From: a virus
IMG/VR virus record: IMGVR_UViG_3300026518_000024
Coordinates: 1 to 39,680 of that record
Length of the DNA stretch: 39,680 bases
Reading direction: 5' to 3' (one strand)
Numbering within the stretch: position 1 is the first letter of the stretch; each line of letters starts with the position of its first letter. Positions 1-39,680 of this stretch are shown piece by piece. The notes beneath the pieces are model-generated. The model was given only the letters and a program-made list of their open reading frames with translations. It was not told the origin of the DNA and did no database searches. The translations under genes were made by a program, and so were the position numbers.

Positions 1-75
1 CCCACAGACATAGTGGTGGATGTTTTAGGGGTGGTCAGTGAACTATTACCCACAGACATAGTGGTGGATGTTTTA
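1..75 (-). repeat. 48-bp coding tandem repeat in fibre gene
   Basis: A 27-base unit beginning CCCACAGACATAGTGG occurs at 1-27 and again at 49-75. The 48-base period is exactly 16 codons, so this is a protein-level repeat (KTSTTMSVG) and not an intergenic array. The array may continue beyond the left edge. Confidence 0.8.
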
Positions 76-923
76 TAGTTTCCTGGTGCTGATTTGTTGG
101 AATAGTTATTACTCAGCGTGTCAAAGATATTAGTTCGGTCAGTATTTGATACTGCCGCATTTTGAATAACTAATTCAGTGATGCGGTTATATCCACGAAG
201 ACTGTTATTCGTTGAAAATTTGCCCATACTTACTGATGTAGTATTGGTTGCGGTTATATTTCCGGCGGCATGACTGGTGGGTAATACGGAGCTATTTTCA
301 TACATCCGTAGGTCAGTGATAACCTCTTGCATATCTAGTAGGAAGTTGACGGTGTCAAAGGGAACTGCGTTGCTACCCCAATATGTGGCAATATTATTAG
401 GATTAGAGTAAGCTCTCCCATTCAAATTTCGCCCAACCCCGTAAAGGATTTTGTTAAATATAGATGCAGGATTATCACCAATTGCCATTACCATCTGATT
501 AGTATGGTTGGAATCAACACGTTCATATGACCCAAACCAAGTTGGTCTTGCTATATCATGAGGGTGGGCGCTCGGTGATATGAAATCTGTGCCTTTAAGC
601 CATTTATCACCAGTTGAGAAATCCACAATTGGGTTACCGATATTTGATCCGGTTGGTAATAATTGAGGCTGGGATGCAGTATTGGGGTTGGTGAGGTTAT
701 CATTACCCATCTGGTCATACCAAATCGTCACAAACGGGTCACCTACAGTAACGAATGTAGCTAGATTCCCATTAGCGGCAAACCCCACATCTTGCTCAAC
801 AGCATTTGCGCTATCCCGTATACGAACCAATGGTCCTGCATACGTAGAGATGCGTTTTTTCAATGCATATACTGAAACTGGCGCTAATCCGCCATATGTA
901 TCCCAGAGATTATTGATCGCCAT
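1..923 (-). CDS. Tail-fibre/adhesin protein with arabinofuranosidase-B-like domain (C-terminus off the left edge)
   Basis: The leftward frame is open from ATG at 923 to the window edge, about 307 codons, so the protein is incomplete. Near the N-terminus it reads DTYGG..PVSVYALKKR, then GPLVRIRDS, EQDVGF and FVTIWYDQMGN. These are the signature blocks of the arabinofuranosidase-B catalytic/lectin-like domain that recurs in phage fibres. The far end carries a 16-residue repeat containing KTSTTMSVG. The start codon overlaps the stop of the upstream gene (TAATG), so the two are translationally coupled. It is probably a distal fibre or receptor-binding subunit that contacts cell-surface polysaccharide. 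Whether it cuts sugar or only binds it cannot be told here. Confidence 0.7.
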   Translation of the reverse strand, partial: MAINNLWDTYGGLAPVSVYALKKRISTYAGPLVRIRDSANAVEQDVGFAANGNLATFVTVGDPFVTIWYDQMGNDNLTNPNTASQPQLLPTGSNIGNPIVDFSTGDKWLKGTDFISPSAHPHDIARPTWFGSYERVDSNHTNQMVMAIGDNPASIFNKILYGVGRNLNGRAYSNPNNIATYWGSNAVPFDTVNFLLDMQEVITDLRMYENSSVLPTSHAAGNITATNTTSVSMGKFSTNNSLRGYNRITELVIQNAAVSNTDRTNIFDTLSNNYSNKSAPGNYKTSTTMSVGNSSLTTPKTSTTMSV

Positions 924-1921
924 TATACTGCCTCAATACCGACTTCGATTCCTGCCGAAACTTCTGCAGCAGTAAATGCCGCCCCAGTTGCTGGGTTAAT
1001 CGATACCTCTTCCACATAATTTCCAATAAGAGCGGTGGGGGTGATAGTTCCCCCCGCAGTTGGGTAATCGATTCCACCTGATCGGACAAAATATCTATAC
1101 CCAGTAACTGCACCACCATTATGAACTACTAGTGATGAAAATGTAATATTTTTTACGGAACTACTGCTTATTGTCTTACCAGCTAGTGGAGAAATGATCC
1201 AACTTTCTTTATCACCTATATTGAGTAATGATACTGATGTGGATAGGTCAACCCCATTTCCGGTGATATCGGTATATGCGCCAACTCCTGTGGTATGAAA
1301 ACCCGCGCCCGTGGCTTCTAGGGTAGATAGTCCGATACCCACTGTTGGTGTATCACTTATTCCAACTTCGTGCCAAATAGTTGATGGTGCACCTTCACCA
1401 TACATACCGTACATACCAATGCTGGGTAATCCCCATGTAGGGGTCCCTACGGTAATATTACGGTTGGTAATCAATGATCCATTCACATATGCTTCCAATA
1501 CCATGGTAGTACCTGTCAAATTTGCGTGAAGATCAATAGCCATTTCCGTACCTGCTGGTATATCGCCATAAGTAAACATGTCCGCCCAGGTACCCGCATC
1601 ATTAGATATTCCACCAAATATTAATTTGTGTCGGTCTGGATTATTTATTCTAGCTGAATATGCAACGAGTAATTCTGTGTTGTTGGTGTCTTTGATGCCA
1701 AAGAATTTACCCCCAACGTCAGAATTGACCGCCGAGTTAACCACTGGTATCATAACTTTTCCGTGCAACCACATGTCGGCCATTGGGGTTACGGACAATT
1801 GAGAATATTCATTTACGGCAAAATTTCTACCACCGCGATGGTCCACGTCTGCATATGTAGTATCAAGCACAACCTGATTGGCTACAATTTCACCTTCTTG
1901 TCCAAATTTTAAAAATGCCAT
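923..1921 (-). CDS. Tail-fibre/structural protein, beta-rich (lectin-like)
   Basis: 332 residues, starting MAFLKFGQEG. The sequence is rich in Gly, Thr, Ser, Val and Ile with no membrane segment. Stretches such as VVLDTTYADVDHRGG, MIPVVNSAV and TTMVLEAYVNGSL are consistent with a concanavalin/LamG-type jelly roll followed by a beta-rich C-terminal part (about residues 200-332). It lies in a leftward fibre operon 12 bases after the preceding gene, and its stop overlaps the start of the next. The start is supported by an AAGGAA ribosome-binding site on the minus strand just upstream of the ATG at 1921. The role is inferred from operon and composition only. No catalytic motif is recognised. Confidence 0.65.
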   Translation of the reverse strand: MAFLKFGQEGEIVANQVVLDTTYADVDHRGGRNFAVNEYSQLSVTPMADMWLHGKVMIPVVNSAVNSDVGGKFFGIKDTNNTELLVAYSARINNPDRHKLIFGGISNDAGTWADMFTYGDIPAGTEMAIDLHANLTGTTMVLEAYVNGSLITNRNITVGTPTWGLPSIGMYGMYGEGAPSTIWHEVGISDTPTVGIGLSTLEATGAGFHTTGVGAYTDITGNGVDLSTSVSLLNIGDKESWIISPLAGKTISSSSVKNITFSSLVVHNGGAVTGYRYFVRSGGIDYPTAGGTITPTALIGNYVEEVSINPATGAAFTAAEVSAGIEVGIEAV

Positions 1922-1933
1922 TATAATTATTCC

Positions 1934-2467
1934 TTATCGTGTTCCGACTAATGTGAATGATAACCCTGCTAGAGTTGCATCAACTCCAGCAGGTGCGATT
2001 ATTTGCAGTTTGTCCCCAGCAACAAAACTTTCAGTGGTGGCTCCAGCAGTCGTGAATGTTACTGCCCCAGTAGTGCTCACTGATAGGGTGCCTATTGACG
2101 TCCCATTCCGTTGAATATCACACGCATATACCGCAGTGGGGTTGGCTTCTACTGATCCAGATGCACCAGAAAAATTATTTGGGAATACTACCCCACGGGT
2201 AAAGGTGTATAATACTATTGTTGCACCAGCGGGGGCTTGATCTGGTCTGTAAATAAACATGTCATATGGTTGTGGTAGATTATCTACATAATTTTTTGAT
2301 GCCGCATCATTTGCATTGATCGGGGTCAGGGGGATGCGAAAATTGGCAAGAGTTGAACCATCTGATGTAGATTCAAAATGGTTTGTGTTCCATACCATAA
2401 CTCCGCCACCTACACCGTGTTGTAGTCCTGATGCCACCCCAGATAGGTCATAATTATATGTGGTCAT
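1934..2467 (-). CDS. Tail-fibre protein, small
   Basis: 177 residues. The N-terminal half contains a phage-fibre style segment (LANFRIPLTPINAND followed by AASKNYVDN), a motif common in long tail-fibre proteins where the NDAASKNYVD block sits between repeat units. The C-terminal half (RNGTSIGTLSVSTTGAVTF ... GDKLQIIAPAGVD) resembles a receptor-binding beta-sandwich seen in many fibre tips. An AAGGA ribosome-binding site precedes ATG 2467. It is in one operon with its neighbours (10 bases from the upstream gene). It is likely a fibre shaft or tip subunit; the exact position in the fibre is unknown. Confidence 0.7.
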   Translation of the reverse strand: MTTYNYDLSGVASGLQHGVGGGVMVWNTNHFESTSDGSTLANFRIPLTPINANDAASKNYVDNLPQPYDMFIYRPDQAPAGATIVLYTFTRGVVFPNNFSGASGSVEANPTAVYACDIQRNGTSIGTLSVSTTGAVTFTTAGATTESFVAGDKLQIIAPAGVDATLAGLSFTLVGTR

Positions 2468-2477
2468 AAATCAATCC

Positions 2478-3224
2478 TTATGGTAGATCATATTCAACGA
2501 TGACTGCACATGCACCAGTCACTGGTGCGCCGCCAACGGTTAATATCATTTGAGTATTTATTGTTGGGATAACTGACACGGGAAGGTTATAAACGAATGT
2601 TCCAACGGTTTGTGACCCAATAAGTGCCTGTGGCATCAATACGGTACCTGCTCCATCCTCGATTTGTAAAGTCGCCCCTACGCTATATGCTGATGTAATA
2701 GTCACAACTACTCTGGAAATAACTCCAGTAGGATCAATCGGGGCACCAATGGTTTGAGATGCCGCAACACCTGCAGTGGCTTTGACATACCGTTTGGTAT
2801 TACTTACCAACTGTGCGGTTGATGTGACCGTCAGTTGTCCGCCGCCCGCATCTGTGGCAGTGACTGTTGGGCCAACAAAATTGATTGCAGTGAAACCGCC
2901 AACCCCTACTGCTACCCCTTCATCAAGTGCGTTGATTGCAGTATTGACTGTGATATCTACCACCCCGCCACCAGCATCAGTCAGTGATACGCTGGGGGAA
3001 ATAAAGTTTAGGGTGGCAAATGGGGAACCTACCACTGGTGCTCCAAGCGACTCCACCCCAATGGTGCCTGCTCCCATGGCACCGGCTGATGCATTAGTTA
3101 TCCTACCATATTCATCAATGGTGATGGTGGGTAGTGAGTAATTACCTGGTACTAGCCCACTGATTACAGGTAATGATGTCTTTTCCCAATATCTGGTTTT
3201 GGGGGTGGAACTCTGTAATGCCAT
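2478..3224 (-). CDS. Tail-fibre protein, repeat-containing
   Basis: 248 residues. After an N-terminal segment including SGLVPGNYSLPTITIDEYGRIT (a fibre-type block), two copies of a repeat of about 45 residues follow: FATLNFISPSVSLTDAGGG then FTAINFVGPTVTATDAGGG, each ending in V(D/T)(I/V)T. The C-terminal part (GVISRVVVTITSAYS, GATLQIEDGAGT) looks like a fibre-tip beta domain. It is the first gene after a late-type promoter at 3250-3257 and heads the leftward group 3224-1. Function is inferred from repeat type and operon. Confidence 0.7.
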   Translation of the reverse strand: MALQSSTPKTRYWEKTSLPVISGLVPGNYSLPTITIDEYGRITNASAGAMGAGTIGVESLGAPVVGSPFATLNFISPSVSLTDAGGGVVDITVNTAINALDEGVAVGVGGFTAINFVGPTVTATDAGGGQLTVTSTAQLVSNTKRYVKATAGVAASQTIGAPIDPTGVISRVVVTITSAYSVGATLQIEDGAGTVLMPQALIGSQTVGTFVYNLPVSVIPTINTQMILTVGGAPVTGACAVIVEYDLP

Positions 3225-3249
3225 CGCATAATATCCTCATTGTGTGTTG

Positions 3250-3257
3250 GTATTTAG
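3250..3257 (-). promoter_or_regulatory. T4-type late promoter octamer CTAAATAC
   Basis: On the minus strand this reads CTAAATAC, 25 bases before ATG 3224, with GAGGATAT as ribosome-binding site between. It matches the octamer found upstream of the other virion genes in the window and the T4 late consensus TATAAATA. Confidence 0.7.
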
Positions 3258-3274
3258 TGCAAATGATCTGAGGC

Positions 3275-3304
3275 GAGTTACGGTGACCACTGCCACCGTA
3301 ACTC
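3275..3304. terminator. Intergenic hairpin, 11-bp perfect stem
   Basis: GAGTTACGGTG (3275-3285) and CACCGTAACTC (3294-3304) form a perfect 11-bp stem with an 8-base loop. It starts 6 bases past the stop of the leftward fibre gene ending at 3310 and lies before the next gene's late promoter. No U-tract follows on either strand, so it could be a processing or stability element instead of an intrinsic terminator. Confidence 0.55.
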
Positions 3305-3309
3305 TGATA

Positions 3310-5547
3310 TTATAGGTATTCATGCCCGAATACGATGATCTCCATATTAAAATCGTCCGCACCAGCCAATGCGGTGATGTCAGCTTTGAGGGTAGCCCCC
3401 GCTGTCATTACCTGATAGCTGGCACCAGCCGCTCCAGCAATGGCTGAGAATGGGTTAGTGCCTGATCCAAGCATCAATACTTGGTTTGCTGTATTAAACA
3501 GATATGCTGGGTTGTAAATTCCGATATTATTGGTATTATCAACTAGCTCATCAAACGTTGCCCCAAACCCGATATTCATCCGCAGTAAGGCCCCATTAAC
3601 AAAATTCGTGACATTAATAAGTCTGACTGCAATTTTTGTCACGATAGTATTCCGACCAACGGGTACGGTATACAGGGGATGCTGGCCAATAGTGCCTGTC
3701 ACCGACCCTGCGAGTATCGTTGCTCTACCAAGCATTTTTTCGCCTGCAAATACTCCATCAACTACTACGGTATTATTAGTGGTGACAGTGCCACCGAGAG
3801 TTATGGCAGACGTTGTCCCATCAAACTTAGCAAGGGCCTCACCGCCTGCCACGATGTCAACTACATTTGCACCACCGCGATTGATACCAGTATCAGTATC
3901 ACCCGAGAAACTGAATGCCGGATCAGTGACCGCGAATCCAACCCCTTTAAGCATTGGTCTACCTATTACAGCGGTGGGTCCTACAGTTAGATCAACTCCG
4001 TCTGCGGATACAAATTGTGTGCCTGCAATGGAGATACCCAGTCCTGTGGCACCATATAGATAGAACCCCGTAGCTGTGTTCGGGGCCACGAATCCTATTC
4101 CTGGTGCAGCGGCAGTGCCATTACTAATGAACAGTTGACCGGTCAATGAACCACCACTTGCAGTGATGGCTGAAACCCCCAATGCATTAATCTGTGATTG
4201 AATATTGGATGTTGACCCTTGGAGATAATTTAACTCAGTGGTAGAAATAGATGCCCCAGAAATTTCGGCAATACCAATCGTCACATTTGAATCGCGTTTG
4301 GCATTTAATTGTGCCTGAATATTAGACGTTACTCCATTCAATCGTCCCATTTCAGATGCAGTCACTGGTGCCCCATATCCGCCAGTACCTGCAAAGATAC
4401 CTGTTAGTGTGTTGAGATCACCCACAGAGGCAGACAAGCCGGACAGATTTGGGATGCTATTGAGGGCGGATTCCACATTTTGTGTAAGCCCAGATAAATG
4501 GCTAATTTGGGTAACAGTCACACCAGATGCTGCAAGTCCAGTAATGGTATTAATATCTGTGGAGGTGGCTGTCATCCCCACAAGAGTATTAAGGTCACTA
4601 CTGGTGCCAGTGTAGCCAGACAGTTTATTCAATTCTGCAGCGGTTGCAGTGGTGGCACCCAGTTTAGTTAGGTCAGCAGCGGTAAATGATCCAGAAGAAC
4701 CTGCAAAAGTATTCAGATCAGCAGCAGTGGCCGTGATGCCATCAAGTGGATTAAGATCAGCTAGACTTACTGTTGCCGGAATATTGAAGAATGCGTCAAT
4801 AGTGGCTGCGGTAGCATTTAGCCCCGTTAGTCCAGATGGGACAGTTGCTGCAACAGCGTTGATTTGGGACTGGACGTTACTAGTAACCCCAGACATCCAG
4901 TTTAGTTCTGTGGCTGTAGCATTCGTATCTGCAAGTTTTTGCAAATCGGGCGTAGTCAATCCGTATGCAGCAGTGCCCGTGAGAAGATTGATATCCCCCT
5001 CAAGTGCAGTGATATTACCGATTTTGTCCTGCTTACCAGTGGCACCATTGGTCCCATCAAGGATGTCAGTCACGGTTTTGGCAAAATCATTCGCGTAAAA
5101 AACATCATCTGAGGTGATTGATGGCACAACAATTGAATTGATCTTGAACCCACTACCATTGCCGGATACCCGATTGGCAGAATTTACCAATGCAGTTGCG
5201 GGGGTTGCACCCTGACTGCCCTGAATTGGGCGATTAAACGAATCTGCTGCAACCGCAATAGCCCCCTGTGTGGATGATGCAATTCGGGCACGGATAGTAG
5301 GTGCGTTGGATTGAACCTCTAAAGTAAGGTTGGTGGTATGTCCGGTGAATGTCACGCTTAGGATTTCAGTAAAGTCTGAATTTCCGGGAACCGGTGCATA
5401 ACTACCTTCGATAACAACAGAGCCGGAAAAACCGATTCCGGACTGTGGGTTGAACTGCACCGTTCGCCCACTATCCGATCCTGCAAAGGTTTGGGCAGTA
5501 TATGGTTGGACGGCGCTGTTTTGTGCGATTAATACTTTGTTCGCCAT
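3310..5547 (-). CDS. Long tail-fibre protein with helical/beta repeats
   Basis: 745 residues, from ATG 5547 (MANKVLIAQN), which has a TGGAG ribosome-binding site; an in-frame ATG at 5580 lacks one. The middle (about residues 195-470) is an array of short fibre repeats of the type TATELNWMSGVTSNVQSQINA, TAADLNTFAG, TAAELNKLSGYTG and TSSDLNTLVGMTA. This ELN-x(2)-x-G pattern is typical of phage and mimivirus-type fibre shafts. Next comes a block with DPAFSFSGDTDTGINR and GGEALAKFD, a conserved element of phage tail-fibre C-termini. The end is a beta-rich tip domain. A late-type promoter lies at 5583-5590. It is very likely a shaft-forming subunit. Confidence 0.85.
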   Translation of the reverse strand: MANKVLIAQNSAVQPYTAQTFAGSDSGRTVQFNPQSGIGFSGSVVIEGSYAPVPGNSDFTEILSVTFTGHTTNLTLEVQSNAPTIRARIASSTQGAIAVAADSFNRPIQGSQGATPATALVNSANRVSGNGSGFKINSIVVPSITSDDVFYANDFAKTVTDILDGTNGATGKQDKIGNITALEGDINLLTGTAAYGLTTPDLQKLADTNATATELNWMSGVTSNVQSQINAVAATVPSGLTGLNATAATIDAFFNIPATVSLADLNPLDGITATAADLNTFAGSSGSFTAADLTKLGATTATAAELNKLSGYTGTSSDLNTLVGMTATSTDINTITGLAASGVTVTQISHLSGLTQNVESALNSIPNLSGLSASVGDLNTLTGIFAGTGGYGAPVTASEMGRLNGVTSNIQAQLNAKRDSNVTIGIAEISGASISTTELNYLQGSTSNIQSQINALGVSAITASGGSLTGQLFISNGTAAAPGIGFVAPNTATGFYLYGATGLGISIAGTQFVSADGVDLTVGPTAVIGRPMLKGVGFAVTDPAFSFSGDTDTGINRGGANVVDIVAGGEALAKFDGTTSAITLGGTVTTNNTVVVDGVFAGEKMLGRATILAGSVTGTIGQHPLYTVPVGRNTIVTKIAVRLINVTNFVNGALLRMNIGFGATFDELVDNTNNIGIYNPAYLFNTANQVLMLGSGTNPFSAIAGAAGASYQVMTAGATLKADITALAGADDFNMEIIVFGHEYL

Positions 5548-5582
5548 GGTATATCTCCATAAAGAGGTTGATTGCTTCATGG

Positions 5583-5590
5583 GTATTTAT
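5583..5590 (-). promoter_or_regulatory. T4-type late promoter octamer ATAAATAC
   Basis: The minus strand reads ATAAATAC, 35 bases before the fibre start at 5547. It is the same octamer as at the other virion genes. Confidence 0.7.
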
Positions 5591-5614
5591 CACTTACCAT
5601 ATATAGGTGTGATA
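5588..5614. other. Bulged hairpin upstream of HNH gene
   Basis: TATCAC (5588-5593) pairs with GTGATA (5609-5614), and inside it ACC pairs with GGT around an AT-rich loop. It overlaps the leftward late promoter and lies 12 bases before the rightward HNH start. It may insulate the oppositely directed transcripts or limit HNH translation. No U-tract is present. Confidence 0.35.
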
Positions 5615-5626
5615 GAGAGATATAAA

Positions 5627-6010
5627 ATGTGTAAGAACCATACGTCAACGAATAGAACCCGTAAGTGGCGTCGTAATAATAGGGTGGCCCACCGAGATTA
5701 TATCAGATCATATCGACGTCCATCATTAGTTAATATGTTAACTGACGAGTCGGAGATATGGTTTGAACGGGATGCCCGCAAACGGAAACTATTAAAGCGG
5801 GCAACCCCAATGTGGGTGGATACAAATAGAGTCCGTAATTTATATCAAAAAACTATTAGCCTGAATAAAAAATATCAAGGTCTAGGATTCGTAGTCCATC
5901 ATATAGTTCCTATATCCCACCCATTGGTGTGCGGACTACATACGATTGAGAATATGGAGATTGTCAGTAGTAGCCGCAAAAAACAGCTAGGTAGGAAATT
6001 CCATACTTAG
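5627..6010 (+). CDS. HNH endonuclease (probable free-standing homing endonuclease)
   Basis: 127 residues from ATG 5627 (MCKNHTSTN); the frame is open upstream, but that is antisense to the fibre gene. The C-terminal third reads VVHHIVPISHP, then VCGLHTIENMEIV and SSRKKQ. This is the phage HNH core: His-His, Pro, the GLH-x(3)-N segment and a basic tail. The N-terminal half is very basic (NRTRKWRRNNR), suitable for DNA contact. It runs opposite to the surrounding fibre genes and its stop overlaps the stop of the leftward gene 6007-6384 by four bases. That is typical of a mobile endonuclease inserted with minimal footprint between late genes. Confidence 0.75.
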   Translation: MCKNHTSTNRTRKWRRNNRVAHRDYIRSYRRPSLVNMLTDESEIWFERDARKRKLLKRATPMWVDTNRVRNLYQKTISLNKKYQGLGFVVHHIVPISHPLVCGLHTIENMEIVSSSRKKQLGRKFHT

Positions 6011-6384
6011 TTCCAGTCAGATTGAATCACCGCATGTCCGGTGTCCGATGGGGTCACCACCACTGCACGGATTGCAGAGAAATATGAACCAACGGTCGGA
6101 TTGACTGTGACTATTGGATTACCGCTGGTGATAACAGGCCCCAGGTTGACCCAGGTGGCCCCATCCGGTAGTTTATCATGGGTGAATACATTCCCACCAC
6201 CGTTTCCCTTTATGACGAAGCTCTGGGTCTCTTGTAGCTGAATTGCACCGCCGCCACGGACCTGTAGGTGAATTGCTGGGGCCACAGGAGCAGCAGAACC
6301 CGATGTGTTATAGTTTCGACCAGTCACGGGTCCATAATATTCCACCACAGTATCATTGATGGCTTTTCCAGTAAGATTGGTCAT
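6007..6384 (-). CDS. Small probable virion/fibre-associated protein
   Basis: 125 residues, starting MTNLTGKAIN, beta-rich, with GRNYNTSGS, LQVRGGGAIQL and KGNGGGNVFTHDKLPDG. There is no signal peptide or membrane helix. It has its own late-type promoter (6410-6417) and an AGAGGAA ribosome-binding site, so it is expressed late with the fibre genes. I do not recognise the family. A small capsid- or fibre-decorating protein is a guess from context. Confidence 0.6.
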   Translation of the reverse strand: MTNLTGKAINDTVVEYYGPVTGRNYNTSGSAAPVAPAIHLQVRGGGAIQLQETQSFVIKGNGGGNVFTHDKLPDGATWVNLGPVITSGNPIVTVNPTVGSYFSAIRAVVVTPSDTGHAVIQSDWN

Positions 6385-6409
6385 ATCGTATTCCTCTATA
6401 TCCTATACA

Positions 6410-6417
6410 GTATTTAT
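6410..6417 (-). promoter_or_regulatory. T4-type late promoter octamer ATAAATAC
   Basis: The minus strand reads ATAAATAC, 25 bases before ATG 6384, followed by an AGAGGAA ribosome-binding site. Confidence 0.7.
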
Positions 6418-6500
6418 GGATATTCGATTAACCTCTTGAATACGGTTACCGGAGTGTTATATGGTAGTTAGATGATTTGTATTATATATAGGAATATACC

Positions 6501-7010
6501 ATGTTTGGTGTTAATGATATCCGCAGCACGTTTATCGATTCTTTTGTGAAACCGGCCATGCGGAGGTGAAAAAGCTCGCCGCTTGTGCCACGTAATGACC
6601 CGTCTTTGATGTTCACCAATGCGGGCATGGTGCAATTCAAAAATGTGTTTACGGGTGCGGAAACTCGTGATTATGCTCGTGCAGTAACCAGTCAAAAATG
6701 CGTGAGGGCAGGGGGTAAGCATAATGACCTTGATAATGTTGGATATACCGCCCGTCACCTAACCTTCTTCGAAATGCTGGGCAATTTCAGCTTCGGTGAT
6801 TATTTCAAGGAAGAGGCTATCCCCTTCGCGTGGGATATGCTGACTAAAGAATTGGGAATAGACAAAAGCAAGCTGCTTGTCACAGTTTACCATACCGACG
6901 ATGAAGCCGCCGGTATTTGGAAAAAATACGCGGGGCTGTCTGACGACCGGATTATCCACATCTCCACTGATGATAATTTCTGGTCGATGGGTGACACAGG
7001 CCCCATGCGG
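6501..7010 (+). pseudogene. alaS: Decayed 5' fragment of bacterial alaS (alanyl-tRNA synthetase)
   Basis: Frame 6501 begins MFGVNDIRSTFIDSF. From 6585 the same frame gives [19 protein letters not shown], then [50 protein letters not shown] and [11 protein letters not shown]. These are the class II catalytic blocks of AlaRS, about the first 170 of some 870 residues. Two compensating indels (near 6551 and 6571) leave a TGA at 6567 in frame, and the usual HHTFFEML reads HLTFFEML. The ND(I)RSTF start and [10 protein letters not shown] block look alphaproteobacterial to the eye. Homology stops at GDTGP, where a one-base shift joins the VWA remnant. The upstream TATAGGAATATACC leader looks like this phage's own gene leaders. 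It is not a functional synthetase. Confidence 0.85.
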
Positions 7011-7425
7011 GTCCACTCCTCTATATGATGCCGTAGGTAAGATGATTCATGAAGTATCTGGCAGTATCGAGGCCACGGAGCATAATCCCAACATCTTGGT
7101 TAGTATCTTCACCGATGGCGGCAATACTGATCAGCATGGATATGCGACTGATGACGTGAAACAGATGATCGAACAGCGACAGGGATGGACATTTACTTAT
7201 TTTGGTGCAAACCAGTATGCTTGGGCCGTGGGAAACAGTTTTGGTATAGCTCGTGGGAATACGGTTAGCTATTCCACTGATAATATGATGAATACCATGG
7301 TAGCTGCAAGTGCGGCTAGAGCCACTAGCATAACCAACGCTAAGGCAGCATTTAAAAGTGGTGAACAATATGCCACGACATCATTCTTTGCTGATGCAGG
7401 ACAATCTGTATCCGATTATAAGTGA
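7006..7425 (+). pseudogene. C-terminal part of a von Willebrand factor A (VWA) domain protein, 5' end missing
   Basis: About 139 codons. They begin [16 protein letters not shown], the TPLYDA block containing the metal-site threonine of VWA folds. Then come ILVSIFTDGGNTDQHGYA (the TDG metal-binding Asp), TFTYFGANQYAWAVGNSFGIA and a Ser/Ala-rich tail. This layout is typical of phage- and plasmid-encoded VWA proteins. The first metal motif DxSxS, normally some 60-80 residues upstream, is absent because alaS sequence lies there in another frame. A short in-frame ORF does begin at 6877, but its first 45 residues are alaS read out of frame. It is best taken as a truncated gene. It could still be translated as part of a chimera. 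Confidence 0.75.
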
Positions 7426-7428
7426 AAG

Positions 7429-7460
7429 TAGAGGGACTATATGGGTATATAGTCCCTCTA
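7429..7460. terminator. Bidirectional terminator, 13-bp perfect stem
   Basis: TAGAGGGACTATA (7429-7441) and TATAGTCCCTCTA (7448-7460) form a perfect 13-bp stem with a 6-base loop. It fills the gap between the rightward VWA remnant (stop 7425) and the leftward gene ending at 7465, a convergent junction. Confidence 0.9.
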
Positions 7461-7464
7461 ATAA

Positions 7465-8040
7465 TCATTGTTGATCGTCTGAGATTGCCTCACAACATGT
7501 AGGTGCATCATCTTTATCGTTGCTGACATGATAGTCCAACACCGCCCGTGCTACCCCCATGCGCCCGATTCCTGTCAGCCATGATAGAACCATTATGGTT
7601 CCCATGCCAACAGCGAGATCAGCCCACCCCTGATAGAGATATGCTGCGATCATTACCGTATAAATGAATACACCCATAATGGTGTATAATACTCGCACTG
7701 GTCCAAATGGCCAATCAAAGCATGGGGCATTTGGCCGAATCGCATTATATAGTAGGTGTTGGTTGTTGTTGGTATTCCGTTTAGTAGCATTGGTGATATG
7801 CTGTTTGGTGAAATAGTAACCCACGATCCCGATGACCATTAACGTGCCCATAATTACGATAAACCAACCATTGATTCGATGAGTTAGAGCCGTTGGATGA
7901 ACCATTGTTGCATACAGGAGACCCATATGCAGTAATACTCCAACCAACGAGTGCCATAATTGTCCAGTATACGCCCCCATCGGATTGTTTTCCACGATAT
8001 TCAATTCATGCTCAGTCAACTCTTGACCCAGTAGTTTCAT
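7465..8040 (-). CDS. Four-helix membrane protein, unknown
   Basis: 191 residues with four hydrophobic spans: about 30-48 (LVGVLLHMGLLYATMV), 58-76 (WFIVIMGTLMVIGIVGYYF), 114-134 (LYTIMGVFIYTVMIAAYLY) and 138-158 (DLAVGMGTIMVLSWLTGIG). The N-terminus is acidic and cytoplasmic-looking, and the tail is hydrophilic and acidic with a CC pair. It has its own sigma70-type promoter (8072-8101) and a GGAGAA ribosome-binding site. A holin or superinfection-exclusion protein would fit a phage, but nothing in the sequence decides it. Four spans are more than most holins have. It ends against the terminator at 7429-7460. Confidence 0.7.
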   Translation of the reverse strand: MKLLGQELTEHELNIVENNPMGAYTGQLWHSLVGVLLHMGLLYATMVHPTALTHRINGWFIVIMGTLMVIGIVGYYFTKQHITNATKRNTNNNQHLLYNAIRPNAPCFDWPFGPVRVLYTIMGVFIYTVMIAAYLYQGWADLAVGMGTIMVLSWLTGIGRMGVARAVLDYHVSNDKDDAPTCCEAISDDQQ

Positions 8041-8071
8041 AATAATTCTCCGTTGTTATTGATGATGCCCA

Positions 8072-8101
8072 ATATTATTGTGATTGAGCCAGTATTGTCA
8101 A
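8072..8101 (-). promoter_or_regulatory. Sigma70-type promoter of membrane-protein gene
   Basis: On the minus strand TTGACA (8101-8096) and TAATAT (8077-8072) are separated by 18 bases. The -35 lies within the 3' end of the endonuclease gene 8098-9705. The sequence between and around the boxes is nearly identical to the promoter at 9737-9766. Confidence 0.75.
8073..8100 (-). repeat. 28-bp promoter repeat, copy A
   Basis: It matches 9738-9765 at 27 of 28 positions (TATTATTGTGATTGAG, then C or T, then CAGTATTGTCA on the plus strand). The two copies flank the endonuclease gene 8098-9705 as direct repeats. Further downstream both genes share the leader GAGAATTATT before ATG. Confidence 0.9.
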
Positions 8102-9705
8102 TAACTATAGTCTCCATAAATCCATTCATACACATTTGTTCCACAATCCCAGATACGGTCATATCCCGCATTGGTCATGTCTGCCCAACTCATATGACTC
8201 GGTAGGGTTGATTGATGATGTAATGATATTTTACCTTTTTCCCGAAAATAATAAGACGGGGGAAGGGTTTCTATTATAGTGAATTTTAAATTATCATAAA
8301 AGTCCCGATTAGACCACCTGCGATTTTCATAAGTTATCACTCTCCTAGGTGAATAATCATCAACAAATGCTGAAAACAATATAGTTGCGATTCCTGTATA
8401 ATTTGTGCCATCCGTGGCATAGTTGGTTAATTCAAACTTCCCGTCGCAGATGTTGTAGGTTAATGACCTAAATCCCATTACTGCAATCAATCTAGCGCCG
8501 TCGTATGCTCCATAATGATCATTACCTGTGACATCACATAGAGAATGTTCTGATAGAAATTCTTTTGCAATATGATCAGATATACTCCGAATATCAATAT
8601 TTGTGATATTAATAGGAGGCCCGATGCGGTATAATACATTGGAGCACGTAGCAGTGTGGTTATGCATCCACTCATTTTCGAATATGGTAATAAGATCATA
8701 TCCAGAATCATTAGTAGTTATGAGCTTATCAAGGTGTTTGGTTTTTGCCGATGGTCCTACCAGTTTTTCACCATGCCAGTATACCCCACAATACTCTATG
8801 GCGAATTTGATCTCGGGTATTACGATATCCAATTCTTTTGGTGAAATGATTTTACGGTCCGATCTTATCGCAGTGGGGTATATATTATGAACATATTCAA
8901 AAATGTCAGTCTCTGATTGTGATTTCATAGCTTTGACAAAACCGCAGGTAGGGCACCCCCTCCCCTGTTGGTGTGAATTCGGGCGCTGTGTAAACTCACC
9001 ATGTGTTGGACATATAATGATTGATTTGCTGTGACTGTTCACATATTTAAATTTTGAATAGTCATACTTATTCTGATGGATGGCTGCAGCAACATTAATG
9101 AAACTATTGGTAGTATAAGGGATATTTCCTGCACAGGTGGGGCACCCCTGCTTTCGGTGGATATGGGCGTATGGAGTTTGTTGGAATACCCCATGTATGG
9201 GACAAATAATATCTACCGCTGATCGGTTATTAGTATACTTTACATCAGAGTATCCATAATAATTGTTGTGTGTGATATTCCCCATTGTGATGAACTCTGC
9301 TGCTGTATGTTTGATATTTCCAGCACAATGTGGGCATCCATGTTTGCTAATCAGGTGCTCTGAGGGCCGCTGAGAAAACTTACCGTGGGTGGGGCAAAGT
9401 ATTGTCACCTTGGTTAATGCATTGACGTAGTTGACCTGCGAATAATCGTATTTGTTGTCAAATTTTTTGTGCGATTTAATAATAAAATCATCCAATGATT
9501 GGGTTTTTAGCAATCTGGAACATTCTGGACATCCTTGCTTCAGTATGGTGTGGTTACCAAGGGATTTGCGAAATTCCCCATGATCGGGGCAGATTACAAT
9601 AAATGGGGTGGAGTGGTTGATATAGCATAGTTTGCTATAATCGTATCTATTGCCGTGAACCGTTTTGCATCGCGCCACTACATCATATTTTGATAATTTT
9701 GTCAT
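8098..9705 (-). CDS. Zinc-repeat homing endonuclease, Vsr-like nuclease plus C-terminal GNAT-like domain
   Basis: 535 residues. Residues 1-260 hold four repeats of about 65 residues: H-x(2)-(K/R)-YDYS...INCP-type core, then HG-x-F, HL/HI and GCP-x-C. These are treble-clef zinc repeats with Cys and His at fixed spacing. Residues about 290-370 read PKELDIVIPEIKFAIEYCGV and YWHGE, then HLDKL and LITIFENEW, a PD-(D/E)xK/Vsr-like core (D..E..G.YWH). Residues about 390-535 include GAYDGARLIAVMGF, GIATILFSAF and ITYENRRWSNRDFY, resembling a GNAT fold. The last ~20 residues (AGYDRIWDCGTNVYEW) recur in the gene at 28773. It is probably a homing endonuclease. It is leftward, with its own sigma70-type promoter. 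Confidence 0.8.
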   Translation of the reverse strand: MTKLSKYDVVARCKTVHGNRYDYSKLCYINHSTPFIVICPDHGEFRKSLGNHTILKQGCPECSRLLKTQSLDDFIIKSHKKFDNKYDYSQVNYVNALTKVTILCPTHGKFSQRPSEHLISKHGCPHCAGNIKHTAAEFITMGNITHNNYYGYSDVKYTNNRSAVDIICPIHGVFQQTPYAHIHRKQGCPTCAGNIPYTTNSFINVAAAIHQNKYDYSKFKYVNSHSKSIIICPTHGEFTQRPNSHQQGRGCPTCGFVKAMKSQSETDIFEYVHNIYPTAIRSDRKIISPKELDIVIPEIKFAIEYCGVYWHGEKLVGPSAKTKHLDKLITTNDSGYDLITIFENEWMHNHTATCSNVLYRIGPPINITNIDIRSISDHIAKEFLSEHSLCDVTGNDHYGAYDGARLIAVMGFRSLTYNICDGKFELTNYATDGTNYTGIATILFSAFVDDYSPRRVITYENRRWSNRDFYDNLKFTIIETLPPSYYFREKGKISLHHQSTLPSHMSWADMTNAGYDRIWDCGTNVYEWIYGDYSY

Positions 9706-9736
9706 AATAATTCTCAGGGGCTAGTGATGTTATCCG

Positions 9737-9766
9737 GTATTATTGTGATTGAGTCAGTATTGTCAA
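9737..9766 (-). promoter_or_regulatory. Sigma70-type promoter of homing-endonuclease gene
   Basis: The minus strand has TTGACA (9766-9761), an 18-base spacer and TAATAC (9742-9737). It lies 32 bases before ATG 9705, with a GAGAATTATT leader. It diverges from the gp13 late promoter at 9774-9781. Confidence 0.75.
9738..9765 (-). repeat. 28-bp promoter repeat, copy B
   Basis: Second copy of the repeat at 8073-8100 (27/28 identical), same orientation, on the other side of the endonuclease gene. Confidence 0.9.
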
Positions 9767-9773
9767 GGATGTT

Positions 9774-9781
9774 CTAAATAT
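9774..9781 (+). promoter_or_regulatory. T4-type late promoter octamer CTAAATAT (gp13)
   Basis: CTAAATAT ends 18 bases before the gp13 start. The ribosome-binding site AGAGGGAG lies between. Confidence 0.65.
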
Positions 9782-9799
9782 GTCAGAGGGAGAAACAAT

Positions 9800-10597
9800 A
9801 TGTCCGGTGCAGAAATGTTTGAGCCAGTAGAATTGGCAGAGCTTGATCAAGACGGTAAACAACGATTAGAGCGATTATTCTATCATTGTAACACCCTATT
9901 GGGTGGATCGAGTATTCCCGTTCATTTGGAAAAAGTAGATTACATGTTCGCATTCGAAAGTGCATTGCACATGTATAGGACTCGATCCAGCAGAAGTGTC
10001 AACCAGACCTTTGGATTCCTCAAACTAGAACCAAATAAATCCCAGTATACCCTCCACGATAGGATCGATGTGGTCAAGAAAATTGAACGTGGTGGTGGGG
10101 TTCTGGGTGGTGGGGCATTTGAATCTTTTGGTGCAGCCACTGCAAATACGATTCTCAGAGGTGCCACGGGAGGGGCTGGTGCTATTGATTTGGTGACGTA
10201 TGACTTCTTGGCCCAATACCAAGAGACTCTGTCACGGGTATTCGCTACTACAATGAATTTTCATTATCGGAATGAAAACAATACGCTGGTGATTTATCAA
10301 CCCCCCACCGCCGAAGAAACGGTGCTATTGGAAATCTCGGTGTTAAAATCGGTTACAGAGTTATTAAATGACCACTGGTCTTATGAGTGGTTACAGAAGT
10401 ATACATTGGCGGTATCCAAAACCATCTTAGGTGAAATATATAGTCTGATTACATCCCCAATGCCAGGTCCACAGGGCGGGACCACCCTTAAAGGCGACCA
10501 GTTGAAACAGGCTGGGGAACAAGAGAAAGAAAAATTAGAAGATGATCTATTGATCTTTGGGGATAGTAGTGATATCCCGTTGCCTATTAGAGGATAA
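9800..10597 (+). CDS. 13: Neck protein gp13-like (head completion)
   Basis: 265 residues from ATG 9800 (MSGAEMFEPV), preceded by GAGGGAG; a TTG at 9749 extends the frame but lacks a ribosome-binding site. The C-terminus aligns by eye with T4 gp13: WLQKYTLAVSKTILGEI with T4 WVKDYATALAKELNGQI, then the GG-T-x-(K/D)G-x-(Q/R)L turn, an acidic helix and a short hydrophobic end. Mid-protein, TYDFLAQYQETLSRVF and MNFHYRNENNTLVIY match the T4 region around LMGMMQDM and NEQLKVM. With gp14, gp13 forms the neck that closes the filled capsid and receives the tail. In T4, gp14 follows directly; here gp14 is 6.5 kb away. Confidence 0.8.
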   Translation: MSGAEMFEPVELAELDQDGKQRLERLFYHCNTLLGGSSIPVHLEKVDYMFAFESALHMYRTRSSRSVNQTFGFLKLEPNKSQYTLHDRIDVVKKIERGGGVLGGGAFESFGAATANTILRGATGGAGAIDLVTYDFLAQYQETLSRVFATTMNFHYRNENNTLVIYQPPTAEETVLLEISVLKSVTELLNDHWSYEWLQKYTLAVSKTILGEIYSLITSPMPGPQGGTTLKGDQLKQAGEQEKEKLEDDLLIFGDSSDIPLPIRG

Positions 10598-10619
10598 TAT
10601 CAGAAATATAGGAGCATGT

Positions 10620-11933
10620 GTGACTAAAAGGTTAACTACTGAACAATTTATTACACGTGCGATAGGGATACATGGAGCGGCCTTCGGGTATGATAAAGCA
10701 ATCTATCAAAATTGGAATACGCACCTGATCATAATATGTCCGGTTCATGGGGAGTTTAGACAATCACCTAAATCCCATCTGTCAGGTAATGGATGTAATA
10801 AATGTAGAACCCCCATCCATGATGAAACCAGTTTCATCACTGTTGCACAATCGATTCACGGCAAAAAATATGATTATTCTGACGTTGTATATACCAGAAC
10901 TCATGAGTTAGTAACGATATCATGCCCTGATCATGGAAAATTTCAACAAACCCCTCATAATCATATCAGAAGTAGCGGATGCCCAAAATGTGGTTATGAG
11001 GCTCTTGGAAATCTAAAACGATCCACACTCGACAATTTTGTGCAGTCGGCAATAATGACCCATGGTGACGTATATGGTTACGACGATGTGATTTATGTGG
11101 GTAGCGGTAAACCTGTGGTTATATCATGCCCATATCATGGAAAATTTCAACAATCACCGGCAAGTCATCTTTCGGGAACCGGATGCCCAAGGTGTTCACG
11201 CGAGATGATGGGGAACAATTGCACAAAAAGTGGATCATTATTCATTCAACAATCCCGACAAATTCACGGCCACCGATATGATTACTCGATGACTGACTAT
11301 CACAGAGGAAATATACCGGTTACGATTGGATGCCATATTCATGGAGAATTTTCACAAAAGCCGTCAATTCATTTAACTGGTTCTGGGTGCCCTTTATGTG
11401 GTAATGCACGGGCTAGGGACACAATGCGGAAATCTAATACGATTTTTGTAAACGAAGCAAAATTGGTTCATAATAATCGATATCACTATAAGGGGGATTA
11501 TATTAATAATACTTCTATCATTAGTATAATATGTCCAGATCACGGAGAATTCAAACAAATTGCCCGCAATCACCTGTCGGGGAAGGGGTGCCCAAAATGC
11601 ACCCATAATATATCGAAACCATCACAAGCATGGTTAGACTCGTTAGGAATCCCTGATGACTCCGAACATAGAGAAGTGACTAAATTAGTCGGTCGATATT
11701 CCGTGGATGGGTATGATCCTGAAACAAATACGGTGTATGAATTTCAGGGAGATTATTGGCATGGTAATCCAAAAATATATGAATCAAACCAAATGAATAA
11801 ATCAGTAGGCAAAACTCATGGGGAATTATATCAAAAGACGATTGAAAAGAAATCAAAGTTCATTGAGTCCGGATTCAAATATATTGAAATTTGGGAATCT
11901 GAATGGAATGCATTGACATGTGATAAATCTTAG
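10620..11933 (+). CDS. Zinc-repeat homing endonuclease, Vsr-like (EDxHD-type) nuclease
   Basis: 437 residues from GTG 10620 (TKRLTTEQFI), with TAGGAG five bases upstream; a TTG at 10557 would overlap gp13. About five zinc repeats (residues 1-335) each have YDY(S/D), a CP-x-HG-x-F core and a GCP-x-C pair. The C-terminal ~100 residues read VDGYDPETNTVYEF, GDYWHGNP, GELYQKTIEKK and KYIEIWESEW, a Vsr/PD-(D/E)xK fold with D, E, GD and WH in the EDxHD order known from phage homing endonucleases. It sits 22 bases after gp13 and is followed 30 bases later by the ibrB-like gene. It is probably part of the insertion that separated gp13 from gp14. Confidence 0.85.
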   Translation: MTKRLTTEQFITRAIGIHGAAFGYDKAIYQNWNTHLIIICPVHGEFRQSPKSHLSGNGCNKCRTPIHDETSFITVAQSIHGKKYDYSDVVYTRTHELVTISCPDHGKFQQTPHNHIRSSGCPKCGYEALGNLKRSTLDNFVQSAIMTHGDVYGYDDVIYVGSGKPVVISCPYHGKFQQSPASHLSGTGCPRCSREMMGNNCTKSGSLFIQQSRQIHGHRYDYSMTDYHRGNIPVTIGCHIHGEFSQKPSIHLTGSGCPLCGNARARDTMRKSNTIFVNEAKLVHNNRYHYKGDYINNTSIISIICPDHGEFKQIARNHLSGKGCPKCTHNISKPSQAWLDSLGIPDDSEHREVTKLVGRYSVDGYDPETNTVYEFQGDYWHGNPKIYESNQMNKSVGKTHGELYQKTIEKKSKFIESGFKYIEIWESEWNALTCDKS

Positions 11934-11963
11934 TGTATGTGTGCATTCAAACTGGAGGACTGT

Positions 11964-12587
11964 ATGAAAAAATCACATAAAGCGGCTATTACAGAACTAT
12001 TTGGCCAATTTGATCAACTGGACCAAAAACAACGAGTCGAGATATTCAATCTCGTAAGTAAAAAAATACAACAATTGGTGGATATTGATTTTCCTACCGT
12101 TGGTATTCAACTTATCGAGGCCGATAAGATTCGCTCAAATGATTATAACCCCAACAAAGTCGCAAAACCCGAAATGACGCTGCTCCACCATTCTATATCA
12201 AAGGATGGTTTAACAATGCCCGTGGTTGTGGCATCAGGGGATGATCGAGGGGAATATGAGGTTGTTGACGGATTTCACCGGACATCAACCCTCAAGGGTG
12301 ATACTGATCTCATGGAGCGATCTCATGGATATATTCCTGTATCCATATTAGATAAAGGGCTTGATGATCGAATTAGTTCGACAGTGAGACATAATATGGC
12401 ACGGGGGTCACACCAAATTGAATTAACCAGTGCATTAGTAATCTCGTTGACCAAAAACAATTGGACAGATGAAAAACTGGCCAAAGAACTTGGTATGGAC
12501 CCATCTGAAGTATTACGAATGAAACAGGTGTCAGGACTATCTGATATTTTCGGCGATACTAGTGCCTTCTCGGAGGCGTGGGAATAA
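11964..12587 (+). CDS. ibrB: IbrB-like ParB-fold protein
   Basis: 207 residues from ATG 11964, with TGGAGG upstream. The core is VGIQLIEADKIRSNDYNPN, then SISKDGLTMPVVV and YEVVDGFHRTSTL, the ParB/Srx-fold motif in which the (D/E)G-x-HR block binds nucleotide. A helix-turn-helix-like region follows (WTDEKLAKELGMDPSEV). The stop overlaps the start of the next gene (TAATG), so the two are coupled. A ParB-like protein followed by a DUF3440 PAPS-reductase-like protein is the IbrB-IbrA arrangement known from E. coli prophage DNA, where the pair affects immunoglobulin-binding gene expression. The biochemical activity of the pair is not settled. CTPase activity in the ParB fold is possible. Confidence 0.8.
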   Translation: MKKSHKAAITELFGQFDQLDQKQRVEIFNLVSKKIQQLVDIDFPTVGIQLIEADKIRSNDYNPNKVAKPEMTLLHHSISKDGLTMPVVVASGDDRGEYEVVDGFHRTSTLKGDTDLMERSHGYIPVSILDKGLDDRISSTVRHNMARGSHQIELTSALVISLTKNNWTDEKLAKELGMDPSEVLRMKQVSGLSDIFGDTSAFSEAWE

Positions 12588-13843
12588 TGTCAAAAAAATC
12601 ATTCTACGCTAAACGTCCCATTGGCATTGATGTTAATGCGGCTGCTAGACAGCGCATCAATAAGGTATTTGATCATTTTGATAGAACCTGTGTGTCATTT
12701 TCTGGTGGCAAAGATAGTGGAATCCTGCTGAATCTCGTCCTTGAAGAGGCACGAAAACGAAATAAATTGCCCATTGATGTGTTGATCGTTGACTTAGAGG
12801 CACAATATCAACACACGATTGAATTTATAACCCGCATGATTGATACCGATGATGTTCGGGTCCATTGGGTATGTCTTCCCATATCTCTGAGAAATTCCCC
12901 ATCATTGTATCAACCCAAGTGGATATGCTGGGACCCCAAAGATCGAGATAAATGGGTTCGGGAATATCCAGTTCATGAGGGAGTGATCAATGACCCTTCC
13001 CATTTCCCGTTTTTCGTTCATGGCATGGAGTTTGAAGAATTCGTTCCTAAATTTAATCGCTGGTTGGCCAATGATGAACCCGTGGCGTGTTTCGTTGGCA
13101 TTCGTGCAGACGAGTCCATTAATCGCCTACGCACTGTGAAACGCGATGATAAGGCGATGTGGAGAGATTATAAATGGACTACCCAGCTTGATGAGGGGGT
13201 ATATTCGATATTCCCCATCTATGATTGGAAAACCAGAGATATATGGTTGGCCAACAAATCCTTCGGGTGGGATCATAATAAAATCTATGACCTTATGCAT
13301 CAAGCCGGTGTACCGTATGGGGACATGCGCTTGTGCCAGCCATACGGGGATGACCAAAGAAAAGGATTATGGCTTTACCGGATGCTCGAACCCGAGACAT
13401 GGAATAAAATCGTGTCTAGGGTAGAGGGGGTGAATTTTGGTAATCGCTACGCCACCGCCAGTGGGAATATCATGGGGAACATCAAAGTGACGTTGCCTGA
13501 TGGTCACACTTGGAAAAGTTTTACAAAATATCTGTTGCAGTCATTACCACCACCGTTGGAGCAACATTATCGGGAGCGCATATGGTCGCACATGATGTGG
13601 TGGAGACATAATAAAGAGAAAACGGGTGTGCGTAAAATATATGATGCAGGTGACCCCAAACTCGAAAGTAATCGTTCAATTCCGAGTTGGAGGCGAGTGG
13701 CCAAGATGATCCTAAAAAACGATTATTGGGCTAAATCTTTGGGGTTCGCACCCGCTCAGAGTGTTTTGACCAGGTATCGTGGATATGTGGATGATTTTCG
13801 TTTGCAGCGGAAAGAGGAACAAAATGATGTCATGGATGGATAA
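12587..13843 (+). CDS. ibrA: IbrA-like PAPS-reductase-family protein (DUF3440)
   Basis: 418 residues from ATG 12587, overlapping the ibrB stop. The N-terminus holds the PP-loop SFSGGKDSG (about 37-45), which binds ATP or PAPS. Further on are CFVGIRADESINR, then FPIYDWKTRDIW and MRLCQPYGDDQRKGLWLYR, hallmark blocks of the IbrA/DUF3440 branch of the adenosine-phosphosulphate reductase family. DndC of phosphorothioate DNA modification belongs to the same superfamily, but no dnd genes are present here. Length fits the family. With the ParB-like partner it may modify or sense nucleic acid, which is inference. A homing endonuclease begins 3 bases after its stop. Confidence 0.85.
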   Translation: MSKKSFYAKRPIGIDVNAAARQRINKVFDHFDRTCVSFSGGKDSGILLNLVLEEARKRNKLPIDVLIVDLEAQYQHTIEFITRMIDTDDVRVHWVCLPISLRNSPSLYQPKWICWDPKDRDKWVREYPVHEGVINDPSHFPFFVHGMEFEEFVPKFNRWLANDEPVACFVGIRADESINRLRTVKRDDKAMWRDYKWTTQLDEGVYSIFPIYDWKTRDIWLANKSFGWDHNKIYDLMHQAGVPYGDMRLCQPYGDDQRKGLWLYRMLEPETWNKIVSRVEGVNFGNRYATASGNIMGNIKVTLPDGHTWKSFTKYLLQSLPPPLEQHYRERIWSHMMWWRHNKEKTGVRKIYDAGDPKLESNRSIPSWRRVAKMILKNDYWAKSLGFAPAQSVLTRYRGYVDDFRLQRKEEQNDVMDG

Positions 13844-13845
13844 CC

Positions 13846-14769
13846 ATGCGCAAGAAAACGACTGAGGAATATATCGCTTCTGCACGAAAAGTCCATGGTG
13901 ATCGATATGATTACTCCAACACGGTTTATGGGGGAGCCAAGTATAAAATCACTGTGATATGTAAAGATCATGGCGAATTTATCCAACGGGCAAGTCATCA
14001 TTTGTCAGGGCGGGGGTGCTCTAAGTGTTTTTTTGAACATCAAAAGTGGACTACCCATAAATTCATTCAAAAATCTAAAGAGATTCATAAAGATCGATAC
14101 AACTATTCCATCTCTGAATATACGGGCGCTAATGAAAAACTGACAATTATTTGCCCCGATCACGGGGAGTTTTCGCAAACCCCCTCACAGCATATGAGTG
14201 GATCACATTGTCCAATTTGTGCCGCACACCACCGAAATATCAGCCGGACTCATAACACTCAGGATTTTATCCGACGAGCCATGAAGATACATGGAGATAG
14301 ATACGATTATTCTGATAGCGAGTATGTTGGGGCGAAACAACCTATTACTATTAGGTGTAGAATCCATGGTAAGTTTTCACAAACCCCAAGTAATCATACC
14401 AATACATTCAATCCGGCAAATTGCCCAAAATGCGCAGGTAGGGTGTCCAATAAATCCCAAGCATGGCTAACTAGTATTGAAATACCGGATGATGTTGCAC
14501 ACCGCGAAGTGTGTGGATTAATTAAAGGGACAAAAATCACGGTTGATGGATATGATCCTGAAACAAATACTGTATATGAATTTCATGGGGATTATTGGCA
14601 CGGTAATCCGGCAATATATGAATCTGGTGATATCAACCCGTCGGTTGGAAAACCTTATGGCGAATTATATCAGAAAACGCTTGAAAAGAAACAAGCATTT
14701 TTGGATGCAGGATTCAAATATATCGAAATGTGGGAATCTGATTGGACAACTACGGAGTCATGTGTATAA
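13846..14769 (+). CDS. Zinc-repeat homing endonuclease, Vsr-like, copy 1 of tandem pair
   Basis: 307 residues from ATG 13846, 2 bases after the ibrA stop codon, with GGATA as weak ribosome-binding site. Three zinc repeats (about 1-65, 66-132, 133-200) have H-G-D/K-RY(D/N)Y, CKDHGEF, HHLSG and C-x(2)-C. The C-terminus (about 215-300) has TVDGYDPETNTVYEF, GDYWHGNP, GELYQKTLEKK and YIEMWESDW, the same EDxHD/Vsr-type core as the gene at 10620. N- and C-terminal thirds are nearly identical to the next gene at protein and DNA level; the middle differs. It is probably part of the mobile cassette carrying ibrBA. Confidence 0.85.
   Translation: MRKKTTEEYIASARKVHGDRYDYSNTVYGGAKYKITVICKDHGEFIQRASHHLSGRGCSKCFFEHQKWTTHKFIQKSKEIHKDRYNYSISEYTGANEKLTIICPDHGEFSQTPSQHMSGSHCPICAAHHRNISRTHNTQDFIRRAMKIHGDRYDYSDSEYVGAKQPITIRCRIHGKFSQTPSNHTNTFNPANCPKCAGRVSNKSQAWLTSIEIPDDVAHREVCGLIKGTKITVDGYDPETNTVYEFHGDYWHGNPAIYESGDINPSVGKPYGELYQKTLEKKQAFLDAGFKYIEMWESDWTTTESCV
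14647..14740 (+). repeat. 94-bp identical block, copy 1
   Basis: Read base by base, this stretch is identical to 15630-15723. It encodes the catalytic C-terminus of the tandem endonucleases (GKPYGELYQKTLEKK onward). This implies recent duplication or gene conversion. Confidence 0.95.
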
Positions 14770-14831
14770 ATTGCCTATTGTGGGTTGACATTAATAATAT
14801 TGTGTAAAATGAATGGAATCAATGACTCATC

Positions 14832-15755
14832 ATGGGTAAACGGAAAACTACTGAGGAATATATCGCCTCTGCACGAAAAGTTCACGGTGATCGATATGAT
14901 TACTCAAACACGGGTTATGTGGGGGCCAAATATAAAATTACTGTGATATGTAAAGATCATGGCGAATTTATCCAACGGGCAAGCCACCATTTGTCGGGAC
15001 AAGGGTGTCCTAAATGCTTTTTTGATTCCATTAGTGCAACTCATGAGGAATTCACAAAACGAGCCATCGCAATACATGGAAATATATATACATATCCTCA
15101 TCCCATGTCGGGCATGCACACTCCGCTGAATATACAATGTAATACTTGTGGACAACACTTTGACATAACACCAAATAATCATTTACGCGGATTTGGGGGA
15201 TGTCCCGTGTGCTTGCCATCGCGTATGTCAGAGATGAATATGTATAGTGTTGATGAATTTATAATGGCTGCACGTGGGGTTCACGGAAAGAAATACGATT
15301 ATACTAAAGTGGATTACATGGGGGCAACGATTCCAGTCATTATCATCTGTCCAACACATGGCGAATTCATACAAGTTCCTAATTATCACACATCTGGTCA
15401 TGGATGCGGTAAATGCCATTTTAAAAAGTCGAATATATCCCAGCGATGGTTGAATGAATTAGGACTGTCTGACGATTATAACCACCGAGAGGTAAAGGGG
15501 TTGATCCCCAATCGGCGGTATGTGGTTGATGGATATGATCCTGAAACAAATACTGTATATGAATTTCATGGAGACTATTGGCATGGGAATCCTCAGATAT
15601 ACAAACCCTCAGACATTAATCCAACTATGGGAAAACCTTATGGCGAATTATATCAGAAAACGCTTGAAAAGAAACAAGCATTTTTGGATGCAGGATTCAA
15701 ATATATCGAAATGTGGGAATCTGCTTGGAATCGTGCATATGAACCACCTGTATAA
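14832..15755 (+). CDS. Zinc-repeat homing endonuclease, Vsr-like, copy 2 of tandem pair
   Basis: 307 residues, starting MGKRKTTEEYIASARKV. The first zinc repeat and the nuclease core (YEFHGDYWHGNP, GELYQKTLEKK, KYIEMWESAW) match the neighbour at 13846 almost exactly. The second and third repeats are different (HPMSGMHTPLNIQ, NTCGQHFDI), so DNA specificity may differ while the cleavage domain is shared. The upstream gap (14770-14831) holds a TTGACA-like box at 14787 but no convincing -10 or ribosome-binding site, so expression is uncertain. The similarity to copy 1 continues a few bases past both stops, so the duplication unit included 3' flank. Confidence 0.85.
   Translation: MGKRKTTEEYIASARKVHGDRYDYSNTGYVGAKYKITVICKDHGEFIQRASHHLSGQGCPKCFFDSISATHEEFTKRAIAIHGNIYTYPHPMSGMHTPLNIQCNTCGQHFDITPNNHLRGFGGCPVCLPSRMSEMNMYSVDEFIMAARGVHGKKYDYTKVDYMGATIPVIIICPTHGEFIQVPNYHTSGHGCGKCHFKKSNISQRWLNELGLSDDYNHREVKGLIPNRRYVVDGYDPETNTVYEFHGDYWHGNPQIYKPSDINPTMGKPYGELYQKTLEKKQAFLDAGFKYIEMWESAWNRAYEPPV
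15630..15723 (+). repeat. 94-bp identical block, copy 2
   Basis: Identical to 14647-14740. See that entry. Confidence 0.95.
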
Positions 15756-15761
15756 AATGCC

Positions 15762-15935
15762 TCATATGGGATTGTGGGAATGGGTGGTATAGATGACCCA
15801 TTTATACATCTGCGCCCAAGAACCCACAGTTGCTTTAGCTGCTGGGTAGTTCACTGTTACATTAGAAAACTGACCCACCGGAGGGTAATTTGCGCCAATT
15901 GGACGTACATCGTCTGGTATATTATGATTATGATC
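15762..15935 (-). pseudogene. Orphan coding remnant without a start codon
   Basis: On the minus strand, frame 15935-15762 lies between a TGA (15938) and a TGA (15764). It reads IPDDVRPIGANYPPVGQ, then FSNVTVNYPAAKATVGSWA and QMYKWVIYTTHS. This composition looks like real protein, yet there is no ATG, GTG or TTG before residue ~20 and no ribosome-binding site. It overlaps by a few bases the stop of the leftward endonuclease at 15928. It is best read as the severed 3' end of a gene broken when the endonuclease inserted. I do not recognise the parent; a virion protein is possible. The rest of the gap 15756-15927 holds nothing else I can see. Confidence 0.45.
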
Positions 15936-17025
15936 TCATTGTTGACTTAAAGTCAGATTCCCACATGCTTATTACTTTAAATTCATGCTCTATGAAAGTG
16001 TCACGTTTGGTTAATGTGCGTTCATACAATTCACCATAGGTTATGCCAGTTGAGGGATTAATGTCTGAGGGTTTGTATATCTGAGGATTCCCATGCCAGT
16101 AATCACCATTAAATTCATACACGGTTTTCGTGATTGGATCATACCCATCAACTGTATAATTCTTCCCTTTAATTAATCCCCCAACCTCACGATGATATGG
16201 GTCGTCGGGTATACCCAATTGGGTTAGCCACGCTTGTGATGCATTAGATATCCGATGATTGCATTTTGGGCACCCGTGGCCGGTAAGGTGATCGCTGGGT
16301 CGTTGTATGAATGGTCCACATTTGGGGCATATTATAGTCACTTTGGTGGTTGCAGAAACATAATTTACTTTGGAATAATCATATTTTTGTCCATGACGTT
16401 TAATAGCCTTATCGATCCAGTCATCGTTATTGCTGGTGATACTAACACTGGCCCGTAATTTTCCACATTTTGGGCACCCTTGCCCTTTTAGATGATTAGT
16501 GGGGGTTTGTGAAAACTTACCATGATCGGGGCAAATGATTTCAATGTGTGTTTTGTTATTGGTGTATTGCACTTGTGAATAATCATATTGACCGTGCACC
16601 AGTGTAGCCGCTTCAACAAAATCGTCAGTAGTTTTGTTATATACCCCCTTGCATTTTGGACACCCGCTCCCTCGTATGTGATCATGTGCAGATTGGTAAA
16701 ATACACCATGATGGTAACACCTAATCGGCAACTTGTGTGAATCGGTGGGGGTGTTCACTTCCGAATAGTCATATCTCGTTCCGTGTGTGTTACCAAATCG
16801 GGTTATCAAATCATGTTTTGGTATGTGGCGGGATTCCATGTGACATGAGGGACACCCACTCCCGCGTAGATGATTACTTGGGGATTGTGAGAAATTCCCA
16901 TGTATTCTGCATCTAATAGTAACCGGAGACGCATTGTTGACATAGACAACATTATCGTAACTATACCGATCATAATGAACGAGGTGTGCTTGGTCTATAA
17001 ACTCGTTGGTAGTTTTGCGCTTCAT
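15928..17025 (-). CDS. Zinc-repeat homing endonuclease, Vsr-like, leftward
   Basis: 365 residues from ATG 17025 (MKRKTTNEFID); a TTG at 17061 extends the frame less plausibly. Four zinc repeats have RYSYDNVVY, CRIHGNFSQSP, NHLRGSGCPSC and similar blocks. The C-terminus has NYTVDGYDPITKTVYEF, GDYWHGNP, GELYERTLTKRD and KVISMWESDF, the same EDxHD/Vsr-type core. It is the only member of the island on the minus strand, tail-to-tail with copy 2 and head-to-head with gp14 (72 bases between starts). A TTGACT box on the minus strand near 17061 may drive it. The start MKRKTT(N/E) is shared with the partial gene at the right edge. Confidence 0.85.
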   Translation of the reverse strand: MKRKTTNEFIDQAHLVHYDRYSYDNVVYVNNASPVTIRCRIHGNFSQSPSNHLRGSGCPSCHMESRHIPKHDLITRFGNTHGTRYDYSEVNTPTDSHKLPIRCYHHGVFYQSAHDHIRGSGCPKCKGVYNKTTDDFVEAATLVHGQYDYSQVQYTNNKTHIEIICPDHGKFSQTPTNHLKGQGCPKCGKLRASVSITSNNDDWIDKAIKRHGQKYDYSKVNYVSATTKVTIICPKCGPFIQRPSDHLTGHGCPKCNHRISNASQAWLTQLGIPDDPYHREVGGLIKGKNYTVDGYDPITKTVYEFNGDYWHGNPQIYKPSDINPSTGITYGELYERTLTKRDTFIEHEFKVISMWESDFKSTMRS

Positions 17026-17072
17026 GTAGATTACTATTTCACATTCCCCGAAACGAGTCAACGATTAACTAC

Positions 17073-17080
17073 CTAAATAC
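17073..17080 (+). promoter_or_regulatory. T4-type late promoter octamer CTAAATAC (gp14)
   Basis: CTAAATAC, 16 bases before ATG 17097; the ribosome-binding site TGGAGATATATT follows. The same leader wording precedes the fibre gene at 5547. Confidence 0.75.
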
Positions 17081-17096
17081 CTGATGGAGATATATT

Positions 17097-18206
17097 ATGC
17101 CAATGTTTACCCCTACACGACCTTTTGAATTAGCTTCTGATGGAGAGAATTACGGCAACCCTGGCAAATATTCAGCCTTTGCCCGTAATGTGGCAGAAAT
17201 TCCATTCCAGATCGGTGGAATTCATTGCTACATATATCGACTAGAAGGGACCTTTGACCAAAAACGGGATGCTCTAAACCTGATGGTTGATGAATCTGGA
17301 ACCGAAGAGGGTGCAACTGGATTAAACACATTTTTAGGAGTTCAGGACCCAATCTTGGGGGAGAACAGAGACCGAGCATACAATTTTGATGAAGTCCCTG
17401 TTATCAAGGGAATTTATCAAATAAGTCAGTCTGAAATGGAGCTATTACGATTTGGTTTTAAGAGTAATGAGACCGTTAGTATGGAATTTCACCAAGGCCA
17501 AGTTGAGAAAAATTTGGGTCGTAGATTTGTTGAGGGAGATGTCATTGAGCTTCCTCATCTACGGGAGGTTGGGCTTGATGGCAGGGTTGCGAATAAATGG
17601 TATGAGGTAAAATCGATTACTTGGAGTCCAGGTGGATATGACCCCACATACCAGAGGCACATCGTTGGGGTCATTCTTCAACCATTGCGACATCAGCAGG
17701 AATTCCTAGATTTATTCGACAATGTGGTAGATCAATATGGAAAAACATTGGCTGAACAAACTTCTAATGAGAAGCAGCTTAATGATATGACTGATGCTAT
17801 TCAGACTATCGCGGGTGATCATGCATCTACTACGTGGTGGGATACAACTATCATGTGGTTTGATCCGACCAATCCCAACAGTTCTCCAGAGCGATTTACT
17901 GATGATGGATTGCCCCCTAATGGTGAACCTGTTCAGCAGGGACCTAGTTTCCCCACAGGGGGCGTTGAGGGGGATTGGCACCTACGGACCGATTTGGTTC
18001 CTAATCGGCTTTACCAGCTAACTGAGGGCCGTTGGAAGCTACGTGAGATCGATATTAAACGCGATTGGCAACCTTACAACTGGGTTGTTCAATGGCAACA
18101 GCATTTTGCGGAGCCATCTGATAAGTCATACACCCTTCATAGTATACATGATGTGATAACAGATCGGGAAGCACTGTCTGACCCTACCAGAAGTCGGGAT
18201 ATATGA
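17097..18206 (+). CDS. 14: Neck protein gp14-like, extended
   Basis: 369 residues against 256 in T4 gp14. Residues about 25-210 match the T4 architecture by eye: IGGIHCYIYRLEGTFD (T4 MRGVECYYVPRE), a middle region with FGF..NE..SMEFH, then EGDVIELPHLREVG and NKWYEVKSITWSPGGYDPTYQ (T4 [27 protein letters not shown]), followed by GVILQPL. The extra C-terminal ~110 residues contain a module, GDWHLRTDLVPNRLYQLTEGRWK, resembling the repeats inserted in the tail sheath here. The protein forms the neck with gp13. A late promoter lies directly upstream. Confidence 0.8.
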   Translation: MPMFTPTRPFELASDGENYGNPGKYSAFARNVAEIPFQIGGIHCYIYRLEGTFDQKRDALNLMVDESGTEEGATGLNTFLGVQDPILGENRDRAYNFDEVPVIKGIYQISQSEMELLRFGFKSNETVSMEFHQGQVEKNLGRRFVEGDVIELPHLREVGLDGRVANKWYEVKSITWSPGGYDPTYQRHIVGVILQPLRHQQEFLDLFDNVVDQYGKTLAEQTSNEKQLNDMTDAIQTIAGDHASTTWWDTTIMWFDPTNPNSSPERFTDDGLPPNGEPVQQGPSFPTGGVEGDWHLRTDLVPNRLYQLTEGRWKLREIDIKRDWQPYNWVVQWQQHFAEPSDKSYTLHSIHDVITDREALSDPTRSRDI

Positions 18207-18284
18207 TATGACACATAAGTTATCAGAATCCATAATATATCACACCATATTACTCCCGTCATTGAATAATACGGACGAAATCCT

Positions 18285-19847
18285 ATGAGACTATTAGAAT
18301 TGATTGATCCATTTAGTGGAAAATATGAATCATTGGCCGAATCATATCCAGCCTATATGAGCGCGGATGCGATATATTCTAATGTTATTGCTGGGCATCA
18401 TCGGCCCGATGATTTTGATGAGGGTGATTTAGAAGATCGAATTTATCAATATCCTCGGTATAAACTGGTTATGATGAATCCAAATGATATTGATGATGAT
18501 CAATATGAGTTATGGGGTCATGAGGATGACTATGCGGATATGATGCGAAATGGATCGCCTATACCGCCCATTGTCGTTCATAATGATGGCGGGTATTATA
18601 CCATTGTTGACGGAACTCATCGGCACCAAGCGGCATTGGATGTTGGGGTTAAACAAATTCCGGTATATGTCGGGACCAGTGGGTCACTGAACGAAGCATT
18701 CTTTAACAATCATTTAGATATTCTGATGCCCATTGTTAATGAGTTGATGCAAACTACGGCCCGTCCGTTAATTTACAGGTTGTGGAAACGATCCAAAAAT
18801 TCAGTTCTTGCGCTGGCTGCTATTAAACGCCTTCATGATCGTGGTGACCCTGATCCCATAGCCACCCTATCCCAAATGTCTGATATTGATGTACCAATGA
18901 CATTCTTAAGTAAACTCGCACACGAAGCTGGAATACTTACTGAATCTACCAATGGATTGTTGGAGTCATTATCTCCTCACGAAATCAATACGATTGCCAC
19001 AGATGCGTGGGAAATGTTCAAAGATTCTGGTAATACGTGGATCAGCGATCATAAGATGGAATATGATCGTCTTGGTGGTGATGATGAGTTTTATGATTTC
19101 CAGACATGGCTCCATCCGGTAATTGTTGCAGAAGTTGAAGAGGCATATAAATGGCTTCAAGGGGCAATTAATTATACTAATGGTAAGGCCGAAATTTTCA
19201 GAGCAATTACTGCACCACCAGATTGGGTTAGTAGTGGGGCATACACCCAGCGGAATTTGGGAATATTCTGGAGTTACGAGCAGAATCAGGCACAGGCTTA
19301 CTGCGGGGGTGGCAAAGATCACGTTACCTTTATCGTGGCGGGTTTAGTTGATCCATCGGGCATTGATTGGTATTCTACCGTTTCTGCTGTGATGCAATTT
19401 GGGTATGAAGAGGAAGAGGTTACAGTATTCGAAGGGTCAGATGTAGAAGTGGTTGGGATATACAAGGATGGTGATAATACTAATTTGATTCAATCTAAAC
19501 AAATGCTGAATGCTGCAGAAATCCCCACAACGATTGTGTATCATGCTACATTTAGTTCCAATATCCCATCTATTCGAAAGAATGGACTAAAAGCCCAAAT
19601 AGGTAAAAATTCGGCGGACTTTGGCGAACCAGATCGTGGGGTTCATATATTTTATGATATGGATACCTTGGAGGATGCTGTTGCCAATTGGAATATGGAC
19701 TGGCATGAGCATGAAGACAAACCATTATCGGCTATCACATTGCGGATACCAACAGAATGGATAACCAGTCCATCAGATAGTGGATATGGCATGATAGCAC
19801 GTTCAATACCAGCAAGCATGATTGTTGATGTGGTGAATAACATTTAA
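18285..19847 (+). CDS. Polyvalent protein: ParB-like + two ADP-ribosyltransferase-like domains
   Basis: 520 residues. About 75-125 is ParB/Srx-like (PIPPIVVHNDGGYYTIVDGTH, then HRHQAALDVGVKQIPVYV). About 300-395 fits an R-S-E ADP-ribosyltransferase: EIFRAI (Arg strand), LGIFWSYEQNQAQAY (Ser strand), VDPSGIDWYST, then YEEEEVTVFEGSDVEVVGI with the ExE glutamates. About 415-515 is a second ART/KptA-like unit: IVYHATFSSNIPSIRKNGL, GVHIFYDMDTLEDA, then ITLRIPTEWI. No signal peptide or membrane span. It lies 78 bases after gp14 without an evident late octamer; the 78-base gap shows nothing. T4 Alt and ModA/B are phage ARTs, but this layout differs. A NADAR gene lies two genes on. Function as a host-directed modifier is inferred. 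Confidence 0.65.
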   Translation: MRLLELIDPFSGKYESLAESYPAYMSADAIYSNVIAGHHRPDDFDEGDLEDRIYQYPRYKLVMMNPNDIDDDQYELWGHEDDYADMMRNGSPIPPIVVHNDGGYYTIVDGTHRHQAALDVGVKQIPVYVGTSGSLNEAFFNNHLDILMPIVNELMQTTARPLIYRLWKRSKNSVLALAAIKRLHDRGDPDPIATLSQMSDIDVPMTFLSKLAHEAGILTESTNGLLESLSPHEINTIATDAWEMFKDSGNTWISDHKMEYDRLGGDDEFYDFQTWLHPVIVAEVEEAYKWLQGAINYTNGKAEIFRAITAPPDWVSSGAYTQRNLGIFWSYEQNQAQAYCGGGKDHVTFIVAGLVDPSGIDWYSTVSAVMQFGYEEEEVTVFEGSDVEVVGIYKDGDNTNLIQSKQMLNAAEIPTTIVYHATFSSNIPSIRKNGLKAQIGKNSADFGEPDRGVHIFYDMDTLEDAVANWNMDWHEHEDKPLSAITLRIPTEWITSPSDSGYGMIARSIPASMIVDVVNNI

Positions 19848-19850
19848 TTA

Positions 19851-19879
19851 TTGACAAACGATATTAGGTATGATATAAC
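19851..19879 (+). promoter_or_regulatory. Sigma70-type promoter (TTGACA-17-TATAAC)
   Basis: TTGACA (19851-19856), 17-base spacer, TATAAC (19874-19879), then TAGGAG and ATG 19908. It is one of the best host-type promoters in the window. Confidence 0.85.
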
Positions 19880-19907
19880 TCTTATATACCCATATAGGAG
19901 ATGTCAT

Positions 19908-20624
19908 ATGTTTAATATCAAGGTTCCTGCCCATGTTGAAGACAAGCATGTTGATCGTTATGTTGAGGGTGCCAAACAGCGCATATACTATAATGCACGA
20001 AAGGCTAAATTCAAAAATTGGATTGCAGAAGTCCCCGATGCACAGCGATTGGCTGATTGGCTCGGACAAAATGGTGAATTTTCTGGAAACTGGGTATATC
20101 CAGATGGCACCAATGCCGATGATGCTGAATTTACGGCTGAACATTATCCGGTAGACGATTCTATTGTTTGGGCGTCTCATCCAACCACCCGTGGTATCTG
20201 GGCTGGTGATTTTGGTAGTATTCTGATGGGGATGCGTGATAATCTTGATAAGTATGGGTGGCTGACTGAAAAACAGGCAGATGTTGTTCGTAAGGCATTG
20301 GCCCGTAAAGAGCAGTGGGTAGCTGAGGCGGAGGCCAAGAAAGTAGCTTACCGTGAAGAAAATATGAAATCCCAATGGATCGGGAAAATCAAAGAGCGCC
20401 GCGATTGGGTGCTGACCATTACTAAGGTATTGTCATTTGATGGTCAATGGAATACCCTGTATATTAACCTTATGAAGGACCAAAACGGTAACATCATCGT
20501 CGGTAAAGGCACCAAGCGCTATGGAGATGAGGGTGATACCATTAAGGTTAAAGCTACCATCAAGGCTCATGATGAGCGTGACGGCGTTAAACAGACGGTT
20601 GTTAACCGTCCTAAATTTGGATAA
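19908..20624 (+). CDS. Unknown N-terminal domain + C-terminal OB-type nucleic-acid-binding domain
   Basis: 238 residues from ATG 19908 (MFNIKVPAHVED), with ATAGGAG upstream. The C-terminal ~85 residues (SQWIGKIKERRDWVLTITKV, LYINLMKDQNGNIIVGKG, TIKVKATIKAHDERDGVKQT) match a pattern widespread in phage and plasmid polyvalent proteins. It is G-x-(I/V)-x(2)-R, a strand, D-x-x-G-N, then a final TVK-AH-x(4)-GVKQT strand, and looks like a five-stranded OB fold. The N-terminal part has DWLGQNGEFSGNW and LTEKQADVVRKALAR, both shared with the paralogue at 21612. It has its own sigma70-type promoter, so early expression is likely. It may bind ssDNA or RNA. Confidence 0.7.
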   Translation: MFNIKVPAHVEDKHVDRYVEGAKQRIYYNARKAKFKNWIAEVPDAQRLADWLGQNGEFSGNWVYPDGTNADDAEFTAEHYPVDDSIVWASHPTTRGIWAGDFGSILMGMRDNLDKYGWLTEKQADVVRKALARKEQWVAEAEAKKVAYREENMKSQWIGKIKERRDWVLTITKVLSFDGQWNTLYINLMKDQNGNIIVGKGTKRYGDEGDTIKVKATIKAHDERDGVKQTVVNRPKFG

Positions 20625-20629
20625 TTATA

Positions 20630-21103
20630 ATGAATGACCCAATAGCATTCACCAAAGTCAAACTGCCTTATGGATGGTTAGGTAATATGTCACCCCATAG
20701 AGTGTCCATGTGGGGTGATGAATGGCCTACCGCAGAACATGCATTTCAGGTAGGGCGGTTCCCAGAAGATCATATGCTGCGCACTGGAAATCTCCATCAT
20801 ATTAAGTCACCTATGGAAGCCAAACAAATTGTTCAACATTACCGAAATGATATGGTCATCATGCCGACGTCAGATGAAGATGTTGGGTTGATGCATAACG
20901 TGTTAATGGCCAAATTAGAATATAATGATTGGATGATCGACGAATTACTGATGACTCGTGGATGCAGAATAATCGAAGACGTCACTAAGCGTCCTCACGG
21001 AAATGGATTGTTTTGGGGCGCGGCTTTACAAAATGGTAAATGGGTGGGGGACAATATGCTTGGACAACTATGGATGTCGCTACGGGACGAAGATTGGACT
21101 TGA
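20630..21103 (+). CDS. NADAR/YbiA-family protein (candidate ADP-ribose glycosidase)
   Basis: 157 residues from ATG 20630, 5 bases after the OB gene. Blocks seen: YGWLGNMSPHRV, WPTAEHAFQVGRF (family signature WPT-x-EH-x-FQ, about residues 32-43), IKSPMEAKQI, VLMAKLEYND, LLMTRGCRIIED, then GLFWGAA and NMLGQLWMSLRDE. Length fits the family (about 150-180). The usual D-x(1-2)-WG reads GLFWG here, preceded by HGN. YbiA-type enzymes cleave N-glycosidic bonds. NADAR members reverse guanine-linked ADP-ribosylation of DNA made by DarT1-type toxins, and phage NADARs are reported as anti-DarT factors. Co-transcription with the OB gene and nearness to ART-like domains support a role in ADP-ribose metabolism here. 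Confidence 0.8.
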   Translation: MNDPIAFTKVKLPYGWLGNMSPHRVSMWGDEWPTAEHAFQVGRFPEDHMLRTGNLHHIKSPMEAKQIVQHYRNDMVIMPTSDEDVGLMHNVLMAKLEYNDWMIDELLMTRGCRIIEDVTKRPHGNGLFWGAALQNGKWVGDNMLGQLWMSLRDEDWT

Positions 21104-21147
21104 TGTATATGAATAATTATGTATGACGAATTATGGAGGAGAATAGC

Positions 21148-21561
21148 ATGGAAACGAAAAATGAAAAATTTGTTCGGTTGAGTAGTCAGCGGAAGGAAAA
21201 ATCTATCGGATTTATCAACTCGTTGAAAAAGTTGATGGCACCCACATATGAAAGTGATGTTGTTGAGCGACAAGCAATTGTAGATGATCTTTATGCGTCT
21301 GTGGATGATCTTGCTGATGTATTTGGTCTCGGATCAGGAAACCATATCGTGGTTAAGGACACTGATGAGCCGTCTGAGACAATTAAGGACTTGGAGTCTA
21401 TCACGGAGAAGGTGGTGGCCCCTATCACCATTGTGCCCGTCCCTGATGAGGATGAACGATTGATGGGTATGGCCCCGACTATTGACGAAGCCATTAACCT
21501 AATCGCTGACGGTTCCCCAAATGCTGCCCGCATAATGTTGATTAGATTGTTGGCCACGTAA
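21148..21561 (+). CDS. Small acidic protein, unknown
   Basis: 137 residues from ATG 21148 (METKNEKFVRL); GGAGGA lies 6 bases upstream and includes the in-frame ATG 21133, so the later start is chosen. The N-terminal half is helical and charged. The middle is acidic (DTDEPSETIKDLE), and the end (TIDEAINLIADGSPNAARIML) looks like a helical hairpin. No known motif and no membrane segment. It lies in the accessory run between the NADAR gene and the second OB paralogue, 44 bases after the former. Confidence 0.55.
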   Translation: METKNEKFVRLSSQRKEKSIGFINSLKKLMAPTYESDVVERQAIVDDLYASVDDLADVFGLGSGNHIVVKDTDEPSETIKDLESITEKVVAPITIVPVPDEDERLMGMAPTIDEAINLIADGSPNAARIMLIRLLAT

Positions 21562-21564
21562 TGG

Positions 21565-21593
21565 TTGACAATCAGTATTCATTGGTGTAATGT
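21565..21593 (+). promoter_or_regulatory. Sigma70-type promoter (TTGACA-17-TAATGT)
   Basis: TTGACA (21565-21570), 17-base spacer, TAATGT (21588-21593). AAAGGAG and ATG 21612 follow. Confidence 0.8.
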
Positions 21594-21611
21594 GGATGAA
21601 AAGGAGTTACT

Positions 21612-22280
21612 ATGCGACCCACAAATGTTGAAAACCGCCGACGCCCACACACCCTATCAAATCATGAACGCCGTGATCATTATGTTGCCAAGCATAATCG
21701 TGCAGCATGGATCAATCAGTTCCCAGAGGCGTCCACGATTAGCGATTGGTTATATCGGGAGGGAGAGTTTGCTGGACATTGGGAAACCCTACATGGTCAA
21801 CCGATTGATGATTCACAGATTGGTCTTGATGGGATTCCTAATGACCCAAACGCGATATGGTTTGATCATCCCGCTACAGTAGGAATGATGGATGTGCCAG
21901 TGATTAAATCGTTGTTTGACGGTCTTGAGCAATACGGTGCCCTCACCGAAAAACAGACACTATTGGCTCGTAGACTTCTGGCTAATGCAAGAAATAAGGC
22001 AACGCCTGTTGGTAACACCCCATCATCACAGTGGGTAGGAAAGATCAAAGAGCGCCGTAAGTGGGAGTTGACCGTTGATAAAATTCTGTCTTATGAGGGC
22101 AATTATGGCATGTCATATATCAGCATGATGCACGACAAAGATGGTAATACCATTGTAGGTAAAGGGACAAAACGCTTTGGGACAGAGGGAAATACGATCA
22201 CTGTGGTTGCGACTATTATCGATCACACTACTCGTAATGGGGTCAAACAGACGATTATCAATCGTCCCAAAATTGTATAA
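21612..22280 (+). CDS. Paralogue of the OB-domain protein at 19908
   Basis: 222 residues from ATG 21612, with AAGGAGTTACT upstream. The C-terminal half is clearly homologous to 19908-20624: SSQWVGKIKERRKWELTVDK, MSYISMMHDKDGNTIVGKG, TKRFGTEGNTITVVATI, then NGVKQTIINRPK. The N-terminal half also aligns loosely (ISDWLYREGEFAGHWE with LADWLGQNGEFSGNWV; GALTEKQTLLARRLLA with GWLTEKQADVVRKALA). The two genes frame the NADAR gene and each has its own TTGACA promoter, so the pair arose by duplication and both are kept. Probable nucleic-acid-binding OB fold; partner unknown. Confidence 0.7.
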   Translation: MRPTNVENRRRPHTLSNHERRDHYVAKHNRAAWINQFPEASTISDWLYREGEFAGHWETLHGQPIDDSQIGLDGIPNDPNAIWFDHPATVGMMDVPVIKSLFDGLEQYGALTEKQTLLARRLLANARNKATPVGNTPSSQWVGKIKERRKWELTVDKILSYEGNYGMSYISMMHDKDGNTIVGKGTKRFGTEGNTITVVATIIDHTTRNGVKQTIINRPKIV

Positions 22281-22291
22281 CGGAGAATCAT

Positions 22292-22609
22292 ATGTTGGAT
22301 TGCACAGTGGATTATGAGACTATCGCGCAAGAGCGTGAGCAACACACCCGTCGCACAAAACTATTTGCTGCGGTGGTCATAGCAGTCATGGATGATTATA
22401 TTCAAGATGTAAAAACATATGGTCTGCATGAAACAATTAAGCAATGTCGGGCATGGTTTTTCTCAAACGATGGCAAAGAGGTGTTGACCTGTGCTGGCAT
22501 CTCTGTGTCTGAGCGCACCCTAAATGGGATGATTGAATTTATTACCAAAGGTGTCCGATCTAGTATTGCACTGGTGAAAGAATCTAATCGGGATGAAGAA
22601 ATGGCATGA
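22292..22609 (+). CDS. Small helical protein, unknown
   Basis: 105 residues from ATG 22292, with CGGAGA 6 bases upstream. It is mostly helical by composition (ETIAQEREQHTRRTKLF, VVIAVMDDYIQDVKTY, IKQCRAWFFSND), with a mildly hydrophobic stretch FAAVVIAVM too short to call a membrane span. It is 11 bases after the OB paralogue and overlaps the next small gene (ATGA). No family recognised. Confidence 0.6.
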   Translation: MLDCTVDYETIAQEREQHTRRTKLFAAVVIAVMDDYIQDVKTYGLHETIKQCRAWFFSNDGKEVLTCAGISVSERTLNGMIEFITKGVRSSIALVKESNRDEEMA

Positions 22610-22782
22610 TCGAAATGATCAATATATTGGATCATTGGATGTTATATGCCGTTCATGGGCCACATGCTGGCATAAAGCTGGTTGGTGCGAATAATGGATT
22701 GCCGAATGAATATATGTTCCCAAATTGCGAGGGGCATCTTTTTCCGTGGCGTCTACAGATGACAACCCCGAAATCCTCTTGA
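22606..22782 (+). CDS. 58-residue protein, unknown
   Basis: It starts at ATG 22606, overlapping the previous stop (ATGA), and ends at TGA 22780-22782. The protein begins MIEMINILDHWMLYA and includes AGIKLVGANNGLPNEYMF and CEGHLFPWRL, a natural-looking composition. Translational coupling to the upstream gene makes it credible despite its size. Its stop overlaps the TTGACG promoter box of the next unit. Confidence 0.5.
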   Translation: MIEMINILDHWMLYAVHGPHAGIKLVGANNGLPNEYMFPNCEGHLFPWRLQMTTPKSS

Positions 22783-22807
22783 CGGTATTACTATCACATG
22801 ATAAAAA
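22779..22807 (+). promoter_or_regulatory. Possible sigma70-type promoter (TTGACG-17-TAAAAA)
   Basis: TTGACG (22779-22784), 17-base spacer, TAAAAA (22802-22807). Downstream (22842-22855) a TCCTC-GATT-GAGGA hairpin sits in the leader of the gene at 22898, and TATAAATG (22834-22841) resembles the late octamer. The 115-base gap 22783-22897 holds nothing else. Confidence 0.5.
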
Positions 22808-22897
22808 ACGATATCCTGATAGACTCCTCTATCTATAAATGGTCCTCGATTGAGGAGCTATTATTGGGTAAAGGCAACAAGGAAATGGGGAAATATA

Positions 22898-23176
22898 ATG
22901 ATTGAATGTATTTTACTGGCGGGACAATTGATGATCCACGCCACTCACGATATCTCAAATGGTGTAAATGTATCACCGAGTGGTGTGGATTATGAGATAT
23001 TTGTCCCAGTAGTTGGCACTTCATTCACCAATACGGTTGGTATGACAGATGGGGGAACCGTTGCAATGAACATGACAACATACAGGGCTACATATCAGGT
23101 ATACATTTACCAGTCTGAATATGGAGAGTTCACAATCCAAGGACTTTTAGAGTCATGCCCAACGGGAGGAAATTGA
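22898..23176 (+). CDS. Small beta-rich protein, unknown
   Basis: 92 residues from ATG 22898 (MIECILLAGQ); the reading frame is open from 22850 but the ribosome-binding site (GGGGAAA) favours the ATG. Blocks: HDISNGVNVSPSGVDYEI, FTNTVGMTDGGTVAM, YRATYQVYIYQSEYGEFT. It looks like a small beta-sheet protein with no motif I recognise. It precedes the Thg1-like gene by one base and is probably co-transcribed with it. Confidence 0.55.
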   Translation: MIECILLAGQLMIHATHDISNGVNVSPSGVDYEIFVPVVGTSFTNTVGMTDGGTVAMNMTTYRATYQVYIYQSEYGEFTIQGLLESCPTGGN

Positions 23177-23177
23177 T

Positions 23178-24011
23178 ATGAACAAAGATGACTTTGGTGA
23201 CCGTATGAAAGCATACGAGAAACACGAGACTGGTAGACATTTTCTTCCTACACTTCCGGTAGTGGCCCGTATCGATGGCCGGAAATTCAGCAGGTTCACA
23301 AAACCATTCAAAAAACCATTCGATAATCGTATATCCGATGCCATGCGGATAACTACACAGAAACTGGTTGAACATACCAATGCCTGCATTGGATATTGCC
23401 AGAGTGACGAAATCACCCTAATTTTCCAGAACCCGCATATTGGTGGTGAAATGTTCTTTAATGGGAAGATTCATAAGCTCACGAGTGTATTGGCAAGTCT
23501 TACCACTGCGTATTTCATCAGGGCATTGGACTCTGAATTGATTAAATCTGTAGATTCTGATGCCTGTATCACGGGGATGATAGGCCATGCGGTCCCCCAT
23601 TTTGACGCTCGGGTTTGGCAAGTTCCATCACAGACTGAGGCTGCTAATGCACTACTGTGGCGGTGTATGGATGCCCAAAAGAATGGAATCAGTTCGGCCT
23701 GTCGTTCAATGTGTTCTGCCAAATCCATGCATGGTAAAAAACAATCTGACATGCTTGATATGATGCACAACAATGGTGTAGATTACTATAATGCATATGA
23801 ACAAAGTGATCGAGTGGGGACCTTTTTTCAGCGAAAAACATATGAGGTGAAACTATCGGACGATATCTGGAATGCGATACCAGACCACCAACGGAGACCG
23901 GAGAACCGCATGGTAACCCGTTCCCGTGTGGAGAATCTTATGCTGGGATCATTCAAGCAATATATCAATCGTGAAGCTATCATCTTTAATGGTGCCACTG
24001 CGAGGATATGA
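23178..24011 (+). CDS. Thg1-like tRNA nucleotidyltransferase
   Basis: 277 residues from ATG 23178, with GGGAGGAAA upstream. It opens MNKDDFGDRMKAYE, usual for bacterial and phage Thg1-like proteins. The palm-domain metal motifs are present: VVARIDGRKFSRFTKPF (first Asp, residue 33) and IGYCQSDEITLIF (SDE, Asp 77 and Glu 78). Later blocks KLTSVLASLTTAYF and PHFDARVWQVPSQTEAANALLWR are also family-typical. Thg1 enzymes add nucleotides 3'-to-5'. Eukaryotic members add G-1 to tRNA-His, and the bacterial/phage-like branch repairs tRNAs truncated at the 5' end. Here it may mend host or phage tRNAs damaged by defence nucleases (inference). It overlaps the following HNH gene. Confidence 0.85.
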   Translation: MNKDDFGDRMKAYEKHETGRHFLPTLPVVARIDGRKFSRFTKPFKKPFDNRISDAMRITTQKLVEHTNACIGYCQSDEITLIFQNPHIGGEMFFNGKIHKLTSVLASLTTAYFIRALDSELIKSVDSDACITGMIGHAVPHFDARVWQVPSQTEAANALLWRCMDAQKNGISSACRSMCSAKSMHGKKQSDMLDMMHNNGVDYYNAYEQSDRVGTFFQRKTYEVKLSDDIWNAIPDHQRRPENRMVTRSRVENLMLGSFKQYINREAIIFNGATARI

Positions 24012-24310
24012 TGATAGATGCAGCAACGGTTGATCTCCCTGTAGATTATAATAATCTGTCAGCAGGAGAACGAAAGATTATCAGAGATCGCTATGTGGTG
24101 GCCCAAAATGGCAAATGCATGCATTGTGGAAAGCATCTATCATTTAAGCCCCCAGCCAAAATTCGGCGATTAGAAATCCAATGGGAAGCCTTTCCGCCTA
24201 ATTTTTTGAAATTCCCAGTGCATCTCCAACATAATCATGATACGGGGTTGACCGAGGGCGCGGTTCATGCGTATTGTAATGCAGTTTTGTGGCAATACCA
24301 CGGTAGATAA
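24011..24310 (+). CDS. Small HNH endonuclease
   Basis: 99 residues; ATG 24011 is chosen over 24008 because GAGG then has a workable spacing. A zinc pair CMHCG (about residue 36) and the end VHLQHNHDTGLTEGAVH plus YCNAVLWQYHG form an HNH/endonuclease VII-like core: HNH-x-TG, G-x-x-H, CN. This compact form with C-terminal LWQYHG is a common phage HNH type. It overlaps Thg1 by one base, which suggests co-expression. It could be a homing endonuclease or a recombination/packaging nuclease. Confidence 0.75.
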   Translation: MIDAATVDLPVDYNNLSAGERKIIRDRYVVAQNGKCMHCGKHLSFKPPAKIRRLEIQWEAFPPNFLKFPVHLQHNHDTGLTEGAVHAYCNAVLWQYHGR

Positions 24311-24313
24311 GAT

Positions 24314-24520
24314 ATGAGAATTATTATGGCATTTCAGAATTACGATGTAGGGGACGTGATCCCCGTTGGGGATACCTTTCTGATCACTGATGGTATTGAT
24401 TTTGCGGTGTATGCGTATCATCCATACGGTATGGGGGATGGTATGCGGTCTGGTCACATCAATAAAGCATATATTGTATTCGGTTATTGGAAATCGGGGA
24501 TCATGACTCTATTGTTGTGA
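24314..24520 (+). CDS. Small protein, unknown
   Basis: 68 residues from ATG 24314, or 64 from ATG 24326. Blocks: YDVGDVIPVGDTFLITDG and FAVYAYHPYGMGDGM, a small beta-type domain with Gly-rich turns. No good ribosome-binding site. It begins 3 bases after the HNH stop. Family unknown. Confidence 0.45.
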   Translation: MRIIMAFQNYDVGDVIPVGDTFLITDGIDFAVYAYHPYGMGDGMRSGHINKAYIVFGYWKSGIMTLLL

Positions 24521-24792
24521 CTCTGGCCGGAGAATCAGCAACAATACGGAAAGAGTTATCAGACGCAGTTGATCACGGCGGTGACCTACCACAAATTTGC
24601 GAGTCTTTGGTAGATTATGTTCCCCACGGATTGATTTGTGTAATCCCCAATGATGTCATTCAGGGGTGGATTGATGATGATGAGGCTAAGTATGCACAAC
24701 GTGATAGTATCAAACGGGTAACCCCAATCATCGATCAATATCTGGAAATTGACGCATTACCAGAACATCTCCCAACTAACCATAAAGGATAA
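24487..24792 (+). CDS. Small acidic protein, unknown (start uncertain)
   Basis: 101 residues if TTG 24487 is used, 91 from GTG 24517; neither has a clear ribosome-binding site. The sequence contains DSIVVTLAGESATIRKEL, DVIQGWIDDDEAKYAQRD and VTPIIDQYLEIDALPEHLP. It looks like a real helical, acidic protein and keeps its frame to a gene start 4 bases beyond. It overlaps the previous ORF in another frame. No function can be given. Confidence 0.45.
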   Translation: MEIGDHDSIVVTLAGESATIRKELSDAVDHGGDLPQICESLVDYVPHGLICVIPNDVIQGWIDDDEAKYAQRDSIKRVTPIIDQYLEIDALPEHLPTNHKG

Positions 24793-24796
24793 TACC

Positions 24797-25054
24797 GTGA
24801 CCAAACCTACCCCTGATGCAGATGCAATCTATGATACACTCATCACAGCGATCCCTCGTGATGCCCAAACCCCTGACCTATTGGATGCACTAACCCATCT
24901 GAGTGCCAGCGCTATCTGGAGCCTTAATGCCGCAATTGGTAAGGACCCCGTTGATGTGGATAGTCTAATCTCTATCTTTCATTCACAGTTGGTATCTGCT
25001 GTGGGTATGATTGCAACCCATGAACAACCCACTGAGGATGAATCCAATGGCTGA
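24797..25054 (+). CDS. Small acidic protein, tandem paralogue A
   Basis: 85 residues from GTG 24797, with AAAGGA upstream. The core IYDTLITAIPRDAQTPDLLDA, LTHLSASAIWSL and DVDSLISIFHSQLVSAVG is repeated in the next gene (LYQTMLSSLPPDV, LLGALTHLSALGLYSL, LLDVFTGQISDGLTHLV), so the two are a tandem duplicate. All-helical, acidic, unknown function. It overlaps the next gene by 8 bases. Confidence 0.6.
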   Translation: MTKPTPDADAIYDTLITAIPRDAQTPDLLDALTHLSASAIWSLNAAIGKDPVDVDSLISIFHSQLVSAVGMIATHEQPTEDESNG

Positions 25055-25313
25055 TGAAAACGAGATCGAACAACTCTATCAAACCATGTTAAGTTCGTTG
25101 CCACCGGATGTGGATTCTATCGTCCTATTGGGTGCATTAACCCACCTTAGTGCACTTGGGTTGTATAGCTTACTAAAGGGTATTATGGACACTGGTGGGA
25201 TTACATCTGAGCAGGAACTGCTTGATGTATTCACAGGACAGATATCTGACGGGCTAACACATTTGGTCATGAATAATCCGTTGCCAATCAAAACGGTGTC
25301 AGATAATGAATGA
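25047..25313 (+). CDS. Small acidic protein, tandem paralogue B
   Basis: 88 residues from ATG 25047, with GAGGA upstream; the frame is open from 25011 but that part lies inside gene A. It is homologous to gene A throughout (ALTHLSA block at the same position). It is the last clear gene of the accessory run before gp15. Confidence 0.6.
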   Translation: MADENEIEQLYQTMLSSLPPDVDSIVLLGALTHLSALGLYSLLKGIMDTGGITSEQELLDVFTGQISDGLTHLVMNNPLPIKTVSDNE

Positions 25314-25386
25314 TTCCAAAATACATGAGGTGGTAGAATCCGCATATAATTGTGTTCGGGTGGATATCAAACCCATCATGGGGTAA
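25306..25386 (+). CDS. Possible 26-residue peptide
   Basis: ATG 25306 overlaps the end of paralogue B and runs to TAA 25384-25386. The peptide is MNDSKIHEVVESAYN followed by CVRVDIKPIMG. Overlap coupling and sensible composition are the only support. It may be noise. Confidence 0.3.
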   Translation: MNDSKIHEVVESAYNCVRVDIKPIMG

Positions 25387-25391
25387 TTGCC

Positions 25392-25425
25392 GAATCCTTA
25401 CCCCTAAATAGTTGGGTAAGGATTC
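25392..25425 (+). promoter_or_regulatory. Ribosome-site-sequestering hairpin enclosing a late promoter (gp15)
   Basis: GAATCCTTACCC (25392-25403) and GGGTAAGGATTC (25414-25425) are a perfect 12-bp inverted repeat. The 10-base loop holds CTAAATAG (25404-25411), the late octamer. The 3' arm holds AAGGA (25418-25422), the ribosome-binding site of gp15 (ATG 25430). Read-through RNA would bury this site. RNA started at the late promoter (expected near 25417) lacks the 5' arm. Confidence 0.8.
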
Positions 25426-25429
25426 AATC

Positions 25430-26254
25430 ATGGCAATAAAACGTAAACCATACTTTAATGATAGCCAGGTGAAGCGGTTATTAGCCCAGTTGATGTCATG
25501 TTTTGCTGGGTATCAGGTGATGACCGGAACCCAAAGAGACGGGAAATCCAAATTTCGTGACGTCCCAATCATCTATGGGGACATGTCACGGGTGGTCGGT
25601 TATATCATCGGACCACAGGGGGATCAGGCCAACACTGTGTCATATCTGCCAGTGATGTCATTACATATGAACCAATTGGTCCAAAGAGCCAATATGCGGC
25701 AGTCACCACAGCATCGAGAAAAATATAACTTTGTTGAACGCGCCCGTGACCCAGACGGTAATATCCTCACTGACCAACCGGGTAAAAAGAAAACCGTTGA
25801 ACGAGCCATGCCTGTCCCATACGATATGGGCGTCAGTGTATCAATATGGGGTAGTAATGAGGATGAAGCTCTGCAAATTGTGGAGCAGATCATAACCGTG
25901 TTCAATCCTGATATGGATATTCAATTATCGAATAGTCCAGCCGATTGGACATTCTTGACTTCATTGATTTTCGACGGGACGGTTAATATGGAAAAGGTGG
26001 CACCATCCGGTGGTGATACTGATCCGATGTATGTGTTCACGCTGAACTTTAATGTGATGATTTGGATGAGTCCGCCAGCGAAGGTATATGACACCACTTA
26101 TATCTATGAAGTTCACGTTCCTATACTGGCATTAGAGCAACAATTGGATTTTGATAATTTTGTCCAGTTGGACGGGATGATCATACAAGCAACGGATAGT
26201 GATATATCGGTATCAGAGGGTACATCAGTGGGAAATACCCCCACTGCGATTTAA
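25430..26254 (+). CDS. 15: Tail terminator/sheath-stabilising protein gp15-like
   Basis: 274 residues (T4 gp15 is 272) from ATG 25430; an upstream TTG at 25412 lies inside the hairpin. T4-like blocks: KRKPYFNDSQVKRLLAQLMS at the start (T4 YFYNSSFRRYATLMGDLFS), FRDVPIIYGDMSRVV (T4 FIRVPITYASKEHF), LPVMSLHMNQL, VPYDMGVSVSIWGSNEDEALQI plus VEQIITVFNPD (T4 MIYELSIFTRYEDDMFQIVEQILPYFQP), then FNVMIWMSPPAK (T4 FEVNGWMYPPVD). It caps the tail and joins it to the neck. Expression is controlled by the hairpin/late promoter just upstream. Confidence 0.9.
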   Translation: MAIKRKPYFNDSQVKRLLAQLMSCFAGYQVMTGTQRDGKSKFRDVPIIYGDMSRVVGYIIGPQGDQANTVSYLPVMSLHMNQLVQRANMRQSPQHREKYNFVERARDPDGNILTDQPGKKKTVERAMPVPYDMGVSVSIWGSNEDEALQIVEQIITVFNPDMDIQLSNSPADWTFLTSLIFDGTVNMEKVAPSGGDTDPMYVFTLNFNVMIWMSPPAKVYDTTYIYEVHVPILALEQQLDFDNFVQLDGMIIQATDSDISVSEGTSVGNTPTAI

Positions 26255-26269
26255 GCCAGTCGGATATTC

Positions 26270-26297
26270 CTAAATACTATTGAAATATGCTCAATAG
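26270..26297 (+). promoter_or_regulatory. Late promoter CTAAATAC with overlapping hairpin (gp18)
   Basis: CTAAATAC (26270-26277) is followed by CTATTG (26277-26282) pairing with CAATAG (26292-26297). The ribosome-binding site TAGGAG (26295-26300) is half in the stem, and ATG is 26308. As at gp15, the 5' arm overlaps the promoter, so late-initiated RNA should lack it. Confidence 0.65.
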
Positions 26298-26307
26298 GAG
26301 AATAACC

Positions 26308-28671
26308 ATGGCCCTGACATCACCCGGTGTATCTGTCACAATCAACGATCAAAGCATCTATAGTGTCAATGCGCCCACCACGGTACCGCTAATTGTGTTG
26401 GCCACCCGTGCAAATAAAGCTACCCCAGATGGGGCTGGAACCGCAGCAGGAACCACTGAGGCGAATAAGCTGCGGGTGGTATCATCGCAGCGAGAATTAC
26501 TACAGAATTATGGCAACCCTGTATTTGTCACATCAGGTGGAACCCCAGTAGCGGGTGAGGAAACCAACGAATATGGACTACTTGCCGCTCACAGCTTCTT
26601 GGGGCGTGGGACCCGTGCTTACATCCTGCGGGCAGACATCGATCTGGGTGGATTGGTCCCAACTGTTCAAGAACCAGTGCTCCCTCCACCAGATTCTACA
26701 TATTGGATTAAATCGGATGCCGTCGTTGGTGGTATTTTCAAATATGATGGCACCAATTGGAATGCAGTCCCATTTTCGGTGGTCACTGCCACACCAACAG
26801 GCGCTGATGGGAATGATGGCGATTGGGTATTTGACTATTCAAGTCTTGATGGGACCATTCGATACAAGGTTGGTGGAAACTGGAAAGTGGCCACGGATGC
26901 AAACCTATCAGGGGATTTTGGCGCTAATGTCAATCTGCATGTTCAGCCTACATCCCCCGTTGGTCCAGATACGGGCGATTATTGGTATAAAACCACCGCA
27001 TCCGCAGGTGGGGTGAACTTGAAACTCACCAGATATCGCGCCGTTGATGGGGCCTTCGTGACCGTGCCGATCATTCGGCAACCAACCCCGCCTACCCCAA
27101 ATGAGGGAACCGTATGGGAGGATATTTCCAATACAACGACCACTGGGGCGCGTCCTCTGTTTGTTGGCACTGGTAGTGCGTTTATCCAGTTGACATCTAT
27201 TGTACAGCCCGCTGAGCCTGTTACAGACCCATCCACGGGAACTCTATGGTATGATGACACATTTACCGATTTTGCAATGTATGTGGAAGGCACCGATCAA
27301 GGACGCGGCAATCAATGGGTTCCCGTAACTACAGTTACTGTGAGTAATCCATCAGCGACCGAAAAGGTGATCTCTTCTAGTGCTCCAAGTTTTCCACAGG
27401 AAGGTGCAATCTGGGTAGACATCTCAACTGCCGAGGCACTCGATAATTACCCAATCATCAAACGATGGCAGGTTGATCAATGGATCAACATCACTGATAG
27501 TGTAGTGGTTGCTCCAGACGATCCTATTGCGTCTGCCGTGATTAATGGTGCGTATTGGATCAATAATGGTGAAACACTAACCCGTAATACCATTAAATTA
27601 TATGACCCCGCATATACCGCTGTTACTGTGAAATTGAATGCTACCTCAAATGTTTATGAAACGGTATCACAGACCGGTAATCATTGGAAACCCGCTGCTG
27701 GTGCCAAATTTGGGCGCAAGGCGGTTCGCACAGTTATCACTGGTAAGCTGCAAGAGGCATTGGTGTCAAACCAAGAAATTCGGGCAGAAAATAACTATTT
27801 CCAACTTATTGCAACTCCTGGTTATCCAGAAGCATATGACGAAATGTTGGCACTGAACACCGATATCGGTGAAGTCGCATTTATTATTGGGGATACTCCC
27901 AAATTCGCTATCCCGTTTGGCATCCCCAACGGTCGGGAAATTACTGTAGCTGAATGGGCTACAAACTCTAATAACGTGGCTACCACTGGTGAGGATGGAT
28001 TTAGTTCGGCCCGATCCCCATATGCGGCATTCTGGTCCCCGTGGGGCCTCGCTACTAATGTGACCGGTGACAATGTGATGGTCCCCCCATCACATATGGC
28101 ATTACGGACAATCGCATATAACGATTCCACTGCTGCTCCGTGGTTTGCACCAGCAGGGATGCGGCGTGGTCGAATCGATAACGCTTCATCGGTTGGATAT
28201 TTAAATAATCTGGACAAATATACCCCAGTCCAATTAACAACCTCAATGCGTGATGTAATGTATGAGAATGACATTAATCCTATCATGTTCAAACCCAATA
28301 CCGGATTGGTCATCTATGGTCAAAAAACATGGGCTGGGATCGCGTCTGCTATGGATCGTATCAATGTGGCCCGTCTGATCAATAAAATCAAATATGATCT
28401 GCAACGGATATATGAACCATTCCTATTCGAAATCAATGATCCCGTAACCCGCCGATCTGCACAGGTTGCGGGGGAACGATACATGGCAGGGTTGAAATCT
28501 CAACGTGCGGTATATGATTTTGCATTGCGCTGTGATGAGAATAATAACACTTTTCAGCGCATAGACTCCAACGAGCTATGGGTTGACTTGGCGCTTCAAC
28601 CCGTTAAAGTTGTGGAATTCATATATATACCTGTGAGTGTATTGAATACTGGCGAACAATTCCCATTCTAG
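26308..28671 (+). CDS. 18: Tail sheath protein gp18-like with large repeat insertion
   Basis: 787 residues from ATG 26308 (MALTSPGVSVTIND), with TAGGAG upstream; ATG 26287 lies before that site. T4 gp18 (659) starts MTLLSPGIEL. The N-terminal domain (to ~120) has SQRELLQNYGNPVF and FLGRGTRAYILRA. About 121-455 is an insertion of some seven related modules: P..P..G-x-W-x-D, then a strand ending in G-x-W-x-x-V, for example NEGTVWEDIS and QEGAIWVDIS. The C-terminal domain (from KFGRKAVRTVITGKL) has the sheath signature: FKPNTGLVIYGQKTW, NVARLINKIKYDL, FEINDPVTRRSAQ, then DSNELWVDLALQPVKVVEF. The contractile function is certain. The insertion probably decorates the outside of the tail. Confidence 0.92.
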   Translation: MALTSPGVSVTINDQSIYSVNAPTTVPLIVLATRANKATPDGAGTAAGTTEANKLRVVSSQRELLQNYGNPVFVTSGGTPVAGEETNEYGLLAAHSFLGRGTRAYILRADIDLGGLVPTVQEPVLPPPDSTYWIKSDAVVGGIFKYDGTNWNAVPFSVVTATPTGADGNDGDWVFDYSSLDGTIRYKVGGNWKVATDANLSGDFGANVNLHVQPTSPVGPDTGDYWYKTTASAGGVNLKLTRYRAVDGAFVTVPIIRQPTPPTPNEGTVWEDISNTTTTGARPLFVGTGSAFIQLTSIVQPAEPVTDPSTGTLWYDDTFTDFAMYVEGTDQGRGNQWVPVTTVTVSNPSATEKVISSSAPSFPQEGAIWVDISTAEALDNYPIIKRWQVDQWINITDSVVVAPDDPIASAVINGAYWINNGETLTRNTIKLYDPAYTAVTVKLNATSNVYETVSQTGNHWKPAAGAKFGRKAVRTVITGKLQEALVSNQEIRAENNYFQLIATPGYPEAYDEMLALNTDIGEVAFIIGDTPKFAIPFGIPNGREITVAEWATNSNNVATTGEDGFSSARSPYAAFWSPWGLATNVTGDNVMVPPSHMALRTIAYNDSTAAPWFAPAGMRRGRIDNASSVGYLNNLDKYTPVQLTTSMRDVMYENDINPIMFKPNTGLVIYGQKTWAGIASAMDRINVARLINKIKYDLQRIYEPFLFEINDPVTRRSAQVAGERYMAGLKSQRAVYDFALRCDENNNTFQRIDSNELWVDLALQPVKVVEFIYIPVSVLNTGEQFPF

Positions 28672-28772
28672 TCAGATGGGAGAATCCTTGAGGAGGCCAA
28701 AATATACCTATTGGCTAATATCTAATAATATGGTATGAGTGGGGTGTAATTACCCTCTTAAGGATTTTCCAT

Positions 28773-30845
28773 TTGATCAAAACTGATAAATTTGTTGCAA
28801 AAGCGATTGCCAGTCACGGTGATCGCTTTTGTTATGACAAAGTGGACTATCGTGATGCCAAGACCAAGGTGATCATTGGTTGTCCTGATCATGGAGATTT
28901 TTTACAAACCCCCGACGCTCACTCTAGGGGGCAGGGGTGTCCTGCGTGTGGTAAGATTAATAGGGCAGTGTCCAAGCGCAATACCAGTAGTTCTCGTTTT
29001 GTGGCTACTGCTATGGCGTTACATGATGGGCGGTATAATTACGATCAAGTGACTTATACAGGGGTGTATAACAAAGTATCGATAGTATGCGCAGAGCATG
29101 GCGTGTTTGAACAATTACCTGCTAATCATCTGGCAGGTAATGGGTGTCCCAAATGCGCAAACATTAGTAGAACTGAAAATAAGCGTGATACACTAGCTGA
29201 GTTTATTAAAAAGGCTAAAGTTGTTCATAATACCAAATATGGATATGACAAAGTGATTGTGGGATCGCCCAACGAGAAGGTCATTATTGAATGCCCTATC
29301 CACGGGGAGTTTACTAAACTTCGAAGCAAACACATAGCCGGAGAGGGGTGTCCTGCGTGTGGTATTACTGTTGGTCATGACAGACATCGTCTTAGTCTTG
29401 ATGAATTTATCGAGAAATCCCGTAAGGTCCATGGGGATTCATATGATTACTCTAAATCGGTGTATGCAAGTTATCATGATTTGGTATGTATTGTATGCAG
29501 CAGGCATGGGGATTTTTTCCAATCCCCTGCAAATCATTTTGCAGGGCAGGGGTGTCCTAAATGTGGGGTGGGCGCAAGAAGTGGTCCCCGTATAACCAAT
29601 GATGAATTCATCCAACGGGTGACAAAAGTGCATGATGGGAAGTATGACTACAGTGTAACCAATTTTACCGGATCACATAATCAAATTGATATAGTTTGTC
29701 CCATTCATGGACGATTTACACAGATGGCCACGAATCATTTGTCAGGAAAGGGGTGTAATAAGTGTGCAAGGGAGCAGGTTGCGGTCGTGCTTTCTACCAC
29801 ACTGGATGAGTTTGTCATAAAGGCTAATAATGTGCATTCTAATAAATATGATTATTCTAAGATACAGTTTAGGGGGCTAGGTAGTGATGTAGTTATTGTG
29901 TGCCCTGATCACGGTGAGTTTATCCAGAAGCCTAAGAATCATCTGACTGGTCGAGGGTGTAGATTGTGTAGTATTGGTATTTCGCGTGGCGAACGCGAGT
30001 TGGCGTCCTTCATCCAAGAGTTGGGTATTATGACAGCCACTAGTAACCGTTCGATAATCGCTCCATATGAGTTAGATATCGTTGTGCCAGATCAAAAGGT
30101 GGCCATTGAATATTGTGGAAACTACTGGCATAGTCAATTAAATGGGAAATCCCGAAAGTATCATTTGGATAAATTAGAGCTTGCTGAATCACAAGGATAT
30201 CGATTGCTGACGATATTTGAGGATGAGTGGAAAAATCATCAAGGGATTGTTGAGAGTAGGATACGCAACATTTTGGGTAAATCTGACCGTGGCGCTGGTG
30301 CCCGTAAATTGTCCATCCAAGAAGTTGATTACCCAAAGGCTCGTGACTTCTGTAATACCCATCACATACAAGGGACGGCCTCGCATATGTCTATCCGGTA
30401 TGGGGCATTCCATAATGATCAATTGGTGGCAGTGATGACGTTCAATAAGTCTCGGAGGGCATTAGGCGGTGATGGGTCAGTCTATGAATTGGTTCGCTTT
30501 GTCACTGATGGAAAATCCTATGCAGGGATAGCAAGTCGCTTACTGACTACCTTTAGAAAATCATACAGTGGTGATATCATATCCTATGCAGATCGTAGGT
30601 GGTCCGATGGCGGATTGTATAGGTCATTAGGATTTGAAAAGGTTGGACAATCGGTGCCGAATTACTGGTATGTGCATACGTCTGATTATATTACCCGAAA
30701 GCATCGGTATAGGTTTCAGAAGGCTAAAGTGGTGAAACAATTTGATGCTGATCCTAGTATGACTGAATGGGAAATAATGCAATCTAATGGGTATGATCGG
30801 ATTTGGGATTGTGGTAACTATAAGTTCTTACTCAAGGGTAATTGA
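28773..30845 (+). CDS. Zinc-repeat homing endonuclease with Vsr-like nuclease and GNAT-like C-terminal domain
   Basis: 690 residues, apparently from TTG 28773 (MIKTDKFVAKAI), with TTAAGGAT upstream and no ATG near. Six zinc repeats (about 1-410): RFCYDKVDY, CPDHGDFLQTP, GCPACG, and so on. About 420-505 is the nuclease core: APYELDIVVPDQKVAIEYCGN, YWHSQ, YHLDKL, YRLLTIFEDEW. About 515-665 is the GNAT-like part: IRYGAFHNDQLVAVMTF, GIASRLLTTF, ISYADRRWSDGGLY, RSLGFEKVG, then YRFQKAK. The end NGYDRIWDCGNYKF matches the gene at 8098. It is inserted between gp18 and the small late genes. The gap 28672-28772 holds an imperfect inverted repeat (28682-28692 with 28754-28766) covering the ribosome-binding site. 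Confidence 0.82.
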   Translation: MIKTDKFVAKAIASHGDRFCYDKVDYRDAKTKVIIGCPDHGDFLQTPDAHSRGQGCPACGKINRAVSKRNTSSSRFVATAMALHDGRYNYDQVTYTGVYNKVSIVCAEHGVFEQLPANHLAGNGCPKCANISRTENKRDTLAEFIKKAKVVHNTKYGYDKVIVGSPNEKVIIECPIHGEFTKLRSKHIAGEGCPACGITVGHDRHRLSLDEFIEKSRKVHGDSYDYSKSVYASYHDLVCIVCSRHGDFFQSPANHFAGQGCPKCGVGARSGPRITNDEFIQRVTKVHDGKYDYSVTNFTGSHNQIDIVCPIHGRFTQMATNHLSGKGCNKCAREQVAVVLSTTLDEFVIKANNVHSNKYDYSKIQFRGLGSDVVIVCPDHGEFIQKPKNHLTGRGCRLCSIGISRGERELASFIQELGIMTATSNRSIIAPYELDIVVPDQKVAIEYCGNYWHSQLNGKSRKYHLDKLELAESQGYRLLTIFEDEWKNHQGIVESRIRNILGKSDRGAGARKLSIQEVDYPKARDFCNTHHIQGTASHMSIRYGAFHNDQLVAVMTFNKSRRALGGDGSVYELVRFVTDGKSYAGIASRLLTTFRKSYSGDIISYADRRWSDGGLYRSLGFEKVGQSVPNYWYVHTSDYITRKHRYRFQKAKVVKQFDADPSMTEWEIMQSNGYDRIWDCGNYKFLLKGN

Positions 30846-30863
30846 GTAAATACCTGTAGAGGT
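30846..30863 (+). promoter_or_regulatory. Late promoter GTAAATAC with small hairpin
   Basis: GTAAATAC (30846-30853) overlaps ACCT (30852-30855), which pairs with AGGT (30860-30863) inside the ribosome-binding site AGAGGTG. ATG is 30870. The 4-bp stem alone is weak, but the arrangement repeats that at gp15, gp18 and 31131. Confidence 0.5.
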
Positions 30864-30869
30864 GATATT

Positions 30870-31097
30870 ATGAATTATATTGAAGATTTGCAACGACGTG
30901 CTGGTATTAGTGAGGACAAGTGGGATGGAGTTCCTATGTATACGGTTGAACACCATACATCCTCTGGAGCAGCACCGTTCCTGATGGACGGGCCGCTGCA
31001 GGCTGTTCTCAAAGAGGTTCAGACGATCCTCAGGAATGAAGAGGACGGCACCACGGGTAGTCTAACAGCGATTGTTATCAAACCTATGAATGGATAA
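30870..31097 (+). CDS. Small protein, unknown, late-promoter controlled
   Basis: 75 residues: MNYIEDLQRRAGISEDKWDG, then HHTSSGAAPFLMD, LQAVLKEVQTIL and SLTAIVIKPMNG. The N-terminal block (I.DLQ.RAGI.E) is reminiscent of short phage peptides of unknown role. AGAGGTG ribosome-binding site. The next gene's late promoter begins 9 bases after the stop. No family assigned. Confidence 0.6.
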   Translation: MNYIEDLQRRAGISEDKWDGVPMYTVEHHTSSGAAPFLMDGPLQAVLKEVQTILRNEEDGTTGSLTAIVIKPMNG

Positions 31098-31106
31098 TCC
31101 ATCGGT

Positions 31107-31128
31107 TATAAATACCCATAGAGGTATT
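31107..31128 (+). promoter_or_regulatory. Perfect T4 late promoter TATAAATA with overlapping hairpin
   Basis: TATAAATA (31107-31114) is the exact T4 late consensus. AATACC (31111-31116) pairs perfectly with GGTATT (31123-31128). The ribosome-binding site GAGGT (31121-31125) lies in loop and stem, and ATG is 31131. Transcripts started at the promoter would lack the 5' arm. Confidence 0.75.
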
Positions 31129-31130
31129 AG

Positions 31131-31610
31131 ATGACTAATGAAGAAATTGAACAGTTTGTGACCGAGACTATACTTAATCTTGATGTTGATGTAGATTCTG
31201 CGGAGCACGGTGTTGGTATACATGCGTATGTGGGGGAACTGCTTAATGTGGGTGATCCGGTAGAGCGCAAGTATATTCAATTTTACACAACCTCTAATAT
31301 CCCAATGTCGCCTGCTGATGATGAGATTGGGTATCAACCATCGGATATACTATACGAGCAGGGGGTCATCATGGCCGATGTTGCAGAGGTCACTCATCCA
31401 CCGCATTATGTTGGGTATACCTTATCAGTTGATGAATTTGTTGACACGTGGATTTCTGACCCACACGTTGGTGAAGCCGTCTATAGGATGATAGATGAGA
31501 CTAAACATTTGTCAACCCCTAGTCCAGAATGGTTAGCCCAGATTACGGAATTGTATCATGATAGAGTGGTGGGGGCACCGTGGATCAAGAATACTAAGAG
31601 GATATGCTGA
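31131..31610 (+). CDS. Unknown protein, 159 residues
   Basis: It starts at ATG 31131 behind the hairpin/late promoter. The N-terminal part is acidic (ILNLDVDVDSAEHGVGIH). The middle has YIQFYTTSNIPMSPADDE and HPPHYVGYTLSVDEFVDTW; the end is helical. No motif or membrane span recognised. The stop overlaps the start of the next gene (TGATG), so the two are coupled. Confidence 0.6.
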   Translation: MTNEEIEQFVTETILNLDVDVDSAEHGVGIHAYVGELLNVGDPVERKYIQFYTTSNIPMSPADDEIGYQPSDILYEQGVIMADVAEVTHPPHYVGYTLSVDEFVDTWISDPHVGEAVYRMIDETKHLSTPSPEWLAQITELYHDRVVGAPWIKNTKRIC

Positions 31611-32176
31611 TGTTGGTTCTATTACCTAATGGCGAATTACAAGGATACGTGGACAAGGTATTTGTGGGTCAATCGGTGGCCAGTTATACTGATACCGGAA
31701 TGGAGCAAATACGGGATGCTGCACAGGTAATCTCCACACACCAGTTCGATCATATCTATGCTAGTGATCTTGAGATCGCTCAGGATGCCCTACAGGTGGT
31801 ATTACGGGAAATTGTGGGAAATCCTCCATGGGAACTGGTAGAGGAGCTTAGAGAGCGATCTGGAGGCTCTTACGAAGGGTGTAAGTATGCTGATATTCGG
31901 AAGGGTATGAGTCCGAAGCAGTATAAGGTATGGGAGCGTGATCCGTTTGAAGCCCCTTTACACGGGGAATCACTCAGTGATGTGCAGGATCGATTGTCCG
32001 ATTGGTTTGCACCCATTCGGGATAAATTGTGTAATAATGAAAATGTCTTGATAATATCTCACCCCGATACTATTGGTGTATTGATCGCAATGGCTCGGGG
32101 TGATGACCTACTAGATGTATGTTCATTGAAAATAGAGCATGGGATGCCATATTTCTACTATGGACCATTTGAATAA
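31610..32176 (+). CDS. Histidine-phosphatase (phosphoglycerate-mutase) fold protein lacking the RHG motif
   Basis: 188 residues from ATG 31610 (AGAGG 8 bases upstream; ATG 31604 is too close to it). The fold pattern follows the cofactor-dependent mutase family: a first strand, TDTGMEQIRDAAQVI (usual L-T-x-x-G-x-x-QA), FDHIYASDLEIAQ (usual YTS-x-L-x-RA), LRERSGGSYEGCKYADI, HGESLSDVQDRL, then VLIISHPDTIGVLIAM. The catalytic start, usually LLRHGE, reads LLPNGE, so the nucleophilic His and the Arg are gone, while SHPD keeps the second His. It is therefore probably not an active phosphatase and may be a binding protein. It is coupled to 31131. Confidence 0.7.
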   Translation: MLVLLPNGELQGYVDKVFVGQSVASYTDTGMEQIRDAAQVISTHQFDHIYASDLEIAQDALQVVLREIVGNPPWELVEELRERSGGSYEGCKYADIRKGMSPKQYKVWERDPFEAPLHGESLSDVQDRLSDWFAPIRDKLCNNENVLIISHPDTIGVLIAMARGDDLLDVCSLKIEHGMPYFYYGPFE

Positions 32177-32192
32177 CATATGATTGGTTCTC

Positions 32193-32200
32193 CTAAATAC
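32193..32200 (+). promoter_or_regulatory. T4-type late promoter CTAAATAC (tail tube)
   Basis: CTAAATAC, 65 bases before the tail-tube ATG. The long leader can fold: CTGATA (32200-32205) with TATCAG (32238-32243) around AACATC/GATGTT. The ribosome-binding site (GGGAG, 32252-32256) is left free, so this looks like a stabilising 5' stem. Confidence 0.7.
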
Positions 32201-32265
32201 TGATATACAACATCGATTTTCACTGATGTTAATTATTTATCAGAATATACTGGGAGTAAAATAAA

Positions 32266-33012
32266 ATGTCAATTAATTCATTAGCAAATTTCGGGGTTCC
32301 CGGCTTAGACGGAAGTCGTAGTGCTTCGCTGCAACCGATTCAGACCATTCACTGGCGGTTATTGACATATAATTTTGGTGCCTCTTCTGAACCGGCCCCA
32401 TATGATTTAACCCGTCAGGCAAAAACGATTTCGCTGCCATCGCTGGACTTCAATATGAAGACTCTCTATTCGTATGTGAGTTCGGTATATCTACCAACCC
32501 GTGGCGAGTGGAAAGAGGGAACGATGTCATTCCACGATGATATCACAAATACGGTTCGTCGGCGTATTGAAAACCAGATTGCAAAACAGCAGAATTTTAA
32601 TGATCAAACCATGTCTCGTGCAGGTGAGAATTTCAAGTTTGAAATGGATGTGGATATCCTTGCTGGTGGGGCATCTGCGGGTGGATCAGCCGCTGACCCA
32701 AATATCATACGTAAATATTGCTACTCCGGTTGTACCCTGACTAATATGGATGATGGGGAGATGACCTACGAGAATGGTGACTTCAAAGAGATCAAAGTCG
32801 GGTTCCGGTATGACAATGTTATCACTTTTGACCAAAATGGGTCTCGTATGGGGACATTCTCCCATACTACCGAAATTCAAACACAGGCTGGATCAAATTC
32901 AACCGGTGTTGGTTCTCCTGGTGGGGTTGGCATTAATACCAGCGGGGTATCACTGAGTCTGAGTGGAGTATCACTGGGTGGTGCAACGGTGAATGCTGGT
33001 GTGTCATTCTAG
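32266..33012 (+). CDS. 19: Tail tube protein gp19-like
   Basis: 248 residues against 163 in T4. The core shows the tube fold: IHWRLLTYNFGASSEPA, AKTISLPSLDFN (T4 CKATALPAGIVE), YVSSVYLPTRGEWKEGTMSFHDD (T4 ...GDRTFDDWTVTVMNDE), IIRKYCYSGCTLTNMDDGEM, then YENGDFKEIKVGFRYDNV. A Gly/Ser-rich tail (about 205-248) is extra. It has a late promoter and a strong terminator at 33027. Sheath and tube normally lie adjacent; here an endonuclease and three small genes separate them. The same fold, with MTFHDD, recurs in the gene at 34375. Confidence 0.85.
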   Translation: MSINSLANFGVPGLDGSRSASLQPIQTIHWRLLTYNFGASSEPAPYDLTRQAKTISLPSLDFNMKTLYSYVSSVYLPTRGEWKEGTMSFHDDITNTVRRRIENQIAKQQNFNDQTMSRAGENFKFEMDVDILAGGASAGGSAADPNIIRKYCYSGCTLTNMDDGEMTYENGDFKEIKVGFRYDNVITFDQNGSRMGTFSHTTEIQTQAGSNSTGVGSPGGVGINTSGVSLSLSGVSLGGATVNAGVSF

Positions 33013-33026
33013 GCAATAAGATATAG

Positions 33027-33069
33027 ATACTAATGGGGCGGTTGATTGAATCAACCGCCCCATTAGTAT
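33027..33069. terminator. Bidirectional terminator, 20-bp perfect stem
   Basis: The arm 33027-33046 is perfectly complementary to 33050-33069, with a 3-base loop (TGA) and a GGGGCGGTTGA core. It fills the gap between the convergent genes ending at 33012 (+) and 33070 (-). Confidence 0.95.
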
Positions 33070-33270
33070 TCACTCATCATTGGTTTTGGCTTCAATGAGT
33101 GCGTAGAGCATAGCCGTTACGAAATTATCATACTCCCAATCGCCGACAGATTCGCCATAGCGGTTGACAGTGAGTGGCTTATCGTTATTTGATGGATCAA
33201 TATCGACAGACCATTTATCATCAATTTGAATTGTCGATAATTTGGTATTTCTTGGTGGGGTAAATTTCAT
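33070..33270 (-). CDS. Small protein, unknown
   Basis: 66 residues, starting MKFTPPRNTKL. It has IQIDDKWSVDIDPSNNDK and WEYDNFVTAMLYALIEAK, with an AAGGAACTC ribosome-binding site on the minus strand. It is the last gene of a three-gene leftward operon fed by the promoter at 34066-34094. No family recognised. Confidence 0.6.
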   Translation of the reverse strand: MKFTPPRNTKLSTIQIDDKWSVDIDPSNNDKPLTVNRYGESVGDWEYDNFVTAMLYALIEAKTNDE

Positions 33271-33279
33271 AAGAGTTCC

Positions 33280-33564
33280 TTATGCGAGTTCCAGTAGGTC
33301 AGTCAGCTTGGTATGATGATCTGCAACCTGTTTGCGCATAGCATCTTCGCCCAATCGATAGCTATTGTCGTGGGATAATTTACACCACCCGGTCATTGCC
33401 GATTTGATATCCGTAACATTAAGACACGAACAATCGATAGGACGATTACGCCCCCATGGGGTCATAGACACCATGTGGCCATCAACCGTGAATCCGAGTG
33501 GTTCGAATAGTGCTTTGAGTCGGGCATTGTGGTATGCAGTTTGTTCTGGGGTCTGTGGTAACAT
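33280..33564 (-). CDS. Small protein, unknown
   Basis: 94 residues. It opens MLPQTPEQTAYHNARLKALF, then LGFTVDGHMVSMTPWG and RPIDCSCLNVTDIKSAMTG, with a helical end. GGAGG lies upstream on the minus strand. It is the second gene of the leftward operon, 2 bases after 33567-34034. No motif recognised. Confidence 0.6.
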   Translation of the reverse strand: MLPQTPEQTAYHNARLKALFEPLGFTVDGHMVSMTPWGRNRPIDCSCLNVTDIKSAMTGWCKLSHDNSYRLGEDAMRKQVADHHTKLTDLLELA

Positions 33565-33566
33565 AA

Positions 33567-34034
33567 TTATACCTCCGCTAATTGGTTTGAAATTTTGGCA
33601 GTATTCATCAACAGGGTGTGTAGGGTGGATTGGTCAAGTGGGGACCACCCACGGATGTCACACAAATATGCTTTCCACGTGTCCGAGGTAACATCAACCA
33701 CTATATTACCCACATATATGCTGGTCATAGTGTTGTAGGTAGTGATGCGATCATCCATTGGGTCTAATCCATTATTACCAATGGCGAATGCGTGATCAAG
33801 ACTATCAGCGGTGATATCACACACTTTTTGGTATATATTCAGACCAATTGCACTATGGACCATATCGTCAACGGTTTTATGTGAGGATTCCCCGAACGTG
33901 ATTCCTATGGACCCCATCTCTACATCAGCATAGGCCGTAAATTCGGGTTTTGCACTCCACCCACCATTGGGTCCGTTGAGTTCTGCAATTTGGTCATCAG
34001 TGAGATGTTGTTGATAAATCCGAAATACTGGCAT
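33567..34034 (-). CDS. Unknown protein, 155 residues
   Basis: Starts MPVFRIYQQHLTDDQIAELN. Other blocks are FTAYADVEMGSIGITFGES, YQKVCDITADSLDHAFAIG and DTWKAYLCDIRGWSPLDQ. Soluble, mixed alpha/beta by composition. The ribosome-binding site is TAGGAG on the minus strand. It leads a three-gene leftward unit with a sigma70-type promoter, so it is probably expressed early. Family unknown. Confidence 0.6.
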   Translation of the reverse strand: MPVFRIYQQHLTDDQIAELNGPNGGWSAKPEFTAYADVEMGSIGITFGESSHKTVDDMVHSAIGLNIYQKVCDITADSLDHAFAIGNNGLDPMDDRITTYNTMTSIYVGNIVVDVTSDTWKAYLCDIRGWSPLDQSTLHTLLMNTAKISNQLAEV

Positions 34035-34065
34035 GAAGAATCTCCTATACGTTTGATTTATCCCA

Positions 34066-34094
34066 TGTATAGCAGAGTGAATTAATTATGTCAA
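34066..34094 (-). promoter_or_regulatory. Sigma70-type promoter (TTGACA-17-TATACA)
   Basis: On the minus strand TTGACA (34094-34089), 17-base spacer, TATACA (34071-34066). It drives the leftward operon 34034-33070. It lies in the 79-base gap after the bS21 stop. Confidence 0.85.
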
Positions 34095-34113
34095 TTGGTT
34101 TGTGATAAATTAA

Positions 34114-34317
34114 TTATCTAAATAATTTAGCTTGTTTCTTGGCCAACTCTTTTTTGCTACGACGCACTGCATCTTTATGGCGGCGGCGTTTTTTATCCGA
34201 TGGTTTCTCGTAGTATCTACGGTCCATCAGTTCCCTAACATCGCCTTCATTATGGAGCTTTTTCTTGAGCTTCCTAAATGCTTGCTCCACGTTGTTGTCA
34301 CGGACGACAACTTCCAT
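34114..34317 (-). CDS. rpsU: Ribosomal protein bS21 homologue
   Basis: 67 residues from ATG 34317, with GAGGAG on the minus strand; a TTG at 34332 is less likely. The protein MEVVVRDNNVEQAFRKLKKK, then RELMDRRYYEKPSDKKRR and a basic tail is a full-length bS21. In bacteria, bS21 sits at the mRNA exit region of the 30S subunit near the anti-Shine-Dalgarno sequence and aids initiation. Phage-encoded bS21 is known from several aquatic phage groups and is thought to steer ribosomes to phage messages. Here it lies under the palindromic late promoter 34342-34357, so it should be made with virion proteins. Confidence 0.95.
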   Translation of the reverse strand: MEVVVRDNNVEQAFRKLKKKLHNEGDVRELMDRRYYEKPSDKKRRRHKDAVRRSKKELAKKQAKLFR

Positions 34318-34341
34318 ACTGTATCTCCTCAATCGGTTTTA

Positions 34342-34357
34342 GATAAATATATTTATC
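34342..34357. promoter_or_regulatory. Palindromic divergent late promoter
   Basis: GATAAATATATTTATC is a perfect 16-base palindrome carrying ATAAATAT on each strand (34343-34350 plus, 34356-34349 minus). One copy faces bS21 (31 bases to ATG 34317), the other the tube-like gene (24 bases to ATG 34375). Confidence 0.75.
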
Positions 34358-34374
34358 ATATAGGGAATATTTTT

Positions 34375-35592
34375 ATGTCAGTCAAGATCGGATCAAGAAA
34401 TGGATGGCCCCATACAAATTTCGGCATGGAGATGCGAGGCACCCAGACCGATGATAGTGGTATCCGGCAATCTATAGTATACCCAAGACGAAAATATACA
34501 TTTTTGGTGGAATTCCTTTTTAATAACCATGCATTATTACCAGTGAGTTTATCAACGGATTTACCAAAGCATATTCACAACGGTAGGTTATTAACCACGT
34601 TACGGAGTATTGATCACCCCAAAGCCACGATGGTCACTGAAACACTAAATTCCTATAATAAAAAGGTCATTATTCCTAAAAAAATGGAATATTCTCCTGC
34701 TACCATGACGTTCCATGATGATAACACATCGGTTGCTCTATCACTGTGGCGGGAATATAGAGCATTTTATCAATACGAGGGGAGGATTGGTAAAAATTCA
34801 GTAGACGCTGGTAATCCCAATAATAATCCCATTGGTGAATTTAGGAATGGTAATGCCCTCGTGGGTGATGATGTAAGGTCTAGTTATGAAGCCTTACCGA
34901 GTATGGGTATGACATTGAAGCCCAATGATGGGAGGCACTTTTTTGATGCCATCCGAATTTACGATCTTGGTTCTGATCCTGATAGTGTCAACGTGTATAC
35001 GTTCCTTCATCCGGTGATTAACTCATTTGATCATGATAATTTGGACTACGAGGATCGTGATGGAGTAGTCGGGGCAACGATGACCTTTGAATATGAAGGG
35101 TATTATCATTTAGTTGGATTGAATAATGCTGCGTTTTCCGAGATTATTGAAGAGCAGCTAGGGGTGCGACCCAATGGAAATTCAGGACGGGTTGAAGGTC
35201 ATGCTGTGATGGAAGGGCTAACCAACCCTGACGTATTCGACCCAGACTTGGGTAATGGGTTTCCGGTTGATTCTGGATCACTCGTGGACCCCCTCGCTGG
35301 GGTTATTGGGACGTCTGCGGATACAGTATCGTTTCCAGTAACACCATTCCCGCCAGTGACCCCTATTACCGCCACTCCACTGCCTACACTATTACCTACA
35401 TTGCCTAATACTACAGGCACATTACCAAGATCACCAGTGGTGACATCTAGGATACCTGCGCTACCGTCTAATCTCCCACCAACTCCCCGACTAGCAGACA
35501 CCATCGGGACATCGCCCCCCGCTGGCGGTAATGGGAGCTTAACTGAAGCTGAGGTACAGGATTTGCTATCAAGAACATTGGGAAGAATATAA
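34375..35592 (+). CDS. Tail-tube-fold protein, gp54/gp48-like (baseplate tube initiator) with proline-rich tail
   Basis: 405 residues from ATG 34375 (MSVKIGSRNGWPHTNFGMEM), with TAGGGAA upstream; the frame stays open further upstream, but that is antisense to bS21. Residues about 40-270 read as a tube fold: RRKYTFLVEFLFN, TLRSIDHPKATMVTETL, YSPATMTFHDDNTSVALSLWREY, YTFLHPVINSFDHDNLDYED, VGATMTFEYEGY. The MTFHDD block parallels that of gp19 here. Residues about 310-395 are Pro/Thr/Ser-rich and probably flexible. Tube-fold proteins other than gp19 in T4 are gp48 and gp54, which start tube assembly on the baseplate; which of the two this is cannot be told. The stop overlaps the gp4 start. Confidence 0.65.
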   Translation: MSVKIGSRNGWPHTNFGMEMRGTQTDDSGIRQSIVYPRRKYTFLVEFLFNNHALLPVSLSTDLPKHIHNGRLLTTLRSIDHPKATMVTETLNSYNKKVIIPKKMEYSPATMTFHDDNTSVALSLWREYRAFYQYEGRIGKNSVDAGNPNNNPIGEFRNGNALVGDDVRSSYEALPSMGMTLKPNDGRHFFDAIRIYDLGSDPDSVNVYTFLHPVINSFDHDNLDYEDRDGVVGATMTFEYEGYYHLVGLNNAAFSEIIEEQLGVRPNGNSGRVEGHAVMEGLTNPDVFDPDLGNGFPVDSGSLVDPLAGVIGTSADTVSFPVTPFPPVTPITATPLPTLLPTLPNTTGTLPRSPVVTSRIPALPSNLPPTPRLADTIGTSPPAGGNGSLTEAEVQDLLSRTLGRI

Positions 35593-36212
35593 TGGCAAAG
35601 TATAGGACATATAGTTATGATCCCACAAATCCTGAAAAATATAAGGGTGAGACCATTCCGGTTGTTTTGAAATCATCATGGGAGCTTGAGTTCGCCAAAC
35701 ATTGTGATCTTTTACCCAGTGTTTTATCATGGGCATACGAAATCACACAGATTCCATATCGCGACCCAATCACGAATAAACAAAAAATCTACATACCGGA
35801 TTTCTTTGTGAAAGTTGCTCAATCCGATGGGTATGCAATTGATTATGTATTTGAGATTAAACCCATGCATGAGCAATTGGATAATCATGCCCGAAATAGA
35901 CAGGACGCTGCATTGGTTGCCCGAAATAATGCTAAATGGGCAGCGGCCTCGATGTGGGCTGATCGACATTCAGCAATATTCGAAGTGATAAATGAAAATG
36001 ATATTTTTGGTGGGTATAGTAACAAGACCGGAAGGAAGCATCCAGTTGCTACATTCAGTCATACCCACTCAACTAAGCCTATAAGCAAGAAGACGCGAAA
36101 GGTGACTCAAAAACGTTTCGCAGGTAAGAAGAAACCACTAGAAAATCGATCACGCGTGGGTAAGGTTGGAGGTAGAAAAATATCTAAGTCGGCAAGGATA
36201 CAAAAGCGATGA
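35592..36212 (+). CDS. 4: Head completion protein gp4-like
   Basis: 206 residues from ATG 35592 (TAATG overlap). The N-terminal ~150 residues follow T4 gp4: YDPTNPEKYKGET, LKSSWELEFAKHCDLLPSVLSWAYE (T4 FRSLWELKFMRYCDTSKAVIKWGSE), IPYRDPITNKQKIYIPDFFVKV (T4 IPYISPLDNKVHRYFPDFFVMV), VFEIKPMHE, then AKWAAASMWADRH. The E...PDF...EIK series is a TnsA-type PD-(D/E)xK core, fitting a nuclease that trims DNA ends or closes the packaged head. The basic C-terminus of ~55 residues (KKTRKVTQKRFAGKKK) is additional. It overlaps the next gene (ATGA). Confidence 0.88.
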   Translation: MAKYRTYSYDPTNPEKYKGETIPVVLKSSWELEFAKHCDLLPSVLSWAYEITQIPYRDPITNKQKIYIPDFFVKVAQSDGYAIDYVFEIKPMHEQLDNHARNRQDAALVARNNAKWAAASMWADRHSAIFEVINENDIFGGYSNKTGRKHPVATFSHTHSTKPISKKTRKVTQKRFAGKKKPLENRSRVGKVGGRKISKSARIQKR

Positions 36213-36682
36213 TTAATCCTAAAATAGCAGGAATATTGGGGATGGAGATTCCCGATGAAGATGAACCATCTGGTGAAGTAATCATTGTGGAACCTCATCG
36301 AATTGTCAAAGTTGATAATCCCGATCTCCCACCGACCCATGATATTGATCGTAAGCAGTTACAGGCGGAGACCGAACTACAAACAATTATCGATGACAGC
36401 ATGAAGTATCAAAAGGAATTGTTTAAAGAAATTGAAACAGTGGAACCCAAATATCGGTCTCGGTATGTGGAGGTTGCGAATGGCACCATGCACATTGCAC
36501 TGGATGCCGTAAAGGTTAAATTAAAAACCCAAGAAGAGAAGAAAAAACAACGATTAAAGGATGCTGGATTTAAGAGACCCGTTGACTCTAATTCCCCAAG
36601 TGACACCACGAATAACTTTTTCTTTGGCACCCGTAATGATTTGATTGCTGCTATCCGTGATGATTCAGACGAAACTACCTAA
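36209..36682 (+). CDS. 16: Terminase small subunit gp16-like
   Basis: 157 residues (T4 gp16 is 164). The N-terminus PSGEVIIVEPHRIVKVDNPDLPP parallels T4 [22 protein letters not shown]. A central coiled-coil-like helical region with heptads follows (LQTIIDDSMKYQKELFKEIE, KVKLKTQEEKKKQRLKD). The end NNFFFGTRNDLIAAIRDD parallels T4 NATVFMGSPTELMDEIGDA. In T4 it forms rings, recognises DNA for packaging and stimulates gp17. It is translated in overlap with gp4. Its stop coincides with the late octamer of the next gene. Confidence 0.85.
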   Translation: MINPKIAGILGMEIPDEDEPSGEVIIVEPHRIVKVDNPDLPPTHDIDRKQLQAETELQTIIDDSMKYQKELFKEIETVEPKYRSRYVEVANGTMHIALDAVKVKLKTQEEKKKQRLKDAGFKRPVDSNSPSDTTNNFFFGTRNDLIAAIRDDSDETT

Positions 36683-36686
36683 ATAT
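36679..36686 (+). promoter_or_regulatory. T4-type late promoter octamer CTAAATAT
   Basis: CTAAATAT overlaps the gp16 stop codon and lies 22 bases before ATG 36709, with TAGAGGG between. Confidence 0.65.
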
Positions 36687-36708
36687 GATGATATAGAGGG
36701 ATTGTATA

Positions 36709-37650
36709 ATGAAACCATTTCGTGCCCACCTGTTAGAACAGGAAGAGACATTCGAGTATAAACTGTGCTCTGTGGAAAATATCCATACCGCTGAAGTGTT
36801 GGCAAATATCCGACTGGCATTAGGCAGACATGGTCTATTGGAATTGACACCCAATGGGGTTCAGACCCAGATTGATTCTGCAAGTAATAGTCAACTGACT
36901 AAGTATCCGTTCATGCCAGTGTATGTGGTTAAGGTATTGATGTCAAACTCTATCAGTTCGTGGCCATCGGTTCAATCGATTTCGTTGTTCACACGTATCA
37001 AAGCTGACAAATTGAAACTGTTTGATAAAGATGATAAAATTGTAATGGATGGGGCCGATGGGGATCAGCAAGCATATCCAGTGGAGGTGGACTCTACTAC
37101 CGCCCAATCCGAAGTCGGGGATGCCCACGCAGAGTCATTGGTATCCGATCTGATGAAAAGTTTGGCAATCACTCGTGAGGCTACCACCATCACTCGTGAT
37201 GTATATGAGGGATTGGTGACAGATCATCAAGGAATCGGCGGATTGCTATCCAATCCCCCACGGGGATTTTACATTGTGGAAAAATATGCGGATGGTGCCA
37301 ATATCGTAGGCCCCTATCGCAAATGTCCAGATAATTACGATTTTGTGACTGATGCCCCAACGGTTGCTGAGTCAACAGTGATTACCCATAAACGGATTGG
37401 TGATGGTCTGTATGAGACAGAGGTGGCATATCAACCGGTGGACATGCAAGTAGACCCCGATGACGCTCGTGACCGATTAGAGACCACCCCAATGTCGGTT
37501 AACCTGATCGATCAAGACACCGGCAAGGAATACTCGGTTGAAGTTCGTGCAGCGTCTATTGATTCAGCACGTCGCAGGGCTATTGAAATCATTGCAGCCC
37601 GTACGGGTATGAGTAAAGATAGATTCTTACCAAAATTACCATCGAGCTAA
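36709..37650 (+). CDS. Unknown protein encoded between terminase subunits
   Basis: 313 residues. N-terminal ~115: MKPFRAHLLEQEETFEYKLC, SVENIHTAEVLANIRLALGRHGL, FMPVYVVKVLMSN, SVQSISLFTRIKADKLKLF, KIVMDG. The middle is acidic. Residues about 185-240 read GFYIVEKYADGANIVGPYRKCPDNYDFV. The end SIDSARRRAIEIIAARTGMSKD resembles a small helical hairpin. I have an impression of similar proteins near terminase or neck genes of other T4-superfamily phages, but I cannot name the family. In T4, gp16 and gp17 overlap with nothing between them. It has its own late promoter, so a virion or packaging role is likely. Confidence 0.7.
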   Translation: MKPFRAHLLEQEETFEYKLCSVENIHTAEVLANIRLALGRHGLLELTPNGVQTQIDSASNSQLTKYPFMPVYVVKVLMSNSISSWPSVQSISLFTRIKADKLKLFDKDDKIVMDGADGDQQAYPVEVDSTTAQSEVGDAHAESLVSDLMKSLAITREATTITRDVYEGLVTDHQGIGGLLSNPPRGFYIVEKYADGANIVGPYRKCPDNYDFVTDAPTVAESTVITHKRIGDGLYETEVAYQPVDMQVDPDDARDRLETTPMSVNLIDQDTGKEYSVEVRAASIDSARRRAIEIIAARTGMSKDRFLPKLPSS

Positions 37651-37653
37651 TAA

Positions 37654-39465
37654 ATGGCAGTATCTGAAATTGAAGGCGGTAAGATTAAACCCAAAGGGTT
37701 TAAGCAGGGATATACCCTTGCACAGGCCAAAGAATTAGCCAAATGTGCTGATGACCCCATCTATTTCATTGAAAACTATGTAATGCTGAAACACCCAAAA
37801 CTGGGTGCAGTGAAATTCATATTATATGAATTTCAGAAGAGATTGATACAGACGTATGTAGATAATACCCGGTGTATATCTATGCTCAGTCGGCAATGCG
37901 GAAAAACGGCCACCGCTGCTGCTTATCTGCTATGGTGGGGTATATTCAAGGACGATCAGTTCATTTTCATCGCATCAAAGGACCAAGGTGGGGCCGACGA
38001 GATAATGGAGCGGTTGTGGTTTGCCTACGAAGAATTACCATGGTGGCTCAAACCAGGTGTTGTTAAGAACGACGTCAAAACTAAAGTATTCGATAATGGC
38101 ACGAAGATTATGTCGTCGGCAACTACCAAGACCTCTGGTCGTGGTAAATCTCCATCACTTGTGTATTTGGACGAGTTCGCATTCGTTCCACCAGGCGTTG
38201 CTAATGAATTTTGGGTATCTATATTTGCTGCATTGTCCACTGGTGGTGATTGTATTATCACATCAACTCCGAATACTGATGAAGATAAATTTGCCCATCT
38301 GTGGTTCAACGCCATCCCGAGCAAACATACTGATGTATGGGAAGATAAACTTGCCAAACGATATTCTGCGTTGGCAAATGATGATGAACCGTATGAGACC
38401 ATATATGAGACTGATCTAATTGAAGAGGCTATGCGATTGAAGAGCATGTCACTGGTAGATGAAGAGCAGGATGATGAAGACGAACTGGCCTTTGTCAGTT
38501 TCCACGCCCATTGGACTAGTGTGCCTGAGTCATGGTATGAGAAAGGTCCGAAGAAGGGGAAGATCAAGTCATATCGTGGCGAAAAGTTTAAGAACGTTCA
38601 GTTGCGGGCTGGATTATCCAACGAAGAGTTTATGCGAGAATACGATTGTAGCTTCATTTCCGGTGATGCAACTTTGATATCAGGTGGTAAATTGGCATCA
38701 TTCAGGATGACCACTAAAGAGCCTAGATTCGTTGATAAGTGGGGCTGTAGATGGTATGAACCTATTAAGCCTAATACTGCGTATGCAGTGGTGATGGACC
38801 CCTCTGGTGATGGGATTGGAGATGACGCCGCTGTGCAGGTATGGGAGGTGCCCACGCTCACACAGGTTGCCGAATGGAATGCTGCTGAATCCGATCAAGA
38901 TGAGCAGGCCCGAATGCTTCGTCGTATCTTGATGAGAATTGAGGCCCTACAGAATGCCAATCCTGATCATAATGGGGTTAGTGATGTCTATTACAGTGTT
39001 GAGCGTAATTCTATTGGTATTGGTATTATCAGGGTGATAGAGCATGTGGGTGAGGAGAAATTCCCCGGTTGGTTCATTGATGCGTCTGAGGTTTCACTAT
39101 CTGCCCGTGGTGAATCAAACCGAGCCAGTGGTATTAGTGCATATCGTGGGCTATTAACCAGTAATGCTACCAAAAAACGATATGCTCAGGATTTCAAACA
39201 ATTTGTGGAACGAAATCTATTTACCGTGCGATCTAAATATCTGTCCAGCCAATTAAAGACATTCGTTAAAACCGGACCAAGTTGGGCTGCTAAAAATGGG
39301 TGTAAAGATGACCTCGTGATGTCGTGTGTGTTGCAATGCCATTTGATTGATGAGTTACGGTCACAGATACCAGAATTAGATGAATACGTGATGCCAGTGA
39401 TCGAAGACTATGACCCAGACGACCCCAATCATCCTCATAATCAAGCAATGATTCCCTCTATGTGA
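37654..39465 (+). CDS. 17: Terminase large subunit gp17-like (packaging ATPase-nuclease)
   Basis: 603 residues (T4 gp17 is 610). The ATPase domain has Walker A SRQCGKT (79-85; T4 SRQLGKT) and Walker B LVYLDEFAFVPP (169-180) with the catalytic Glu, followed by ITSTPN (coupling motif). The nuclease domain is RNase H-like: AVVMDPSGDGIGDD (Asp ~381), YYSVERNSIG (Glu ~450) and GCKDDLVMSCVL (Asp ~552), the acidic triad that matches T4 D401, E458 and D542. All motifs are intact, so it is functional. It starts 3 bases after the previous gene's stop. The terminase motor pumps DNA into proheads and cuts it. Confidence 0.96.
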   Translation: MAVSEIEGGKIKPKGFKQGYTLAQAKELAKCADDPIYFIENYVMLKHPKLGAVKFILYEFQKRLIQTYVDNTRCISMLSRQCGKTATAAAYLLWWGIFKDDQFIFIASKDQGGADEIMERLWFAYEELPWWLKPGVVKNDVKTKVFDNGTKIMSSATTKTSGRGKSPSLVYLDEFAFVPPGVANEFWVSIFAALSTGGDCIITSTPNTDEDKFAHLWFNAIPSKHTDVWEDKLAKRYSALANDDEPYETIYETDLIEEAMRLKSMSLVDEEQDDEDELAFVSFHAHWTSVPESWYEKGPKKGKIKSYRGEKFKNVQLRAGLSNEEFMREYDCSFISGDATLISGGKLASFRMTTKEPRFVDKWGCRWYEPIKPNTAYAVVMDPSGDGIGDDAAVQVWEVPTLTQVAEWNAAESDQDEQARMLRRILMRIEALQNANPDHNGVSDVYYSVERNSIGIGIIRVIEHVGEEKFPGWFIDASEVSLSARGESNRASGISAYRGLLTSNATKKRYAQDFKQFVERNLFTVRSKYLSSQLKTFVKTGPSWAAKNGCKDDLVMSCVLQCHLIDELRSQIPELDEYVMPVIEDYDPDDPNHPHNQAMIPSM

Positions 39466-39508
39466 CAAATGTGTCATTCATATGCCGAATAGCTGCCACA
39501 TCTGTCAC
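39462..39508. terminator. Hairpin after terminase gene
   Basis: GTGACAAATGTG (39462-39473) pairs with CACATCTGTCAC (39497-39508) at 11 of 12 positions over a 23-base loop. A smaller alternative is TGACA-AATG-TGTCA. No U-tract. It could end the gp17 transcript or mark the edge of the endonuclease insertion that follows. The rest of the gap to 39570 shows nothing clear. Confidence 0.4.
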
Positions 39509-39570
39509 CTAATGAATTATCCGATCCATACGGGGTTGATAGTAAATGATTCAGTTGTCATATGGGTTTC

Positions 39571-39680
39571 ATGAAAAGGAAAACCACCGAACAGTTTATC
39601 ATTGATGCTATAGCAGTGCACGGGGATACATATGATTATTCGAATTCAGAATATATAGGGTCTAGGTCGCCTATTACTAT
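39571..39680 (+). CDS. Zinc-repeat homing endonuclease (N-terminus only, runs off right edge)
   Basis: It starts at ATG 39571 (MKRKTTEQFIIDAIAVHGD), then TYDYSNSEYIGSRSP. This matches the first repeat of the endonucleases at 13846, 14832 and 15928. 36 full codons lie in the window. The nuclease type at its C-terminus cannot be seen. It is the seventh member of this family here. Confidence 0.8.
   Translation, partial: MKRKTTEQFIIDAIAVHGDTYDYSNSEYIGSRSPIT

What the first reader, a model, noticed from the sequence alone, without database searches (positions are those of the whole stretch)
18285..21103. ADP-ribosyltransferase-like polyvalent protein next to a NADAR glycosidase candidate
Seen: a 520-residue protein with a ParB-like block, an R-S-E type ART block (IFRA, GIFWSYE, EEEEVTVFEG) and a second YHAT...NGL...GVHIF ART-like block. 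Two genes on is a NADAR/YbiA protein (WPTAEHAFQ, NMLGQLW), with an OB-domain protein between them. Known: NADAR proteins remove ADP-ribose from guanine placed by DarT1-type enzymes, and phages use NADAR against DarTG defence; T4 phages also carry ARTs (Alt, ModA, ModB). Inference: the phage may both write and erase ADP-ribose, either modifying host targets or protecting its DNA from a host or self enzyme. A ParB + two-ART fusion with a linked NADAR is, to my knowledge, not a described set.
Basis: partly seen in the sequence, partly recalled or inferred. Interest (0 to 1): 0.82.

Follow-up and report, generated by a model that had tools for sequence, protein, structure and literature searches.

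The report
Phage ADP-ribosyltransferase with linked NADAR eraser
A large bacterial virus carries, among its virion genes, a protein built from a ParB-like piece and two ADP-ribosyltransferase-type domains, two genes ahead of an enzyme of the family that removes ADP-ribose from nucleic acids; a second large virus has the same set at the same place, which makes a 'write and erase' pair plausible but unproven.

Summary
The 520-aa ORF (18285-19847) has a weak ParB-like block and two ADP-ribosyltransferase (ART) domains; NADAR (20630-21103) is two genes on, above Pfam's cut-off. The middle domain (ART1) belongs to an unnamed family with R, W-[S/T] and E-x-E motifs; its model resembles ART structures at modest scores. 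The C-terminal domain (ART2) is clearly ART-fold, but has H-H-G, where 21 of 23 aligned relatives have Tyr/Phe at the second place and 21 of 23 keep the Glu. A 376-kb relative (G047) shares H-H-G and carries, between the same structural genes, ART1, a ParB/ART protein, ART2 and NADAR as neighbouring genes, then DUF6280 and Thg1. Three other relatives lack the block. It is a cassette that comes and goes in a late virion operon. Its ARTs begin much like T4 Alt, an injected ART; the two cassette NADARs do not. Best reading: packaged ART effectors plus an unpackaged YbiA-type NADAR. Packaging, activity, substrates and pairing are inferred. ParB-ART fusions, polyvalent ARTs and ART-NADAR linkage (T4 alt-30.3) have precedents: new variant of a known kind.

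The parts
18285..19847 (+). 520-aa polyvalent-type protein: N-terminal T4-Alt-like start, ParB-like block, linker, ART1, ART2
18285..18314 (+). N-terminus MRLLELIDPF, resembling T4 Alt MELITELFDE and proteins of the G047 locus (MRLLDLFETT etc.); possible capsid-targeting peptide with an L-x-E site
   Evidence: N-termini; background 6 of 150 ORFs; function inferred, by analogy with PMC9026906
18477..18677 (+). ParB-like block (aa 65-131)
   Evidence: 28% match to the ParB-like part of the 1008-aa protein of G047
18690..18935 (+). conserved linker (aa 136-217), 49% identical to part of the 1008-aa protein of G047
19098..19463 (+). ART1 domain (aa 272-393): Arg306, Trp329-Ser330, Glu376-x-Glu378
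19527..19844 (+). ART2 domain (aa 415-520): His420, His454 (Tyr/Phe in most aligned relatives), Gly502 (Glu in most aligned relatives)
19851..20624 (+).
   Evidence: no hit in the G047 regions searched
20630..21103 (+). NADAR, YbiA type: Glu36 and Glu116 present, Arg43 where Lys is usual
   Evidence: residue roles from PMC11543638 (passages)
21612..22280 (+). paralogue of the 257-aa protein, same PHROGs
22292..22609 (+). DUF6280 protein; a relative (33%) also follows NADAR in G047
23178..24011 (+). Thg1-like tRNA-His guanylyltransferase; also in the cassette of G047 (48%)
17097..18206 (+). left flank: virion structural protein, PHROG 11591
25412..26254 (+). right flank: tail sheath stabilizer; next structural gene after the left flank gene in the three relatives without the cassette

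Best explanation
The block 18207-25411 is an accessory cassette set into the late virion operon of a huge T4-like myophage. Its first gene makes a polyvalent effector: an Alt-like N-terminal peptide, a ParB-like piece and two ART domains. Most likely it is packaged into the head, trimmed by the prohead protease and injected with the DNA; ART1 (R-[S/T]-ExE) then ADP-ribosylates a host macromolecule. ART2 (H-H-G) is a KptA-like variant or a binding/regulatory ART fold. The YbiA-type NADAR has no such N-terminus and stays in the producing cell, where it removes ADP-ribose, probably from guanine in DNA or RNA, left by the phage's own ART or by a host enzyme. Shown: domains, motifs, folds (ART2 firmly, ART1 moderately), synteny, presence/absence at five sites. 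Inferred: packaging, activity, substrates and the ART-NADAR pairing.
For: ART2 model: KptA Z 9.8, DarT1 7.9; profile hits KptA (E 3.7e-4) and, weakly, DarT1 (E 0.073). ART1 model pLDDT 78.7, pTM 0.70; best structural rows are ARTs, Z up to 5.9. ART1 motifs kept in 10 rows. G047 has the same set at the same site: ART1 35%, ART2 45%, NADAR 54%, Thg1 48%. Site without the block in 3 of 3 TerL relatives inspected there. Alt-like starts in 6 of 6 polyvalent-type proteins picked at the G047 locus and 0 of 16 other genes listed there; background 6 of 150 ORFs. NADAR Glu residues kept in 3 of 3.
Against: No assay and no proteomics. ART1 structural scores are under 8 (0 of 738 chains reach 8) and Foldseek's best E is 0.26. 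ART2 lacks the usual Glu. DUF6280 and Thg1 travel with the cassette too, so co-presence does not single out ART with NADAR. NADAR is found in 2 of 25 IMG/VR records with ART2-family members (4 of 28 with three named phages added) and in 2 of 8 records with ART1 members; in G051 it is not beside ART1. The N-terminal pattern and its groups were defined after seeing the sequences; only 3 of the 6 G047 proteins lie inside the cassette, 10 of 21 other proteins listed match it, and the LR756511 NADAR matches it; in the window alone p is 0.05. Conserved NADAR Lys is Arg.
Confidence: 0.5

Rival explanations
1. Unpaired accessory genes. ART and NADAR are separate host-takeover and counter-defence genes that share a cassette because it is a common insertion site. 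The NADAR counters host DarT-type DNA ADP-ribosylation or small ADP-ribose signals; the ART modifies host proteins.
For: NADARs are common in large phages and proposed to act mainly on small ADP-ribose derivatives (PMC9503650, passages). DUF6280 and Thg1 share the cassette. LR756511, with a 50% identical NADAR, has no detectable relative of this ART in its record.
Against: ART and NADAR are both present or both absent at the 5 sites inspected; in G047 the ART2 gene directly precedes NADAR.
Confidence: 0.33
2. Toxin-antitoxin-like pair, as reported for myxobacterial YarT-YbiA: the ART is toxic in the cell that makes it and the YbiA-type NADAR is its antidote, perhaps excluding other phages.
For: The YarT-YbiA precedent pairs a non-DarT ART with a YbiA-type NADAR (PMC11125620, passages). 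The NADAR here has the YbiA-type Glu.
Against: The ART is a long multi-domain protein in a late virion operon with an Alt-like N-terminus; no sequence link to YarT was tested.
Confidence: 0.12
3. RNA-repair cassette: ART2 as a reduced KptA (H-H-h), Thg1 as a tRNA 5'-end enzyme, NADAR clearing ADP-ribose products.
For: ART2 aligns best with KptA and has His where a phage KptA has His in the alignment. Thg1 is in both cassettes.
Against: Only KptA residues about 88-181 are matched; G047's ART2 is a complete 118-aa gene without the other lobe. NADARs tested in PMC11833690 do not act on phosphate-end RNA ADP-ribose (passages). ART1 and ParB are unexplained.
Confidence: 0.05

Closest known systems
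Phage polyvalent proteins with ART domains (Pfam ART-PolyVal PF18760; PMC5512222)
   Same: Unrelated domains (ParB-like, ARTs) in one phage protein set among late virion genes; a relative (L016) combines a ParB_N match, ART-PolyVal and ART2
   Different: [quoted passage not shown] ART1 has an R-[S/T]-ExE pattern, no Pfam match, and only weak matches of two relatives to an uncharacterised PHROG, 35613.
T4 Alt (PF03496) with gp30.3 (PF08010)
   Same: R-S-E ART (per PMC5512222), similar N-terminal peptide, virion context, NADAR-type gene on the same strand nearby
   Different: ART1 does not hit PF03496 (Alt scores 124 bits); the NADAR is PF08719 with a YbiA-type Glu, not PF08010; extra ParB-like and ART2 domains
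KptA/Tpt1 RNA 2'-phosphotransferase
   Same: Closest solved fold for ART2 (Z 9.8); His at motifs 1 and 2 in the alignment
   Different: N-terminal lobe not matched; Pfam score under cut-off (13.9 of 26)
YarT-YbiA and DarT1-NADAR (DarTG1) pairs
   Same: ART gene close to a NADAR gene
   Different: No DarT match in the window protein; NADAR has Glu, not the Asp of DarT1-linked members; late phage operon

Membership tests
NADAR superfamily | Pfam NADAR domain above cut-off | tested here: met
   52.9 bits, cut-off 35.1
NADAR superfamily | catalytic Glu of the WPTxEH motif and the second acid | tested here: met
   Glu36 and Glu116, aligned with YbiA and two phage relatives; roles
NADAR superfamily | conserved Lys (K95 of E. 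coli C7 NADAR) | tested here: not met
   Arg43 here, Arg in 3 of 3 aligned; position assigned by me from the YbiA alignment
ART superfamily (ART2) | ART fold | tested here: met
   29 of 805 chains with Z 8 or more; rows 1-11 are KptA, later rows mostly ARTs by title, with CC0527 (3 rows) an exception
ART superfamily (ART2) | active-site pattern of its own family, H-[Y/F]-E | tested here: not met
   H-H-G; same in G047
ART superfamily (ART1) | ART fold | tested here: inconclusive
   Best rows are ARTs but Z is at most 5.9; Foldseek best E 0.26
ART superfamily (ART1) | R-S-E motifs | tested here: met
   R in 10 of 10, S/T in 9 of 10, first E in 10 of 10 rows, second E nearly invariant
Alt/VIP2 ART family | Pfam ADPrib_exo_Tox PF03496 | tested here: not met
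   No hit listed up to E 1 for the whole protein or up to E 10 for the ART1 segment; HMMER's filters drop most very weak matches
KptA/Tpt1 | two-lobe enzyme | tested here: not met
   Only KptA residues about 88-181 are matched; G047 homologue is a 118-aa gene
Polyvalent proteins | two or more unrelated effector domains in one phage protein | tested here: met
   ParB-like (weak) plus ARTs
Polyvalent proteins | delivery with the DNA | not testable with these tools
   Only the N-terminal resemblance and gene context
DarTG1 | DarT-family toxin gene | tested here: not met
   No DarT hit for the window protein up to E 1; 1 of 24 ART2 members reaches E 0.047
YarT-YbiA | ART related to YarT | not tested
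   No YarT sequence was compared

The most novel reading that the evidence does not exclude
A packaged writer with an unpackaged eraser: the phage loads ADP-ribosyltransferases of a new R-[S/T]-ExE family into its head, injects them to mark host nucleic acid or protein, and keeps a YbiA-type NADAR only in the producing cell so that late-made ART does not spoil its own DNA or RNA. The H-H-G ART2 would be a second ART chemistry kept under selection, since two phages about 45% identical in this domain share it.
Probability: 0.27. Interest if true: 0.82.

Novelty: new variant of a known kind. Interest (0 to 1): 0.6.

Why it matters
NADARs are widespread in large phages, but their natural targets there are mostly unknown. 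A cassette that holds ART and NADAR together at a fixed spot in the late operon, and is missing as a whole in relatives, gives a concrete pair to test for a phage-made mark and its eraser. The ART1 family also places R-S-E-type ARTs inside polyvalent proteins, which the 2017 survey did not report for the Alt family.

Tried and rejected
Whole-protein and window searches found no relative in the phage collection or IMG/VR, so I first took the neighbourhood as unconserved, and the TerL relatives seemed to confirm this. That was wrong: the ART1 motif scan and the profile scan led to G047, which one search had not listed.

Rejected: ART2 as an ordinary H-Y-E ART (H-H-G here). ART2 as a full KptA (one lobe missing). 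NADAR as a gp30.3 type. Chance neighbourhood (G047 synteny). Transcription from a T4-type late promoter could not be argued: TATAAATA occurs once, at 31107, and chance expects 3.2.

Led nowhere: genome scans with the Rhizobium protein and with A3; profile searches for ART1 in the PDB; search for ART1 (A3) in 25 records with ART2 members, 0 of 25; the first AlphaFold job left ART1 unmodelled. Rows dropped: of the 32 loci, nine (L018, L021, L023, L029, L030, L031, L034, L035, L042) were left out of A6 as copies; eight are identical in the domain to a kept row, and L034 is nearly the same as L027. The Stenotrophomonas phage protein L005 was left out of A4. Of the loci with ART1, L108, L109, L110 and L113 (further copies) were left out of A9, and so was the Rhizobium protein, because the structure tool does not admit it. 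The 19 loci other than L095, L099 and L102 were dropped after the profile scores. Only 3 of 21 TerL relatives were inspected at the cassette site; the other 18 were not, and many of those records are short fragments.
Full report
WHAT IS THERE. The window is a 39,680-base virus record. It shows the late region of a large T4-like myophage: tail sheath, tail tube, head closure and terminase genes; in the phage collection the terminase is nearest to those of phages such as PA5oct and Atu_ph07 (35-38% identity). The 520-aa ORF, the 257-aa ORF and NADAR follow each other with gaps of 3 and 5 bases.

THE TWO ART DOMAINS. The C-terminal block (ART2) has relatives as small stand-alone genes in Bacillus phages, on Pseudomonas and Acetobacter plasmids, and both alone and inside large proteins in 32 IMG/VR loci. 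A profile of 24 members finds RNA 2'-phosphotransferases (E 3.7e-4) and, weakly, DarT1 (E 0.073) in the PDB. The AlphaFold model is confident over this block (ten-residue means 70-96 from model residue 191 on) and matches KptA at Z 9.8, rmsd 2.9, 85 residues. In alignment A6 (23 rows besides the window) 21 of 23 have Tyr or Phe at the second motif (L037 His, L041 Cys) and 21 of 23 have Glu at the third (L017 and L037 do not). Eight of eight plasmid and Bacillus-phage copies in A2 also have Glu. The window has His and Gly.

The middle block (ART1) first matched one Rhizobium plasmid ORF (29.8%, E 1e-4). A DNA motif scan of IMG/VR gave 22 loci, of which three (L095, L099, L102) score strongly with the profile. 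A profile scan then gave eight loci: three lie in the same records as those, and five are new (L107, L111, L112 and its copy L113, L114). Among them are a 1442-aa protein with three copies (L111) and stand-alone genes (L112, L114). R, G, W and the first Glu are invariant in 10 of 10 rows of A9; Ser or Thr follows the Trp in 9 of 10. No Pfam family was listed up to E 0.1 for 7 ART1 proteins. In PHROGs, 2 of 6 match family 35613 of unknown function (E 0.0019 for L095, 0.021 for L111) and one matches 23214 (E 0.083); so the family may have an uncharacterised PHROG, but no name. The model (pLDDT 78.7) aligns best to ART structures, top Z 5.9 over 101 residues; most of the 50 rows are ARTs by title, with IcmQ, BC2332, CNFy and Tne2 among the exceptions. 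Z under 8 is middling by the tool's own note, 0 of 738 chains reach 8, and Foldseek's best E is 0.26 in a list that also holds unrelated proteins. In the best row model residues 56-164 fall on chain residues 1-147 of an ART whose active site I recall as R-S-E. An ART is likely, not certain.

THE NADAR. It exceeds Pfam's cut-off and is 50% and 53-54% identical to NADARs of LR756511 and G047. The two acids named as catalytic in PMC11543638 (passages) are present (Glu36, Glu116), the second as Glu, the YbiA type. The usual Lys is Arg in 3 of 3.

NEIGHBOURHOOD. In the records of 21 terminase relatives plus LR756511 the 520-aa protein matched 1 of 22, and only at the ParB block; 1 of the 21 has a NADAR, about 200 kb from its terminase (G041). 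Many of these records are fragments, so absence there is weak evidence. In the three inspected at the site (G033, G035, G041) the virion gene matching 17097-18206 is followed by the sheath stabilizer, with no window cassette gene found between; G041 has an HNH gene there, G033 about 0.5 kb that I did not examine. In G047, a 376-kb contig whose terminase is 69% identical, the same two flanks enclose a 467-aa protein with ART1 (35%), a 1008-aa protein with the linker (49%), a ParB-like part (28%) and a weak ART-PolyVal match (24.5 bits, below cut-off), a 118-aa ART2 (45%), NADAR (54%), DUF6280 (33%) and Thg1 (48%). The window protein thus looks like a condensed mosaic of three neighbouring G047 genes. 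The 257-aa protein and its paralogue have no match in the G047 regions searched. ART and NADAR are both present at 2 sites and both absent at 3; DUF6280 and Thg1 follow the same pattern, so the unit is the cassette.

H-H-G IN TWO PHAGES. The G047 ART2 also has His at motif 2 and no Glu at motif 3. Two phages this far apart sharing the variant argues against recent decay. A phage KptA has His at the same place in the alignment. H-H-h is the pattern of the ART clade tied to RNA repair (PMC9503650, passages).

PACKAGING. T4 Alt begins MELITELFDE; the window protein begins MRLLELIDPF. With one regular expression written after seeing the sequences, six proteins at the G047 locus match (three inside the cassette: 467-aa, 1008-aa, ART2; three just left of the structural gene: 201, 210 and 428 aa), and 0 of 16 other genes listed there, NADAR, DUF6280 and Thg1 included (Fisher p 1.3e-5, groups chosen by me). 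In the window 2 of 39 match, the ART and the gene at 7465-8040 (p 0.05). Of 21 proteins listed from other records 10 match, among them the LR756511 NADAR, while L016, L046, L099, L095 and SIOphi ART-type proteins do not. Background is 6 of 150 ATG-ORFs in eight loci. T4 internal proteins enter the head by a short N-terminal capsid-targeting sequence, and Alt loses a 7-residue propeptide to the prohead protease (PMC9026906, passages). This is suggestive only.

KNOWN OR NEW. ParB and ART domains are parts of phage polyvalent proteins (PMC5512222, passages), and L016 joins ParB_N (below cut-off), ART-PolyVal and ART2. [quoted passage not shown] A YarT-YbiA pair is reported in myxobacteria (PMC11125620, passages). 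Literature searches with the terms listed no paper whose title or abstract start names this cassette; only open-licence papers are held and only the top of each list was seen. New here, as far as these searches go: the ART1 family, the H-H-G ART2 variant, and an ART-NADAR cassette present or absent as a block in a late operon.

VERDICT. A real and uncommon arrangement with clear precedents for each part. The pairing is worth testing; the present evidence does not prove it.

Noticed in passing
window 8098-9705, 10557-11933, 13846-14769, 14832-15755, 15928-17061, 28773-30845: Six HNH/DUF4379-type endonuclease-like genes lie among virion genes (four tested by PHROGs; 13846 and 14832 judged by eye); the adjacent pair 13846 and 14832 share nearly the same N-terminus. 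A relative has others at nearby places (L080).
   Followed up: no
window 11937-12587 and 12578-13843: A ParB-like gene followed by a PAPS-reductase-type gene (PHROG 2302).
   Followed up: no
L111 and record G051 (97 kb): A 1442-aa protein with three ART1 copies and a HEVTH peptidase-like motif; the record has nine ART-PolyVal matches, including a frame of 2490 aa, and a NADAR.
   Followed up: partly
L016 4267-8343 and similar loci such as L019-L025: Large phage proteins that begin with a nucleotidyltransferase-like block and hold an ART2 domain; many end in a shared tail (SGYIPS..NDPRFKTALTVDV).
   Followed up: no
L002 14965-15462 (LR756511.1): NADAR behind what look like capsid genes of a 595-kb phage record (judged by eye), with an N-terminus (MLTWTEFLEAR) resembling a capsid-targeting peptide.
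   Followed up: partly
L011, L012, L013 3947-4354: Stand-alone ART2-family gene overlapping by 4 bases an integrase gene on Pseudomonas plasmids (pD4A-46, pND6-1, pCAR1).
   Followed up: no
L095 199-783: Next to an ART1 gene, a second ART-like ORF (YHGT..GVSLT motifs) on the opposite strand; no Pfam match.
   Followed up: no

What the first reader, a model, noticed from the sequence alone, without database searches (positions are those of the whole stretch)
23178..24011. Phage Thg1-like 3'-to-5' nucleotidyltransferase
Seen: full-length protein with IDGRKF and SDE metal motifs intact, in an accessory block with HNH, OB and NADAR genes. Known: bacterial-type Thg1-like proteins repair 5'-truncated tRNAs by reverse-direction polymerisation. 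Inference: it may restore tRNAs cut by host anticodon or acceptor-stem nucleases. No tRNA gene is seen in the window, so its substrate is probably host tRNA or phage tRNA elsewhere.
Basis: partly seen in the sequence, partly recalled or inferred. Interest (0 to 1): 0.6.

Follow-up and report, generated by a model that had tools for sequence, protein, structure and literature searches.

The report
Phage enzyme repairing tRNA 5' ends
A large bacterial virus carries an intact Thg1-like protein, an enzyme that adds nucleotides backwards onto the 5' ends of tRNAs; this is a new member of a family already known in such viruses, and the standard database name 'tRNA-His guanylyltransferase' very probably misdescribes what it does here.

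Summary
Window 23178-24011(+) encodes an intact 277-aa Thg1-like protein (TLP): Pfam Thg1 2.1e-31, PHROG 4717 2.8e-69, closest structure the Bacillus thuringiensis TLP. Every metal, activation and transfer residue is present. The anticodon-reading HINNLYN motif of true Thg1 is absent, so it is TLP-type. It belongs to a phage-only clade; relatives occur in 126 phage records and in at least 576 candidate IMG/VR stretches, so the kind is known, and phage RNA repair was already proposed in 2010 and 2021.

What I add is a test of the substrate. Relatives in the window's clade are tRNA-rich jumbo phages (41-51 tRNAs on three long contigs). Their tRNA genes have normal acceptor stems (mismatches no commoner than in TLP-negative phages) and never overlap, so encoded 5' editing is not supported. 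Their tRNAHis genes lack G-1 and carry A73 or U73, so templated G-1 addition is not plausible. Almost all complete TLP-positive phages examined also encode RlaP and an RNA ligase, although controls are too few for significance.

Most likely it restores 5' nucleotides to damaged phage or host tRNAs. Which nuclease does the damage is unknown. New member of a known kind, moderate to low interest.

The parts
23178..24011 (+). Thg1-like protein (TLP), 277 aa, 3'-to-5' nucleotidyltransferase
23268..23276 (+). R31 (nucleotidyl transfer) and D33 (metal)
   Evidence: invariant in 101 of 101 phage and 78 of 78 bacterial relatives; roles from PMC3701042
23313..23315 (+). K46, activation-step lysine position (K or R in the family)
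23403..23411 (+). S76-D77-E78 (activation serine, metal carboxylates)
   Evidence: invariant
23475..23477 (+). K100, nucleotidyl transfer
   Evidence: invariant in phages
23610..23612 (+). R145, nucleotidyl transfer
   Evidence: invariant in phages
23679..23684 (+). K168-N169: place of the Thg1 HINNLYN motif; His replaced by Lys, activation Asn kept
   Evidence: meaning of the motif from PMC6471195
22850..23176 (+). Small ORF directly upstream (stop 1 nt before the TLP start), no known domain
24008..24310 (+). Endonuclease VII/HNH-like small protein overlapping the TLP stop by 4 nt; not seen beside the TLP in the closest relatives, probably not part of the function
20630..21103 (+). NADAR-domain protein, kept upstream of the TLP in L022 and L023 (context; functional link unproven)

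Best explanation
The gene encodes an active Thg1-like 3'-to-5' polymerase that restores missing 5' nucleotides to tRNAs during infection. It would activate the tRNA's 5' phosphate with a nucleotide triphosphate, then add nucleotides backwards, copying the 3' side of the acceptor stem until the stem is whole. Likely substrates are the phage's own large tRNA set and host tRNAs shortened by nucleases. It would work alongside phage RNA ligase, RlaP and, in some relatives, a polynucleotide-kinase-like protein. Shown here: the protein's identity, its complete active site, its TLP type, and the tRNA-rich, RNA-repair-rich genomes of its relatives. Inferred: activity, tRNA as substrate, and damage as the reason.
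For: All mechanistic residues intact and invariant across phage relatives, bar K/R at position 46; confident TLP fold. The three long contigs of the window's clade carry 41-51 tRNAs, and 16 of 17 complete TLP-positive phages carry 5-58. RlaP in 15 of 17 and RNA ligase in 16 of 17; the clade's three long contigs all have a ligase and two have RlaP. A P-loop ORF overlaps the TLP start in the closest relative L022; AAA_33 kinase-like genes lie directly upstream of several bacterial TLPs, as PMC2904730 reported. The tRNA genes need no 5' editing, and tRNAHis in this clade permits no templated G-1. All bacterial and archaeal TLPs tested so far prefer 5'-truncated tRNAs (PMC6471195).
Against: No RNA-repair partner or tRNA lies in the window itself. 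The RlaP and ligase co-occurrence is not significant against my five controls (3 of 5 each). The TLP is not consistently next to tRNAs or repair genes. 201phi2-1 has a TLP but no tRNA. No known defence nuclease is tied to 5'-end loss here.
Confidence: 0.66

Rival explanations
1. It is a tRNAHis guanylyltransferase that adds G-1 to tRNAHis, as databases name it.
For: PHROG and GenBank names; bacterial TLPs can add G-1 in vitro to C73 tRNAHis (PMC6471195).
Against: HINNLYN anticodon motif absent. In the window's clade the four phage tRNAHis genes lack G-1 and have A73 or U73, so templated addition is not possible; C. crescentus tRNAHis itself lacks G-1 (PMC3875453). In the TLP-positive phages whose tRNAHis follows the usual bacterial pattern, G-1 is already encoded.
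Confidence: 0.06
2. It edits phage tRNAs whose genes encode faulty or overlapping 5' ends, as in Dictyostelium mitochondria.
For: TLP genes sometimes sit inside tRNA arrays (L007, L064, L088, L096).
Against: Positions 1-3 mismatch no more often than in TLP-negative phages (1.7 against 1.5 per cent of positions; window's clade: 2 in 408 positions). No overlap in 567 adjacent tRNA pairs, nor in 126 of the clade.
Confidence: 0.04
3. It acts on RNAs other than tRNA, for example mRNA or small-RNA 5' ends, or on a host signalling RNA.
For: DdiTLP4 acts on non-tRNA RNAs (PMC6471195); 201phi2-1 has a TLP but no tRNA gene; the TLP is not linked to tRNA loci in most genomes.
Against: tRNA-rich genomes in nearly all carriers; tested bacterial TLPs favour tRNA (PMC6471195).
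Confidence: 0.17
4. It is an inherited passenger with no role that matters in infection.
For: Patchy presence among phages; an HNH-like gene inserted next to it.
Against: Active site invariant across 101 phage proteins of mostly 35-50 per cent identity; same genomic position kept in L022 and L023 at about 50 per cent identity.
Confidence: 0.07

Closest known systems
Bacillus thuringiensis TLP (PDB 4kgk/4kgm)
   Same: Fold, metal carboxylates, activation and transfer residues, TLP type
   Different: 23-29 per cent identity in the structural alignments; cellular enzyme
Phage TLPs of PHROG 4717: DSS3_MAL1, Phaeobacter MD18, CcrPW, CBB, GAP32, 201phi2-1
   Same: Same family, 36-46 per cent identity, same residues
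   Different: Different genomic neighbourhoods; most lie in other subclades
IMG/VR contigs L022 (53 per cent) and L023 (50 per cent)
   Same: Same clade and same position between NADAR and the tail-sheath stabiliser
   Different: L022 has a P-loop ORF overlapping the TLP start; the window has an unrelated small ORF there
Eukaryotic Thg1
   Same: Palm and finger fold, catalytic residues
   Different: Window protein lacks HINNLYN; not expected to read the GUG anticodon

Membership tests
Thg1/TLP superfamily | Homology over the catalytic domain above the curated cut-off | tested here: met
   Pfam PF04446 109 bits against 29.2
Thg1/TLP superfamily | Two-metal carboxylates D, D, E | tested here: met
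   D33, D77, E78 invariant
Thg1/TLP superfamily | Activation residues (K44, S75, N161 of yeast) and transfer residues (R27, K96, R133) | tested here: met
   K46, S76, N169; R31, K100, R145; roles from PMC3701042
Thg1/TLP superfamily | 3'-to-5' nucleotide addition | not testable with these tools
   needs an enzyme assay
Thg1 proper (tRNAHis guanylyltransferase) | HINNLYN motif with anticodon-stacking His | tested here: not met
   KNGISSA, Lys at the His position
Thg1 proper (tRNAHis guanylyltransferase) | A tRNAHis that needs G-1 | tested here: inconclusive
   clade tRNAHis genes have A73 or U73 and no G-1, as in hosts that do not use G-1 (PMC3875453); seen in relatives, while the window's own tRNAs and host are unknown
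TLP (bacterial/archaeal type) | Groups with bacterial TLPs; closest structure a TLP | tested here: met
   no eukaryotic Thg1 was placed in the tree
TLP (bacterial/archaeal type) | Repairs 5'-truncated tRNA | not testable with these tools
   needs an enzyme assay
TLP-kinase operon (PMC2904730) | Polynucleotide-kinase-family gene next to the TLP | tested here: not met
   no kinase found in the window; present in some relatives

The most novel reading that the evidence does not exclude
tRNA-rich jumbo phages keep a TLP as the 5' half of a tRNA-end maintenance system (with RlaP, RNA ligase and sometimes a 5' kinase) that keeps their own 40-58 tRNAs and the host's tRNAs usable against an as yet undescribed host nuclease that trims or cuts tRNA 5' ends.
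Probability: 0.2. Interest if true: 0.6.

Novelty: new member of a known kind. Interest (0 to 1): 0.3.

Why it matters
The natural substrate of bacterial TLPs is unsettled (PMC6471195). Phages with a TLP are a tractable place to settle it, because the gene can be deleted and tRNA 5' ends read directly. The comparison here already narrows the choice: in this clade encoded 5' editing and templated tRNAHis G-1 addition do not fit, which leaves repair of damage or a non-tRNA role. It also suggests that the widely propagated name 'tRNA-His guanylyltransferase' is wrong for these phage proteins.

Tried and rejected
A first count of acceptor-stem mismatches seemed to show 5' mismatches with a leading T in L096 and L064. 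This was my parser misreading ARAGORN's 8-bp stems (U-1:A73 taken as 1:72); Infernal alignments show paired stems, and corrected counts show no enrichment. A single-sequence scan of IMG/VR found nothing; the alignment-based scan worked. Search for a constant neighbour: none in more than 6 TLP groups within 4 kb, so linkage to ligase, RlaP or tRNA is not a general rule; several recurrent neighbours are DNA polymerase B or transposases. RlaP and ligase presence in TLP-positive against TLP-negative phages: direction as expected, too few controls. PADLOC gave nothing for the TLP.

Full report
The finding is real. Window 23178-24011(+) is a complete 277-aa reading frame behind a good ribosome-binding sequence. 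It matches Pfam Thg1 (2.1e-31) and PHROG 4717 (2.8e-69). Its nearest solved relative is the Bacillus thuringiensis Thg1-like protein (TLP) 4kgk (2.4e-21). A profile built from 65 relatives without it gives 346 bits against 5.7 for the best of 500 shuffles. The predicted structure is confident (mean pLDDT 93.9) and matches bacterial TLP 4kgm best (E 1.8e-17).

The active site is complete. Using residue roles from PMC3701042, the window protein has the metal carboxylates (D33, D77, E78), the activation residues (K46, S76, N169) and the transfer residues (R31, K100, R145). All but K46 (Lys or Arg in the family) are invariant across 101 phage proteins. The eukaryotic HINNLYN motif, whose His reads the tRNAHis anticodon (PMC6471195), is KNGISSA here. 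It is therefore TLP-type and not Thg1 proper.

It is not rare. 126 GenBank phage records carry a homologue, all under 60 per cent identical, and at least 576 candidate stretches in IMG/VR do. In a FastTree tree of 179 proteins the window falls in a phage-only clade (support 98; ten phages plus the window), nearest L022 and L023. Those two keep the same order around the gene: NADAR upstream, tail-sheath stabiliser and sheath downstream. So the gene is a settled part of this jumbo-phage lineage. The wider tree mixes phage and bacterial branches (at least nine label changes forced by well-supported branches), which indicates repeated exchange.

The window is a 39,680-base IMG/VR fragment. It has a T4-type layout (terminase, tail sheath, tube, gp15-like stabiliser) and no tRNA. 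Its relatives show what the rest of such a genome holds. The contigs of L023 (375,937 bp), L083 (282,855 bp) and L067 (195,338 bp) carry 51, 51 and 41 tRNA matches. All three have an RNA ligase and two have RlaP. Among 17 complete TLP-positive phage records, 16 have 5-58 tRNAs, 15 have RlaP and 16 have an RNA ligase. The exception for tRNAs is 201phi2-1, with none. Five TLP-negative phages have RlaP in 3 and ligase in 3; the difference is in the expected direction but the control is too small to count.

I then asked what the substrate could be. If the TLP completed tRNAs whose genes encode bad 5' ends, the carriers' tRNA genes should show 5' mismatches. They do not: 1.7 per cent of positions 1-3 in 427 tRNAs of TLP-positive phages against 1.5 per cent in 68 of TLP-negative phages; in the window's clade two mismatches at positions 1-3 in 136 tRNAs. 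If it repaired ends lost to overlapping genes, tRNA genes should overlap. None of 567 adjacent pairs did (all loci then held), nor any of 126 in the clade. If it added G-1 to tRNAHis, the phage tRNAHis should lack G-1 and have C73. In the clade all four tRNAHis genes lack G-1, and they have A73 (three) or U73 (one). TLPs add Watson-Crick paired nucleotides and do not act efficiently on A73 tRNAHis (PMC6471195). Some alpha-proteobacteria, including C. crescentus, use a G-1-less tRNAHis (PMC6471195, PMC3875453), and the nearest named phages infect alpha-proteobacteria, so a host of that kind is likely. That host assignment is an inference. In TLP-positive phages with the usual tRNAHis pattern, G-1 is already encoded.

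What remains best is repair of damaged 5' ends. This is what all tested bacterial and archaeal TLPs prefer in vitro (PMC6471195), and what PMC2904730 (2010) and PMC7824862 (2021) proposed for phages. Gene context agrees in part. PMC2904730 reported a polynucleotide-kinase-family gene next to bacterial TLPs; I recover AAA_33 kinase-like genes directly upstream in several bacterial loci (L115, L117, L134, L147, L154). In the closest relative of the window, L022, a 122-aa ORF with a P-loop (GLPASGKT) overlaps the TLP start by one base; Pfam does not name it. L066 has RlaP, an AAA_33 kinase and the TLP in a row; L013 and L097 have RlaP and RNA ligase nearby. These are examples and not a rule: no neighbour recurs in more than six groups within 4 kb, and the window has no such partner.

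Limits. No activity was tested. The host and the nuclease are unknown. The tRNA comparison uses partial tRNA sets for some genomes, and ARAGORN favours paired stems, which lowers all mismatch counts alike. The tree is a fast one and holds no eukaryotic Thg1. The NADAR neighbour is a possible counter-defence gene in its own right: NADARs remove ADP-ribose from guanine in DNA and RNA (PMC11125620, PMC11833690). Its link to the TLP is positional only.

Verdict: a real, intact phage TLP, a new member of a known kind, probably a tRNA 5'-end repair enzyme and probably not a tRNAHis guanylyltransferase.

Noticed in passing
window 8098-9705(-), 10557-11933(+), 13846-14769(+), 14832-15755(+), 15928-17061(-), 28773-30845(+): Six proteins with DUF723/DUF4379 treble-clef zinc-finger repeats in 39.7 kb; the last matches HNH/homing-endonuclease PHROGs and sits between tail sheath and tail tube genes. 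L022 carries several relatives too.
   Followed up: partly
window 11937-13843(+): ParB-like gene followed by a PAPS-reductase/DUF3440 gene, an IbrAB-like pair (the IbrAB comparison is from memory).
   Followed up: no
window 10557-12587(+): The DUF723 protein ends in TAG at 11933 and the same frame runs on 217 codons through the ParB-like gene; three relatives' contigs carry a CUA-anticodon tRNA, so amber readthrough is conceivable.
   Followed up: no
L215, L219, L222, L095: tRNA genes with CUA anticodon (called tRNA-Pyl by ARAGORN) in TLP-positive phages, one on each long contig of the window's clade.
   Followed up: no
window 20630-21103(+): NADAR protein, syntenic in L022 and L023; resembles an NCBIfam NADAR anti-phage protein far below its cut-off.
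   Followed up: partly
window 19851-20624(+) and 21612-22280(+): Two paralogous genes of unknown function (PHROG 27218/2319/3628) on either side of the NADAR gene.
   Followed up: no
window 35592-36212(+): TnsA-like endonuclease N-terminal domain near the terminase end of the window.
   Followed up: no
L209, L210: tRNAHis of TLP-negative phages KVP40 and Aeh1 has C73 but T at -1, so G-1 is not encoded, although gamma-proteobacterial hosts are expected to use it (host expectation from general knowledge).
   Followed up: no
L096:14165-14292(+): Sub-threshold match to YrlA Y RNA (47.6 bits, cut-off 69) inside a tRNA array beside the TLP.
   Followed up: no
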